From positions 1 through 38,926 of the IMG/VR virus record IMGVR_UViG_3300044624_001725: 38,926 bases of DNA. One strand, given 5' to 3'. A program made the translations under genes and the position numbers. This document shows positions 1 through 38,926 of the stretch, in pieces (positions within the stretch are counted from its first letter, which is position 1; each line of letters begins with the position of its first letter). Source of the DNA: a virus. The notes under the pieces were generated by a model. That model worked only from the letters and a program-made list of their open reading frames with translations. It made no database searches and was not told the origin of the DNA.

Positions 1-2
1 CC

Positions 3-140
3 GAACTCAACAAGCAAATCGACGCCATCCTGACCGAGGCTTGCGCTGACCGGAATATTCCCAAGGACCGCTGCCGGTTGCAACAGGACGGCACGTTTTT
101 GACGTTGCCGGAACCGCCAAAACCGGAGTCGAAGAAGTGA
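3..140 (+). CDS. Small exported coiled-coil protein, 5'-truncated
   Basis: This is the C-terminal 45 residues of a gene that runs off the left edge. The same gene is complete at 38167-38430, where it starts with a signal peptide. The visible part is a charged helix followed by a segment with two conserved cysteines (EAC and RCRLQQDG) and a Pro/Lys-rich tail ending PKPESKK. The stop overlaps the GTG start of the next gene (GTGA). It differs from the right-hand copy at several residues (for example RNIPK against RSIPK). Function is unknown; a periplasmic role, perhaps in lysis, is inferred from the signal peptide of the full copy and from its neighbours. Confidence 0.7.
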   Translation, partial: ELNKQIDAILTEACADRNIPKDRCRLQQDGTFLTLPEPPKPESKK

Positions 141-496
141 TCTCCGCAAAGCTGATCCCGGCTATTCTGCTGGCTGTCGTGGCGCTGCGGGGCGAGTCCA
201 TCTGCGGCACCGACGACCGCAACCCCACGCCGAACATCGATCTCGTCCAGGTATCCTGCATCGACTTCGACCGGCTCCGCGCGCAGGCGCCGGACTTCCC
301 GTGGCCGGTGGGCAAGGTGACGCAGGTACTCGTCCATATCCGCGAAGGCGACGCCGTGCGCGTGACCGTGGACGGCGTGGCTAAATTCGCCGATCTCATC
401 CGGGACGCCTGGGGCCGGCTGATTGCGCTGGTCCAGTTCGACGGCGTGGGGTACAAGGCGGTGGCCGTCAAGGTCTATCGGGCGGTGGAGCAGTGA
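137..496 (+). CDS. Small exported protein of unknown function (left allele)
   Basis: A 119-aa protein starting at GTG 137, which overlaps the upstream stop. The N-terminus is a hydrophobic, signal-peptide-like stretch (about residues 5-18, AKLIPAILLAVVALRG), followed by ESICG and a second cysteine in VQVSCIDFD. The rest alternates short beta-like segments and charged turns. An almost identical protein (about 8 replacements in 119 aa) is encoded at 38427-38786. The two cysteines could form a disulphide in the periplasm. I do not recognise the family. Translational coupling with both neighbours suggests the three small proteins act together. Confidence 0.75.
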   Translation: MISAKLIPAILLAVVALRGESICGTDDRNPTPNIDLVQVSCIDFDRLRAQAPDFPWPVGKVTQVLVHIREGDAVRVTVDGVAKFADLIRDAWGRLIALVQFDGVGYKAVAVKVYRAVEQ

Positions 497-654
497 AACT
501 CCGCACCGCTGCCGTAGTGGCCACCACCGACGACGGCGACAAGATCGGCGGGCCGTATTTTCTCCCGCTGGACACTCCCGCCAAACAAGAAATCAATGAA
601 CTAGCCCGCGAATACGGGCCGCTGGACATCAAGAAACCGGAGCAAAAACTATGA
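493..654 (+). CDS. Small hypothetical protein (53 aa)
   Basis: An open frame from GTG 493, which overlaps the stop of the upstream gene, to TGA 652-654, which overlaps the ATG of the next gene (ATGA). The protein is hydrophilic and includes DDGDKIGGPYFLPLD and PAKQEINELAREYGPLD. There is no membrane segment or cysteine. The stretch covered by the right-hand copy (38783 onward) is identical at nucleotide level. The double overlap is the main argument that it is real. Function unknown. Confidence 0.6.
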   Translation: MKLRTAAVVATTDDGDKIGGPYFLPLDTPAKQEINELAREYGPLDIKKPEQKL

Positions 655-1016
655 CCTACAAGGCAACCAACAGTGCGCACAACATGACCGTCGAAGCCGC
701 TGAGAAGTTCGTCGCCAAACTCCGCGCGCTCGGCTTCCCGGTGGGCAAGTTGCACGCAAACGGAATGGCGGCCTCTGAAGCGGCGGACTACGTGCCCGTC
801 GAAGAACTGGCGCTGGAACCGGGCGAGAAATACAACCTCGTCGCTTTCGCCGGTGGTGATTGGCGCAGCCTGGCCATGCTGGCGCAGATGTTCGGCGGCG
901 GCAGTGTCGAGGAGTTTAAGCGCGTCGCGGCCGATCTGGCGACCGATTGGCGCTCGGCAATCCTGAACATCCCCGGCGCCGCGAAGGCGATTGAAAAACT
1001 GATCGAGAAGGCATAA
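651..1016 (+). CDS. Hypothetical protein (121 aa)
   Basis: A soluble protein of 121 aa with a conserved-looking compact fold: a helix near residues 12-30 (VEAAEKFVAKLRALGFPVG), an acidic ELALEPGEKYNLVAFAGGDW segment and a C-terminal helical region rich in Ala/Lys. The start overlaps the preceding stop (ATGA). It lies between the small exported proteins and two holin-like genes, so a late accessory or lysis-related role is possible but unsupported. I do not recognise the family. Confidence 0.7.
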   Translation: MTYKATNSAHNMTVEAAEKFVAKLRALGFPVGKLHANGMAASEAADYVPVEELALEPGEKYNLVAFAGGDWRSLAMLAQMFGGGSVEEFKRVAADLATDWRSAILNIPGAAKAIEKLIEKA

Positions 1017-1019
1017 GCA

Positions 1020-1217
1020 ATGCGCACCGCATGGAAAGCCATCCTCGCCGCCGCGCTCGGTGGGGCCGCTACGGCGGCCTCTGACGCGCTCATGTTTGAC
1101 GGCACCACTCACCCTAAGCAACTCGCCGCCAAGGCCGCCATCGGGGCCGCTGTGGCCGTGGCTGGGTATCTCAAACAGTCACCCATCAAGCCGGAAGCAC
1201 CACCGCCCGAGAAGTAG
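1020..1217 (+). CDS. Small membrane protein, holin-like
   Basis: A 65-aa protein with two Ala/Gly-rich hydrophobic segments, roughly residues 6-21 (KAILAAALGGAATAA) and 37-51 (AAKAAIGAAVAVAGYL), joined by a short polar loop and ending in a Pro/Lys tail. Length and two-segment topology resemble class II holins. The next gene is also a membrane protein with a coiled coil, as in holin/holin-accessory pairs. No family signature decides it, so 'holin-like' is an inference from topology and position. Confidence 0.6.
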   Translation: MRTAWKAILAAALGGAATAASDALMFDGTTHPKQLAAKAAIGAAVAVAGYLKQSPIKPEAPPPEK

Positions 1218-1225
1218 ACTCCCAC

Positions 1226-1525
1226 ATGCAGGGGAATACATTGGAACAACTCGAACGTATTGCGGGAACTCTCGACGATATGCGCGAGGACGTGAGTGCT
1301 CTCACCACGTCCCAAGCTGTCCAGACCTCGGACATCAAGCACATTTTAGACCACCTGGCGCGGGTTAACGGGCGGCTCGGCAAGTCCGAAGACCGTCTTT
1401 CGTCGCTCGAAAACGACCGGGCAGAAGCGCGCGGGGCGTGGAAGTTTATCGCGCTCATCGCGTCGATACCGGCCGCGCTGGTGGCGTCGATCTTTACCTG
1501 GCTGGCAAATCACGGGGGCAAGTAA
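1226..1525 (+). CDS. Coiled-coil protein with C-terminal membrane anchor (XhlA-like)
   Basis: A 99-aa protein. Residues about 5-70 form a long charged amphipathic helix with heptad-like spacing (LEQLERIAGTLDDMREDV and HILDHLARVNGRLGKSEDR). Residues about 74-94 form one transmembrane helix (FIALIASIPAALVASIFTWL) followed by NHGGK. This is the architecture of haemolysin XhlA-type phage proteins that act with holins. The stop overlaps the ATG of the phosphoesterase gene (TAATG). Other coiled-coil tail-anchored proteins cannot be excluded. Confidence 0.65.
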   Translation: MQGNTLEQLERIAGTLDDMREDVSALTTSQAVQTSDIKHILDHLARVNGRLGKSEDRLSSLENDRAEARGAWKFIALIASIPAALVASIFTWLANHGGK

Positions 1526-2274
1526 TGGCCAACCTAAACCGCGTGTGGAAGCGGTGGATGGCTACTGGGTGCCTGCACTCTACCCACGCTTGCGCGGAGT
1601 ATCAGCGCAATGTCCGGGCATTTAAGGCGGCATTCCACCCGGATCGGCATATCGAACTGGGCGACCTCCTCGAAACTACCGCCCTCCGATCCGGCGCCCG
1701 CGGCACGAAGGACGAAGCCGAACCGCTGGAGCCGGATGTCAATAAGGGGCTGGCGTGGCTCGCCGAAATGGAGCCGTCCGACTGGATGCTCGGCAACCAC
1801 GACGACCGCATTATCCAGCTCCTCTCGCACCCGTCCGCTATCGTCGCCGAGCTTGCCCGCCGCCTCTGGTCCGACATGCAAGCGGCGGCAGGGAAGGCCG
1901 GGGCGAAAATCCACCCATACGACATCGAGCGCGGCTGGATTCGCGTGGGGGACGTGTACATGGGCCACGGCTACATGTACAACATCAACGCCCTTCGCGA
2001 TCACGTCGAAATGATGGGCGGGAATGTCGTCATGGCGCACTTGCACGTGGCGCACACCTTCCGCGCTCGCAACCACGGCGGGCACTGGGGCGTATGTGTC
2101 GGCACTGGCGGCGATCCGCGCACGATGGGATACGCGCGGCGGCGGCGGCAGACACTTGCCTGGAACCACGGCATAGCCTATGGCGAGTACACGGATAGCG
2201 ATTCCACCATGCACCTCCTCCAATGGAACTGCGCACACGGCGCGAAGGAGTCACCCCGATGGCTAATATCCTAG
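1525..2274 (+). CDS. Calcineurin-like metallophosphoesterase
   Basis: A 249-aa protein with the metallophosphoesterase motif series: GDLLE (about residue 47), GNHDDR (about 90), MGHGYM (about 150) and AHLHVAH (about 175). These supply the Asp/His ligands of a dinuclear metal centre. The first motif, normally D-x-H, appears as CLHSTH near residue 16, so a Cys stands where the first Asp is expected; activity or metal choice may be altered. I chose ATG 1525, overlapping the upstream stop, over an in-frame start 29 codons earlier that lies inside the preceding gene. The substrate is unknown; nucleic acid or cyclic nucleotide hydrolysis is possible. Confidence 0.85.
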   Translation: MANLNRVWKRWMATGCLHSTHACAEYQRNVRAFKAAFHPDRHIELGDLLETTALRSGARGTKDEAEPLEPDVNKGLAWLAEMEPSDWMLGNHDDRIIQLLSHPSAIVAELARRLWSDMQAAAGKAGAKIHPYDIERGWIRVGDVYMGHGYMYNINALRDHVEMMGGNVVMAHLHVAHTFRARNHGGHWGVCVGTGGDPRTMGYARRRRQTLAWNHGIAYGEYTDSDSTMHLLQWNCAHGAKESPRWLIS

Positions 2275-2492
2275 CGGACCTCGCCGCCGCATTGGCCGAC
2301 GGCGGTATGGAAACCCCGCCCGCGGACTTCCAGACCACCGCCGAACATGCCGCCGCCGCTGGCCTAAGTGTGCCGCAAGCCGGGAAAATACTGCGCTGCG
2401 GCGTGCTGGCTGGCAAGGTAGAGCGGCGAAACTTCCGCATCCGCAACGGCGCCCGCGTGGTGCCCATCCCGCATTATCGGGTGATCCTGTGA
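2259..2492 (+). CDS. Small winged-helix-like DNA-binding protein
   Basis: A 77-aa protein from ATG 2259, with GAAGGAG placed 8 bases upstream inside the end of the phosphoesterase gene. The C-terminal half reads like a helix-turn-helix plus wing: TTAEHAAAAGLSVPQAGKIL, then basic KVERRNFRIRNGARVV. No metal or catalytic motif is seen. The stop overlaps the GTG of the next gene. It could be a late regulator or a cofactor of its neighbours; DNA binding is inferred from the pattern only. Confidence 0.6.
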   Translation: MANILADLAAALADGGMETPPADFQTTAEHAAAAGLSVPQAGKILRCGVLAGKVERRNFRIRNGARVVPIPHYRVIL

Positions 2493-2830
2493 CCCGCGAA
2501 CGCTGGGTGCTGCTGTTGGGCGAGTGGGCCGCAATCCTCGGCATCACCGAGCGCCCGCGCCTCCTGATCGTCCCGGCGTCCGAAATTCCAGGCGACGACG
2601 CGCGCGCCGACTTCGACGACTGCCGGGCGACGCAGTGGACAGTTAAGATCCGCCGCGGCCTCCACAAAGACCCCGACCTCATCATCTGCCACGAGCTGCT
2701 ACATGTCCGCACCGGGCTCACCGACGCCACGCATGAGGCGTGGATCTGCGACGTTGCGGCGGCGTTGGTGGCGCTTAAGCGGCGGGCTGGCACTTATGAT
2801 TACGCTGCTTCGCTCGCGCGGCGGTCATAG
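2489..2830 (+). CDS. Mini zinc-metallopeptidase-like protein (HELLH)
   Basis: A 113-aa protein with a clear zincin motif IICHELLHVRTGL at about residues 66-78: H-E-x-x-H supplies two zinc ligands and the catalytic Glu. A downstream acidic patch (DATHEAWICDVAAALVAL) could give the third ligand. It is much shorter than most secreted peptidases and has no signal peptide. Its place among holin-like genes makes it a candidate, unproven, for a lysis or processing enzyme. The end overlaps convergently with the leftward gene at 2775-2939. Confidence 0.75.
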   Translation: MTRERWVLLLGEWAAILGITERPRLLIVPASEIPGDDARADFDDCRATQWTVKIRRGLHKDPDLIICHELLHVRTGLTDATHEAWICDVAAALVALKRRAGTYDYAASLARRS

Positions 2831-2939
2831 CGCCGCAAGGGCAACGCGGGTACCGCCGCGGCGGGCCTCCGTTGCGCCCTCCGGTTTTGGTCTTGCGGAG
2901 GGCTTGCAAGGCGACGGCGGCGGGGTTTTTGGGGGTCAT
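2775..2939 (-). CDS. PKNPAAVAL protein with zinc-finger-like tail (cassette A)
   Basis: A 54-aa basic protein; its ATG (2939-2937) overlaps the stop of the upstream leftward gene (ATGA). It opens MTPKNPAAVALQAL, then a Lys/Arg/Gly stretch with GGRNGGPP, and ends with RCPCGAM...NHKC, a C-x-C...H-x-C arrangement that could bind zinc. The opening is shared with the last gene of cassette B (3642-3842); the DNA behind it (2911-2930) is identical to 3811-3830, exactly 900 bp apart. Small nucleic-acid-binding protein is the likely class. It converges with the HELLH gene over 56 bp. Confidence 0.7.
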   Translation of the reverse strand: MTPKNPAAVALQALRKTKTGGRNGGPPRRYPRCPCGAMTAARAKQRNHKCQPAA

Positions 2940-3112
2940 CGGGTGGCGTTCCATTTTGCGTATGCTCGCCCAATCGGGCACCCGGCGTAGTACCATGCGT
3001 CAATATCGCCGTTAAGGTCGGCGGCTTCGCGCCGCGCTTGGGATTCTATCATCTGCGCTTTACGCAGGGTGTCGGTGCGGGTGGTGTACCCGTAAAAAGT
3101 GACGGTGATCAT
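2936..3112 (-). CDS. Small hypothetical protein (58 aa, cassette A)
   Basis: From ATG 3112-3110, with AGGAGA 6 bases upstream on the minus strand, to TGA 2938-2936, which overlaps the next ATG. The protein starts MITVTFYGYTTRTDTLRKAQ and ends DAWYYAGCPIGRAYAKWNATR. It has no membrane segment. The SD sequence, the 18-base gap from the upstream gene and the 4-base overlap downstream support it as the middle gene of a three-gene leftward operon. Function unknown. Confidence 0.7.
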   Translation of the reverse strand: MITVTFYGYTTRTDTLRKAQMIESQARREAADLNGDIDAWYYAGCPIGRAYAKWNATR

Positions 3113-3130
3113 CTCTATCTCCTGTGGTTG

Positions 3131-3475
3131 TTATTCCGCGCCGATTACGCGTGGGCGGTTCGTTTCAGCGGTGCGAAGCGCTGCCTTTGCAGCCTGGGCG
3201 GCAGTGTAAGAGGCAAACGCCGGGCCGGCCTTAACCTGAGCGATAGCGGCGTTAACCATATCGAGCTTTTGCTGATCTAAGGCCAAGTGGCCGACGCTGG
3301 CGACGATAGCCGGGTTGGCGGCGAGGCGAAGCGGCTTAACCTCGCAGGCTCTGGTGAACTTCCCGGCGCCTTCGCACTGGAAGGCAATTCCGAATGTGTG
3401 GTTGTCAGTGAAGGCCAGCATGGAAATCGTCGCGCCGGAGGCGAAGGTGATTTGGGTTTTGTCTGCGCTGTTCAT
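3131..3475 (-). CDS. Hypothetical protein, first gene of leftward cassette A
   Basis: A 114-aa protein starting MNSADKTQITFASGATISML. The first half looks like a small beta barrel or sandwich (alternating segments up to FGIAFQCEGAGKF); the second half is Ala-rich helical. There is no SD: the ATG lies 6 bases after a TATAGT -10 box, so the mRNA would begin at or next to the A of ATG. The first bases of the gene and its promoter form a 22-bp direct repeat with cassette B. Function unknown. Confidence 0.75.
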   Translation of the reverse strand: MNSADKTQITFASGATISMLAFTDNHTFGIAFQCEGAGKFTRACEVKPLRLAANPAIVASVGHLALDQQKLDMVNAAIAQVKAGPAFASYTAAQAAKAALRTAETNRPRVIGAE

Positions 3476-3481
3476 ACTTTA

Positions 3482-3510
3482 ACTATAAACCAACGCTGGA
3501 TTACTGTCAA
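3482..3510 (-). promoter_or_regulatory. Sigma70-type promoter for leaderless cassette A
   Basis: On the minus strand TTGACA (3510-3505), a 17-bp spacer and TATAGT (3487-3482) form a near-consensus promoter. The -10 box ends 6 bases before ATG 3475, so transcription is predicted to start at the start codon. The -10 to start-codon block (3466-3487) is identical over 22 bp to 4265-4286. Confidence 0.85.
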
Positions 3511-3517
3511 CAACAAA

Positions 3518-3697
3518 ATGACCCGTCGCGCATTATTTTTTCTCGCCGCCGCTGACGATAAGCCCGCACCCGTCAGCGAGCAAGCGTGGAACGACTTTGC
3601 GGGCAGGGCAAACTACTACGCGGAGCAGTTGAAGCTCGGCATCATCGACCTGAAGGCATGGGCGGCGGTGCTGAAAGCGTGGAAGACGTTGCGGTAG
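3518..3697 (+). CDS. Small hypothetical protein (59 aa) between the leftward cassettes
   Basis: A rightward open frame, MTRRALFFLAAADDKPAPVS to LKLGIIDLKAWAAVLKAWKTLR, with protein-like composition and a short hydrophobic N-terminus. There is no SD and no convincing promoter on this strand. It is divergent from cassette A and overlaps the end of cassette B's last gene by 56 bp, the same overlap seen between the HELLH gene and cassette A. That parallel gives some support, but it could be non-coding. Confidence 0.4.
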   Translation: MTRRALFFLAAADDKPAPVSEQAWNDFAGRANYYAEQLKLGIIDLKAWAAVLKAWKTLR

Positions 3698-3842
3698 CCT
3701 TCGCCCGTCGCGCCGCCACCATCTTTGCCGCCCACTCCGCGCGCTGTTCCGGCGTCTTCGCGGCGTTGGGGCCTTTAGGCACCCTGGCGCGCCCGCCGCG
3801 CCGCCCGAGCGCGACGGCGGCGGGGTTTTTCGGGTTGGTCAT
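3642..3842 (-). CDS. PKNPAAVAL/KGG-type small basic protein (cassette B)
   Basis: A 66-aa protein whose ATG (3842-3840) overlaps the stop of 3839-4051 (ATGA). It begins MTNPKNPAAVALGRRGGRAR, followed by TPEQRAEWAAKMVAARRAK. I recognise the GRRGG plus E-x-R-x-x-A-A-x-K-x-x-x-A-R pattern from short basic phage and plasmid proteins, probably nucleic-acid binding. It is the counterpart of 2775-2939 but lacks the Cys/His tail. The C-terminus (SAPPPMPSGR) runs antisense to the rightward frame at 3518-3697. Confidence 0.7.
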   Translation of the reverse strand: MTNPKNPAAVALGRRGGRARVPKGPNAAKTPEQRAEWAAKMVAARRAKATATSSTLSAPPPMPSGR

Positions 3843-4051
3843 GCTGTCAACCCCTGATACACCGCCGCAAACGTCGCGTTTGGCGAAGCCGGTAGCTGTC
3901 GATAGCGAGGGTCTTCAGTGTCCGCCCAAGCGTTGCGGATAAATTCGTAGGCGGCAGTTACGCCGGGGTAGTCGGCAGGTGCGAACGCGTCTCTGACGCT
4001 GGCGGCTGCTTCAACTGCGGCGGCGGCGGATATGTTTAGTTTGCGTGTCAT
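3839..4051 (-). CDS. Small hypothetical protein (70 aa, cassette B)
   Basis: From ATG 4051, with AGAGGAG upstream on the minus strand, to TGA 3841-3839. The protein starts MTRKLNISAAAAVEAAASVR and includes YPGVTAAYEFIRNAWADTED; it is mostly helical and acidic in the middle. It is the middle gene of cassette B, coupled to the gene below by ATGA. No family recognised. Confidence 0.7.
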   Translation of the reverse strand: MTRKLNISAAAAVEAAASVRDAFAPADYPGVTAAYEFIRNAWADTEDPRYRQLPASPNATFAAVYQGLTA

Positions 4052-4100
4052 TTCATCTCCTCTGCGGGCTTCACGCCGCCCGCTGGCGTTTGGGGTTGGG

Positions 4101-4274
4101 TTAGCGGGTGGCCTTTGCGGACAAGTACGCGGCCTTTGCTTTTTGAACGGCGCGCAGATAGCGCTGGGCCGTGGTCGGGGTGATTAGCGGGTTGTGGTAT
4201 TTTTCGACGGCTTTTTGCCACTTGGCATAGGCGGCGTTGATTGCGTCTTGGGTGGTTTGTCGTTCGCTGTTCAT
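4101..4274 (-). CDS. Small helical protein, first gene of leftward cassette B
   Basis: A 57-aa protein from ATG 4274 to TAA 4103-4101: MNSERQTTQDAINAAYAKWQ, then KYHNPLITPTTAQRYLRAVQ and an Ala/Lys-rich end (AAYLSAKATR). It has no SD; the ATG is 6 bases below a TATAGT box. Its first three codons are the same as those of the first gene of cassette A. Its ending (KATR) resembles the ending of cassette A's second gene (WNATR), which may be chance. Function unknown. Confidence 0.65.
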   Translation of the reverse strand: MNSERQTTQDAINAAYAKWQKAVEKYHNPLITPTTAQRYLRAVQKAKAAYLSAKATR

Positions 4275-4280
4275 ACTTTA

Positions 4281-4309
4281 ACTATACGATAACCGCTTAA
4301 CGTTGTAAA
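4281..4309 (-). promoter_or_regulatory. Sigma70-type promoter for leaderless cassette B
   Basis: On the minus strand TTTACA (4309-4304), a 17-bp spacer and TATAGT (4286-4281), then 6 bases to ATG 4274. Element positions match the cassette A promoter base for base, and 4265-4286 is a 22-bp exact repeat of 3466-3487. The divergent fibre gene begins at 4335, so the region 4275-4334 carries control signals for both directions. Confidence 0.85.
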
Positions 4310-4334
4310 TGCCTTTTTAAAGGAAATTTTCGCA

Positions 4335-6110
4335 ATGAAAACCACCATGAAACTCTTCGCTGTCTTCCTCGGCGCGGTCGCCGCCTGGGGGCAGCAAGTC
4401 ACGATCAGTGATAACCTGCCAAACGCCGTAGGCGGCGGCGATTGGACCGGGCGCATTACGGTCACGCTCAATAGCCCTGGCCGGGCCTCCTACGGGTCCG
4501 TCGCGCTGTCCGGGTGGCAGTATGTTGTTTGTGTTGGGACCACGGGGAGCGATTGCTCTACGACCACAGTGGCTGGCGTGGTCACACTTCCGCTCTATGC
4601 CACCACTACGCTCACGCCGAACGGCCTCTCCTACTCCGCGCGATACCAGCCGACCAAGGGCGCGGCGCGCACAGAAACCTGGGTGGTCGAGCCATCCGAT
4701 GCCACGCTGGCCGGGATTATCACAAGTGACGTTCCGACGCCGACGACGACATTCCAGACATCGCAACTTTTGCAGGGAAGTGCAACCAGCGGGCAGTGCC
4801 TCGCGTGGAGCGGCACCGCATGGGCGCCCGCTGCCTGCGCATCGGGCGGTGGCTCCGGCACTGTCACCAGCGTGGCGGCAACCGTGCCGTCTATCCTGTC
4901 GGTTGCCGGATCGCCCATCACGACCAGCGGCACGCTCGCGCTCTCGCTGGCAACGCAGACAGCCAATACCATCTTCGCCGGCCCAACCTCGGGCGGCGCC
5001 GCAACGCCGACGTTCCGCGCGCTGGCATCGGCCGACATCCCGGCCAATGCGGCGAACACGTCAGGCAACGCGGCCACGGCCACGGCGCTGGCCGCCAACG
5101 GCGCAAACTGTTCCGCGGGAAGCTTCCCGCTGGGCGTCGATGCGTCCGGGGCCTCCGAAACCTGCACAGCCCTCCCAACCACGATCAGCGGCACGGCCAA
5201 TGAAATCACGGCGTCGGCGAGTACGGGCGCGGTAACGTTGTCGCTGCCTTCGACAGTCAACCTCAGCGCGAAAACCCTCCGCGTTCCCAACGGCATCTTC
5301 CTTCCCGGCGCCTGCACCGTCGGCGACGCGTATATGGACACGGATGCGACGACGGGCGCGCGGTGGTACCTGTGCGAGTCCACGAATACCTGGGTGGTCC
5401 AAGGGGCGGCGTCTGGCGGGAGCGTGCTGCGCACCACCTACGCCTCTCTTCCGGCGTGCGGTGGGAGCAACACCAATTACCAATACGTGCTGACGGATTC
5501 GATTTACAGCGCGCACTGCAATGGGTCCAGCTACGCCTATTGGTCTGGGCAGAAGTACATTCCGACTCTGCCGTGGAGCAACGGCACCACCTTCGGGACC
5601 GGAGCCACTGTTACAGCCACGACTGGTAGCGTTTTATTTGACGCAGGATCTCCGACAGGTGGAGACTCTATTCGCGCCGCTATCAAAGCCATACCAACCG
5701 CACCTTACACGATCATCCTCGACTTTGATATGTCTCAGGCTGGAGCCGTTGGTTCGTCGTCATGCGGGCTGGTAATCACGGACGGAACCACCGCCGCATC
5801 GAACAAAGTCATTACGCTGATGCAAAGCTACATCGGCCTCAACATGACCAAGCTGACGAACGCGACCACTTGGAACTCGAATTACATCGCCTACGCACAA
5901 GCGACTTCGCGCAATAAGTTTAGCCTTAGGTTAGTCGACGACAATACCAATCGTACTTGGTCAACCTCAACTGATCGAATCAACTGGACGCAAGTCTCTC
6001 AGCAGTCTAGGGCCGATTTTTTGACCGCCAGCCATTACGGCTACGGGTGCAATATGACTGGTGTTTCCGGTTACGTCACAATGGTTGTAGAGGGACTCTA
6101 TGCCCAGTAA
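4335..6110 (+). CDS. Secreted-type tail fibre / adhesin-like protein
   Basis: A 591-aa protein with AAAGGAAA upstream. It opens with a Sec signal-peptide-like segment (MKTTMKLFAVFLGAVAAWGQ). The middle has low-complexity Ser/Thr/Gly/Ala repeats typical of phage fibre shafts: a SGQCLAWSGTAW module, then GSGTVTSVAATVPSILSVAG, FAGPTSGGAATPTFRALASA and ANTSGNAATATALAANGANC. The C-terminal 170 residues look like a beta-sandwich head (from about SVLFDAGSPTGGDSIRAAI to the end). Paired cysteines recur. It shares the SGQCL module and the signal peptide with the large fibre at 33796-38016. Host binding is the likely role. It stands apart from the main tail cluster, next to the leftward cassettes. Confidence 0.75.
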   Translation: MKTTMKLFAVFLGAVAAWGQQVTISDNLPNAVGGGDWTGRITVTLNSPGRASYGSVALSGWQYVVCVGTTGSDCSTTTVAGVVTLPLYATTTLTPNGLSYSARYQPTKGAARTETWVVEPSDATLAGIITSDVPTPTTTFQTSQLLQGSATSGQCLAWSGTAWAPAACASGGGSGTVTSVAATVPSILSVAGSPITTSGTLALSLATQTANTIFAGPTSGGAATPTFRALASADIPANAANTSGNAATATALAANGANCSAGSFPLGVDASGASETCTALPTTISGTANEITASASTGAVTLSLPSTVNLSAKTLRVPNGIFLPGACTVGDAYMDTDATTGARWYLCESTNTWVVQGAASGGSVLRTTYASLPACGGSNTNYQYVLTDSIYSAHCNGSSYAYWSGQKYIPTLPWSNGTTFGTGATVTATTGSVLFDAGSPTGGDSIRAAIKAIPTAPYTIILDFDMSQAGAVGSSSCGLVITDGTTAASNKVITLMQSYIGLNMTKLTNATTWNSNYIAYAQATSRNKFSLRLVDDNTNRTWSTSTDRINWTQVSQQSRADFLTASHYGYGCNMTGVSGYVTMVVEGLYAQ

Positions 6111-6137
6111 CCGCGGCGCTGCCGCCAGGAGTGAGTA

Positions 6138-6443
6138 ATGCTACTTGCCACCGTCCTTCTCGTCTGGCTCGACGCCATCAACCCGCCTGCGACGACCTAC
6201 CACGTCTACCGGGCCGCTGGTGTCTGTGCCACCACATCCCGGTTTGATCGCGTCACAGTGGACCCTGTGGCCGTCAAAACCTACCGGGATTCGCCGGGGC
6301 CGGGTAACTGGTGCTACCGCGTCACGGCGCTGTCTAGTGGGCTGGAATCGCCACCATCGGCAGCGGTGGGCATGATCGTTGCTCCGGTGGCTCCAACTGG
6401 GCTCACAGCCACGCCCGCCGTCGCCGAAGCATCACCGCCGTGA
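6138..6443 (+). CDS. Fibronectin type III-like protein
   Basis: A 101-aa protein. Residues about 1-80 read as one FN3-like beta sandwich: ATVLLVWLDAINPPATTYHV, then YRAAG, KTYRDSP and NWCYRVTALSSGLESPPSAA. A second domain start follows (VAPTGLTATP). The frame meets TGA at 6441-6443 but remains open beyond it (see next entry). The gene follows the fibre by 27 bases, so a fibre-associated, carbohydrate- or protein-binding role is likely. Start ATG 6138 has a weak AGGAGTGAGTA upstream. Confidence 0.65.
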   Translation: MLLATVLLVWLDAINPPATTYHVYRAAGVCATTSRFDRVTVDPVAVKTYRDSPGPGNWCYRVTALSSGLESPPSAAVGMIVAPVAPTGLTATPAVAEASPP

Positions 6444-6617
6444 CTGGTCGCGCCTGATGGATTCGTCGGCCGCTACGGCCGCAAAGGCGACACGTTCTAT
6501 TGGCCTGAGGGGGTGCCTGATCCGACGATCACCGGCACTGGCTGGGGGCTGGTGCGGGGGTTGGATAAAGCTCCGCCCGGAACCACATTTCACGACATCA
6601 AAGCCGCTTCACCGTAA
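6444..6617 (+). other. In-frame coding-like continuation after TGA of the FN3 gene
   Basis: The frame of 6138-6443 stays open for 57 codons after TGA 6441-6443, to TAA 6615-6617. The translated text is protein-like: VAPDGFVGRYGRKGDTFYWP, then GWGLVRGLDKAPPGTTFHDI. The final TAA sits inside the terminator hairpin, as is usual for real gene ends. There is no ATG, GTG or TTG near its beginning. Either the UGA (followed by C) is read through, or it is a nonsense mutation or assembly variant, or a short gene starts at an unusual codon. Confidence 0.45.
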
Positions 6618-6635
6618 CTGGTGGGGCGGCTTTTT
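6600..6635 (+). terminator. Intrinsic terminator after the fibre/FN3 genes
   Basis: AAAGCCGC (6600-6607) pairs with GCGGCTTT, with an inner CACC/GGTG extension, followed by TTTTT (6631-6635). It separates the late accessory genes from the early operon. Confidence 0.85.
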
Positions 6636-6687
6636 CTCGTTTACGGGTGCTATATAGCGGTTTGTTTGCGGCGCGTGAGGTTTAGTG

Positions 6688-6716
6688 TTGACCGGCGCGG
6701 CTGGGTGGGTTAGCGT
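6688..6716 (+). promoter_or_regulatory. Early promoter, leaderless arrangement
   Basis: TTGACC (6688-6693), a 17-bp spacer and TAGCGT (6711-6716), then 6 bases to GTG 6723. The spacing is the same as in both leftward promoters, so the first early mRNA is also predicted to start at its start codon. It lies just after the terminator at 6600-6635 and heads the whole early operon. Confidence 0.65.
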
Positions 6717-6722
6717 TGGGTT

Positions 6723-6890
6723 GTGAGCAACACAGGAACCACACAAGAGCAGGGGAAGGCGGTACAAATTACGATACTGTCAAGCGTTCACAAGGACATC
6801 ATTAAATGCGCCAAAGAGCTTGGAAAGCACCCTGGGCGCCTGGTCGAGTGGGCTTGGGGTGTTGCAAGCAAAAAGGAGAAGGCAAAATGA
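6723..6890 (+). CDS. Small early protein (55 aa), predicted leaderless
   Basis: From GTG 6723 to TGA 6888-6890, which overlaps the next ATG. The protein starts SNTGTTQEQGKAVQITILSS and continues VHKDIIKCAKELGKHPGRLV, with a Lys-rich C-terminus. The start codon lies 6 bases below a -10 box. Its last codons carry the SD (AAAAGGAGAAGG) of the next gene. First gene of the early region; function unknown. Confidence 0.6.
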   Translation: MSNTGTTQEQGKAVQITILSSVHKDIIKCAKELGKHPGRLVEWAWGVASKKEKAK

Positions 6891-7120
6891 ACGGAACACA
6901 TCGCTATCCGTCAAACGCCGCCGCGCTACCGCTGCCAGCCGGGGCAAAGCGCGCGGGGGAACTGAACGACCGCTTGATTAAGCAAATGGACGCCGGTCCG
7001 GCGTATCACGACCTCTGGACGCGGGCCATTCGCGCCAACGATCGCGGCGACTTTGACGCGGTTGAGGTGCTACTTGAAGAGGCGCGCGCCATGGTTCAGG
7101 ATAACGGAGGCGCGCTATGA
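6887..7120 (+). CDS. Hypothetical early protein (77 aa)
   Basis: ATG 6887 has AAGGAGAAGG upstream and overlaps the previous stop. The protein is helical and acidic at the end (DRGDFDAVEVLLEEARAMVQ). An earlier in-frame ATG at 6806 lies inside the preceding gene and lacks an SD, so I prefer 6887. It is coupled to the next gene by ATGA. No family recognised. Confidence 0.65.
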   Translation: MNGTHRYPSNAAALPLPAGAKRAGELNDRLIKQMDAGPAYHDLWTRAIRANDRGDFDAVEVLLEEARAMVQDNGGAL

Positions 7121-7254
7121 AGCCGAACGCCGACGAATTGCACGCCGCGCTGTGCGGCGACTACTGGGGCGCGCTGCGGTCCATGAAGCGACGCACCGGG
7201 CAGGGCTGGGAAGCGGTCATTGCCGCGTTTATGGCTGCCGGCGGTGCCGCATGA
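7117..7254 (+). CDS. Small hypothetical protein (45 aa)
   Basis: An ATGA-coupled frame between 6887-7120 and 7251-7364: MKPNADELHAALCGDYWGAL, then a basic turn and WEAVIAAFMAAGGAA. It is helical. Support comes only from perfect stop/start overlaps on both sides. Function unknown. Confidence 0.55.
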   Translation: MKPNADELHAALCGDYWGALRSMKRRTGQGWEAVIAAFMAAGGAA

Positions 7255-7364
7255 TCGGCTGGGGCGGCAGGCCGGAAGACCTGCGGACGCTTCAGCGTCG
7301 GTCGGATCTGATCGCGGCGGCGGCTGCGCTTGTGTGGGTGGTGGCTTGGGCGGTGACCCGATGA
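7251..7364 (+). CDS. Tiny single-pass membrane protein (37 aa)
   Basis: A cationic N-terminus (GRPEDLRTLQRRSD) followed by one transmembrane helix (LIAAAAALVWVVAWAVTR). It overlaps both neighbours by 4 bases. Together with 7361-7465 it forms a pair of tiny membrane proteins at the head of the early operon; roles in host takeover or superinfection exclusion are possible but not shown. Confidence 0.55.
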   Translation: MIGWGGRPEDLRTLQRRSDLIAAAAALVWVVAWAVTR

Positions 7365-7465
7365 GCCGGCGCACCGATGACACGCCGGAAGTTATCTTCC
7401 TCGCGTTGTGGTTTTGCGGCGTGCTGGCGATTGGCTCGTGGGTGCTGGAGGTGTTGGCATGGTAG
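7361..7465 (+). CDS. Tiny single-pass membrane protein (34 aa)
   Basis: MSRRTDDTPE precedes a single hydrophobic helix (VIFLALWFCGVLAIGSWVLE). It starts by ATGA overlap and its end overlaps the exonuclease gene by 7 bases. Function unknown. Confidence 0.55.
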   Translation: MSRRTDDTPEVIFLALWFCGVLAIGSWVLEVLAW

Positions 7466-8499
7466 AGCAATTCGTCCACGCCGCGCGGTTTGATGGGCTG
7501 GAGCGGCATGTGCCGGAGGTTTCGCAAGACCCGGCACAACGCCAAGGCTTCATCGGCGGCACCGACGTCGCGCATGTGCTCGGCCTTGAGCCCTACGGCT
7601 GCGCGCGCCGGCTGTGGTACCAGAAGACCGGGGCGCCGCCTGACCGTGACTTCCGTATGACCGGGCCGATTGTAGCCGGGAAGCTGATGGAGGACGGCGT
7701 AGCGGAAATGGTCAAAGAGCAAACGGGATGGAAGATCCGCCGCAAGCGCGCGACCGCCAACGGCCACGAACTGCAACGGGTTGACCGCGCCATCGTCGGG
7801 CACGAATGGGGACCTGGCGTGCTCGAAATCAAGACGGTAAGCGACCGGGCCTACTGGGACTGGAAGCGGGCTGGCGTGCCGCTGGGCTATCTCATGCAGG
7901 TGCAGTGGTATATGCGCGTGCTTGGCTGGTCGTGGGCTTGCCTCGCCGCGCTGAACCGGGAGACCGGGCAGCTCCACTTGTTCACCTTCCAGGCGAACGA
8001 ACAACTCATGGCGGCTGTGGCTAAAAAGGTCGATTGGTTCGTGTCGCACCACGTAGACCAGCGCGTGACGCCCGCATGGCTAGAGGAGCGCGACGGGCGC
8101 TGTGAGTCCTGCCAGTGGGAGCCGACGTGCCAGATGGACGAGTGGTCCGCGGTGAGCGACCAAGGGTTAGTCCAAATCGAGGGGCTGCCACCACTGGTGG
8201 CAGAGTACCAGCGGGCGAAGGATCTTATTACGCGTGCGGAGAAAATGGCCGACATTCTCCGCACGGGCGACGAATCCGCGGAGGACGAAGCGCACCGGCT
8301 TGGGATTGACGCGCTGATGGGCGTTAATGAGCAGGCGGCGGCGGGGAACGGCGAGTATGTGAAGTTTCGGGTGGTGGAAACTTCGCGGGTCGATACCGAC
8401 GCGCTGAAGGCGAAATACCCGGACGTTTATGCGGACGTGGTAAAGCGGTCGGTGAGCCGGCCGTTGAAGATTTTGAAAATAAAGGGAGCAAAGCAATGA
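7459..8499 (+). CDS. YqaJ/Cas4-like recombination exonuclease with putative Fe-S cysteines
   Basis: A 346-aa PD-(D/E)xK nuclease, first member of an exonuclease-annealase-SSB set. The YqaJ/lambda-exonuclease order is visible: GGTDVAHVLGLEPYG (33-47), ELQRVDRAI (Asp109), VLEIKTVS (Glu123, Lys125) and GYLMQVQWYM (about 143-152). It should degrade duplex ends to expose single strands for the RecT-like protein. Unusually, Cys48 sits in GCARRLWY and three more cysteines form C-x2-C-x5-C (215, 218, 224), the spacing used for 4Fe-4S clusters in Cas4 and AddB. ATG 7459 is chosen over 7408 because the earlier start lies within the preceding gene. Confidence 0.88.
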   Translation: MVEQFVHAARFDGLERHVPEVSQDPAQRQGFIGGTDVAHVLGLEPYGCARRLWYQKTGAPPDRDFRMTGPIVAGKLMEDGVAEMVKEQTGWKIRRKRATANGHELQRVDRAIVGHEWGPGVLEIKTVSDRAYWDWKRAGVPLGYLMQVQWYMRVLGWSWACLAALNRETGQLHLFTFQANEQLMAAVAKKVDWFVSHHVDQRVTPAWLEERDGRCESCQWEPTCQMDEWSAVSDQGLVQIEGLPPLVAEYQRAKDLITRAEKMADILRTGDESAEDEAHRLGIDALMGVNEQAAAGNGEYVKFRVVETSRVDTDALKAKYPDVYADVVKRSVSRPLKILKIKGAKQ

Positions 8500-9200
8500 G
8501 TACGACACAGCCATCGGCGCAAGCCGTGGAAATGAATCAGGTTCAGGAGATGGAGCGGATTGCCACGCTATTGGACCGCGTGACAGACCAGACGATGCGC
8601 CAGGAGGCCGAGCGCATGTTACTCGACCGGGCGCAAGCCTACCACGTCCGCAAGCGGCCGGGGTGCCAGAATCAGGACGAGGTGCAAATGCGGATTGCCG
8701 CTGGGCGCCCGTTTGGGCTTGACCGGGATACATCACTGAATGCCTTTGACGTGATTCAGGGCGTGGTGGCGATGCGGGCGAGCCTCCGCGCCGGGCTTCT
8801 CCAGCGGCACGGCTGGCACTGGCTGTTTGCGAAGCACGACATGAGTGAGTGCTCGCTGATCGCCACGAAGGACGGTCGGCCATACCTCAACGCTGAAGGC
8901 AAACCGCACATCTTCACCTACACCATGGACGACGCGAAGCGCGGCAAACTCGACGGCAAAGAGAACTGGAAGATGAATCCCATGGACATGCTGTTCGCGC
9001 GGTGCATCACGCGGCTTCAGCGGCGCGTCTGCCCGGCCGCTACGCTCGGCATGGATATCCCGGACACGACCGAACCGGTGACATTGGAGATGGTCGTGCA
9101 GGAGACGGAGCAGCAGCGCGTGGCGAGTAAATCGGCGTCCGCGCTAGACGCCCTCGAAGCCGAACTGATGCGCGAACCCGTGGCGGTGGCGAATGTTTGA
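8496..9200 (+). CDS. recT: RecT-like single-strand annealing protein
   Basis: A 234-aa protein with AAAGGGAG upstream, starting in an ATGA overlap with the exonuclease. The annealase core is visible: RIAAGRPFGLDRDTSLNAFD, IQGVVAMRASLRAGLL, FTYTMDDAKRGKL, and NPMDMLFARCITRLQRR near residues 160-175. It would coat and anneal single strands made by the nuclease, allowing recombination-dependent repair or replication. The C-terminus is an acidic, poorly ordered tail. The family is clear; the exact subfamily is not. Confidence 0.85.
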   Translation: MSTTQPSAQAVEMNQVQEMERIATLLDRVTDQTMRQEAERMLLDRAQAYHVRKRPGCQNQDEVQMRIAAGRPFGLDRDTSLNAFDVIQGVVAMRASLRAGLLQRHGWHWLFAKHDMSECSLIATKDGRPYLNAEGKPHIFTYTMDDAKRGKLDGKENWKMNPMDMLFARCITRLQRRVCPAATLGMDIPDTTEPVTLEMVVQETEQQRVASKSASALDALEAELMREPVAVANV

Positions 9201-9669
9201 GCATGGCGCGTGGTACACGGGCGGCATCGTCGCGGTCGAGTACATCAAGTCCGAAAAGAAGGGCACGCCAGGCCTTCAGATCACCGTTGAAGTGTCCGAC
9301 CGTGGCACGATCACGGGCGTCTGGTGGCTTACCAACTCGCTCGTCAATAACCCAGACGACAAGGCGGCGAGCAAGGTTCCGCAGTGGGAGGCCGCGCAGA
9401 TCCGCTGCAAGCAGTTTGGCTGCACGGAGGATGGCTTAGGCCACCAGGAGACATGGCTCCTGCACATCCAAAAGACGTTCATCGGCCAGCAGGCGTCAGT
9501 CATGGCCGAAGTCAACCAGTACGGCGACACGTCTGCGCAGGTGGTTTGCAAGCCGAAGGTGGGCGGCGGCGGTGGCTTTGCTCGGGCAGCGGCTACGGCG
9601 TCACCATTTGCGGCGCGGCCGGCCAACTCGGACCCGTTCGCGGTTGGAGACGACGACCTGCCATTTTAG
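9193..9669 (+). CDS. ssb: Single-stranded DNA-binding protein (SSB-like)
   Basis: A 158-aa protein with an N-terminal beta-barrel-like domain (about 1-120; ITVEVSDRGTITGVWWLTN), a Gly/Ala/Pro linker (VGGGGGFARAAATASPF) and the acidic tip DDDLPF, nearly the DDDIPF tail of bacterial SSB that docks replication and repair partners. It overlaps the annealase gene by 8 bases. The barrel itself does not look like canonical SSB, so it may be an analogous phage family. Confidence 0.75.
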   Translation: MFEHGAWYTGGIVAVEYIKSEKKGTPGLQITVEVSDRGTITGVWWLTNSLVNNPDDKAASKVPQWEAAQIRCKQFGCTEDGLGHQETWLLHIQKTFIGQQASVMAEVNQYGDTSAQVVCKPKVGGGGGFARAAATASPFAARPANSDPFAVGDDDLPF

Positions 9670-9671
9670 AC

Positions 9672-9691
9672 CCGCGGGCAACCGCCCGCGG
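9672..9691 (+). other. Perfect GC hairpin after ssb
   Basis: CCGCGGGC (9672-9679), a 4-base loop and GCCCGCGG (9684-9691), starting 2 bases after the ssb stop. There is no T-run, so it is not a standard terminator; it may pause transcription or protect mRNA ends. A second hairpin (GCGGGCC 9827-9833 with GGCCCGC 9845-9851) lies just before the SD of the next gene. The stretch 9670-9869 otherwise shows no convincing gene. Confidence 0.6.
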
Positions 9692-9869
9692 CCTGCCGTT
9701 CCAATACAGCGCACGATCTCGGAAATCCGCGCGGGACGGCAGACCGGGGGCGGCTACGACCTCCAGAAAAGAGGCAGTCTGAGCTTATAAACCACTGAAT
9801 ACACCTGTTGGATTTGGATTCTTGAGGCGGGCCGGGGAGACACTGGCCCGCCGAAAACAAAGGAGAGTT

Positions 9870-10088
9870 ATGCCACGCGAAACATGCCATTGCGGAGAGT
9901 GCCAACGGTGCTACCACCGCGCGTATATGGCCGCGTGGCGATGGCGGAAGATCCGCGGGCCGCTGCCAGCAGCATGGGCGGCGCAAGCGCGGACGGAAGC
10001 CTGGCAGTTGCAACGCTACATCTGCCCATTGGCAGAGATAGCGAAGTACCAATTTGGCCGCAAGACGACGCGGCCGGCTGCGGAATAG
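9870..10088 (+). CDS. Cysteine-cluster small protein (72 aa)
   Basis: ATG 9870 with AGGAGAG 4 bases upstream. The N-terminus carries four cysteines in nine residues (CHCGECQRC), likely a zinc knuckle, followed by an aromatic/basic helix (YHRAYMAAWRWRKIR). It probably binds nucleic acid. In-frame start 9822 lies upstream of the SD and is not preferred. Confidence 0.6.
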   Translation: MPRETCHCGECQRCYHRAYMAAWRWRKIRGPLPAAWAAQARTEAWQLQRYICPLAEIAKYQFGRKTTRPAAE

Positions 10089-10097
10089 GATAGGGAC

Positions 10098-10277
10098 ATG
10101 GAAATAGCAACGATTGGACTGTTTTTGCTGGGCGGCGGCGCCTACCTGCGCTGGAAGCCAACGCGGGCGCAGGTGTGGAACTGGATCGCGGCCTGGGCGG
10201 CGGCGAATCGTGACGCGGCGATTACGCGGGACAAGATGAAGGGCGTGTATTTGAATGCGGAGGTGCCGAATGGCTGA
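10098..10277 (+). CDS. Small membrane-anchored protein (59 aa)
   Basis: MEIATIGLFLLGGGAYLRWK forms a short N-terminal hydrophobic anchor, followed by an amphipathic Trp/Ala-rich helix (VWNWIAAWAAANRDAA). ATAGGGAC precedes the ATG. It overlaps the next gene by 8 bases. Function unknown. Confidence 0.55.
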   Translation: MEIATIGLFLLGGGAYLRWKPTRAQVWNWIAAWAAANRDAAITRDKMKGVYLNAEVPNG

Positions 10278-10656
10278 GAGGACGCTGGCAGAGATAGCGC
10301 TTGAAGCATGGTGGGAGCGCGACGAGGCCCAGGCGCACGCCGCGGACCTGAGAGCGGCGCTGGATCTAGCGCGAGTCCAGTTTGATTGGATCAGGCAGAA
10401 CTCAAAACCGCCCGTCAACGGCTACTCTGAATCGGCGATTTGGGCGGTGGTCGTAACTGCGAGTAGAGATGCTTCGTCCGCCCTTGCCCGCACCCCGGCG
10501 CAGTCGCTGGGACGGCTGAAGGCGAAGGCGTCGAGAGAAATGGCGCGATTATTTATGGCGACCAATAAAAGCGACCTGTCGTACTACCAGCGCGATCTAG
10601 CCGCCCGGTTCTGCAAAGCCGAAGCCGACCGACTGGAGGCCCTCGATGGACGCTAA
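10270..10656 (+). CDS. Hypothetical helical protein (128 aa)
   Basis: Starts MAERTLAEIALEAWWERDEA; the N-terminal half is a likely coiled coil (HAADLRAALDLARVQFDWIR). The C-terminal half is basic (RLKAKASREMARLFMATNKS and YYQRDLAARFCKAEADRLEA). ATG 10270 is used because it overlaps the upstream stop; 10255 is an alternative. The end repeats the phrase RLEAL, also found at the start of the next gene, where the two overlap. Function unknown. Confidence 0.65.
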   Translation: MAERTLAEIALEAWWERDEAQAHAADLRAALDLARVQFDWIRQNSKPPVNGYSESAIWAVVVTASRDASSALARTPAQSLGRLKAKASREMARLFMATNKSDLSYYQRDLAARFCKAEADRLEALDGR

Positions 10657-10933
10657 ACGGCTGGAGGCCCTCGTATACCGCTGCAACGAGGCAATCGAAG
10701 ATACGGGCAATGGCTTTGGCGCATATTTCGATGCGTCTGACATTGCCGACCTCGCCCGGTGCGCGGCGGCTTGGGCGAAGGTGGAGCGGGCGAAGGAGCA
10801 CACCGGGAACCATACGTGGTGCATCGTATCCGACCGCCATGGGTTTAGTTTGGATACCGCATGGGCTGGCGAGCATGACCCTAAGCTCACCGCCATCGCC
10901 GCCGTCGAAGCCGCGTGGGAGGTGAAGCTATGA
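10646..10933 (+). CDS. Hypothetical protein (95 aa)
   Basis: A soluble acidic protein with segments KRLEALVYRCNEAIEDTG, FDASDIADLARCAAAWAKVE and HTWCIVSDRHGFSLDT. It overlaps both neighbours. No recognised motif; two cysteines and several aromatics suggest a small globular fold. Confidence 0.6.
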   Translation: MDAKRLEALVYRCNEAIEDTGNGFGAYFDASDIADLARCAAAWAKVERAKEHTGNHTWCIVSDRHGFSLDTAWAGEHDPKLTAIAAVEAAWEVKL

Positions 10934-11205
10934 GCAGATATTGCAAGATGCCATCTCCGCAGACGGTAGAGATTGCCGGGGTGAAATGGAGAGAGCATTA
11001 CCAGTGCTATACGGTGAAACTAGTCGGAGTGCTGGAGTTGTCGTTTACTTACCGCACGGGGTTATTTGACGTAATGGCAATGGGCCAGCTTATCGGTGCC
11101 GCTGACAATGTAGAAGCGGCTGCTCACATGGCAATTGCCGAAGCGCGGCGGATAAACGCGGCTCTAACGAAGCGACTGGCGGAGATACCGGAGGTGAAGC
11201 CGTGA
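10930..11205 (+). CDS. Hypothetical protein (91 aa)
   Basis: Starts MSRYCKMPSPQTVEIAGVKW. The first half is beta-rich (YTVKLVGVLELSFTYRTG), the second a helix (AAAHMAIAEARRINAALTKR). ATGA-coupled to the gene before and GTGA-coupled to the one after. Function unknown. Confidence 0.6.
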   Translation: MSRYCKMPSPQTVEIAGVKWREHYQCYTVKLVGVLELSFTYRTGLFDVMAMGQLIGAADNVEAAAHMAIAEARRINAALTKRLAEIPEVKP

Positions 11206-11405
11206 TCCGCCGCGTCCGCATGGCCCGCAAGCGGCTGTGGATTGCGCGGGAACTGGCTAAGTCAGCAAATGACCGCTACCGAGTGACGCTTGGGCTAGCG
11301 GAGATATACGGCGACGACCCATATCTTGACCGACAATGGCGTGCCGTCCATCGTCACGCAAAGACCCTCCGCGCCATTGAGCGAAGAAAGGACCGGACAT
11401 CGTGA
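11202..11405 (+). CDS. Small basic protein (67 aa)
   Basis: A very basic helical protein from GTG 11202 (IRRVRMARKRLWIARELAKS to RAIERRKDRTS). Nucleic-acid binding is plausible from charge alone. Overlaps both neighbours by 4 bases. Confidence 0.6.
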   Translation: MIRRVRMARKRLWIARELAKSANDRYRVTLGLAEIYGDDPYLDRQWRAVHRHAKTLRAIERRKDRTS

Positions 11406-11761
11406 AGACATTGAGACTCAACCGCGCCGAATCCACCGCCTACGCCAACGGCGAGCGGCGGTTCTGGCGTGCGATTGACCTGCGAAAACAAGGCTTCGAC
11501 ACGGCGCAGCCGCATGAGAACGCGACATGGTGCCGAGAAATCGAGACCAAACTGAGTGAATGGGAGTGGTGGGGACCGATCAACGAGGACGGGCGCGGGC
11601 TGAAGTACCAGTGGGGCGTCACCTGCCCCTACGGCGGCGCCGGCGACCGCATCATTCTCGCCGAGCGCAACACCTGCGGGCAGCAGTCGACCATCACCGC
11701 CATCACCGTCGAGAAGCGCGGCGGCAAGTGGGGCTGGGTTGTGGAGGTGGGGAATGAGTAA
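11402..11761 (+). CDS. ASCH/PUA-like phage protein
   Basis: A 119-aa protein from GTG 11402. The C-terminal half, GVTCPYGGAGDRIILAERNT, followed by ITAITVEKRGGKWGWVVEV, matches the pattern of ASCH-like phage proteins that read CPYG..GDRLWVRE, a beta-barrel fold thought to bind RNA or modified bases. The N-terminus (FWRAIDLRKQGFDTAQ) is less typical, and the usual Trp in the LWVRE strand is absent. Family assignment is tentative. Confidence 0.5.
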   Translation: MKTLRLNRAESTAYANGERRFWRAIDLRKQGFDTAQPHENATWCREIETKLSEWEWWGPINEDGRGLKYQWGVTCPYGGAGDRIILAERNTCGQQSTITAITVEKRGGKWGWVVEVGNE

Positions 11762-11888
11762 AGGGTCTTTGCTCAAAGGCTGGGAGTCGATGGCTCTCAT
11801 CGTGCTTGCCTTATTTGGCGTTGTCGTCTTGCTGACTGGGCTGGTCGCATTGCTAGGCTTGACGCTCAAATATCTGGGGATCGCATGA
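11754..11888 (+). CDS. Tiny single-pass membrane protein (44 aa)
   Basis: A short polar start (MSKGSLLKGWES), then about 26 hydrophobic residues (ALIVLALFGVVVLLTGLVAL). It overlaps 11402-11761 by 8 bases and the next gene by 4. The third such micro-membrane protein in the early operon. Confidence 0.6.
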   Translation: MSKGSLLKGWESMALIVLALFGVVVLLTGLVALLGLTLKYLGIA

Positions 11889-12115
11889 CCCCCGCACGCG
11901 CGGCTGAGGTGCTGCGGTACAAAAAGCTGGTAGGCCCGGACGACTGGGAAGCGGCCAGAGAGATGGGCGCTGAGGCGCTGGAGTTGCTGGCATGGCTGTT
12001 TGGGCGAGACGAGTGGGGATCGTTAAGAGTTATGATTTGCGGCGGTTTGTGGGATGGCAATGGTTCATTCCTAGATCATTGCAAGGCCGAGTGGGAGAAG
12101 GAGCGCCGCACATGA
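11885..12115 (+). CDS. Hypothetical protein (76 aa)
   Basis: Starts MTPARAAEVLRYKKLVGPDD and contains GAEALELLAWLFGRDEWGS; helical, acidic. ATGA-coupled on both sides; the SD of the next gene (GAAGGAG) lies near its end. No family recognised. Confidence 0.6.
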   Translation: MTPARAAEVLRYKKLVGPDDWEAAREMGAEALELLAWLFGRDEWGSLRVMICGGLWDGNGSFLDHCKAEWEKERRT

Positions 12116-12597
12116 CCCGCCAACCGCCGGCCTTCGCCCGCATTGCCGAATTTTCCCGGTGCCGGCAGTATCGCTACTGGCTTCAAATCGCCTGGGGTGG
12201 GCCAAAGCGCGTCAACTTCCTGATGCTTAACCCATCCACCGCTGACGAGATCGCCAACGATCCAACCGTGGAGCGTTGCGAGCGTCGGGCGCGCGCCTGG
12301 GGCTACGGCGGGCTGATAGTTACCAATATTTTCGCCTACCGCGCGACTGATCCGCGCGTGATGCGGGCGCAGGGTGATCCGGTGGGGCCGGCCAACGATG
12401 CGTACATTCGCACCGCGGCGGCGATGTCGGATCTGGTGATTTGCGCTTGGGGCGCGCATGGGACATATCGAGGGCGCTCGGTTGAGGTGAGGCGGATTGT
12501 GGAGCAGTTTGAGCCGCACGCGCTGCGGGTGTCGAAGGGTGGAGAGCCGTGCCATCCGCTGTATCTGCCGTATGAGTTGGAGCCGTTCAAGATTTGA
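12112..12597 (+). CDS. DUF1643 family protein
   Basis: A 161-aa protein with the DUF1643 signature in order: FLMLNPSTADEIANDPTVER, CERRARAWGYGGLIVTNIFA, YRATDPR, then DPVGPANDAY and VICAWGAHG. This family is common in phages and has no settled biochemical role; conserved Asp, Asn and Cys residues suggest an enzyme or nucleotide-binding fold. ATG 12112 overlaps the upstream stop and has GAAGGAG before it; an in-frame ATG at 11992 lies inside the previous gene. Confidence 0.85.
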   Translation: MTRQPPAFARIAEFSRCRQYRYWLQIAWGGPKRVNFLMLNPSTADEIANDPTVERCERRARAWGYGGLIVTNIFAYRATDPRVMRAQGDPVGPANDAYIRTAAAMSDLVICAWGAHGTYRGRSVEVRRIVEQFEPHALRVSKGGEPCHPLYLPYELEPFKI

Positions 12598-12640
12598 GCA
12601 GTAACCCCGGTTTGCCGACGCGGGGGAGGAAAGGGAGCAA

Positions 12641-13174
12641 ATGAGAAACAAATGGACACCGGGCGACCCATGCCCGCGATGCGACACTCCGCTATGGGCG
12701 GAGTCTGACCGGTACAAGCCGGGGCGGGCGATCTGCCGCGACTGCGGATTAGTCGAGCGCCGCGCGGAGCAAGCCGCGGCACGCACCCGCACGGCGAAAC
12801 CATGCCGGGTGTGCGCGGCGGTCCTCACCGGCAACGACATTCGCCAAGTGGCGTGCAAGCCGTGCCGGGTGGCTACAGCCGAAGCTGCGAACGCCGCGCG
12901 GCAGTGCCCTTGCGGGGCGTCGATTGCGCACCGGTCGAAAAACGCGCGGTTTTGCGAAAAGCACTCAGCGCGGGAGCGGGCGAAGGGCGCGACGGCTGGC
13001 AGTGCGTCGGCGCAGGCGAAGCGGCGGCAGGCCGGGACGAAACAGCGGCCGGCGGAGATCGCGCCGCGGCTGGTGGCGCAGGCGTGGCCGGGATTGCGCG
13101 GGCCTGGCGGGGAGTGGGAGAAGGGGCCGACGACCGTGCAGGGCTGGGCGACGTTGGATGGGGGGCGGGTGTGA
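12641..13174 (+). CDS. Multi zinc-ribbon protein
   Basis: A 177-aa protein with AAAGGGAGCAA before ATG 12641. Three cysteine clusters are visible: CPRC (11-14) with CRDC (32-35), CRVC (55-58) with CKPC (72-75), and CPC (89-91) with CEKH (105-108). Each could hold one zinc. The C-terminal third is basic and low-complexity, ending in a Gly/Pro/Trp segment. Its stop overlaps the GTG of the SNF2-type helicase, so it probably acts with that enzyme as a DNA- or RNA-binding partner. No specific family name is secure. Confidence 0.75.
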   Translation: MRNKWTPGDPCPRCDTPLWAESDRYKPGRAICRDCGLVERRAEQAAARTRTAKPCRVCAAVLTGNDIRQVACKPCRVATAEAANAARQCPCGASIAHRSKNARFCEKHSARERAKGATAGSASAQAKRRQAGTKQRPAEIAPRLVAQAWPGLRGPGGEWEKGPTTVQGWATLDGGRV

Positions 13175-14541
13175 GCGGCTACCGGGCGTTTCTTGACGGC
13201 AAGCACGTTCAGCCGCAACCATCCGGGATTTCCGGAGAGTTCGACCTGAACAGCAAACTTTTCGGCTTCCAAAAGCAAAGCATCACGCGGGCGCTGAACG
13301 CCGGCAAGTTCGCGCTATTCACTGAGTGTGGTAGCGGCAAGACGGCCATGCAAGCGGAATGGGCGCGGCAGGTCTGCCAACATACGGGCGGCGATGCGCT
13401 GATATTGGCGCCGCTGGCGGTGACTGCGCAGACCGTAGCTGAGGGCGCGAAGTTCGGCGTTGAGATCACGCAGTGCCGAAGTCAAAAGGACGTGCGCCGC
13501 GGCGTCAATGTTGCCAACTACGACATGCTCAAGCATTTCGACGCGGGCCACTTCGACGCCATCGTATTGGATGAGTCGAGCATCCTGAAGAACTTCACTG
13601 GCGCAACGCGGAGACTCCTGCAAGACTCGTTCGCCAACACGCCATACAAGCTCTGTTGCTCGGCTACGCCGTCGCCAAACGACCACATGGAGCTCGGCAA
13701 CCACTCGGAGTTCCTAGACATCATGAGCGGCGCCCAAATGCTCATGCGGTGGTTCCTGAACGACACCATGAAGGCGGGCGGCTACCGGCTGAAAGGCCAT
13801 GCTGAGGCGGACTACTGGCGCTGGGTGGCGTCGTGGTCGGTGTGCATGGAGAAACCGTCAGACCTTGGGTTTTCCGACGACGGTTGGGTGATGCCAGCGC
13901 TGAATATCCACGAGGAGATCGTCTCCGTCGATCAATCCATCAACGCCAACGGCCAACTGTTCCGGGTGGCGGACGTATCGGCGACGGGACTGCATCGGGA
14001 GATGCGGCTGACGGCGCCGGCGCGGGCAGCGCGCGTTGCCGAGATCATCGGCGACTCGAAAGAGCCGTGGTGCATCTGGTGCAACACAAACTACGAGGCC
14101 GACGAGCTTATGCGCGTGATCGACGGCGCTATCGAGGTGCGCGGTGACGAGCGCACGGAAGCGAAAGAGGAGAAGCTACTCGGGTTCACTAACGGCGAGT
14201 TCGAGCGCATTGTCACAAAGCCATCAATCGCGGGTTTTGGCATGAACTGGCAGCACTGCAACCGTCACATTTTTTGCGGCCTGTCCTACTCCTACGAACA
14301 GTTCTATCAGGCCGTTCGGCGGTCCTGGCGCTTCGGACAGACGCGGCCGGTTGATGCCTACATGGTCATCGCGGAGACGGAGGGCCCTGTACTCAAGACG
14401 ATCCGCGAAAAGCAGAAGAAGCACGAAGAAATGAAAGCGGCCATGGTTCACGCGATGGCGGCAATTCAAAACGGGACCGGGCGGCGCCAGCTTGCATCGG
14501 CCGTCGGCACAAAACAGATGAATCTTCCGAGGTGGATCTAA
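13171..14541 (+). CDS. SNF2-type DEAD-like helicase/ATPase
   Basis: A 456-aa superfamily II ATPase from GTG 13171, which overlaps the zinc-protein stop. Visible motifs: I ECGSGKT (about 52-58), II LDESSILKN (about 133), III CCSATPSPND (about 163) and the C-terminal V/VI region GFGMNWQ and QAVRRSWRFGQTRPV, the latter typical of SNF2 proteins. It should translocate on duplex DNA using ATP. Paired with the methyltransferase downstream (TAATG overlap), it may remodel DNA for replication, modification or anti-restriction. The open frame extends upstream to 12802, but that part is a shadow of the zinc-protein gene. Confidence 0.9.
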   Translation: MSGYRAFLDGKHVQPQPSGISGEFDLNSKLFGFQKQSITRALNAGKFALFTECGSGKTAMQAEWARQVCQHTGGDALILAPLAVTAQTVAEGAKFGVEITQCRSQKDVRRGVNVANYDMLKHFDAGHFDAIVLDESSILKNFTGATRRLLQDSFANTPYKLCCSATPSPNDHMELGNHSEFLDIMSGAQMLMRWFLNDTMKAGGYRLKGHAEADYWRWVASWSVCMEKPSDLGFSDDGWVMPALNIHEEIVSVDQSINANGQLFRVADVSATGLHREMRLTAPARAARVAEIIGDSKEPWCIWCNTNYEADELMRVIDGAIEVRGDERTEAKEEKLLGFTNGEFERIVTKPSIAGFGMNWQHCNRHIFCGLSYSYEQFYQAVRRSWRFGQTRPVDAYMVIAETEGPVLKTIREKQKKHEEMKAAMVHAMAAIQNGTGRRQLASAVGTKQMNLPRWI

Positions 14542-15542
14542 TGGTCGAGAATTTCAGCATTTTAGACGAGCGGCACGGCCGCAACTGGGCGCTCTACAAC
14601 GGCGACTGCTGCGAAGTCATCAAGGGTATACCCGACGAGTCGGTAGACCTGACGGTGTTTTCGCCGCCGTTTTCCAGCCTGTACATGTACTCTGACTCCG
14701 AGGCCGATATGGGCAACTGCGCGAGCGATGAGGAGTTCTTCGCGCACTTCGGATTCCTCGCACCGGAACTGCTTCGCGTGACGACGACGGGCCGGCTGTG
14801 CGTGATGCACGTCAAAGACCTGCCGACGTATCGCAACAGTGACGGCGCCAGCGGCCTACGCGACTTTCCCGGTCAGTGCATCGCCGCCATGGAGCGCGCC
14901 GGGTGGACGTTCCATAGCCGGGTTACGGTGTGGAAGTGCCCGGTGACGGAGCGGGAACGGACCAACAACAACGGGCTCCTCCATAAAACCGTGATGCGCG
15001 ATTCTTCGCAGATCCGGCAAGGCATGGCGGACTACGTGCTGGCATTCCGCAAGACGCCGCCCGGTGACAATCTGAGCACGAAGCCGATTGAGCGTCCGAA
15101 TGGGTTCGAGCGGTATATCGGCGATCTGGAGCTCGACCCGCGCGAGACTGACCAACACCCGTCGAAATACGCGCGCAAGGGTCGCGACGGACGGACGAGC
15201 GTGGAGATTTGGCGTCGGTATGCAGAGCCGGTTTGGTGGGATATCGACCAAACGGACGTGCTCAACTTTCGCATCGCCCGCGATGAAAAGGACGAGAAGC
15301 ACATCTGCCCGCTACAGCTCGGATTGATTCGCCGGTGCCTGGAACTGTGGTCGTCGCCGGGTGATGTCGTGCTGTCGCCGTTTGCTGGCGTCGGCTCAGA
15401 GGGGTTTGTTGCGCTGGACGAAGGCCGCAAGTTCATCGGCATCGAGCTGAAGCCGGGTTACTTTTCGACGGCTGTAAAGCACCTGGAAAGCGCAGAAGCG
15501 TATGCGGGCGCGCAGGGAGGGCTATTCGATGCCATCGACTGA
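14541..15542 (+). CDS. Beta-class DNA methyltransferase
   Basis: A 333-aa enzyme with catalytic motif IV FSPPFSSLY near residue 40 and the AdoMet-binding motif I LSPFAGVGSEGFVAL near residue 280, followed by GRKFIGIELKPGYF. Motif IV before motif I marks the beta class (N4-cytosine or N6-adenine). SPPF/SPPY is often seen in N4-cytosine enzymes, but the modified base cannot be fixed from this. An orphan methyltransferase without a nuclease partner, so self-protection from host restriction or regulation is likely. ATG 14541 overlaps the helicase stop. Confidence 0.9.
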   Translation: MVENFSILDERHGRNWALYNGDCCEVIKGIPDESVDLTVFSPPFSSLYMYSDSEADMGNCASDEEFFAHFGFLAPELLRVTTTGRLCVMHVKDLPTYRNSDGASGLRDFPGQCIAAMERAGWTFHSRVTVWKCPVTERERTNNNGLLHKTVMRDSSQIRQGMADYVLAFRKTPPGDNLSTKPIERPNGFERYIGDLELDPRETDQHPSKYARKGRDGRTSVEIWRRYAEPVWWDIDQTDVLNFRIARDEKDEKHICPLQLGLIRRCLELWSSPGDVVLSPFAGVGSEGFVALDEGRKFIGIELKPGYFSTAVKHLESAEAYAGAQGGLFDAID

Positions 15543-15717
15543 CAATCCCATCGCTACCGCCCAGCGCGAACAGCGGGAAGCGGCGGCGCGGTACACGATC
15601 AAGCAGCAGCGCGAAGCCGCGAAACGCTGGCGAAAAGACAGGCACCCCGGCGCCTGGGATGGCCTGTGCGATTGGCTAATGGAAGAGTGCCTGTTATCGC
15701 AGGAGGCCGCAAAATGA
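15529..15717 (+). CDS. Small basic hypothetical protein (62 aa)
   Basis: MPSTDNPIATAQREQREAAA leads into a Lys/Arg-rich helix (YTIKQQREAAKRWRKDRHPG) and a Trp/Cys C-terminus (DGLCDWLMEECLLSQ). It begins 14 bases before the methyltransferase stop and is ATGA-coupled to the next gene, with CAGGAGG near its end acting as the next SD. Function unknown. Confidence 0.6.
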   Translation: MPSTDNPIATAQREQREAAARYTIKQQREAAKRWRKDRHPGAWDGLCDWLMEECLLSQEAAK

Positions 15718-16064
15718 CCCGCCAATGGACCCTACGCGAATCCCGCACCATCGCCGAACGGGTGATGGATTGGCAGGTATTCGAGTTCCGCGGGCGACTG
15801 TGGCTGCGGAACTTTGACGACAGGCCGAAGTGGATGCAGTCATCGGAAGTTCCCGACTGGCCGAACGACCCGGCGGCGGCGGCGATGGCGCTGGCCGCGA
15901 TTCAGATGGACGGCGTGAGCACTTGGCAGCGCTGGGAGGCGGAAAAGCGTGCATATGTGGTCACCTTGCATCACCAGCACGACGCGCGCTATCCGGTCAT
16001 GCGGGAGGCGCGGGAGTGGTCCGAGGCCGTGATGCTGGCGGTTTTGGCGGCGGTGGAGGTATGA
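15714..16064 (+). CDS. Hypothetical protein (116 aa)
   Basis: ATG 15714 with GCAGGAGG upstream. Aromatic-rich (RVMDWQVFEFRGRLWLRNFD), then an Ala-rich helix and LHHQHDARYPVMREAREWSE. No catalytic motif is certain; the HHQH cluster might bind a metal. Coupled on both sides. Confidence 0.6.
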   Translation: MTRQWTLRESRTIAERVMDWQVFEFRGRLWLRNFDDRPKWMQSSEVPDWPNDPAAAAMALAAIQMDGVSTWQRWEAEKRAYVVTLHHQHDARYPVMREAREWSEAVMLAVLAAVEV

Positions 16065-16195
16065 GGGATTTCCACCAATACGCCGATGAGCCACTGAAGC
16101 CATATGTGCCAAATTCCATGCGGCGACTTGGGCACAAGGCAGATGGAGCGATTGCGGTGAGGCAGCGGAGCCACGTGCAGGCTGATTGGACATAG
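16061..16195 (+). CDS. Small hypothetical protein (44 aa)
   Basis: MRDFHQYADEPLKPYVPNSM and a basic, His-containing tail. It is ATGA-coupled to the preceding gene with GGTGGAGG upstream. Its stop is followed directly by the strong SD AGGAGG. Confidence 0.5.
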   Translation: MRDFHQYADEPLKPYVPNSMRRLGHKADGAIAVRQRSHVQADWT

Positions 16196-16207
16196 GAGGA
16201 GATGTTT

Positions 16208-16264
16208 ATGCAGGACGATGAGGCCAGAAAAACCATTCGATATCCACGCGGTGAGAGGCCATGA
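16208..16264 (+). CDS. Micro-ORF (18 aa) leading into rusA
   Basis: MQDDEARKTIRYPRGERP, stop TGA 16262-16264 overlapping the rusA ATG. AGGAGG sits 8 bases before ATG 16208; another in-frame ATG at 16202 is too close to the SD. rusA has no SD of its own (GAGAGGCC only), so this micro-gene probably delivers ribosomes to it by coupling. Confidence 0.5.
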   Translation: MQDDEARKTIRYPRGERP

Positions 16265-16686
16265 GGCCGCCCGACGTCGAGCTCGTCGTCCTTGGCGTGC
16301 CAGGGCCGCAGGGCTCGAAGCGTCACGTAGGCGGAGGGCGCATGATCGAATCGAGCAAAAAAGTGAAGCCATGGCGCGATTCCGTGGCCTGGGCTGCGCG
16401 GGAAGCCATGGCGGGCCGGCCACCGATAGATGGGCCTGTGCGATGCCAGATGGTGTTCGTATTTCCGCGGCCGAAGTCGCGCAAGCGGACGGCGCTGCAT
16501 GACCGCAAGCCGGATCTCTCGAAGCTCATCCGCTCGACGGAGGACGCGCTGACCACGGGCGGGGCCTGGGCGGACGATGCGCGGGTAGTGGAGTATGTGA
16601 CCACATCCAAGCGGTACGCCGATGAAATGCCACCGGGCTCCATTACGAGCGGCGCCGCGATCCGGATATGGCGGGCCGTCCCATGA
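16261..16686 (+). CDS. rusA: RusA-type Holliday junction resolvase
   Basis: A 141-aa protein with the RusA pattern: LGVPGPQGSKRHVGGGRMIE near the N-terminus, SKKVKPWRDSVAWAAREAM, then RKPDLSKLIRSTEDALT and WADDARVVEY, which provide the acidic catalytic residues (KPD, DAL, DDA). The dimer cuts four-way junctions arising from replication and RecT-driven recombination, clearing DNA for packaging. Slightly longer than E. coli RusA (120 aa), as is common in phages. Confidence 0.92.
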   Translation: MRPPDVELVVLGVPGPQGSKRHVGGGRMIESSKKVKPWRDSVAWAAREAMAGRPPIDGPVRCQMVFVFPRPKSRKRTALHDRKPDLSKLIRSTEDALTTGGAWADDARVVEYVTTSKRYADEMPPGSITSGAAIRIWRAVP

Positions 16687-16856
16687 CCATCCTCGAACAA
16701 CTCAAGCGCGCCGGTGCCGTGCTAGTGCGCCAGAAGAATCACCAGGTGTGGCGCTTGCCGAACGGGAGGCGTTACGTGATGGCGACAACGCCTAGCGATG
16801 GGCGGGCGGGTAGGAATCAGGCGGCCGTGCTGAAGCGGCTGATGCGGGCGAAGTAG
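16683..16856 (+). CDS. HicA-like protein, orphan
   Basis: A 57-aa protein overlapping the rusA stop (ATGA). The dsRBD-like HicA layout is seen: an N-terminal helix (ILEQLKRAGAVLVRQ), His20 in KNHQVWRLPNGRR at the place of the catalytic histidine, a strand (YVMATTP) and a C-terminal helix (NQAAVLKRLMRAK). HicA enzymes cleave mRNA and are normally held by HicB. No HicB-like gene flanks it, so it may be an anti-host factor, an RNA-binding protein or inactive. Assignment moderate. Confidence 0.6.
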   Translation: MTILEQLKRAGAVLVRQKNHQVWRLPNGRRYVMATTPSDGRAGRNQAAVLKRLMRAK

Positions 16857-16873
16857 ACGGAAAGAGGAAGCTA

Positions 16874-17365
16874 ATGACACGATTTGAGAACGTGGCGGTA
16901 GAAATCGCCAAGGGCGCGGCCGTAGATAAACAAACGGCGCTGGCGATGGGTGGCGGGCAAGCGTATGCGCCGCCACAGGCCAGCGGCCAGCCGACCTATT
17001 ACGCGCCCCCACCGCTGCGGACGGTGCCTATCGACCCATCGTTTACCGACCTGACCGGGAATAAATTCGGGCGGCTGACCGTGCTGGGTTTGGCAGCCGC
17101 AGGGATAGACGGGAAGAAAAAGCGCTGGGCGTGCCGTTGCACCTGTGGAAAGTACTCTACCCATCGACCGTCCGCGCTGTTAGCCGGAAATGAGGACCGG
17201 TGCCATGATTGCCGTATTAAACGAGCGGCAACCGATGGCATCGGCGGGCGCTGTGTTGTGTGCGGTGGGCTCGCTCGGTTTATGCCCTATTGCGGCAAGT
17301 GCGGGCAAGCGCGCGGGCGGGAAGCACCTAGCGTTATGCAGATGGCCTTAAAAGGAGGCGTATAA
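16874..17365 (+). CDS. FGRL zinc-domain DNA-binding protein
   Basis: A 163-aa protein with a Pro/Tyr/Gln-rich linker (about 28-52) after a helical start. The centre is DLTGNKFGRLTVLG, then WACRCTCGKYSTHR and EDRCHDC, the zinc-binding FGRL domain common at the N-terminus of phage HNH endonucleases. A further CVVC...CGKC pair follows (about 130-148). There is no HNH catalytic motif, so this is a free-standing binding domain or the remnant of an endonuclease. The same domain occurs twice in 20536-21273. TAATG overlap links it to the replication gene. Confidence 0.7.
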   Translation: MTRFENVAVEIAKGAAVDKQTALAMGGGQAYAPPQASGQPTYYAPPPLRTVPIDPSFTDLTGNKFGRLTVLGLAAAGIDGKKKRWACRCTCGKYSTHRPSALLAGNEDRCHDCRIKRAATDGIGGRCVVCGGLARFMPYCGKCGQARGREAPSVMQMALKGGV

Positions 17366-18408
17366 TGGCACGCGCCCGTAACATCAAGCCGGGATTCTTC
17401 GAGAGCGACGACCCGGCCAAGGTCGGCTATCCGCAGCGCCTTCTGTGGATTGCCATGTGGACGCTTGCGGACAAAGAGGGCCGCTTGGAGTACCGCCCGA
17501 CGCGGCTCAAAAAGTACGCCTTCGGCTTCGATCCGGCGACCGTGGAAGACGTCGCGCAGTGGGTTCACGACCTCCACGACGCCGGGCTGATCGTCCTCTA
17601 CCCGGTCGGTTCGGTCGAGGTAATCCAGTGCGTGAACTTCCTGAAACACCAGCGGCCGCACTATAAGGACCCGGAAAGCGAGTATCCGCCGCCATCAGGC
17701 CAAATCAATCATAGGCCGATGATAGAGCAAAATCCCAGGATTCCCCAGGATTTGCCTCTATCATACGTCAATGATAGGCCGATTCCCCAAAGTTCCCCAG
17801 GATTCCCCAGGATTCCCCAGGATTTGGGCCTATCATCGGCCAATGATACGTCAATGATAGACGATTTCCCCAAAGTTCCCCAGGATTTGCCTCTATCATT
17901 GGCTGATCATAGGCCGATTCCCCAAAGTTCCCCAGGATTTGCCTCTATGATAGGGGGGTCTCCCGGTATGAATGTGGAATGTGGAATGTTGAATGTGGAA
18001 GGGGGAAGGGGGAATGGCGCGCTGACGCCCGCCCCGCCCCCGCCTCAGCAACTCCGCATCGACGACAACGGCCCCGAACCAGACGAGCTTTTCCAGACCG
18101 CGGCGAAGTTCGCATGTGAGCACCTGCCAGCAGGCGGCGATGTCGGACTAACGGCATCGGCCATGCGCAGCGAGTTCCAGAAGTCGGCCAGCTTCGAGGG
18201 CAACCCGGCGGGCTTCTGCCTGAGCTTCACCGCCAGCGTCCGCAAGTGGCGGGCGGCATACGACGCAAACCCGGATCTGCGGACGAAGCAGGCGCAATGG
18301 TGGACCCGCGACGGCACGTACTCGCAATCACCGCCAGCACCACGGGCGCCGCGAAGGTTTGGGCCGGTGGACCTGAAGGCCGGGCTGGAGGTGGACGATG
18401 CCCTGTAA
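17365..18408 (+). CDS. Replisome organiser / O-like initiator
   Basis: A 347-aa protein with AAAGGAGG upstream. Residues about 1-110 form a winged-helix domain seen in phage replication proteins (ARNIKPGFFESDDPAKVG, QRLLWIAMWTLADKEGRLEY, VIQCVNFLKHQRPHYKDP). Residues about 113-200 are encoded by iterons and read as repeats (IPQDLPLS, DRPIPQSSPGF). The C-terminal domain (about 230-310) is helical (FQTAAKFACEHLPAGG, FCLSFTASVRKWRAAY) and may recruit helicase. As in lambda O, the protein would bind the origin inside its own gene. No DnaB or DnaC homologue is seen, so host helicase is likely used. Confidence 0.75.
   Translation: MARARNIKPGFFESDDPAKVGYPQRLLWIAMWTLADKEGRLEYRPTRLKKYAFGFDPATVEDVAQWVHDLHDAGLIVLYPVGSVEVIQCVNFLKHQRPHYKDPESEYPPPSGQINHRPMIEQNPRIPQDLPLSYVNDRPIPQSSPGFPRIPQDLGLSSANDTSMIDDFPKVPQDLPLSLADHRPIPQSSPGFASMIGGSPGMNVECGMLNVEGGRGNGALTPAPPPPQQLRIDDNGPEPDELFQTAAKFACEHLPAGGDVGLTASAMRSEFQKSASFEGNPAGFCLSFTASVRKWRAAYDANPDLRTKQAQWWTRDGTYSQSPPAPRAPRRFGPVDLKAGLEVDDAL
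17705..17955 (+). repeat. Iteron cluster, probable replication origin inside the initiator gene
   Basis: Four copies of a 22-bp unit CCCCAGGATTTGCCTCTATC plus AT start at 17743, 17815 (variant), 17878 and 17930 (variant). Two copies of AGGCCGATTCCCCAAAGTTC continuing CCCAGGATT start at 17776 and 17911. CTATCAT/ATGATAG inverted pairs recur (17758-17777, 17830-17860, 17945-17953). Spacing and mixed direct/inverted structure fit initiator binding sites, like ori-lambda within gene O. Confidence 0.75.
17968..18015 (+). repeat. Short tandem GAATGTG/GGGGAA repeat in coding sequence
   Basis: GAATGTG-type heptads (about four, one with GTTGAATG) run into two GGGGGAA units. They are translated in frame as MNVECGMLNVEGGRGNG within the initiator. 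The low-complexity repeat lies just downstream of the iterons; it may be replication slippage or a short repeat picked up from a host genome. Confidence 0.7.
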
Positions 18409-18877
18409 TCGCGCCAAGGCCACCGCCCAGCTCAACCGCATGTCGAATCTCCAGGGGTTCGGCTTCATGGCGCCGGAGACGTTCACCTCGCTCATTGACG
18501 TTCTCGCCAGCCATTCCGACGACGCAACGCACGCTCGGGCGGCGGTGGATCTCATACTAGGCCGCAAATCGCTTCCAACGGGGCCGCAAGACATCGCGGA
18601 CGCCTTGAACGAGGCGAAGCATGGGCAGCCGGTCAACGAGGCACCTCGGGCAAATACGGGAGGGTGCGGGCGCGAGGTGCCTGGGCTCACGTATTGGGAC
18701 TACGATCCAAACTCGCGCGGGCTCGAAAAGATCCACCACCCGGCACGATGCGCAGGTGGAGAAATCCGCGTCACCAAGTGGGTACGGGTGCAGGGCATGG
18801 TGGACGAGCAGGGCAACCAGCTGAAACAGCCGTACGAGTTGAGCGGAAAGTGTCGCTGCGCGGGTGGCACGCTATGA
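18398..18877 (+). CDS. Hypothetical protein with C-terminal cysteines (159 aa)
   Basis: Starts inside the end of the initiator gene (ATG 18398). The N-terminal half is helical (FMAPETFTSLIDVLASHSDD and RAAVDLILGRKSLPTGPQDI). The C-terminal half has GGCG, HPARCAGG and KCRCAGG, a possible zinc site, and aromatic LTYWDYDPNSRG. Its place after the initiator suggests a replication accessory, for example a loader-like or ssDNA-binding role, but no family is recognised. Confidence 0.6.
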   Translation: MPCNRAKATAQLNRMSNLQGFGFMAPETFTSLIDVLASHSDDATHARAAVDLILGRKSLPTGPQDIADALNEAKHGQPVNEAPRANTGGCGREVPGLTYWDYDPNSRGLEKIHHPARCAGGEIRVTKWVRVQGMVDEQGNQLKQPYELSGKCRCAGGTL

Positions 18878-19047
18878 AACGAGTTCTATCCGAGCATCTA
18901 ACCAGCCAAGCGGCAATTGCGCGACTGAATACGCTGGTTGAGGAGCAGTGTCGGGTGATATCGGCGCTAGAGCAGCGGCTGACAATGCAGGGCGGTCGGA
19001 TACGGGCGCTGGAGCTGGATCGGGAGACGCTCAAAGAATCCCCTTGA
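18874..19047 (+). CDS. Small coiled-coil protein (57 aa)
   Basis: From ATG 18874, overlapping the previous stop by 4 bases. Almost all of the protein is a heptad helix (SQAAIARLNTLVEEQCRVIS, ALEQRLTMQGGRIRALELDR). Last gene of the early region; its stop lies within the -35 box of the late promoter at 19044. Function unknown. Confidence 0.6.
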   Translation: MKRVLSEHLTSQAAIARLNTLVEEQCRVISALEQRLTMQGGRIRALELDRETLKESP

Positions 19048-19072
19048 CATTCCAAGAACCGTCTTGTACAGT
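19044..19072 (+). promoter_or_regulatory. Sigma70-type promoter for the late region
   Basis: TTGACA (19044-19049), a 17-bp spacer and TACAGT (19067-19072). Predicted start near 19079, giving an 85-90 base leader before the first gene. It lies at the junction between the early genes and the HNH/packaging/structural cluster. Confidence 0.8.
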
Positions 19073-19078
19073 TCGTAA

Positions 19079-19163
19079 TTGAGCATAGCTGTTTGCTTAA
19101 CCTCCGACGGGGTTTGAACTGGCGGTAAACGTCGCCAGCCCTTACGGGCTCCCAATCGAGGAG
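19079..19163 (+). promoter_or_regulatory. Structured 5' leader of the late transcript
   Basis: Hairpin CTGGCG (19119-19124) with CGCCAG (19133-19138) is followed at once by AGCCC (19137-19141) with GGGCT (19146-19150). The two share AG at 19137-19138, so they compete at the base. A weaker AACC/GGTT pairing lies upstream. GAGGAG (19158-19163) is the SD. The leader could control read-through or translation; no known riboswitch class is recognised. Confidence 0.5.
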
Positions 19164-19169
19164 ATGCGC

Positions 19170-19439
19170 TTGGACACCTTGAAACTGGCCGGACCGACTG
19201 TGATTTGTGAAAACGCAAGCGGTAAGCGGCGTTCAATCAGCCTTGCAACCTTGCGCATCCTCAAAACCGCCGGCCGCGTGGCTCGTTTGATTCAGCGCCG
19301 CAAAGATAAAGCGGTAACGCGGGTTTTCCTGTTAGCCGAACCGAACGAGATCGCCACGCGGATTACGGCGCAGGCTACTGTGGTTAAGGTGCTTCCGAAT
19401 ACCTACACCCACCGCTCTTCGCTGATGGCTGGTCTGTGA
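19170..19439 (+). CDS. Small basic protein, first gene of late operon
   Basis: An 89-aa protein. I prefer TTG 19170 because GAGGAG then has a 6-base spacing; ATG 19164 in the same frame abuts the SD directly. Sequence: LDTLKLAGPTVICENASGKR, a basic helical centre (RILKTAGRVARLIQRRKDKA), then beta-like TRVFLLAEPNEIATRI. Charge suggests nucleic-acid binding. It may regulate late genes given its position, but no HTH is certain. Confidence 0.6.
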   Translation: MDTLKLAGPTVICENASGKRRSISLATLRILKTAGRVARLIQRRKDKAVTRVFLLAEPNEIATRITAQATVVKVLPNTYTHRSSLMAGL

Positions 19440-19744
19440 TGGAAGACGAAGTCGAGCGTTACGCGCAAAGCCTGATCGACGGCACTGACTACGCGAAGCA
19501 GAAGGACCATGAGGCACGTGTTCGCATGGTGGCGAAGTATTACGGCGTCAGCGTGAGCGACATGCACACTATCGAGAATGCCCTGATGCTTCCCATTCGT
19601 GGCTTGATTCAAGAGGCCGTCGCAAAAAATGCCGAGGAGATCGTAAGGGTGTTCGTTCGCTTATGCCAACCTCACCGCCCCGCTGGTGCTCCCGATGCCG
19701 AGAGGCCCACGCCGGCGCCTGCCCCCAACGCCAGCCGCGGGTAG
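19439..19744 (+). CDS. Hypothetical protein (101 aa)
   Basis: ATG 19439 overlaps the upstream stop (TGATG). The protein is helical and acidic/basic mixed (EDEVERYAQSLIDGTDYAKQ, VRMVAKYYGVSVSDMHTIEN), with a Pro/Ala-rich end that overlaps the HNH gene by 82 bases in another frame. A middle segment resembles a helix-turn-helix only faintly. Function unknown. Confidence 0.6.
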   Translation: MEDEVERYAQSLIDGTDYAKQKDHEARVRMVAKYYGVSVSDMHTIENALMLPIRGLIQEAVAKNAEEIVRVFVRLCQPHRPAGAPDAERPTPAPAPNASRG

Positions 19745-19998
19745 ACCATAGGCCACACGCTACAGCGCGTGGGTATGACGGTAGGTGGCAGAAGATCAGG
19801 GCGGCGAAGCGCGGACGTGATCCGCTGTGCGAGTGGTGCAAGGAAGCAGGCCGCGTGGTACTAGCCGAGCTAGTGGACCACTTCATGCCACTGGCGGCAG
19901 GTGGTACGCATGATAATGAGAACCTAGTATCAATGTGCAGACCGTGCCATGGGTTGAAGACAGAGCAGGATAAGCTGAAGTATCTTTGTTATCAATGA
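19663..19998 (+). CDS. HNH endonuclease of the terminase cluster
   Basis: A 111-aa HNH protein: CSRC...C near the start, RGYDGRWQKIRAAKRGRDPL, CEWC, VDHFMPLAAGGTHDNENLVS and CRPCHGLKT. The DH...N...H residues form the beta-beta-alpha-metal site, with two Cys pairs for structural zinc. Such proteins sit beside terS/terL in many HK97-type phages (HK97 gp74) and are needed for cos cleavage, which suggests cos packaging here. Confidence 0.92.
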   Translation: MPTSPPRWCSRCREAHAGACPQRQPRVDHRPHATARGYDGRWQKIRAAKRGRDPLCEWCKEAGRVVLAELVDHFMPLAAGGTHDNENLVSMCRPCHGLKTEQDKLKYLCYQ

Positions 19999-20098
19999 GA
20001 TAGGCGGGGGTGTGTTCAATCTCTGGACACTTGCCGCCAACACCGCACGTCGTCCCACGCGCGAGTTTTTCCCAACTTTCTGATTTTGAGTTATCACT

Positions 20099-20503
20099 AT
20101 GGGCGCTAGAGGATTCCAACCACGACCGGACAGCAAGCGCGGTGCCGTCGCCAACGGCGGCGTCATCCCCGAGCCGATCCAGGAAGACATCACGCCGCCA
20201 GTCTGGTGTAAATCAGACCGGCTGAAGCTCTTCCAAAAGCTCGTAGCCGAAAACCGCGCCGCGGGCGTGGCTATCCGCCAGGTGGACGCCGACCAATACG
20301 CCGAACTGGCAGACGCCATGATCGAGCGGCGGAACGAAACCGACGGCCGCACGAAACTGGCATGGGGCAGGCAGATCGACGAACTACGCAGCCAGCTCAA
20401 CATCGGGCCGCGCAACCGGCAACGGGCCGGAATCAAGGACACTCGCAGGCCGACGGCCATCAACCCGACGCTGGCGATTATTGCAAGGGCGAAAGGCCTG
20501 TAG
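20099..20503 (+). CDS. terS: Terminase small subunit (P27-like)
   Basis: A 134-aa protein with the P27-family layout: a basic Gly/Pro-rich start (MGARGFQPRPDSKRGAVANG), PPVWCKSDRLKLFQKLVAEN, a helical acidic middle (QVDADQYAELADAMIERRNE) and a C-terminal arm (RQIDELRSQLNIGPRNRQRA). It binds the packaging site and recruits TerL. No good SD precedes ATG 20099; the 100-base gap upstream (19999-20098) holds no obvious gene and may contain the packaging site. Confidence 0.8.
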   Translation: MGARGFQPRPDSKRGAVANGGVIPEPIQEDITPPVWCKSDRLKLFQKLVAENRAAGVAIRQVDADQYAELADAMIERRNETDGRTKLAWGRQIDELRSQLNIGPRNRQRAGIKDTRRPTAINPTLAIIARAKGL

Positions 20504-20535
20504 AAGCACTGCCGAGACGGCGGGCGGAGAATAGC

Positions 20536-21273
20536 GTGCCGAAAAGAATCGATTTGACCGGCCAGCGGTTTGGGCGGCTGGTGGTGGTTGGTTTTCTCCG
20601 CCCCGCCAGTGGCTATTCGTTCTGGCAGTGCCAATGTGAGTGCGGGGCGACTGTTGAGCGAACATCGGCGGCCTTGAAGAGTAAAAATACCTCTTCATGC
20701 GGGTGCGGCAAAAATAAACATCTTGACGATTTAACGGGAGCAATATTTGGCCGACTGACTGTGATTGGAAGATGCAAGTCGGAAATCAAAAGCAAGCGCT
20801 CGTGGGAGTGCTATTGCCAGTGCGGCAATAAGACCATCGTGCAAACCGCTCCACTGAAAAGCGGAAATACAACATCTTGCGGTTGCTGGGGTAAAGAGAG
20901 ATGTAGGCTGCCAAGGATTGCAAGCTGGCGCGACTCCAGCCCGGTTTTATCTGGAGACGGGTATATCTCCAGGAGGGACCCACGAAGAAAGCGCAGAGTG
21001 GCCGAGCACCGCCTTGTCTGGGAAGAAGCCAACAAGCGCCCTCTCCAGCCGTTTGAAGAAGTCCACCACAAAAACGGCATCCGCACCGACAACCGGCCTG
21101 AAAACCTGGAGTTGAAAGTCAAGCCGCACGGCGCCGGACAACTCCCCGAAGACCTCATCAGGGCGACGACGCCGGAAGAAATGGAAGTAGTGTTCAAGCT
21201 CGCGCAGGCTTACGCAAGCGTCATCGGCGCACAAGTGGTATGGAATCCTCCTATTTCGACGCCGAAGCCGTAA
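20536..21273 (+). CDS. HNH homing-type endonuclease with tandem FGRL zinc domains
   Basis: A 245-aa protein from GTG 20536 with GCGGAG upstream. Two FGRL modules lie in tandem: DLTGQRFGRLVVVG with CQCECG and SCGCG, then DLTGAIFGRLTVIG with CYCQCG and SCGCW. The HNH part follows: RVAEHRLVWEEANKR, EEVHHKNGIRTDNRPENLEL. The modules should bind DNA and the HNH site cut it. It stands between terS and terL and overlaps terL by 34 bases, typical of a mobile endonuclease inserted in a packaging operon. A start at 20362 would overlap terS and is rejected. Confidence 0.88.
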   Translation: MPKRIDLTGQRFGRLVVVGFLRPASGYSFWQCQCECGATVERTSAALKSKNTSSCGCGKNKHLDDLTGAIFGRLTVIGRCKSEIKSKRSWECYCQCGNKTIVQTAPLKSGNTTSCGCWGKERCRLPRIASWRDSSPVLSGDGYISRRDPRRKRRVAEHRLVWEEANKRPLQPFEEVHHKNGIRTDNRPENLELKVKPHGAGQLPEDLIRATTPEEMEVVFKLAQAYASVIGAQVVWNPPISTPKP

Positions 21274-22811
21274 ACACCGCCTGCGCCTTCGCCGAAACGC
21301 TGACGCTCACGAAGTCCACTAAGAGCCGGCGCCCGGAGCCGCTGGTACTCCTCCCGCACAGCAAAAAGCTGGTAGCCAACATCTTCGGCTGGAAGCGGGC
21401 TGATGCATCGCGGCTGATCCGCAAAGTCTTTGCCTCATTCGGCCGCAAGCAGGCCAAGACACAGACGGCCGCCATCATCGCGCTGATCGTGTTTTTTTTG
21501 GACCCGGAGCCCGAGCAGGAGCTCTACATGGCCGCGACCGACGCACCGCAAGCGTCGATCTGCTTCGAGGCCATCTGGTCGATGATTCGCACGAACCCAG
21601 CGCTGCTAGAGTTGGTCGAACCGACGCTCTCGCAGAAAAAGATAGTCCACCGGGAAACCGGCTCGATCATCCGCGCTCTGTCCGCCGACGGTAAAGGGAA
21701 GCATGGCTACAACCCCTCGCTCGTTGTTTTTGACGAGTTGCACGCCTGGGGGCCAGCCGAGCAGGAACTACTGGCCGCGCTCACCACCGGCAGTATGTCG
21801 CGCCGGGAGCCGCTGGAAATCATCATCACGACGGCCGGAAGTAGCCAAGAGACAATCTGCTACCGCGAATACGAATACGCGCGCCGGGTGCTATCTGGCG
21901 AGGTCACGGACCCATCCTACCTGCCGCTGATCTACGAAGTCCCAAAAGACGCCGATTGGACTGATAAAAAACTCTGGCCGCTGGCGTTGCCGCTCCTCGA
22001 AACCGGACACCAGAAGATCGAAGAGTACGAGCGGAAGTTTGACGAGGCCATGGCCCGCCCGGACCTGCAAAACCAGTTCCGGCGCCTGTACCTGAACCAG
22101 TGGACCTCCGCAGAAACCCAATGGATTCCGATCCACGAATGGGACGCCTGCGCATCACAAACGCCGATTGACTGGGTGGAACTTCGACGGTATCCCTGCT
22201 ACGGCGGGCTCGATCTCGCCGCGGTCCACGATCTCACGGCCTTCGCGCTGTGCTGGCCGGTGGGCGAAAAAGTCTATTACAAAGTCTGGGCATACCTGCC
22301 AGGTGAGCGTATCGAGGACCGGAGCAAACGCGACGGCGTGCCCTACGCACAGTGGGCGGCTGACGGCCATATTCGGCTTACGCCGGGAACTACAACAGAC
22401 TGGCGCTATGTCACCGCACACATCAAAGAACTGGCCGATGAGTACGACATCAAGGCCATAGCGTTTGATCGCTACGGGGCGCGCGACACCGCCCGCGAAT
22501 TGCAAGACGCTGGACTAGACGTGATCGACTTTGGGCAGGGCTACCAGTCAATGAGTCCAGCGTGCCGGCGGTTTGAAAAGCTGGTCTACGACCGGGCCGC
22601 CGTACATGAAGGATCGCCGCTAGTCCGCTGGTCCGTTGACTGTACGCAGATCACGCAGGCGCCGGGCGACCTCATCAAGCCGGTGAAGCCGGAGCGCATG
22701 AAGAATTCAAAGCGAATCGACCCGGTGATTGCCATTGCGATGGCAACCGGGATTGCGATTATCACCACAGACAAAAAATCCATCTGGGAAACGAGAGGAG
22801 CGCCAGTTTGA
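21240..22811 (+). CDS. terL: Terminase large subunit (HK97-type)
   Basis: A 523-aa ATPase-nuclease. Visible: FDAEAVNTACAFAE near the N-terminus, NIFGWKR (about 47-53), the ATP-binding region FASFGRKQAKTQTA (about 64-77, a deviant Walker A), Walker B LVVFDELHAW (161-170), the TTAGSS coupling motif (about 190), nuclease acids in GGLDLAAVHDLTAFA and IAFDRYGARD, and C-terminal RIDPVIAIAMATGIA. It drives DNA into the prohead and cuts it. Compared with typical relatives, about 40-60 N-terminal residues are missing where the HNH gene overlaps. No strong SD. Confidence 0.93.
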   Translation: MESSYFDAEAVNTACAFAETLTLTKSTKSRRPEPLVLLPHSKKLVANIFGWKRADASRLIRKVFASFGRKQAKTQTAAIIALIVFFLDPEPEQELYMAATDAPQASICFEAIWSMIRTNPALLELVEPTLSQKKIVHRETGSIIRALSADGKGKHGYNPSLVVFDELHAWGPAEQELLAALTTGSMSRREPLEIIITTAGSSQETICYREYEYARRVLSGEVTDPSYLPLIYEVPKDADWTDKKLWPLALPLLETGHQKIEEYERKFDEAMARPDLQNQFRRLYLNQWTSAETQWIPIHEWDACASQTPIDWVELRRYPCYGGLDLAAVHDLTAFALCWPVGEKVYYKVWAYLPGERIEDRSKRDGVPYAQWAADGHIRLTPGTTTDWRYVTAHIKELADEYDIKAIAFDRYGARDTARELQDAGLDVIDFGQGYQSMSPACRRFEKLVYDRAAVHEGSPLVRWSVDCTQITQAPGDLIKPVKPERMKNSKRIDPVIAIAMATGIAIITTDKKSIWETRGAPV

Positions 22812-24043
22812 ACACATTCGGGAAACTACTAGTGAAGCTGGGCGCTACTCCTCCGCCTGATAATGAGTTTTGGTATCAGCCTGTAAATGCCCATTATGGC
22901 TCATTTCTTGCGCAGTACGCGAGCGGCGACACGGCTTTACGTATCTCCGCGGTGTCCGCTTGCGTCTCTCTGCGGTCTGAAACCATCGCCTCTCTGCCCT
23001 GTCAGGTCTTCAAGCGCACGAAGGACGGGCGCGAGGCCGACCGCAACCACCCGCTCTACCACATCCTGCACGACTCGCCAAATGAGGATATGAGCGCGTT
23101 TGAGTTTTGGCAGACATGCGAGCAGGATCTCTGCATTGACGGCAATTTCTACGCTCGCATCCAGACCGATGGGCGCAATGATGTTTCCGGGCTGTATCCG
23201 CTAGACCCGTCCAAGATGGACGTGCAGCGGGATAAGCAGACCGGCATCCTTGTCTACCTCTACAAAGACGGGCCGACCATCACGCCGTATCTGCGCGATG
23301 AAATCCTGCATATCCCCGGTCGTGGCTACGATGGCGTGAAGCGCCTGAAAGGCATGTCGCCGATTGCGTACATGGCGCAGGACATCGCTATTGCTGGATT
23401 TCAGGAAGGCTACGCAGAGCAGTATTTCCGCAATAATGCCACCCCGCGCGCCTATATCTCGCACCCAAACCTGCTATCAGACAAAGCGCGGCAAGGCATC
23501 CTCGACTACATGATGGACAAGTTCGGCGGCGTCCGCAATTCCGGCAAGTTGGGAATTTTGGAAGAGGGGATGGAGATTAAGACCGTCCCCATCAACCATA
23601 CTGACATGCAGTTTATCGAAGGCCGTAAGCTGTCTGTGGAGGCTATCGCCCGCGGCTACCGCGTCCCTCCGCACAAGATCGGCGAATTGACCCGCTCGAC
23701 CAATAACAACATTGAACACCAGGGCATCGAGTGGAAGACGGACACAATTGGACCGGAGTGCAAGCGCATTGAAAGCCGTTGCAATATGCAACTTCTTGGG
23801 CCGCGCGAAGGTAGCCGGTACTTCGTGGAGTTCAATCTTGACGCGCTGATGCGTGGCGATAGCGCGGCGCGCGCTGCGTTCTACTCCTCGCTGCGCAACA
23901 TCGGCGCGCTGAACGCGAACGAGATACGGCAGTTTGAAAACTTGAACGACTACCCGGGCGGCGAAGTGTACATGGTGCAGGGCGCGATGATCCCCGTGGC
24001 AATGGCCGGTCAACAGCAACAGCAGAAGGCGGTGGCGCAGTGA
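22808..24043 (+). CDS. Portal protein (HK97-type)
   Basis: A 411-aa protein from TTG 22808, which overlaps the terL stop (TTGA). Portal hallmarks: RISAVSACVSLRSETIASLP, PLYHILHDSPNEDMSAFEFW, ITPYLRDEILHIPGRGYDGV, KLGILEEGMEIKTV and FIEGRKLSVEAIARGYRVPP. It forms the dodecameric ring for DNA passage and head-tail joining. The C-terminus ends in a Gln-rich tail (AGQQQQQKAVAQ). A typical TerL-portal-protease-capsid order follows. Confidence 0.95.
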   Translation: MNTFGKLLVKLGATPPPDNEFWYQPVNAHYGSFLAQYASGDTALRISAVSACVSLRSETIASLPCQVFKRTKDGREADRNHPLYHILHDSPNEDMSAFEFWQTCEQDLCIDGNFYARIQTDGRNDVSGLYPLDPSKMDVQRDKQTGILVYLYKDGPTITPYLRDEILHIPGRGYDGVKRLKGMSPIAYMAQDIAIAGFQEGYAEQYFRNNATPRAYISHPNLLSDKARQGILDYMMDKFGGVRNSGKLGILEEGMEIKTVPINHTDMQFIEGRKLSVEAIARGYRVPPHKIGELTRSTNNNIEHQGIEWKTDTIGPECKRIESRCNMQLLGPREGSRYFVEFNLDALMRGDSAARAAFYSSLRNIGALNANEIRQFENLNDYPGGEVYMVQGAMIPVAMAGQQQQQKAVAQ

Positions 24044-24672
24044 AAACGACATTCATTCTAGGCGGGCAAGTCCTAGCCGAAAGTGCCGACGCGAAAGCAC
24101 CGCGCGAAATCATGTTCTACGCTGGCACGCCCGTGCTGCGCACTGATGGCCGGAAGATGTTTCACCTCTCGTTTTCCATGGAGCCGGGCGCGGTGGATCT
24201 TTCTCTCCTAAATAGCGGCCGGGCTCCGTTCGTAGTGGATCACGTCGAAGACATCGACCACACTTTAGGCGTCATCGAGCGCGCCGAAATCAAAGGAGCC
24301 GGTCGGGCTTTCGTCCGCTTCTCAGACCGACAGGAGATGGCCGGGCTCATCGGCGACATCAAAAGCGGCGTGCTGGCCAACGTCTCCATGGGCGCGCGAA
24401 TCACCGGTGAACTCGTAAAGGCCGAACCGGTCGAGACTGGCATTCCGCACCTTCGCGCTACCAAGTGGCAGCCGTTCCACGTCTCCCTCGTCTCGCGCGG
24501 GGCTGACCCATCCGCCCAATTCCTGAGTGACTGCCAAATGGAAGTACCGGCAGAACTTTTCACCGACCTCTCTGCACCCACTGGCGCGGCCAGCGAAGCA
24601 GATCAGAGCGAACAAAAGGCACGCCTGGCGCTGCAGATCAAGCAGCGCCGTTTCCGCGTCCTTGGCCGCTAA
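24040..24672 (+). CDS. Prohead maturation protease (HK97 gp4-like)
   Basis: A 210-aa serine protease from GTG 24040. FVVDHVEDIDHTLG holds the candidate catalytic His68 and LANVSMGARI the candidate Ser116; WQPFHVSLVSRGADPSAQF is the conserved family block near residue 150. It cleaves the capsid delta domain and itself during maturation. The C-terminal 40 residues are a charged, probably scaffolding, tail. Confidence 0.92.
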   Translation: MKTTFILGGQVLAESADAKAPREIMFYAGTPVLRTDGRKMFHLSFSMEPGAVDLSLLNSGRAPFVVDHVEDIDHTLGVIERAEIKGAGRAFVRFSDRQEMAGLIGDIKSGVLANVSMGARITGELVKAEPVETGIPHLRATKWQPFHVSLVSRGADPSAQFLSDCQMEVPAELFTDLSAPTGAASEADQSEQKARLALQIKQRRFRVLGR

Positions 24673-24711
24673 CCAACAACCAACCCGCGCCACAAGCGCA
24701 AAGGGGCAACC

Positions 24712-26022
24712 ATGAAGAAAAAGCTACTCATCGAGAAGCTGGCCGCAACCACGGCCGAATATGACGCGCTGCTGAAGGCGTCCGAAGCCGCCGCCGATAT
24801 CGTCGCGCACCTGGCCGCGGTGGACGCCAAGGAAGTGGAACTCAACGGCATCAAGGCCGAACTGGCCGCCATCGAGGCTCTGGAAGCCAAGGCGAAGGCA
24901 AACGCGACGCGCGAACCGGGCCGGGTGACCAGCGACAACGAAGCAAAGCGGCCGTTTGCCAACTTCGGCGAGCAGCTTGCGGCCATCGCCTACGCCCAGT
25001 CGCCGGCTGGCTCGTTTCACGGCTACGGCGGGCAGATCGACAAGCGCCTGTTTGAGACGAACCTGGCCGCGTCTGGCGTCAATTCGACGGTCCCGAGCGA
25101 AGGAGGGTATTTGGTCAGCACCGACTTCTCGACGGTCCTGATGCAGAAGGCCGCCGAAATCGGGCAGATCGCGCCGCTGGCGTTCGATGTGCCGATTGGC
25201 GAAGGCTCGGACGGTATCGAGCTGCCGTACATCGACGAAACCTCCCGCGCCACCGGCTCCCGCTGGGGCGGCGTGCGTGTGTACCGGGCCAGTGAGGCCG
25301 ACGCGCCCACGTCCACCAAGCCCAAGTTCGCCCGTCACGACCTGAAGCTGGAAACCCTCAAGGGATTGGCCTACGTGACGGACCGGCAGTTGCGGAACGC
25401 CCCGGCCACCAGCACGATCCTGGAGCGCGCGTTTGCGTCCGAAATGGCGTTTGTGAAGGATAACGAAATCTGGCGCGGTACCGGCGTCGGCCAGTGCCTC
25501 GGCTTTGCCACGCAGAGCTACGAGGGTGCCTCGTTGCTGGTTTCGGTGACCAAGAAATCGGCGCAGACCGCCGCCACCTTTGTCATTGAAAACGCCACGT
25601 CGATGCTGTCCCGTTTGCTCGCGAACCCCGGCGACACGATCCGCTGGTTCATCAACCGCGACACCATCGGCCAACTTCCGCTGATGACCGTCGGCCAGAT
25701 GCCAGTGTTCCTGCCCAACGGCAACGCTTCCGGCTCGCCGTACTTCGGCACGCTGTTTGGTTACCCGGTCGTGATCGTGGAGCAGGCCGAAACCCTCGGC
25801 ACCGCGGGCGACGTGGTTCTGGCGAATATGTCCAAGTACGTGACGATTTCCCAGGGCGGGCTGCGCTCGGCTCAGTCCATGCACGTCCGTTTTATCTACG
25901 ACGAAATGACGTTCAAGTGGTCCACGGATTTCAACGGGCACTCGATGGTACGCAAGCCGCTGACGCCGTTCAAGGGCTCGGCCACGCAGTCGCCGTTCGT
26001 CACGGTCGAAACCCGCAGCTAA
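24712..26022 (+). CDS. Major capsid protein (HK97 fold)
   Basis: A 436-aa protein. Residues 1-75 form a coiled-coil delta domain (KLLIEKLAATTAEYDALLKA, NGIKAELAAIEALEAKAKAN). The mature shell begins roughly after REPGRVTSDN: SEGGYLVSTDFSTVLMQKAA, LPYIDETSRATGSRWGGVRV, KLETLKGLAYVTDRQLRNAP and FLPNGNASGSPYFGTLFGYP are recognisable HK97-type blocks. AAGGGGCAACC precedes ATG 24712. It assembles the icosahedral head; the protease just upstream trims it. Confidence 0.95.
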   Translation: MKKKLLIEKLAATTAEYDALLKASEAAADIVAHLAAVDAKEVELNGIKAELAAIEALEAKAKANATREPGRVTSDNEAKRPFANFGEQLAAIAYAQSPAGSFHGYGGQIDKRLFETNLAASGVNSTVPSEGGYLVSTDFSTVLMQKAAEIGQIAPLAFDVPIGEGSDGIELPYIDETSRATGSRWGGVRVYRASEADAPTSTKPKFARHDLKLETLKGLAYVTDRQLRNAPATSTILERAFASEMAFVKDNEIWRGTGVGQCLGFATQSYEGASLLVSVTKKSAQTAATFVIENATSMLSRLLANPGDTIRWFINRDTIGQLPLMTVGQMPVFLPNGNASGSPYFGTLFGYPVVIVEQAETLGTAGDVVLANMSKYVTISQGGLRSAQSMHVRFIYDEMTFKWSTDFNGHSMVRKPLTPFKGSATQSPFVTVETRS

Positions 26023-26080
26023 CCAATTCCACCGGGCGGGCGGCACACAGTCGCCCGCGCATAAAACGAAAGGGAAATCA

Positions 26081-26554
26081 ATGCGTTACGAAGAACTTCA
26101 GAATCAGCATTTTATCAAGGGCCTTGATCCGGTGGCCGATGCCTTCGCGGGAACGGCAGTTTCCGATGTGGTCGATGTCTCTAACCACCAAGGCGTCCTG
26201 TTCCTTGTCTACAAGGGAGTCGGCGCCACGGGAACCAGCACAATCACCGTCGAAGCCTGCGACGACGTGACCCCGAGCAACACCACGGCGGTTCCGTTCT
26301 TTTACAAGGCCATCACCAGCACCGACGTTCAGGGCGCCGTCACGACTACCACGTCTTCCGGTTTTGCCACCACGGCGGGCTCCTCGCAGATGTACGCCGT
26401 CCAGGTGGATGCGCAGGAACTCGCCAGCGCCGGCTACAAGTACGCCCGCCTGAAGGCTGTCGAGGTGGTTGATTCGCCCGTTCTGGGCGGCATCGCCATC
26501 GCTCTCCTCGGTCCCAAGTTTGGCGGCTCCGCGACCAACACGGCCATCGACTAA
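26081..26554 (+). CDS. Probable head decoration / capsid-associated protein
   Basis: A 157-aa protein with GAAAGGGAAA upstream, directly after the capsid gene. Beta-rich Thr/Ser/Val pattern (VSDVVDVSNHQGVLFLVYKG, TGTSTITVEACDDVTPSNTT, YKYARLKAVEVVDSPVLGGI). Position and fold style match small head proteins placed between capsid and connector genes. A strong terminator follows, so head genes may be expressed at a higher level than the tail genes. Confidence 0.6.
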   Translation: MRYEELQNQHFIKGLDPVADAFAGTAVSDVVDVSNHQGVLFLVYKGVGATGTSTITVEACDDVTPSNTTAVPFFYKAITSTDVQGAVTTTTSSGFATTAGSSQMYAVQVDAQELASAGYKYARLKAVEVVDSPVLGGIAIALLGPKFGGSATNTAID

Positions 26555-26570
26555 CCCTCTCTCTCCTGAC

Positions 26571-26599
26571 CGGGGCGGCTCCTCCGCCCCGTTTTTTTT
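26571..26599 (+). terminator. Intrinsic terminator after the capsid genes
   Basis: CGGGGCGG (26571-26578), a 5-base loop, CCGCCCCG (26584-26591) and eight T (26592-26599). Tail genes downstream need read-through or a promoter I cannot see between 26600 and 26686. Confidence 0.92.
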
Positions 26600-26686
26600 C
26601 GAGCCATTCGCAGCTACCTGGAAGGCGACAACCAGGGGCACCCCGTCAAGTGGCTGATCCCCTACCGCCGCTAGCTGCTTCTTTTT

Positions 26687-27277
26687 ATGACCTCCCACGC
26701 CTACCAACTCGTCACCGCGCCCACCGAATTTGCCATCACAGATGCGCAGATGGAGGCGCACGCGCGCGCTGCCGGCCAACCAGCCGAGCAGTACCAACCC
26801 TACGTGCGTGCGGCGCAGGAATACGTGGAAACCATCACCGGGCGAAAACTGGTGACGCAGACTTGGAAGTGGTTCCTGGACTCCTGGCCATGCGGCGATA
26901 GGTTCGACCTGCCGTTCGGCCAGCTCCAAAGCGTCACGCACGTCAAATACACCGACACCGCGGACGCTCAATCGACCTTTGCCAGTAGCTACTACGCCGT
27001 CTCTATCGCCCGTGATCCGGGCGTGCTGGCGCTGAAGTATGGCCAGTCATGGCCGACGGCCACGCTGCGCACGCTTGACCCTATCGAAATTCAGTTCGTT
27101 TGCGGGTGGGCATCGGCGGCGGTTGTGCCTTATCAGTTGCAGGCCGCCGTGCTGCTACTCGCCGCGCACTTCTACGAAAACCGCTCTGCGGTGGCCGTGG
27201 GCGAATCCGCCGTCGTCACATCCAAGCAGATCGAGCTTGGTGTGATGGCGTTGCTTGCGAATTGGATCATCCGATGA
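26687..27277 (+). CDS. Head-tail connector (gp6-like)
   Basis: A 196-aa protein with the connector pattern: YQLVTAPTEFAITDAQMEAH, YVRAAQEYVETITGRKLVTQ, TWKWFLDSWP, then FDLPFGQLQSVTHVKYTDTA, and a C-terminal helical region (LQAAVLLLAAHFYENRSAVA). It forms the ring below the portal. ATG 26687 follows CTTCTTTTT, without a clear SD. ATGA overlap with the next gene. Confidence 0.88.
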   Translation: MTSHAYQLVTAPTEFAITDAQMEAHARAAGQPAEQYQPYVRAAQEYVETITGRKLVTQTWKWFLDSWPCGDRFDLPFGQLQSVTHVKYTDTADAQSTFASSYYAVSIARDPGVLALKYGQSWPTATLRTLDPIEIQFVCGWASAAVVPYQLQAAVLLLAAHFYENRSAVAVGESAVVTSKQIELGVMALLANWIIR

Positions 27278-27612
27278 TCCGCACCGGCCAGCGGACTGCA
27301 TGGGTGCAAGCCTTCGCCAGCACCGAAACGACGGGAGGCGCGGGCGACCCGCAGCCGTCCTGGAGTGACACCCCGGCGCTCGAATTTTGGGCGCATAAAC
27401 GCAATCTGACGCAGCGCGAAGTGGTTGTAGCGGGCGCGCTTCAACAGGAAGACGCCGTAGTTTTTGAGGCGCTGTACATGGACACACTAACCACGCGCCA
27501 CCGGCTGAAATACGCGGGCCGGTACTACGACATCACGGGCCTCAGTGACCCAGGCGAGCGTCACGAAGCGTTGCATATTTACGCACGTGACGCGGTGAGT
27601 TACGGATCATGA
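27274..27612 (+). CDS. Head closure / head-tail adaptor protein
   Basis: A 112-aa protein: RTGQRTAWVQAFASTETTGG, WAHKRNLTQREVVVAGALQQ, then FEALYMDTLTTRHRLKYAGR, YYDITGLSDPGERHEALHIY. The R-x-x-x-Y-x-x-r-Y-Y-D-I-x-G pattern is that of SPP1 gp16/HK97-type stopper proteins. It is made after the connector and closes the filled head. An upstream in-frame start at 27100 lies inside the connector gene. Confidence 0.85.
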   Translation: MIRTGQRTAWVQAFASTETTGGAGDPQPSWSDTPALEFWAHKRNLTQREVVVAGALQQEDAVVFEALYMDTLTTRHRLKYAGRYYDITGLSDPGERHEALHIYARDAVSYGS

Positions 27613-28010
27613 CGTTACCCGAAGCTCTAGGCACCCACCTCCGCACCGACGCCACAGCCACCATCGCCCACTATGGCGCGTCCAAGGTGTTCTGGTGCTA
27701 CGAAACGCAGAACGTCACCCAGCCGTTTATGGCATTCCGCCAAACCTCCTGCCGTCGCATTGCGCAGCACATCAACGGCGCTGGAGCACCACGCGAATAT
27801 GGCGTGGAAATCATACACTACGCCGCATCCCAATCAGCCGCATGGGCGGGTGCGGAGGCCACGAAATCCGACCTAGACAACGTGACAGGCACATTTAGCA
27901 CCGTGGCGTTCAAGCGCTGCACGGTCACGGACGAAAGCGACCTCGTAAGCGAAGAGGCCGCGGCGCGCGGGCTGTTTGCGGTATTGCAAACGCTTTCGAT
28001 CACAGTTTAG
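27609..28010 (+). CDS. Tail terminator / DUF3168-like protein
   Basis: A 133-aa protein: LPEALGTHLRTDATATIAHY, FMAFRQTSCRRIAQHINGAG, then VEIIHYAASQSAAWAGAEAT and an acidic end (DESDLVSEEAAARGLFAVLQ). This matches DUF3168-type tail completion proteins that cap the tail tube at the head side. Overlaps the adaptor gene by 4 bases. The following 89 bases are structured. Confidence 0.8.
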   Translation: MTLPEALGTHLRTDATATIAHYGASKVFWCYETQNVTQPFMAFRQTSCRRIAQHINGAGAPREYGVEIIHYAASQSAAWAGAEATKSDLDNVTGTFSTVAFKRCTVTDESDLVSEEAAARGLFAVLQTLSITV

Positions 28011-28040
28011 TTTTCCGGCATGTCGTGAGACACCCGGCGA

Positions 28041-28086
28041 GGGGGATATAAAGCCCCCAACCACTTCAACTACTGCCGTGAGGCAG
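28041..28086 (+). promoter_or_regulatory. Double hairpin before the tail-tube gene
   Basis: GGGGG (28041-28045) can pair with CCCCC (28054-28058), and CTGCC (28073-28077) with GGCAG (28082-28086), followed by AAGGAG and ATG 28100. It may stabilise the mRNA of the abundant tail-tube protein. No T-run, so not a terminator. Confidence 0.45.
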
Positions 28087-28099
28087 AAGGAGCCCAACT

Positions 28100-28516
28100 A
28101 TGGCTACATTCTCGGCAGTTGCCGGAACCGTCTTTAAGTACACCGTCACCTCGACCCTTACAGCGATCCCCGGCGTCGGCTCGATGTCCTTCTCGGGCGG
28201 CGACAAAAACGATATCAACGTCACCGCGATTGACGACGAGACGGAAGTCTTCATTCCCGGCCGCCGCACCGCCAAGGAACTGAATTTTCCGATGTTCTAC
28301 GACCCGGCCGACGCGGGCCAGGTGGCCATGCTGGCCGCCTACGACGCCTCCGCACAGACCCCGGTCGCCATGAGCATCATCGACGACGACGCGGGCGACT
28401 GCACGCTTACGTTCTCTGGCTACATCAAAAACATGACGAAGAAATACGACCTCGACGGCGCGGTTATGTTTGATGTCGTCATCAAGCTGACCACCGCCGT
28501 TACCACCACCGCCTAA
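28100..28516 (+). CDS. Major tail (tube) protein
   Basis: A 138-aa beta-rich protein with GAAGGAG upstream: GSMSFSGGDKNDINVTAIDD, ETEVFIPGRRTAKELNFPMF and IKNMTKKYDLDGAVMFDVVI. The pattern is that of compact siphophage tube proteins, with TAIDDETEVFIPG typical of the family. Hexamers stack around the tape measure to form the tube. It lies between tail terminator and tail chaperones, as expected. Confidence 0.85.
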   Translation: MATFSAVAGTVFKYTVTSTLTAIPGVGSMSFSGGDKNDINVTAIDDETEVFIPGRRTAKELNFPMFYDPADAGQVAMLAAYDASAQTPVAMSIIDDDAGDCTLTFSGYIKNMTKKYDLDGAVMFDVVIKLTTAVTTTA

Positions 28517-28525
28517 GGAGGCACA

Positions 28526-28939
28526 ATGATTGACCCTGTAACCCCCGCTACGCTTGTGCCGTGGCGGGGGAAGAGTTACCCTCTTCAGTTAACGAACGGC
28601 TGCCTAGCCATGGCCGCCGGCGAGTTGGATATCAACATCCTGGAGGGCGGGCCAGGCTCGCTATTCACGAAGCCTGCCTACTACCAAAACGGCGTGCTTC
28701 TGTATGCGATCCTGCGCCAGAAGTTCCCCGCGTCGGAAGTGCCTCTCATGGAGTGTCTGGACGCGGTAACCGGCGAGAAATCCGACTTCTACGCCGATGT
28801 CCTGAAAAAGCTAGTGGCTGAACTGGCGCCAGCGATCCGGCGAATTATGAAGCTCGAAGCCGAGCCCACGGACCGCCCTACGACAGACGCGAATTCTGGC
28901 GACGACTTTGGGCCAGCGCTCGCGTCCACATCGGATTGA
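28526..28939 (+). CDS. Tail assembly chaperone (G-like)
   Basis: A 137-aa protein with TAAGGAGG upstream, between tube and tape-measure genes. It includes YPLQLTNGCLAMAAGELDIN, the pattern of tail-chaperone N-terminal domains (GTA TAC-like), and AYYQNGVLLYAILRQKFPAS. The acidic tail ends DDFGPALASTSD. It should load on the tape measure during tail assembly. A second frame (-1) is open at its end and continues into 28936-29103. Confidence 0.8.
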   Translation: MIDPVTPATLVPWRGKSYPLQLTNGCLAMAAGELDINILEGGPGSLFTKPAYYQNGVLLYAILRQKFPASEVPLMECLDAVTGEKSDFYADVLKKLVAELAPAIRRIMKLEAEPTDRPTTDANSGDDFGPALASTSD

Positions 28940-29103
28940 CAAGCGAAGAGTTTTGGGAGATGACGCCCGGCCAAACCTGCGATCTATTCACGATTGCGGG
29001 CGAGGCGAATGGTTCCGGCTTAGACGATGGCGAAAAAATGGGGAGCAAAATTCGACGCGGCGCGGCTGCGAGAGGCGAAAGCCGCTTTCCGCGCCATCGC
29101 TGA
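28936..29103 (+). CDS. Tail chaperone second part (T-like), own start or -1 frameshift
   Basis: This frame (55 aa from TTG 28936, overlapping the G-like stop as TTGA) reads LTSEEFWEMTPGQTCDLFTI, the W/MTP box of tail chaperones. Coding-like text already exists upstream in this frame (REFWRRLWASARVHIG, back to about 28880), which favours a -1 frameshift product from the G-like gene over a TTG start. No canonical X-XXY-YYZ slippery heptamer is visible in 28822-28939; GAAAAAG at 28804-28810 is followed by a stop in the -1 frame at 28819. The boundary is therefore uncertain. Confidence 0.6.
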   Translation: MTSEEFWEMTPGQTCDLFTIAGEANGSGLDDGEKMGSKIRRGAAARGESRFPRHR

Positions 29104-29602
29104 AGTCGTAGACCCTGGCGGCAAGCGCGTCGGGGCTGCGTGGGAAATCGCACGCGCGGAAGTACACGACGGTTTCCGGTCCGCTGCGCTGATTGTCCGT
29201 GATAAAGCGAGGGCGGGCGCAGCATCAGCGGGAGCCCCGAGGCGGCTGTATTCCGGCGATAAGCCGGCCATCTTCGCATTCTCTGATTTCAACGCGGCCA
29301 CCGACGACAAGCGGAAGCGCGCGGTGCTGGTCGGGATGCGTACAGGGCTCTCCTCGCAAGCAAAAGACCCGCGCCTGTTCATCGCATGGGGCAAGGGCGC
29401 AACGCGCCGTAAGGGCGGCACTGTGGCCTCGCGCGGGCTATCTATGTCCCTCGCTGCTTTGTTCGAGCGAGGCCGTTCCGACCGACGCATTAAGCCAGGC
29501 CGCTTCTTCCGCGCCGCTATCTTCTCAACCCGTTCGACCGTCGCCCGCCTTCTCACCTCAGCCTACGCGAAAGCCGTGGGAACGATCAACCGAATCAAAT
29601 AA
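29027..29602 (+). CDS. HK97 gp10-like minor head-tail protein
   Basis: A 191-aa basic protein. EIARAEVHDGFRSAALIVRD, KARAGAASAGAPRRLYSGDK, then MRTGLSSQAKDPRLFIAWGK and RRIKPGRFFRAAIFSTRSTV match gp10-like tail-joining proteins. The gene normally stands before the tail terminator; here it follows the chaperones and starts within 28936-29103. It would help head-tail assembly or tail completion. ATG 29027 has only a weak SD. The stop overlaps the tape-measure ATG (TAATG). Confidence 0.7.
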   Translation: MAKKWGAKFDAARLREAKAAFRAIAEVVDPGGKRVGAAWEIARAEVHDGFRSAALIVRDKARAGAASAGAPRRLYSGDKPAIFAFSDFNAATDDKRKRAVLVGMRTGLSSQAKDPRLFIAWGKGATRRKGGTVASRGLSMSLAALFERGRSDRRIKPGRFFRAAIFSTRSTVARLLTSAYAKAVGTINRIK

Positions 29603-32178
29603 TGGCCAACGACATCACATATCGGATTACAGGCGACCCAACCAGCTTTAAGGCTGCTATGGCGCAGGTAGAAGCCGTTACGGCATCCACCACCGGCAAA
29701 GTTAACGCCGCCTCCCGTAGCGTCGAAAGCCTTGGCGCGAAGTTATCGTCCGTTGGTTCGGCCATGACGCTGGGAATCACCGCTCCTGCCGTGGCGCTGG
29801 GCGTGGCTGTCGTCAAGACCGCGGCTGACATGGAGGCGCTGAAAGCTGGACTGGGCGCCGTCACCAAGGAATCCGGCTCACTCGAAACCCAACTTGCACG
29901 CCTAAAGGAAGTGGCGAAACTACCCGGCCTCGGGCTGAAAGAAGCCATTCAGGGCAGCACGTCTCTCCAGGCGGCAGGCTTTTCCGCGCAACTCGCGGAG
30001 CGGTCACTGAAGGCATTCGGCAACGCCCTCGCCACCGTCGGCAAGGGCAAAGCGGAGCTTGACGGCGTGACGCTCGCGCTCTCGCAGATTGCCAGCAAGG
30101 GCAAAATCAGCGCGGAGGAAATCAACCAGCTTGCCGAGCGGGTTCCGCAGATCCGCGTGGCCATGAAAGACGCCTTCGGCACCGCTGACACCGAGGTGCT
30201 GCAAAAGGCCGGGATTGGCGCTGAAGAGTTTGTAACCAAGGTCGTCGCGCAGCTTGAAAAGCTGAAGCAGGTCACCGGCGGGACGAAAAACAGCTTTGAA
30301 AACCTGGGCGATGCGGTGACGCAGGCGGCCGAGCGCGTTGGGCAGAAGCTCCTGCCGACCGTCACGGCGGTGATCCCGAAGATAGAAGCCATGGTAACCG
30401 CCGCGGCCGACGGCGTGGACGCCTTCACGCACCTATCTCCGGAAGCGCAGAACCTTGCGTTGACGCTGGGCGGCGTTGCTATCGCGGCCGGTCCGGTGGT
30501 TTCCGTTATCGGGAAGGTGTCTACCGGGATCGCGTCAATGCAGGTCGTAGCGGGCGCGGCGGGCGCGGCTATGGTCGGTCTGTTTGCCGTCACGCTGGTG
30601 GCGGCTGTGGCGCAAACGCTTTCGAGCATCGATAAGCTGAACGAAAAGTACAAGGCGCTGAAAGAGTTTCAGGACCGGTTGAAGACCGGGCAACAGGATC
30701 TCATCAAGGGTTTCGAGGACAACGGCAAGCCGCTCGGGAATGGAGCGCAGATTGCAAACGGCGGCGTATTCGATCAGCCGGCCAGCGCAGCGAAGCGATT
30801 TGGGATTGACCTGAAAGCTCTATCTACTGAACTTGGGCTGTTTACGGGCGAAGCGAAGAAGGCAGAGCCGCCAGTGAAGGCGCTGGGCGCGGCAATGGAA
30901 AAGGCGTCGAACACAATCAAGGTGTCTAGCGTTGCCGCCCGCGTTGCCGTAATGGATTTCTCCAAGGGATACGGAGAAGTGGCGTCATCCATTATTTCTA
31001 AAGGCTCTCTGGTGTACGTGGAAGGTCTCGAACGGGTAAAGGCTGGCGTTGGACGCGCAAAAGATGCGGTGTTTGATTTCATCCACGCGAGCGATGGGCT
31101 AGGGAAAAAACTCGAACTCAATTCGAGTGCGTTTGAGGGCCTTGCGCGGCGCTCGGATGAGTATGCCACATCTCTAAAGCGGGCTATTGCGGAGCAAGAG
31201 AAACTTGTCGCCAATGACAACGTGCGAGCTATGGGCGCGGGTACTCCGCTTGGTTTCCCCGAGCTGCCAACTACATGGGGCGCGAAGGATGCAGCCAGCG
31301 ATATGGGAATTGAAACGGAATCGGCTCGCGCGAAGCGCATCGCCAATCTCCAGCGCAACGCCGATTTACTGCGAGAGGCAAACCGCCGTGGCGATCCGAA
31401 TGTATCGGGAAACATGGTCATCGAGGCCGAAGAAAAGCTGAAGGCCGCTATCGAAGGCACTGGGCGCGCAGCGACCACCTCCGCCAAAGCCCAAACCAAG
31501 GCCATGCAGCAGGTTTCCACTGTCGTCACCGACTTATCGCGCGGCATCGCCGGGATCATTTTCGAGGGCGGCAAGATGGGCGACATGCTCCAAAAGGTAG
31601 CGAAACAAGCCGGGCAGGCCATCGTGCGCGAGCTGATTGAAGGCGCGCTAACGAAGCTCTCCAAAAAGCTGCTCGATGTTGGCGGCGTCTTTGGAACGGT
31701 CTTCAGCGGCGGCACGGGTGTAGCCAAGTCGGCAGCGGGTGGCGCGGGAAGCGCTGCGGGCGGGCTATCCGGAATGCTCGGGGCGGGCGGTAGCGCGTCC
31801 TCTGGTGTCGGCGGCGCGATGGCCGCAGCCAACCCGGTCACAGCCATGGTGACTGCGGTTTCTAGTGCCGTTACTGCAATCTCCTCAGTTGTTAGCAATT
31901 TCCAATTTGCTGCCATGAACAAAACGCTTGACCTCATCGAGCACGAGGTCCGGTACAGCCAAATTCACCTCCTGCACACGCTCAACAAAGCCAACGAATA
32001 CTGGCCGCACATGAAGTCCGTATGGGAGTCCTTGATTCGCATGGAAACCGCTGGCGGCTTCGGTGGCGGCGGCGGAACGGTCAATGTATCCATGGCCGGG
32101 GCCTACCTCATGAGCGATGCCCAGATGGGCGACTTTGCCGACCGCCTAGCGCGGTTTCTGAAGGCTCGGGGTATCTAG
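29602..32178 (+). CDS. Tape measure protein
   Basis: An 858-aa protein, the second longest in the genome. The N-terminus (DITYRITGDPTSFKAAMAQV) and the block GLKEAIQGSTSLQAAGFSAQ to KISAEEINQLAERVPQIRVA are characteristic of the tape-measure N-terminal domain. Hydrophobic segments near residues 290-345 (LALTLGGVAIAAGPVVSVIG, GAAMVGLFAVTLVAAVAQTL) may insert in the host membrane during DNA injection. A Gly/Ala/Ser-rich part (about 705-750) precedes the C-terminus. By the usual 0.15 nm per residue rule the tail would be around 130 nm. Confidence 0.93.
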   Translation: MANDITYRITGDPTSFKAAMAQVEAVTASTTGKVNAASRSVESLGAKLSSVGSAMTLGITAPAVALGVAVVKTAADMEALKAGLGAVTKESGSLETQLARLKEVAKLPGLGLKEAIQGSTSLQAAGFSAQLAERSLKAFGNALATVGKGKAELDGVTLALSQIASKGKISAEEINQLAERVPQIRVAMKDAFGTADTEVLQKAGIGAEEFVTKVVAQLEKLKQVTGGTKNSFENLGDAVTQAAERVGQKLLPTVTAVIPKIEAMVTAAADGVDAFTHLSPEAQNLALTLGGVAIAAGPVVSVIGKVSTGIASMQVVAGAAGAAMVGLFAVTLVAAVAQTLSSIDKLNEKYKALKEFQDRLKTGQQDLIKGFEDNGKPLGNGAQIANGGVFDQPASAAKRFGIDLKALSTELGLFTGEAKKAEPPVKALGAAMEKASNTIKVSSVAARVAVMDFSKGYGEVASSIISKGSLVYVEGLERVKAGVGRAKDAVFDFIHASDGLGKKLELNSSAFEGLARRSDEYATSLKRAIAEQEKLVANDNVRAMGAGTPLGFPELPTTWGAKDAASDMGIETESARAKRIANLQRNADLLREANRRGDPNVSGNMVIEAEEKLKAAIEGTGRAATTSAKAQTKAMQQVSTVVTDLSRGIAGIIFEGGKMGDMLQKVAKQAGQAIVRELIEGALTKLSKKLLDVGGVFGTVFSGGTGVAKSAAGGAGSAAGGLSGMLGAGGSASSGVGGAMAAANPVTAMVTAVSSAVTAISSVVSNFQFAAMNKTLDLIEHEVRYSQIHLLHTLNKANEYWPHMKSVWESLIRMETAGGFGGGGGTVNVSMAGAYLMSDAQMGDFADRLARFLKARGI

Positions 32179-33795
32179 GTGGGCATCTCTGTTTTAATCG
32201 CCTCCACGCTGCGCAACAGCGTAACGGCTCCCGCGTCTATTTCGCTTACCAGAACACTCGGGGAACCGGCGACGTGCGAACTAGTGACCACCGACGCAAC
32301 TGGTTCAGTGGTGCCCGTCGTCGGCAACATTGTAGAGGTCCAGGACCAAGCGTCGGACGTGCAGTTTTTCGGGACCGCGCAAGAAGTCTCGACCACGCGC
32401 CGGGACCATACCGCGGCGAACGAATGCCGCCTCACTGCCACCGACCTCAACCACGCCACCACGCGGCGGCTGGCGGGCCAATACGAGTGGACCGGAAAGA
32501 CGGTGCTGTACATCGTCTCCGATATCGTCACTAACTCCCTGTCTGGTGATTTAACGGATGTTTCGCTGGTCGAAACCGGGCCAACGATTGACCGGTTCGC
32601 GGTGGACTATTCGACGGTCAAAGAAGCCTTCGATTCCCTGGCCGAAATGGCCGGGATGCGCTGGTATGTGGACGAGTTAAACCGGCTCAACTTCTTTACC
32701 CCGTCGGCCCCACCCGATGCGCCGTTTGCCATTACGGACGGGACTAACGTTTCCAGTCTATCCGTGCGAGCCACGCGCGAAGACTACTGCAACACCGTCA
32801 CCGCCCGAGTCGGGCAGGCTTTGCGCGACCCAGACGTGCAAGCCTTTGCGGGCGACGGCACCACGAAGTCATTCAGCGTTGACTACCCCATCGCGCAAGC
32901 GCCAACCGTCCGCGTCGCGGGCGTCGATGCGCTCGTCGGCATTCTGGGCGTTGATACTGGCAAAGACTGGTACTGGCAGGCCGGAAGCGCGGAAATCCGT
33001 CAGGAGGACGCGGATGCCGCGCTAGCGCTGGCCGTTGCGCTGGAAGTCACCTACGTCGGGCTGGACCTGATCTATGTCGGCGTGTCCGATACCGCCGAAA
33101 TCACCGCCCGCTCGACCGCCGAAGGCAACAGCGGCATCTACCACAAGCTGATCGAGTTAGAAGGGCAGCTTACCCGCTCCGACGCGACCACGGCGGCACA
33201 AGCCTACCTAGACGCGCATTCAGAACTGACATACGTTCTCACCGCTGAGACTAACGACTTCAAGGAACCGGACCTCCTCACAATCCGCCCCGGCGACGTG
33301 CTGTCGTTTACCCGCTCGGGCTACGGCACAACTGGCAATTTTCTTGTCCGCTCGGTCAACCTTTCCCACATGGAGGGCGTCACCGATACCGCCACCTACC
33401 AGTGGCGCGGGCGCATCGAAGCCATCAAAGGGCCACTCCTCCGCACCTACACCGATATACTACGCGCCTCCACCGCTGGCGGCGGCATGTCTGGTAGCGG
33501 GGCGGCGGTGACGCGCTCCAGCGGCGCGGGAGCGTACATCCATGAGATTGGCACGCTGACGGCGAATACTACAATTACGCCCGACGTAGCAGCCACCCCC
33601 GGCGCTACGCTTTACGTGTTCGGCAAGACCGGCGCTTCGCCTTACACGGTCAGTTTTCACGCGGATTGGTTCGCCACACTGCCCAACACCCTCATCCCAC
33701 AAGCCCCAGGCATTACTTTCGTATTCCCGTTTGTCGGACGAGCTGGCGACGGGTTGTGGTGGTTCTGCGGTTTGTCCGTCAATAACCAAACATAA
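32179..33795 (+). CDS. Baseplate hub / tail-associated protein
   Basis: A 538-aa protein from GTG 32179, immediately after the tape measure. The gp27/hub-like blocks are seen: VQFFGTAQEVSTTRRDHTAA with CRLTATDLNHATTRRLAGQY, FDSLAEMAGMRWYVDELNRL, CNTVTARVG, and SFTRSGYGTTGNFLVRSVNL. A C-terminal beta domain (GTLTANTTITPDVAATPGAT to WFCGLSVNNQT) may bind fibre. It forms the tail tip ring through which the tape measure leaves. The stop is directly followed by the fibre ATG. Confidence 0.8.
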   Translation: MGISVLIASTLRNSVTAPASISLTRTLGEPATCELVTTDATGSVVPVVGNIVEVQDQASDVQFFGTAQEVSTTRRDHTAANECRLTATDLNHATTRRLAGQYEWTGKTVLYIVSDIVTNSLSGDLTDVSLVETGPTIDRFAVDYSTVKEAFDSLAEMAGMRWYVDELNRLNFFTPSAPPDAPFAITDGTNVSSLSVRATREDYCNTVTARVGQALRDPDVQAFAGDGTTKSFSVDYPIAQAPTVRVAGVDALVGILGVDTGKDWYWQAGSAEIRQEDADAALALAVALEVTYVGLDLIYVGVSDTAEITARSTAEGNSGIYHKLIELEGQLTRSDATTAAQAYLDAHSELTYVLTAETNDFKEPDLLTIRPGDVLSFTRSGYGTTGNFLVRSVNLSHMEGVTDTATYQWRGRIEAIKGPLLRTYTDILRASTAGGGMSGSGAAVTRSSGAGAYIHEIGTLTANTTITPDVAATPGATLYVFGKTGASPYTVSFHADWFATLPNTLIPQAPGITFVFPFVGRAGDGLWWFCGLSVNNQT

Positions 33796-36700
33796 ATGCG
33801 ACAACTTATCCTCATCCTATCCGCGCTGTCTGTTTTTGGACAGGCCACAACACCGTTTAAGGTTAGCCAGGGCGGCACCACTGCGGGCGCTGTGTGGTTC
33901 CAGGAGCCGCGCGCGAGCGGTACAGACTATTTCAAGCTACGCGCCGGCGCGATGTCTGCGAATGTTGACGCGACCCTTCCCGCCGCCGACGGCACCAGCG
34001 GCCAATGCCTTTCGACCGACGGCGCGGGTCAATGGGGCTGGCGCGACTGTTCCGGCGCGTCCACGCGCTACCGCATATCAGACTACTTTTGGATTCAGAC
34101 GCCAGGCGGTTCAATCTCGCCCGGCCTCACGACCGTTACGCTCACTCCGTGCCCGTCCGGCCTGGATGCGACCGACACGAAGCTCTACGTTTACATTTCA
34201 GGCGGCACCGGTACCGCTGAAGCCGCTCCTCTATCAGTCAGCGGTGGCGCTGGTACATGCAGCAGCGGAGCGGCAAGCGGCACTATCAAATTCACCGCGG
34301 CGAACTCTCATACCGGCGCATGGACCATCCAGAACGCCGGCTTCCGCGAGACAGAGCGCATTGCCGATCACGGCGATATTTTGCTCATCACTAACGTTGA
34401 CGTTTACGAGCGAACAGTCATCCAGAAGGGCTTAACACTCGAAGGCGGTGGGGGTGGTGGCGTGCGATCAGTCATCACCGCGCACGGCGATATCGTGGCG
34501 ATCGACGTGGACCTTGCCGCGCCTGTCACCATGTCGAATTTTTCGATCATGGCGGCATCACCGCAAGTTTCGGCTGGCGCGGCGGTTCGGCTGGGCGTGG
34601 ACGGGTCAACCAATCACAACTGCGGATCGAAGATTGACAACCTGTTCATCTACCAGTTCTACTACGGCATCCACCTCAAGGACGGCTGCAAGCCGGTCAT
34701 TACGCGCAACGAGATCGCGGACTCCACGAAGTACGGCATCTACGCGCAGAATATTTTTAACCCAGACGGCGGCGACGGATTCATCGCGCACAACACAATT
34801 GGAAACACGCCAGCGGCTGATGCTGCGATCCGTTACGAAAGCGGCGGCGGGCTGAAGATCATCGACAACAAGATTCTCAACAATTTTCAGTGGGGCGTAG
34901 ACCTATACCCGAACAGCGGCGCCTCGACTGGGCAACTGTACATTACGTCGAACAGCTTTGACCGTATGAAGGCGGGCGGTATCCGCGCGTCTGGTACTGA
35001 CGCGTGGTACGGCGTGAACGTGCTTGGGAATATCATCATCGACGCTGGCGAGGACGGCACTTTTACTTGCGTGGAGTTTGCTAATCCGGGCATGGTGGGC
35101 GGCTCGTTCATCGGCAACATGTGCCAGAGCGGACAGTACGCCGTCACCGCTTCGCAGGGTACCCAGATCCGTATCGGCCGAAACAACTTTACCGGCAGTG
35201 AAGTCATCAACTCCAGCGTGGACATAGACCTCGACTCTCCGCTTGAAACCACGCACGCGAATATCCCTACCGACGCGCTGGACGGATCGGTGATGTATTG
35301 CACCGACTGCACGTCTACGGGCGCGGCAAGCGGCACAGGGGCGGCCATTTACCGGGTTAATGGTGCGTGGTCAACGTCGTCCACTGGGCTGATGAATATC
35401 AGCCAGGGCGGGGATACGTTTGGCGCTGATATGCACATCGGGACCGATGACTCGCACGACGTGTTGATCTACCGGAATAACGTACTGACTGGGCAGTATG
35501 CAGCGGGGCAAGTGGTCACATACGGATATCACACCTTCAGCGATAACGGGACGACCATGCGCATGCAGCCGGGGACTGGCGTGGGCAATTTCGGCAATTT
35601 CTCGAATCACCCGATAGACTTTTACACTGATTCAGCGGCGCGGTGGCGCCTGAGTGCAACGGGTATGCTGCATCCCTCGGTGCATGACGCCGTGGATGCC
35701 GGGTTGACCGGAACGCGAATTAGGGGCGTTTACGCCAAGTTCGGCGAGTTTTATAAGTCTGGCAGCACGGCGTCTGCGGACTACCTGACCACGCGAAAAT
35801 ACAACATCCTCGACCAGTCCGGCGGTACAGGCGTGTGGGATATTCAGGCGTCTGGTTCGATGGCTGCAACGTCATCTATCAAAATTCGGGATAACGCCGG
35901 AAGCCGCTGGCTCGAAGCTTATCGCGCCTTGGGCGGCACGCCTCTCAAATATACTTCCCTTTTCGGGCATCTCTACCCGGCAAAACGCCTCATCGCCGAT
36001 GGTGACGCGGTAGATGATTCTGTGTTTGGTGACCTCGGCGCAACCTCCGCCCGATGGGCCAACATTTACGGCGCTGCGGCTGACCTTTCCGGCGCTCTTA
36101 CGGCATCGGGCAACATCACCGGGGCCATCATCAACGCCACTGGGTCGCCTGCCTACAGGGTTGGCGGAACAACGGTCATTGATTCGGCGAGGGCCGCGTC
36201 ACTGACCAGTGCGACTGTCACTGCTGGATCTGCTGGATACATCAACCTGACGAACGTGGTTAACTCTACGCAAGGCGTCTACGGCTCGTGTATGGCGCTT
36301 TCCGCCACGGACACCGCCACCACCAATACCTACGTGGCTGGCCGCATCTGCGGGCGATACGACACGGCGTCCTTTACCGACGAACTCATCACGATCCAGA
36401 CGGCAACCGGTGTTGGCGCATACGATACGGCCATCAGTATCAAAAATCAAGCCGTCACAGTTACTGGAGTGCTTGACGCTGCGACCTTCAACGCTACCGG
36501 CTCACCAGCTTATCGCGTGAGTGGAACAACGGTTATCAACGCCAGCCGAGAGGCCACGTTTGCGGGCCTCACCATCGCCACAGGCGCGGCGTCTGGCTAC
36601 GTGTGGACCTCGGACGGTTCCGGCGTTGGCTCCTGGCAAGCGGCGGCTGGCGGGCTTCCCGTTGTGGACACCACCGGCATCGCCAAAGGCTCATCGGACG

Positions 36701-38016
36701 CGACAAAGATCGCGCGCCTGGAAGTGGACGGGCTGACTACCGGAACGACGCGCGTGCTGACCGTTCCGGATGCCGATTTCACCATCGCTGGCCTGAACAA
36801 CACGCAGACATTCAGCTTCCCGCAAACAATCGCGATCGCCAGCGTGCAGAACCACTTGACCCTCTCGCAAACCAACAGCACCGCCACTTACGACCCGGCG
36901 TGTTTGGTCCTCGCGTCTACGGATACCGTCACCAGCACTATCTATGGAGCCGCGCGGGTGTGCTCTGGGTACGAGTCGGCAGCATTCACAGATGAAAAAT
37001 TTGCTATCCAAACAGCAACCGGCTCCGGCACATATCAGGACGCGCTGACCATCAAGAATCAAGCGGTGACGATCCTCGGAAGCATCGCCGCCACTGGCTC
37101 GGCTACGTTTTCATTCGTCAACGGCGTTCTCGATGGAACCATGGTCCCGCTGTTCGCTGGCAACGGCTCCATTGGCTCCGCAACTTACAAGTACGGCGAC
37201 TTTTTCGGCGTGCGCGGCAACTTCAACGCGGTAACCATTGGCGCGGCATCGGCTACCGTTCGACTGGGACAAAACCTCGATGTCAATTATAGCGGCGACT
37301 ATGCAGGAATGGCGATCAACACATGGAGCGCAACGGACGGGCACGGCGGAGTTATCGATTTAAACAAGTCCGGCTCGGGCACAATTGGCACGCAAGCGGC
37401 TGTAGTGAGCGGCGAGACGCTGGGCTTTCTTAATTTCAGGGGCAGTGACGGGACGGCATTTCAAAGGGCCGCCCAAGTCATTGGCGAAGTAGATGGAACC
37501 GTGTCATCTGGCGTCGTCCCTGGCCGCATTTTGTTGCGCACCGCAAGCACTTCCGGCGTAATCACTGAGCGACTCCGCGTTGACTCAACCGGGCTTACAA
37601 CCATCACGGGTAATCTCACGGTTACCGGAACCTGCACGGGGTGCGGAACGATCAGTTTCCCAATCTCCAGCTCTGTTACGTTCTCCACCGGATCGACCTA
37701 TGACGTTGGCTCAACCAGTGCGCCTCCGTTGAACGTTTACGGAAACTACATCGAGCCATTGACGGAACTGGTTATGGGCAGCGGTACCGTGTTTCGCGGT
37801 TCGCTAATTCCGGCAACGAACAACACGGACGCCATCGGGAATACGAGCTTCAGGGTGTCCAACGTGGCCACGGTGAACGCCAATATCTCCGGCACGATCA
37901 CGACGCCATCCGGCTCTGCTGGCATTACGTCCACAAAGACCGTCCGCGACTCTGCCGGTACCGGCACCTGCACGCTGATCTTCAGCGGTGGGATTCTGAC
38001 CGGCGGCACCTGCTAA
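33796..38016 (+). CDS. Large tail fibre / receptor-binding protein with beta-helix
   Basis: A 1406-aa protein beginning with a signal-peptide-like segment (MRQLILILSALSVFGQ), then a SGQCLSTDGAGQW module shared with the fibre at 4335. Residues about 195-475 look like a right-handed parallel beta-helix (VITRNEIADSTKYGIYAQNI, LKIIDNKILNNFQWGVDLYP, GVNVLGNIIIDAG), as in tailspikes and pectate lyase folds; glycan binding or cutting is possible. Shaft repeats of D-x-G-x(4)-R-x(2)-x-Y type follow (DAGLTGTRIRGVYAKFGEF, FGDLGATSARWANIYG and others), with a duplicated ~80-aa module. The end (SAGTGTCTLIFSGGILTGGT) again holds paired cysteines. No S74 chaperone domain is seen. Confidence 0.85.
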   Translation: MRQLILILSALSVFGQATTPFKVSQGGTTAGAVWFQEPRASGTDYFKLRAGAMSANVDATLPAADGTSGQCLSTDGAGQWGWRDCSGASTRYRISDYFWIQTPGGSISPGLTTVTLTPCPSGLDATDTKLYVYISGGTGTAEAAPLSVSGGAGTCSSGAASGTIKFTAANSHTGAWTIQNAGFRETERIADHGDILLITNVDVYERTVIQKGLTLEGGGGGGVRSVITAHGDIVAIDVDLAAPVTMSNFSIMAASPQVSAGAAVRLGVDGSTNHNCGSKIDNLFIYQFYYGIHLKDGCKPVITRNEIADSTKYGIYAQNIFNPDGGDGFIAHNTIGNTPAADAAIRYESGGGLKIIDNKILNNFQWGVDLYPNSGASTGQLYITSNSFDRMKAGGIRASGTDAWYGVNVLGNIIIDAGEDGTFTCVEFANPGMVGGSFIGNMCQSGQYAVTASQGTQIRIGRNNFTGSEVINSSVDIDLDSPLETTHANIPTDALDGSVMYCTDCTSTGAASGTGAAIYRVNGAWSTSSTGLMNISQGGDTFGADMHIGTDDSHDVLIYRNNVLTGQYAAGQVVTYGYHTFSDNGTTMRMQPGTGVGNFGNFSNHPIDFYTDSAARWRLSATGMLHPSVHDAVDAGLTGTRIRGVYAKFGEFYKSGSTASADYLTTRKYNILDQSGGTGVWDIQASGSMAATSSIKIRDNAGSRWLEAYRALGGTPLKYTSLFGHLYPAKRLIADGDAVDDSVFGDLGATSARWANIYGAAADLSGALTASGNITGAIINATGSPAYRVGGTTVIDSARAASLTSATVTAGSAGYINLTNVVNSTQGVYGSCMALSATDTATTNTYVAGRICGRYDTASFTDELITIQTATGVGAYDTAISIKNQAVTVTGVLDAATFNATGSPAYRVSGTTVINASREATFAGLTIATGAASGYVWTSDGSGVGSWQAAAGGLPVVDTTGIAKGSSDATKIARLEVDGLTTGTTRVLTVPDADFTIAGLNNTQTFSFPQTIAIASVQNHLTLSQTNSTATYDPACLVLASTDTVTSTIYGAARVCSGYESAAFTDEKFAIQTATGSGTYQDALTIKNQAVTILGSIAATGSATFSFVNGVLDGTMVPLFAGNGSIGSATYKYGDFFGVRGNFNAVTIGAASATVRLGQNLDVNYSGDYAGMAINTWSATDGHGGVIDLNKSGSGTIGTQAAVVSGETLGFLNFRGSDGTAFQRAAQVIGEVDGTVSSGVVPGRILLRTASTSGVITERLRVDSTGLTTITGNLTVTGTCTGCGTISFPISSSVTFSTGSTYDVGSTSAPPLNVYGNYIEPLTELVMGSGTVFRGSLIPATNNTDAIGNTSFRVSNVATVNANISGTITTPSGSAGITSTKTVRDSAGTGTCTLIFSGGILTGGTC
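36241..37083 (+). repeat. Duplicated ~80-aa shaft module in the large fibre gene
   Basis: Segment 36241-36468 (YGSCMALSATDTATTNTYVA, FTDELITIQTATG, ISIKNQAVTVTG) recurs at about 36853-37080 (PACLVLASTDTVTSTIYGAA, FTDEKFAIQTATG, LTIKNQAVTILG). A shorter ATGSPAYRV-G-TTVI unit repeats at about 36136 and 36493. Each long module holds two cysteines. Confidence 0.8.
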
Positions 38017-38045
38017 TCTGATCCGCCACGCGCGGAAACAGTAAC

Positions 38046-38064
38046 GGCGGCGTTATGCGCCGCC
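38046..38064 (+). other. GC hairpin after the fibre gene
   Basis: GGCGGCG (38046-38052), a 5-base loop and CGCCGCC (38058-38064), 30 bases after the fibre stop, without a T-run. It may slow or process the late transcript before the small exported genes. The rest of 38017-38166 shows no convincing gene. Confidence 0.5.
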
Positions 38065-38166
38065 AGAAGTTGCCCTGGGTGACGGGGCAGAGGACGACGG
38101 CAACCACCCGCGCGGCGCGGATTACGACACGAAACGCCGATGCTAAACCGCCCTCACCACAATTTT

Positions 38167-38430
38167 ATGCGTACCATACTCGCACTCCTGGCAATGGGCA
38201 TTGCCGGGGCGGCCGAAGCGCCGAAACCCACGCCCGCCCCCCTGAAGACCGCAGAACGTATGGCGCTGACGGAGCTTTCCGCCAAAGTCGCCGAATTGAA
38301 CAAGCAGATCGACGTGATCCTCACCGAGGCTTGCGCCGACCGCAGCATCCCCAAGGACCGCTGCCGGTTGCAACAGGACGGCACATTTCTGACGCTGCCG
38401 GAACCGCCGAAACCGGAGTCGAAAAAGTGA
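38167..38430 (+). CDS. Small exported coiled-coil protein (complete copy)
   Basis: An 87-aa protein. I prefer ATG 38167 because it begins a standard signal peptide (MRTILALLAMGIAGAAEA); an in-frame ATG at 38140 would add nine polar residues before it. The mature part is a Pro-rich stretch, then a coiled coil (ALTELSAKVAELNKQIDVIL), a two-cysteine segment (EACADRSIPKDRCRLQQDG) and a Lys/Pro tail. It resembles small periplasmic helper or spanin-like proteins in size and place, without a family match. GTGA overlap with the next gene. The same gene, truncated, opens the window. Confidence 0.65.
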   Translation: MRTILALLAMGIAGAAEAPKPTPAPLKTAERMALTELSAKVAELNKQIDVILTEACADRSIPKDRCRLQQDGTFLTLPEPPKPESKK

Positions 38431-38786
38431 TCTCCGCAAAGCTGATCCCGGCTATTCTGCTGGCTGTCGTGGCGCTGCGGGGCGAGTCGATCTGCGGCAA
38501 GGACGACCGCAACCCCACGCCGCACGTCGATCTCGTCCAAGTATCCTGCATCGACTTTGACCGGCTCCGCGCGCAGGCGCCGGACTTCCCGTGGCCGGTG
38601 GGCAGGGTGACGCAGGTCCTCGTCCACGTCCGCGAAGGCGACGCCGTGCGCGTGACGGTCGATGGCGTGCAAAAATTCGCCGATCTGATCCGGGATGCCT
38701 GGGGCCGGCTGATCGCGCTGGTGCAGTTTGACGGCGTGGAGTACAAGGCGGTGGCCGTCAAGGTCTATCGGGCGGTGGAGGAGTGA
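38427..38786 (+). CDS. Small exported protein of unknown function (right allele)
   Basis: A 119-aa protein from GTG 38427, the second allele of the gene at 137-496. Differences include GKDDRNPTPHVD (left GTDDRNPTPNID), VGRVTQVLVHV, VDGVQKFAD and a final VEE instead of VEQ. Most are conservative, and many nucleotide differences fall at third positions, which points to purifying selection. Signal-like N-terminus and two cysteines as in the left copy. Confidence 0.75.
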   Translation: MISAKLIPAILLAVVALRGESICGKDDRNPTPHVDLVQVSCIDFDRLRAQAPDFPWPVGRVTQVLVHVREGDAVRVTVDGVQKFADLIRDAWGRLIALVQFDGVEYKAVAVKVYRAVEE

Positions 38787-38926
38787 AACTCCGCACCGCT
38801 GCCGTAGTGGCCACCACCGACGACGGCGACAAGATCGGCGGGCCGTATTTTCTCCCGCTGGACACTCCCGCCAAACAAGAAATCAATGAACTAGCCCGCG
38901 AATACGGGCCGCTGGACATCAAGAAA
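38783..38926 (+). CDS. Small hypothetical protein, 3'-truncated at the window end
   Basis: From GTG 38783, identical at nucleotide level to the first 144 bases of 493-654. The window ends before the stop. Confidence 0.6.
   Translation, partial: MKLRTAAVVATTDDGDKIGGPYFLPLDTPAKQEINELAREYGPLDIKK

Follow-up and report, generated by a model that had tools for sequence, protein, structure and literature searches.

Results

Comparison of related sequences indicates that a small gene of a tailed double-stranded DNA phage is probably expressed by programmed readthrough of an in-frame UGA, which would append a small C-terminal module to an FN3 domain. This reading is well supported because the UGA is kept in every sequence found with the extension, the extension behind it is under purifying selection, and no homologous extension with a sense codon at this position was found. 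The gene lies in IMG/VR record IMGVR_UViG_3300044624_001725, whose full 38,926 nucleotides we call the window (Table 1).

Table 1. Positions in the window of the features discussed in the text.
Feature	Position	Strand	Description
Shine-Dalgarno of the FN3 gene (AGGAG)	6127–6131	+	−6.9 kcal/mol with the anti-Shine-Dalgarno over 22 upstream bases
FN3-like protein, short form	6138–6443	+	101 aa, ATG start, TGA end
Proposed recoding site	6435–6446	+	Pro codon, CCG, UGA, CTG
Conserved in-frame UGA	6441–6443	+	Next codon CTG
C-terminal extension	6444–6614	+	57 codons, LVAPDGFVGRYGRKGDTFYWP..., under purifying selection
Terminator-like hairpin	6600–6633	+	TAA 6615–6617 in its loop
TAA, end of long form	6615–6617	+	Long form 159 aa
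Same-frame ORF trio	29602–38016		Tape measure 29602–32178 (TAG), then GTG 32179–33795 (TAA), then ATG 33796–38016

Genome and gene neighbourhood

Profile searches identified the window as a tailed phage, with terminase, portal, capsid, major tail and tape measure genes; its GC content is 61%. The two ends carry a direct repeat of 636 bases (1–636 and 38291–38926; 93.7% identity, 145 bases exact), so the window is probably a nearly complete or closed genome assembled with strain variation. The small FN3 gene follows a fibre-like gene (4335–6110) and is itself followed by the terminator-like hairpin. The label fibre-like is that of the sequence-only reading and our own: the sole profile match of this gene is to a PHROG of unknown function, and it had no match among annotated phages.

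Several other features of the genome were recorded. N-termini resembling signal peptides by eye (MKLFAVFLGAVAAWGQ..., MRQLILILSALSVFGQ...) are present on the fibre-like proteins 4335–6110 and 33796–38016, and on several relatives of the former, which is odd for virion proteins. In the trio of consecutive same-frame ORFs, each stop abuts the next start. The replication initiator gene contains a 64-base direct repeat (17741–17804 and 17876–17939; 90.6% identity), and the gene at 16874–17365 has an in-frame continuation of 74 codons, with two relatives.

The short form is an FN3-like protein

The short form has a hydrophobic N-terminus and a proline-rich C-terminus ending in ASPP. Searches against Pfam (including FN3) and PHROGs gave no match, but an AlphaFold2 model compared by Foldseek indicated an FN3 beta-sandwich fold, with a best E value of 6.2e-05 and two matches below 0.001; matches were to My5 and other FN3 domains, with a TM score by target of up to 0.68 among the 50 matches listed. 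Two cysteines, C30 and C59, are invariant across 13 aligned sequences, and a divergent homologue (L053) begins with a signal-like sequence, which together suggest that the protein is exported or part of the virion and contains a disulfide.

The UGA and its immediate context are invariant

All 24 sequences found with the extension (23 viral contigs and the window) share an in-frame UGA at one position and read CCG-UGA-CU there. The eight bases CCGUGACU (6438–6445) are identical throughout, so that the codon just before the UGA is always CCG and the bases after it always CT (CTG in 20, CTA in four). The codon second before the UGA encodes proline in 23 sequences and valine in L053, and four of the 24 read exactly UGA-CUAG. 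Since only 12 of the extensions are distinct and many are near copies, the 24 sequences are not independent. A single inner TGA per record was found in ten of 11 records matched, the remaining record being a bacterial genome.

UGA is otherwise a normal stop here, because TGA ends 22 of the 45 ORFs listed as likely genes, terminase and portal included; the standard code that the sequence-only reading deduced from the gene ends is thereby borne out. Its description of the site also proved accurate: a TGA at 6441 followed by C, and a frame that stays open to the TAA at 6615 inside the terminator-like hairpin. The TGA-C tetranucleotide is not unusual, ending six of the 22 TGA-terminated ORFs, five of them besides the FN3 gene.

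Protein-level selection on the extension in frame 0

Open frames of this length are ordinary: at least 57 open codons follow 174 of the 859 plus-strand stops of the window (about 20%), and continuations of at least 57 codons lie behind ten of the 45 listed ORFs, the FN3 gene among them, several of which, judging from coordinates, continue in frame into the gene that follows. What exceeds chance is conservation in relatives. With L053 excluded, 12 sequences gave 66 pairs, from which those with zero or saturated dS were dropped. Across extension codons 1–49, median dN/dS was 0.143 (largest 0.361; median dS 0.63), and for the FN3 part it was 0.251. Selection in frame 0 held at dS up to about 1.4. 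In four chosen pairs, pS was 0.43–0.57 versus a pN of 0.06–0.12 (Fisher p 1.5e-4 to 3.6e-10), and the same pairs had no synonymous excess in frames +1 and +2. Frame 0 is also the only one of six without a stop in all 13 sequences.

As a control, we picked the in-frame continuations of seven other genes within reach of the fetched loci, four of which gave a value. Three had pN/pS of 1.35 (6806–7120, seven sequences), 1.15 (8496–9200, three) and 0.94 (2489–2830, two); those behind 3287–3697, 9193–9669 and 10255–10656 gave none. The fourth, behind 651–1016, was protein-like (pN 0, three sequences), but it has its own ATG at 1020 behind the TAA. In that stretch (651–1217), TAA GCA ATG places the start of the following small gene in frame, one codon past the stop; its 65-aa product matched no family at 0.001. 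In the same script the FN3 extension, L053 included, had pN/pS of 0.35 (12 sequences).

Other ways of using this stretch of DNA were considered and rejected. An antisense gene was suggested by one reverse frame with pN/pS of 0.33, yet this frame has stops in all 13 sequences; a +1 frameshift into the extension finds no coding signal in that frame; and an overlapping GTGA start would open ORFs of five to 56 codons whose length is not conserved.

The extension forms a conserved module of basic and aromatic character (GRYGRKG-T-YWP...GWG-VRG) that ends in TAA in 23 of 24 sequences and in TGA in L053. The window copy matched no family in Pfam or PHROGs, and copies from L053 and one other relative (L028) matched none in Pfam. 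AlphaFold2 gave no confident model of the extension alone (mean pLDDT 50.8), and the model was therefore too poor for a fold search.

Relatives and mosaic history

The extension as query retrieved 22 viral contigs, and a profile search 23, the addition being L053. A DNA pattern built from the extension motif alone, with no requirement for the UGA, returned the same 23; a looser one returned these plus a chance match (L100) that is not a homologue. By query, profile and the two UGA-independent DNA scans, no sense-codon version of a homologous extension was found among viral contigs. A comparison with relatives had been proposed in the sequence-only reading, in which a sense codon at this site would count against readthrough; it returned a UGA kept throughout and an extension conserved under frame-0 purifying selection.

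L053 has the same UGA arrangement in a different genomic place, with an extension 48% identical to that of the window. There the gene lies behind a replication initiator and before an HNH gene, in a phage with an integrase, whereas in the other 14 of 15 sequences looked at it follows the fibre-like gene. The earlier proposal of a readthrough extension on a fibre-associated protein is thus upheld in one half, readthrough being favoured by conservation and selection; its other half, which drew on adjacency to the fibre-like gene, fails in L053. Among 23 FN3 loci, 22 have both UGA and extension and one has neither: in L113 (2983–3414) an FN3 gene occupies the usual slot with an unrelated Pro/Arg-rich tail, so not all such phages need the extension. 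In contig 3300044643_002370 the extension is present and the contig end cuts off before the FN3 part.

Pairwise DNA identities diverge between the two parts of the gene. Between the window and L012, identity is 67% in the FN3 part and 87% in the extension; between L011 and L030 it is 96% and 80%, respectively. This points to FN3 and extension parts that do not share one history, with exchange near the UGA and the UGA itself kept.

Annotated phages had no match to the DNA of 5900–7000, to L053 DNA or to the L053 protein; the extension had three insignificant matches among them (best E 0.9), and the L053 protein one insignificant match among plasmids (E 0.6). Matches in genome contigs of Limnohabitans and a Bordetella MAG were discarded as 16–18 residues of another protein. 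Profile searches of bacterial genomes at E 1e-4, with about ten candidates scored per genome, matched four out of 369 genomes in one search (four places) and five out of 399 in another (six places). These matches sit in open frames of 469–6201 aa and cover at most profile positions 5–113 of 161, essentially the FN3 half.

RNA elements

We found no conserved RNA structure 3′ of the UGA (z −1.87 to +0.78 in eight sequences; covariation term −0.16). By eye, 14 of the 15 sequences inspected show a hairpin similar to the terminator-like one, the exception being L053; in the window such patterns are no commoner than in shuffled sequences (one found, mean 0.8). An Rfam match to BcKCsr2 (Burkholderia sRNA 2) at 6509–6637 spanned the full model but scored 19.2 bits, short of the cut-off of 40; it was not listed for L053, L028 or L029 (E up to 1), and we regard it as chance.

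Alternatives to readthrough

The main and serious rival is termination followed by reinitiation, in which ribosomes would terminate at the UGA and begin again at the neighbouring CUG, or at GUG as codon 2, giving a separate peptide of 56–59 residues. Weak reinitiation is conceivable because the extension of each of the 12 distinct sequences either begins with CTG or has GTG as its second codon: where the UGA abuts CTA, codon 2 is GTG. CTG is, however, a common leucine codon in GC-rich genes and would be expected at codon 1 anyway, and it is replaced by CTA in three of the 12 distinct sequences. None of the 12 has an in-frame ATG in the extension or a Shine-Dalgarno before it (−2.1 kcal/mol or weaker, compared with −6.9 kcal/mol at the FN3 start); in the window, the start-like codons are CTG at codon 1 and then GTG at codon 24. 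Nor, we infer, would reinitiation predict the invariant proline codon before the UGA. We therefore consider it unlikely. Against readthrough itself stand the lack of a conserved stimulatory RNA structure and the five other listed ORFs that end in TGA-C.

That the extension is a relic no longer made, left by a fixed nonsense mutation and now decaying, would fit L113, where UGA and extension are both missing and the tail is evidently dispensable; this is very unlikely given frame-0 selection at dS up to about 1.4 and in four of four pairs tested, and the same UGA in L053 in front of an extension at 48% identity. A conserved in-frame UGA might also encode selenocysteine, and bacterial selenocysteine insertion requires only a 3′ hairpin. 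Yet there was no Rfam SECIS match in 6380–6680 (E up to 5) and no hairpin common to the relatives, the homologues found have no cysteine at the UGA position, and no redox motif was seen at the flanks, which makes selenocysteine highly improbable. Least probable of all is genome-wide recoding, with phage or host reading UGA as sense: nothing beyond the in-frame UGA favours it, and it is opposed by the many genes ending in TGA, terminase and portal among them, and by the absence of tRNA genes from the window.

Discussion

Under the readthrough reading, ribosomes would translate the FN3-like protein up to ...Pro-Pro-UGA-C, where release may be slow, the peptide ending in proline and UGA-C being a weak stop. 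Because of this slow release, a near-cognate tRNA, most likely tRNA-Trp, would sometimes be accepted at the UGA, and translation would continue in the same frame for 57–59 codons. The short form would be the bulk product, and a less abundant form of about 160 residues would consist of the FN3 domain, a proline-rich linker and the basic/aromatic module. The extension may be a binding module wanted on a minority of copies, as with the A1 protein of Q-beta; this is a guess by analogy.

The leakiness of CCG-UGA-CU is putative here and taken from published work. Proline and glycine at positions −1 and −2 have been reported to raise termination errors (PMC11126739), a stop followed by C is described as weak (PMC4132726), and UGA is read as tryptophan in Escherichia coli at very low frequency (PMC7918605). 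Bacterial genomes contain fewer Pro-Pro-stop ends than expected (odds ratio 0.44; PMC7246954). Other reports run against readthrough: Pro-Pro-stop ranks with the most strongly stalling endings in E. coli, but the outcome given there is ssrA tagging, not readthrough (PMC7246954, citing Hayes 2002), and A rather than C after UGA promotes its misreading by tRNA-Trp in E. coli, the data for C at position +4 coming from yeast (PMC5289835). In a Mycoplasma pneumoniae reporter library, a C-terminal proline had no significant general effect on expression, with Pro-Pro lower at 0.81 (PMC7246954).

More speculatively, and in our view improbably, the arrangement might be a portable cassette of tailed DNA phages, in which FN3, Pro-Pro-UGA-CU and extension would move together, extension alleles would be exchanged near the UGA, and leakiness would come from the nascent peptide, not from RNA structure. 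Given the TAA in the hairpin loop, a readthrough ribosome ending there would cover the 5′ arm of the terminator, and transcription could then run on into downstream early genes (this would not apply to L053, which shows no such hairpin).

If readthrough does occur, standard gene calling cuts the FN3 protein short in the genomes that have it, and CCG-UGA-CU would be a small, naturally occurring system for testing whether proline at the C-terminus and UGA-C together suffice for bacterial readthrough without RNA structure. Ribosomal frameshifting is well known in tailed DNA phages, T7 and lambda among them (PMC8310308); a search of the open-licence literature found no case of conserved UGA readthrough in a tailed DNA phage.

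The closest known parallel is the coat/A1 pair of the single-stranded RNA phage Q-beta, in which the UGA of a phage protein leaks at low level (1/15) with tryptophan (PMC8067240). The domain added in A1 begins with a polyproline stretch (PMC8067240), a likeness to the present gene in arrangement; Q-beta, however, is an RNA phage and the protein its coat, whereas here the genome is that of a tailed DNA phage and the protein a small FN3 protein. Mammalian readthrough at UGA-CUAG (OPRK1, OPRL1, AQP4, MAPK10; PMC4132726) shares UGA-CU with our sequences, but it involves eukaryotic ribosomes and release factor, 20 of the 24 sequences here read UGA-CUG, and the likeness may be chance. A published survey of in-frame stops likewise used dN/dS-based evidence; many of the events it describes are short-lived, with dN/dS of 0.66–0.82 around the stop compared with 0.14 for the extension here. 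The bacterial RF2 gene (prfB) also uses a UGA-C site on purpose (PMC5289835), but there the event is a frameshift, whereas the FN3 gene and its extension keep one conserved frame, with no coding signal in +1. Programmed readthrough is already known, and the differences here lie in the type of genome and in the signal, which seems to reside in the end of the peptide and in the bases that immediately flank the UGA.
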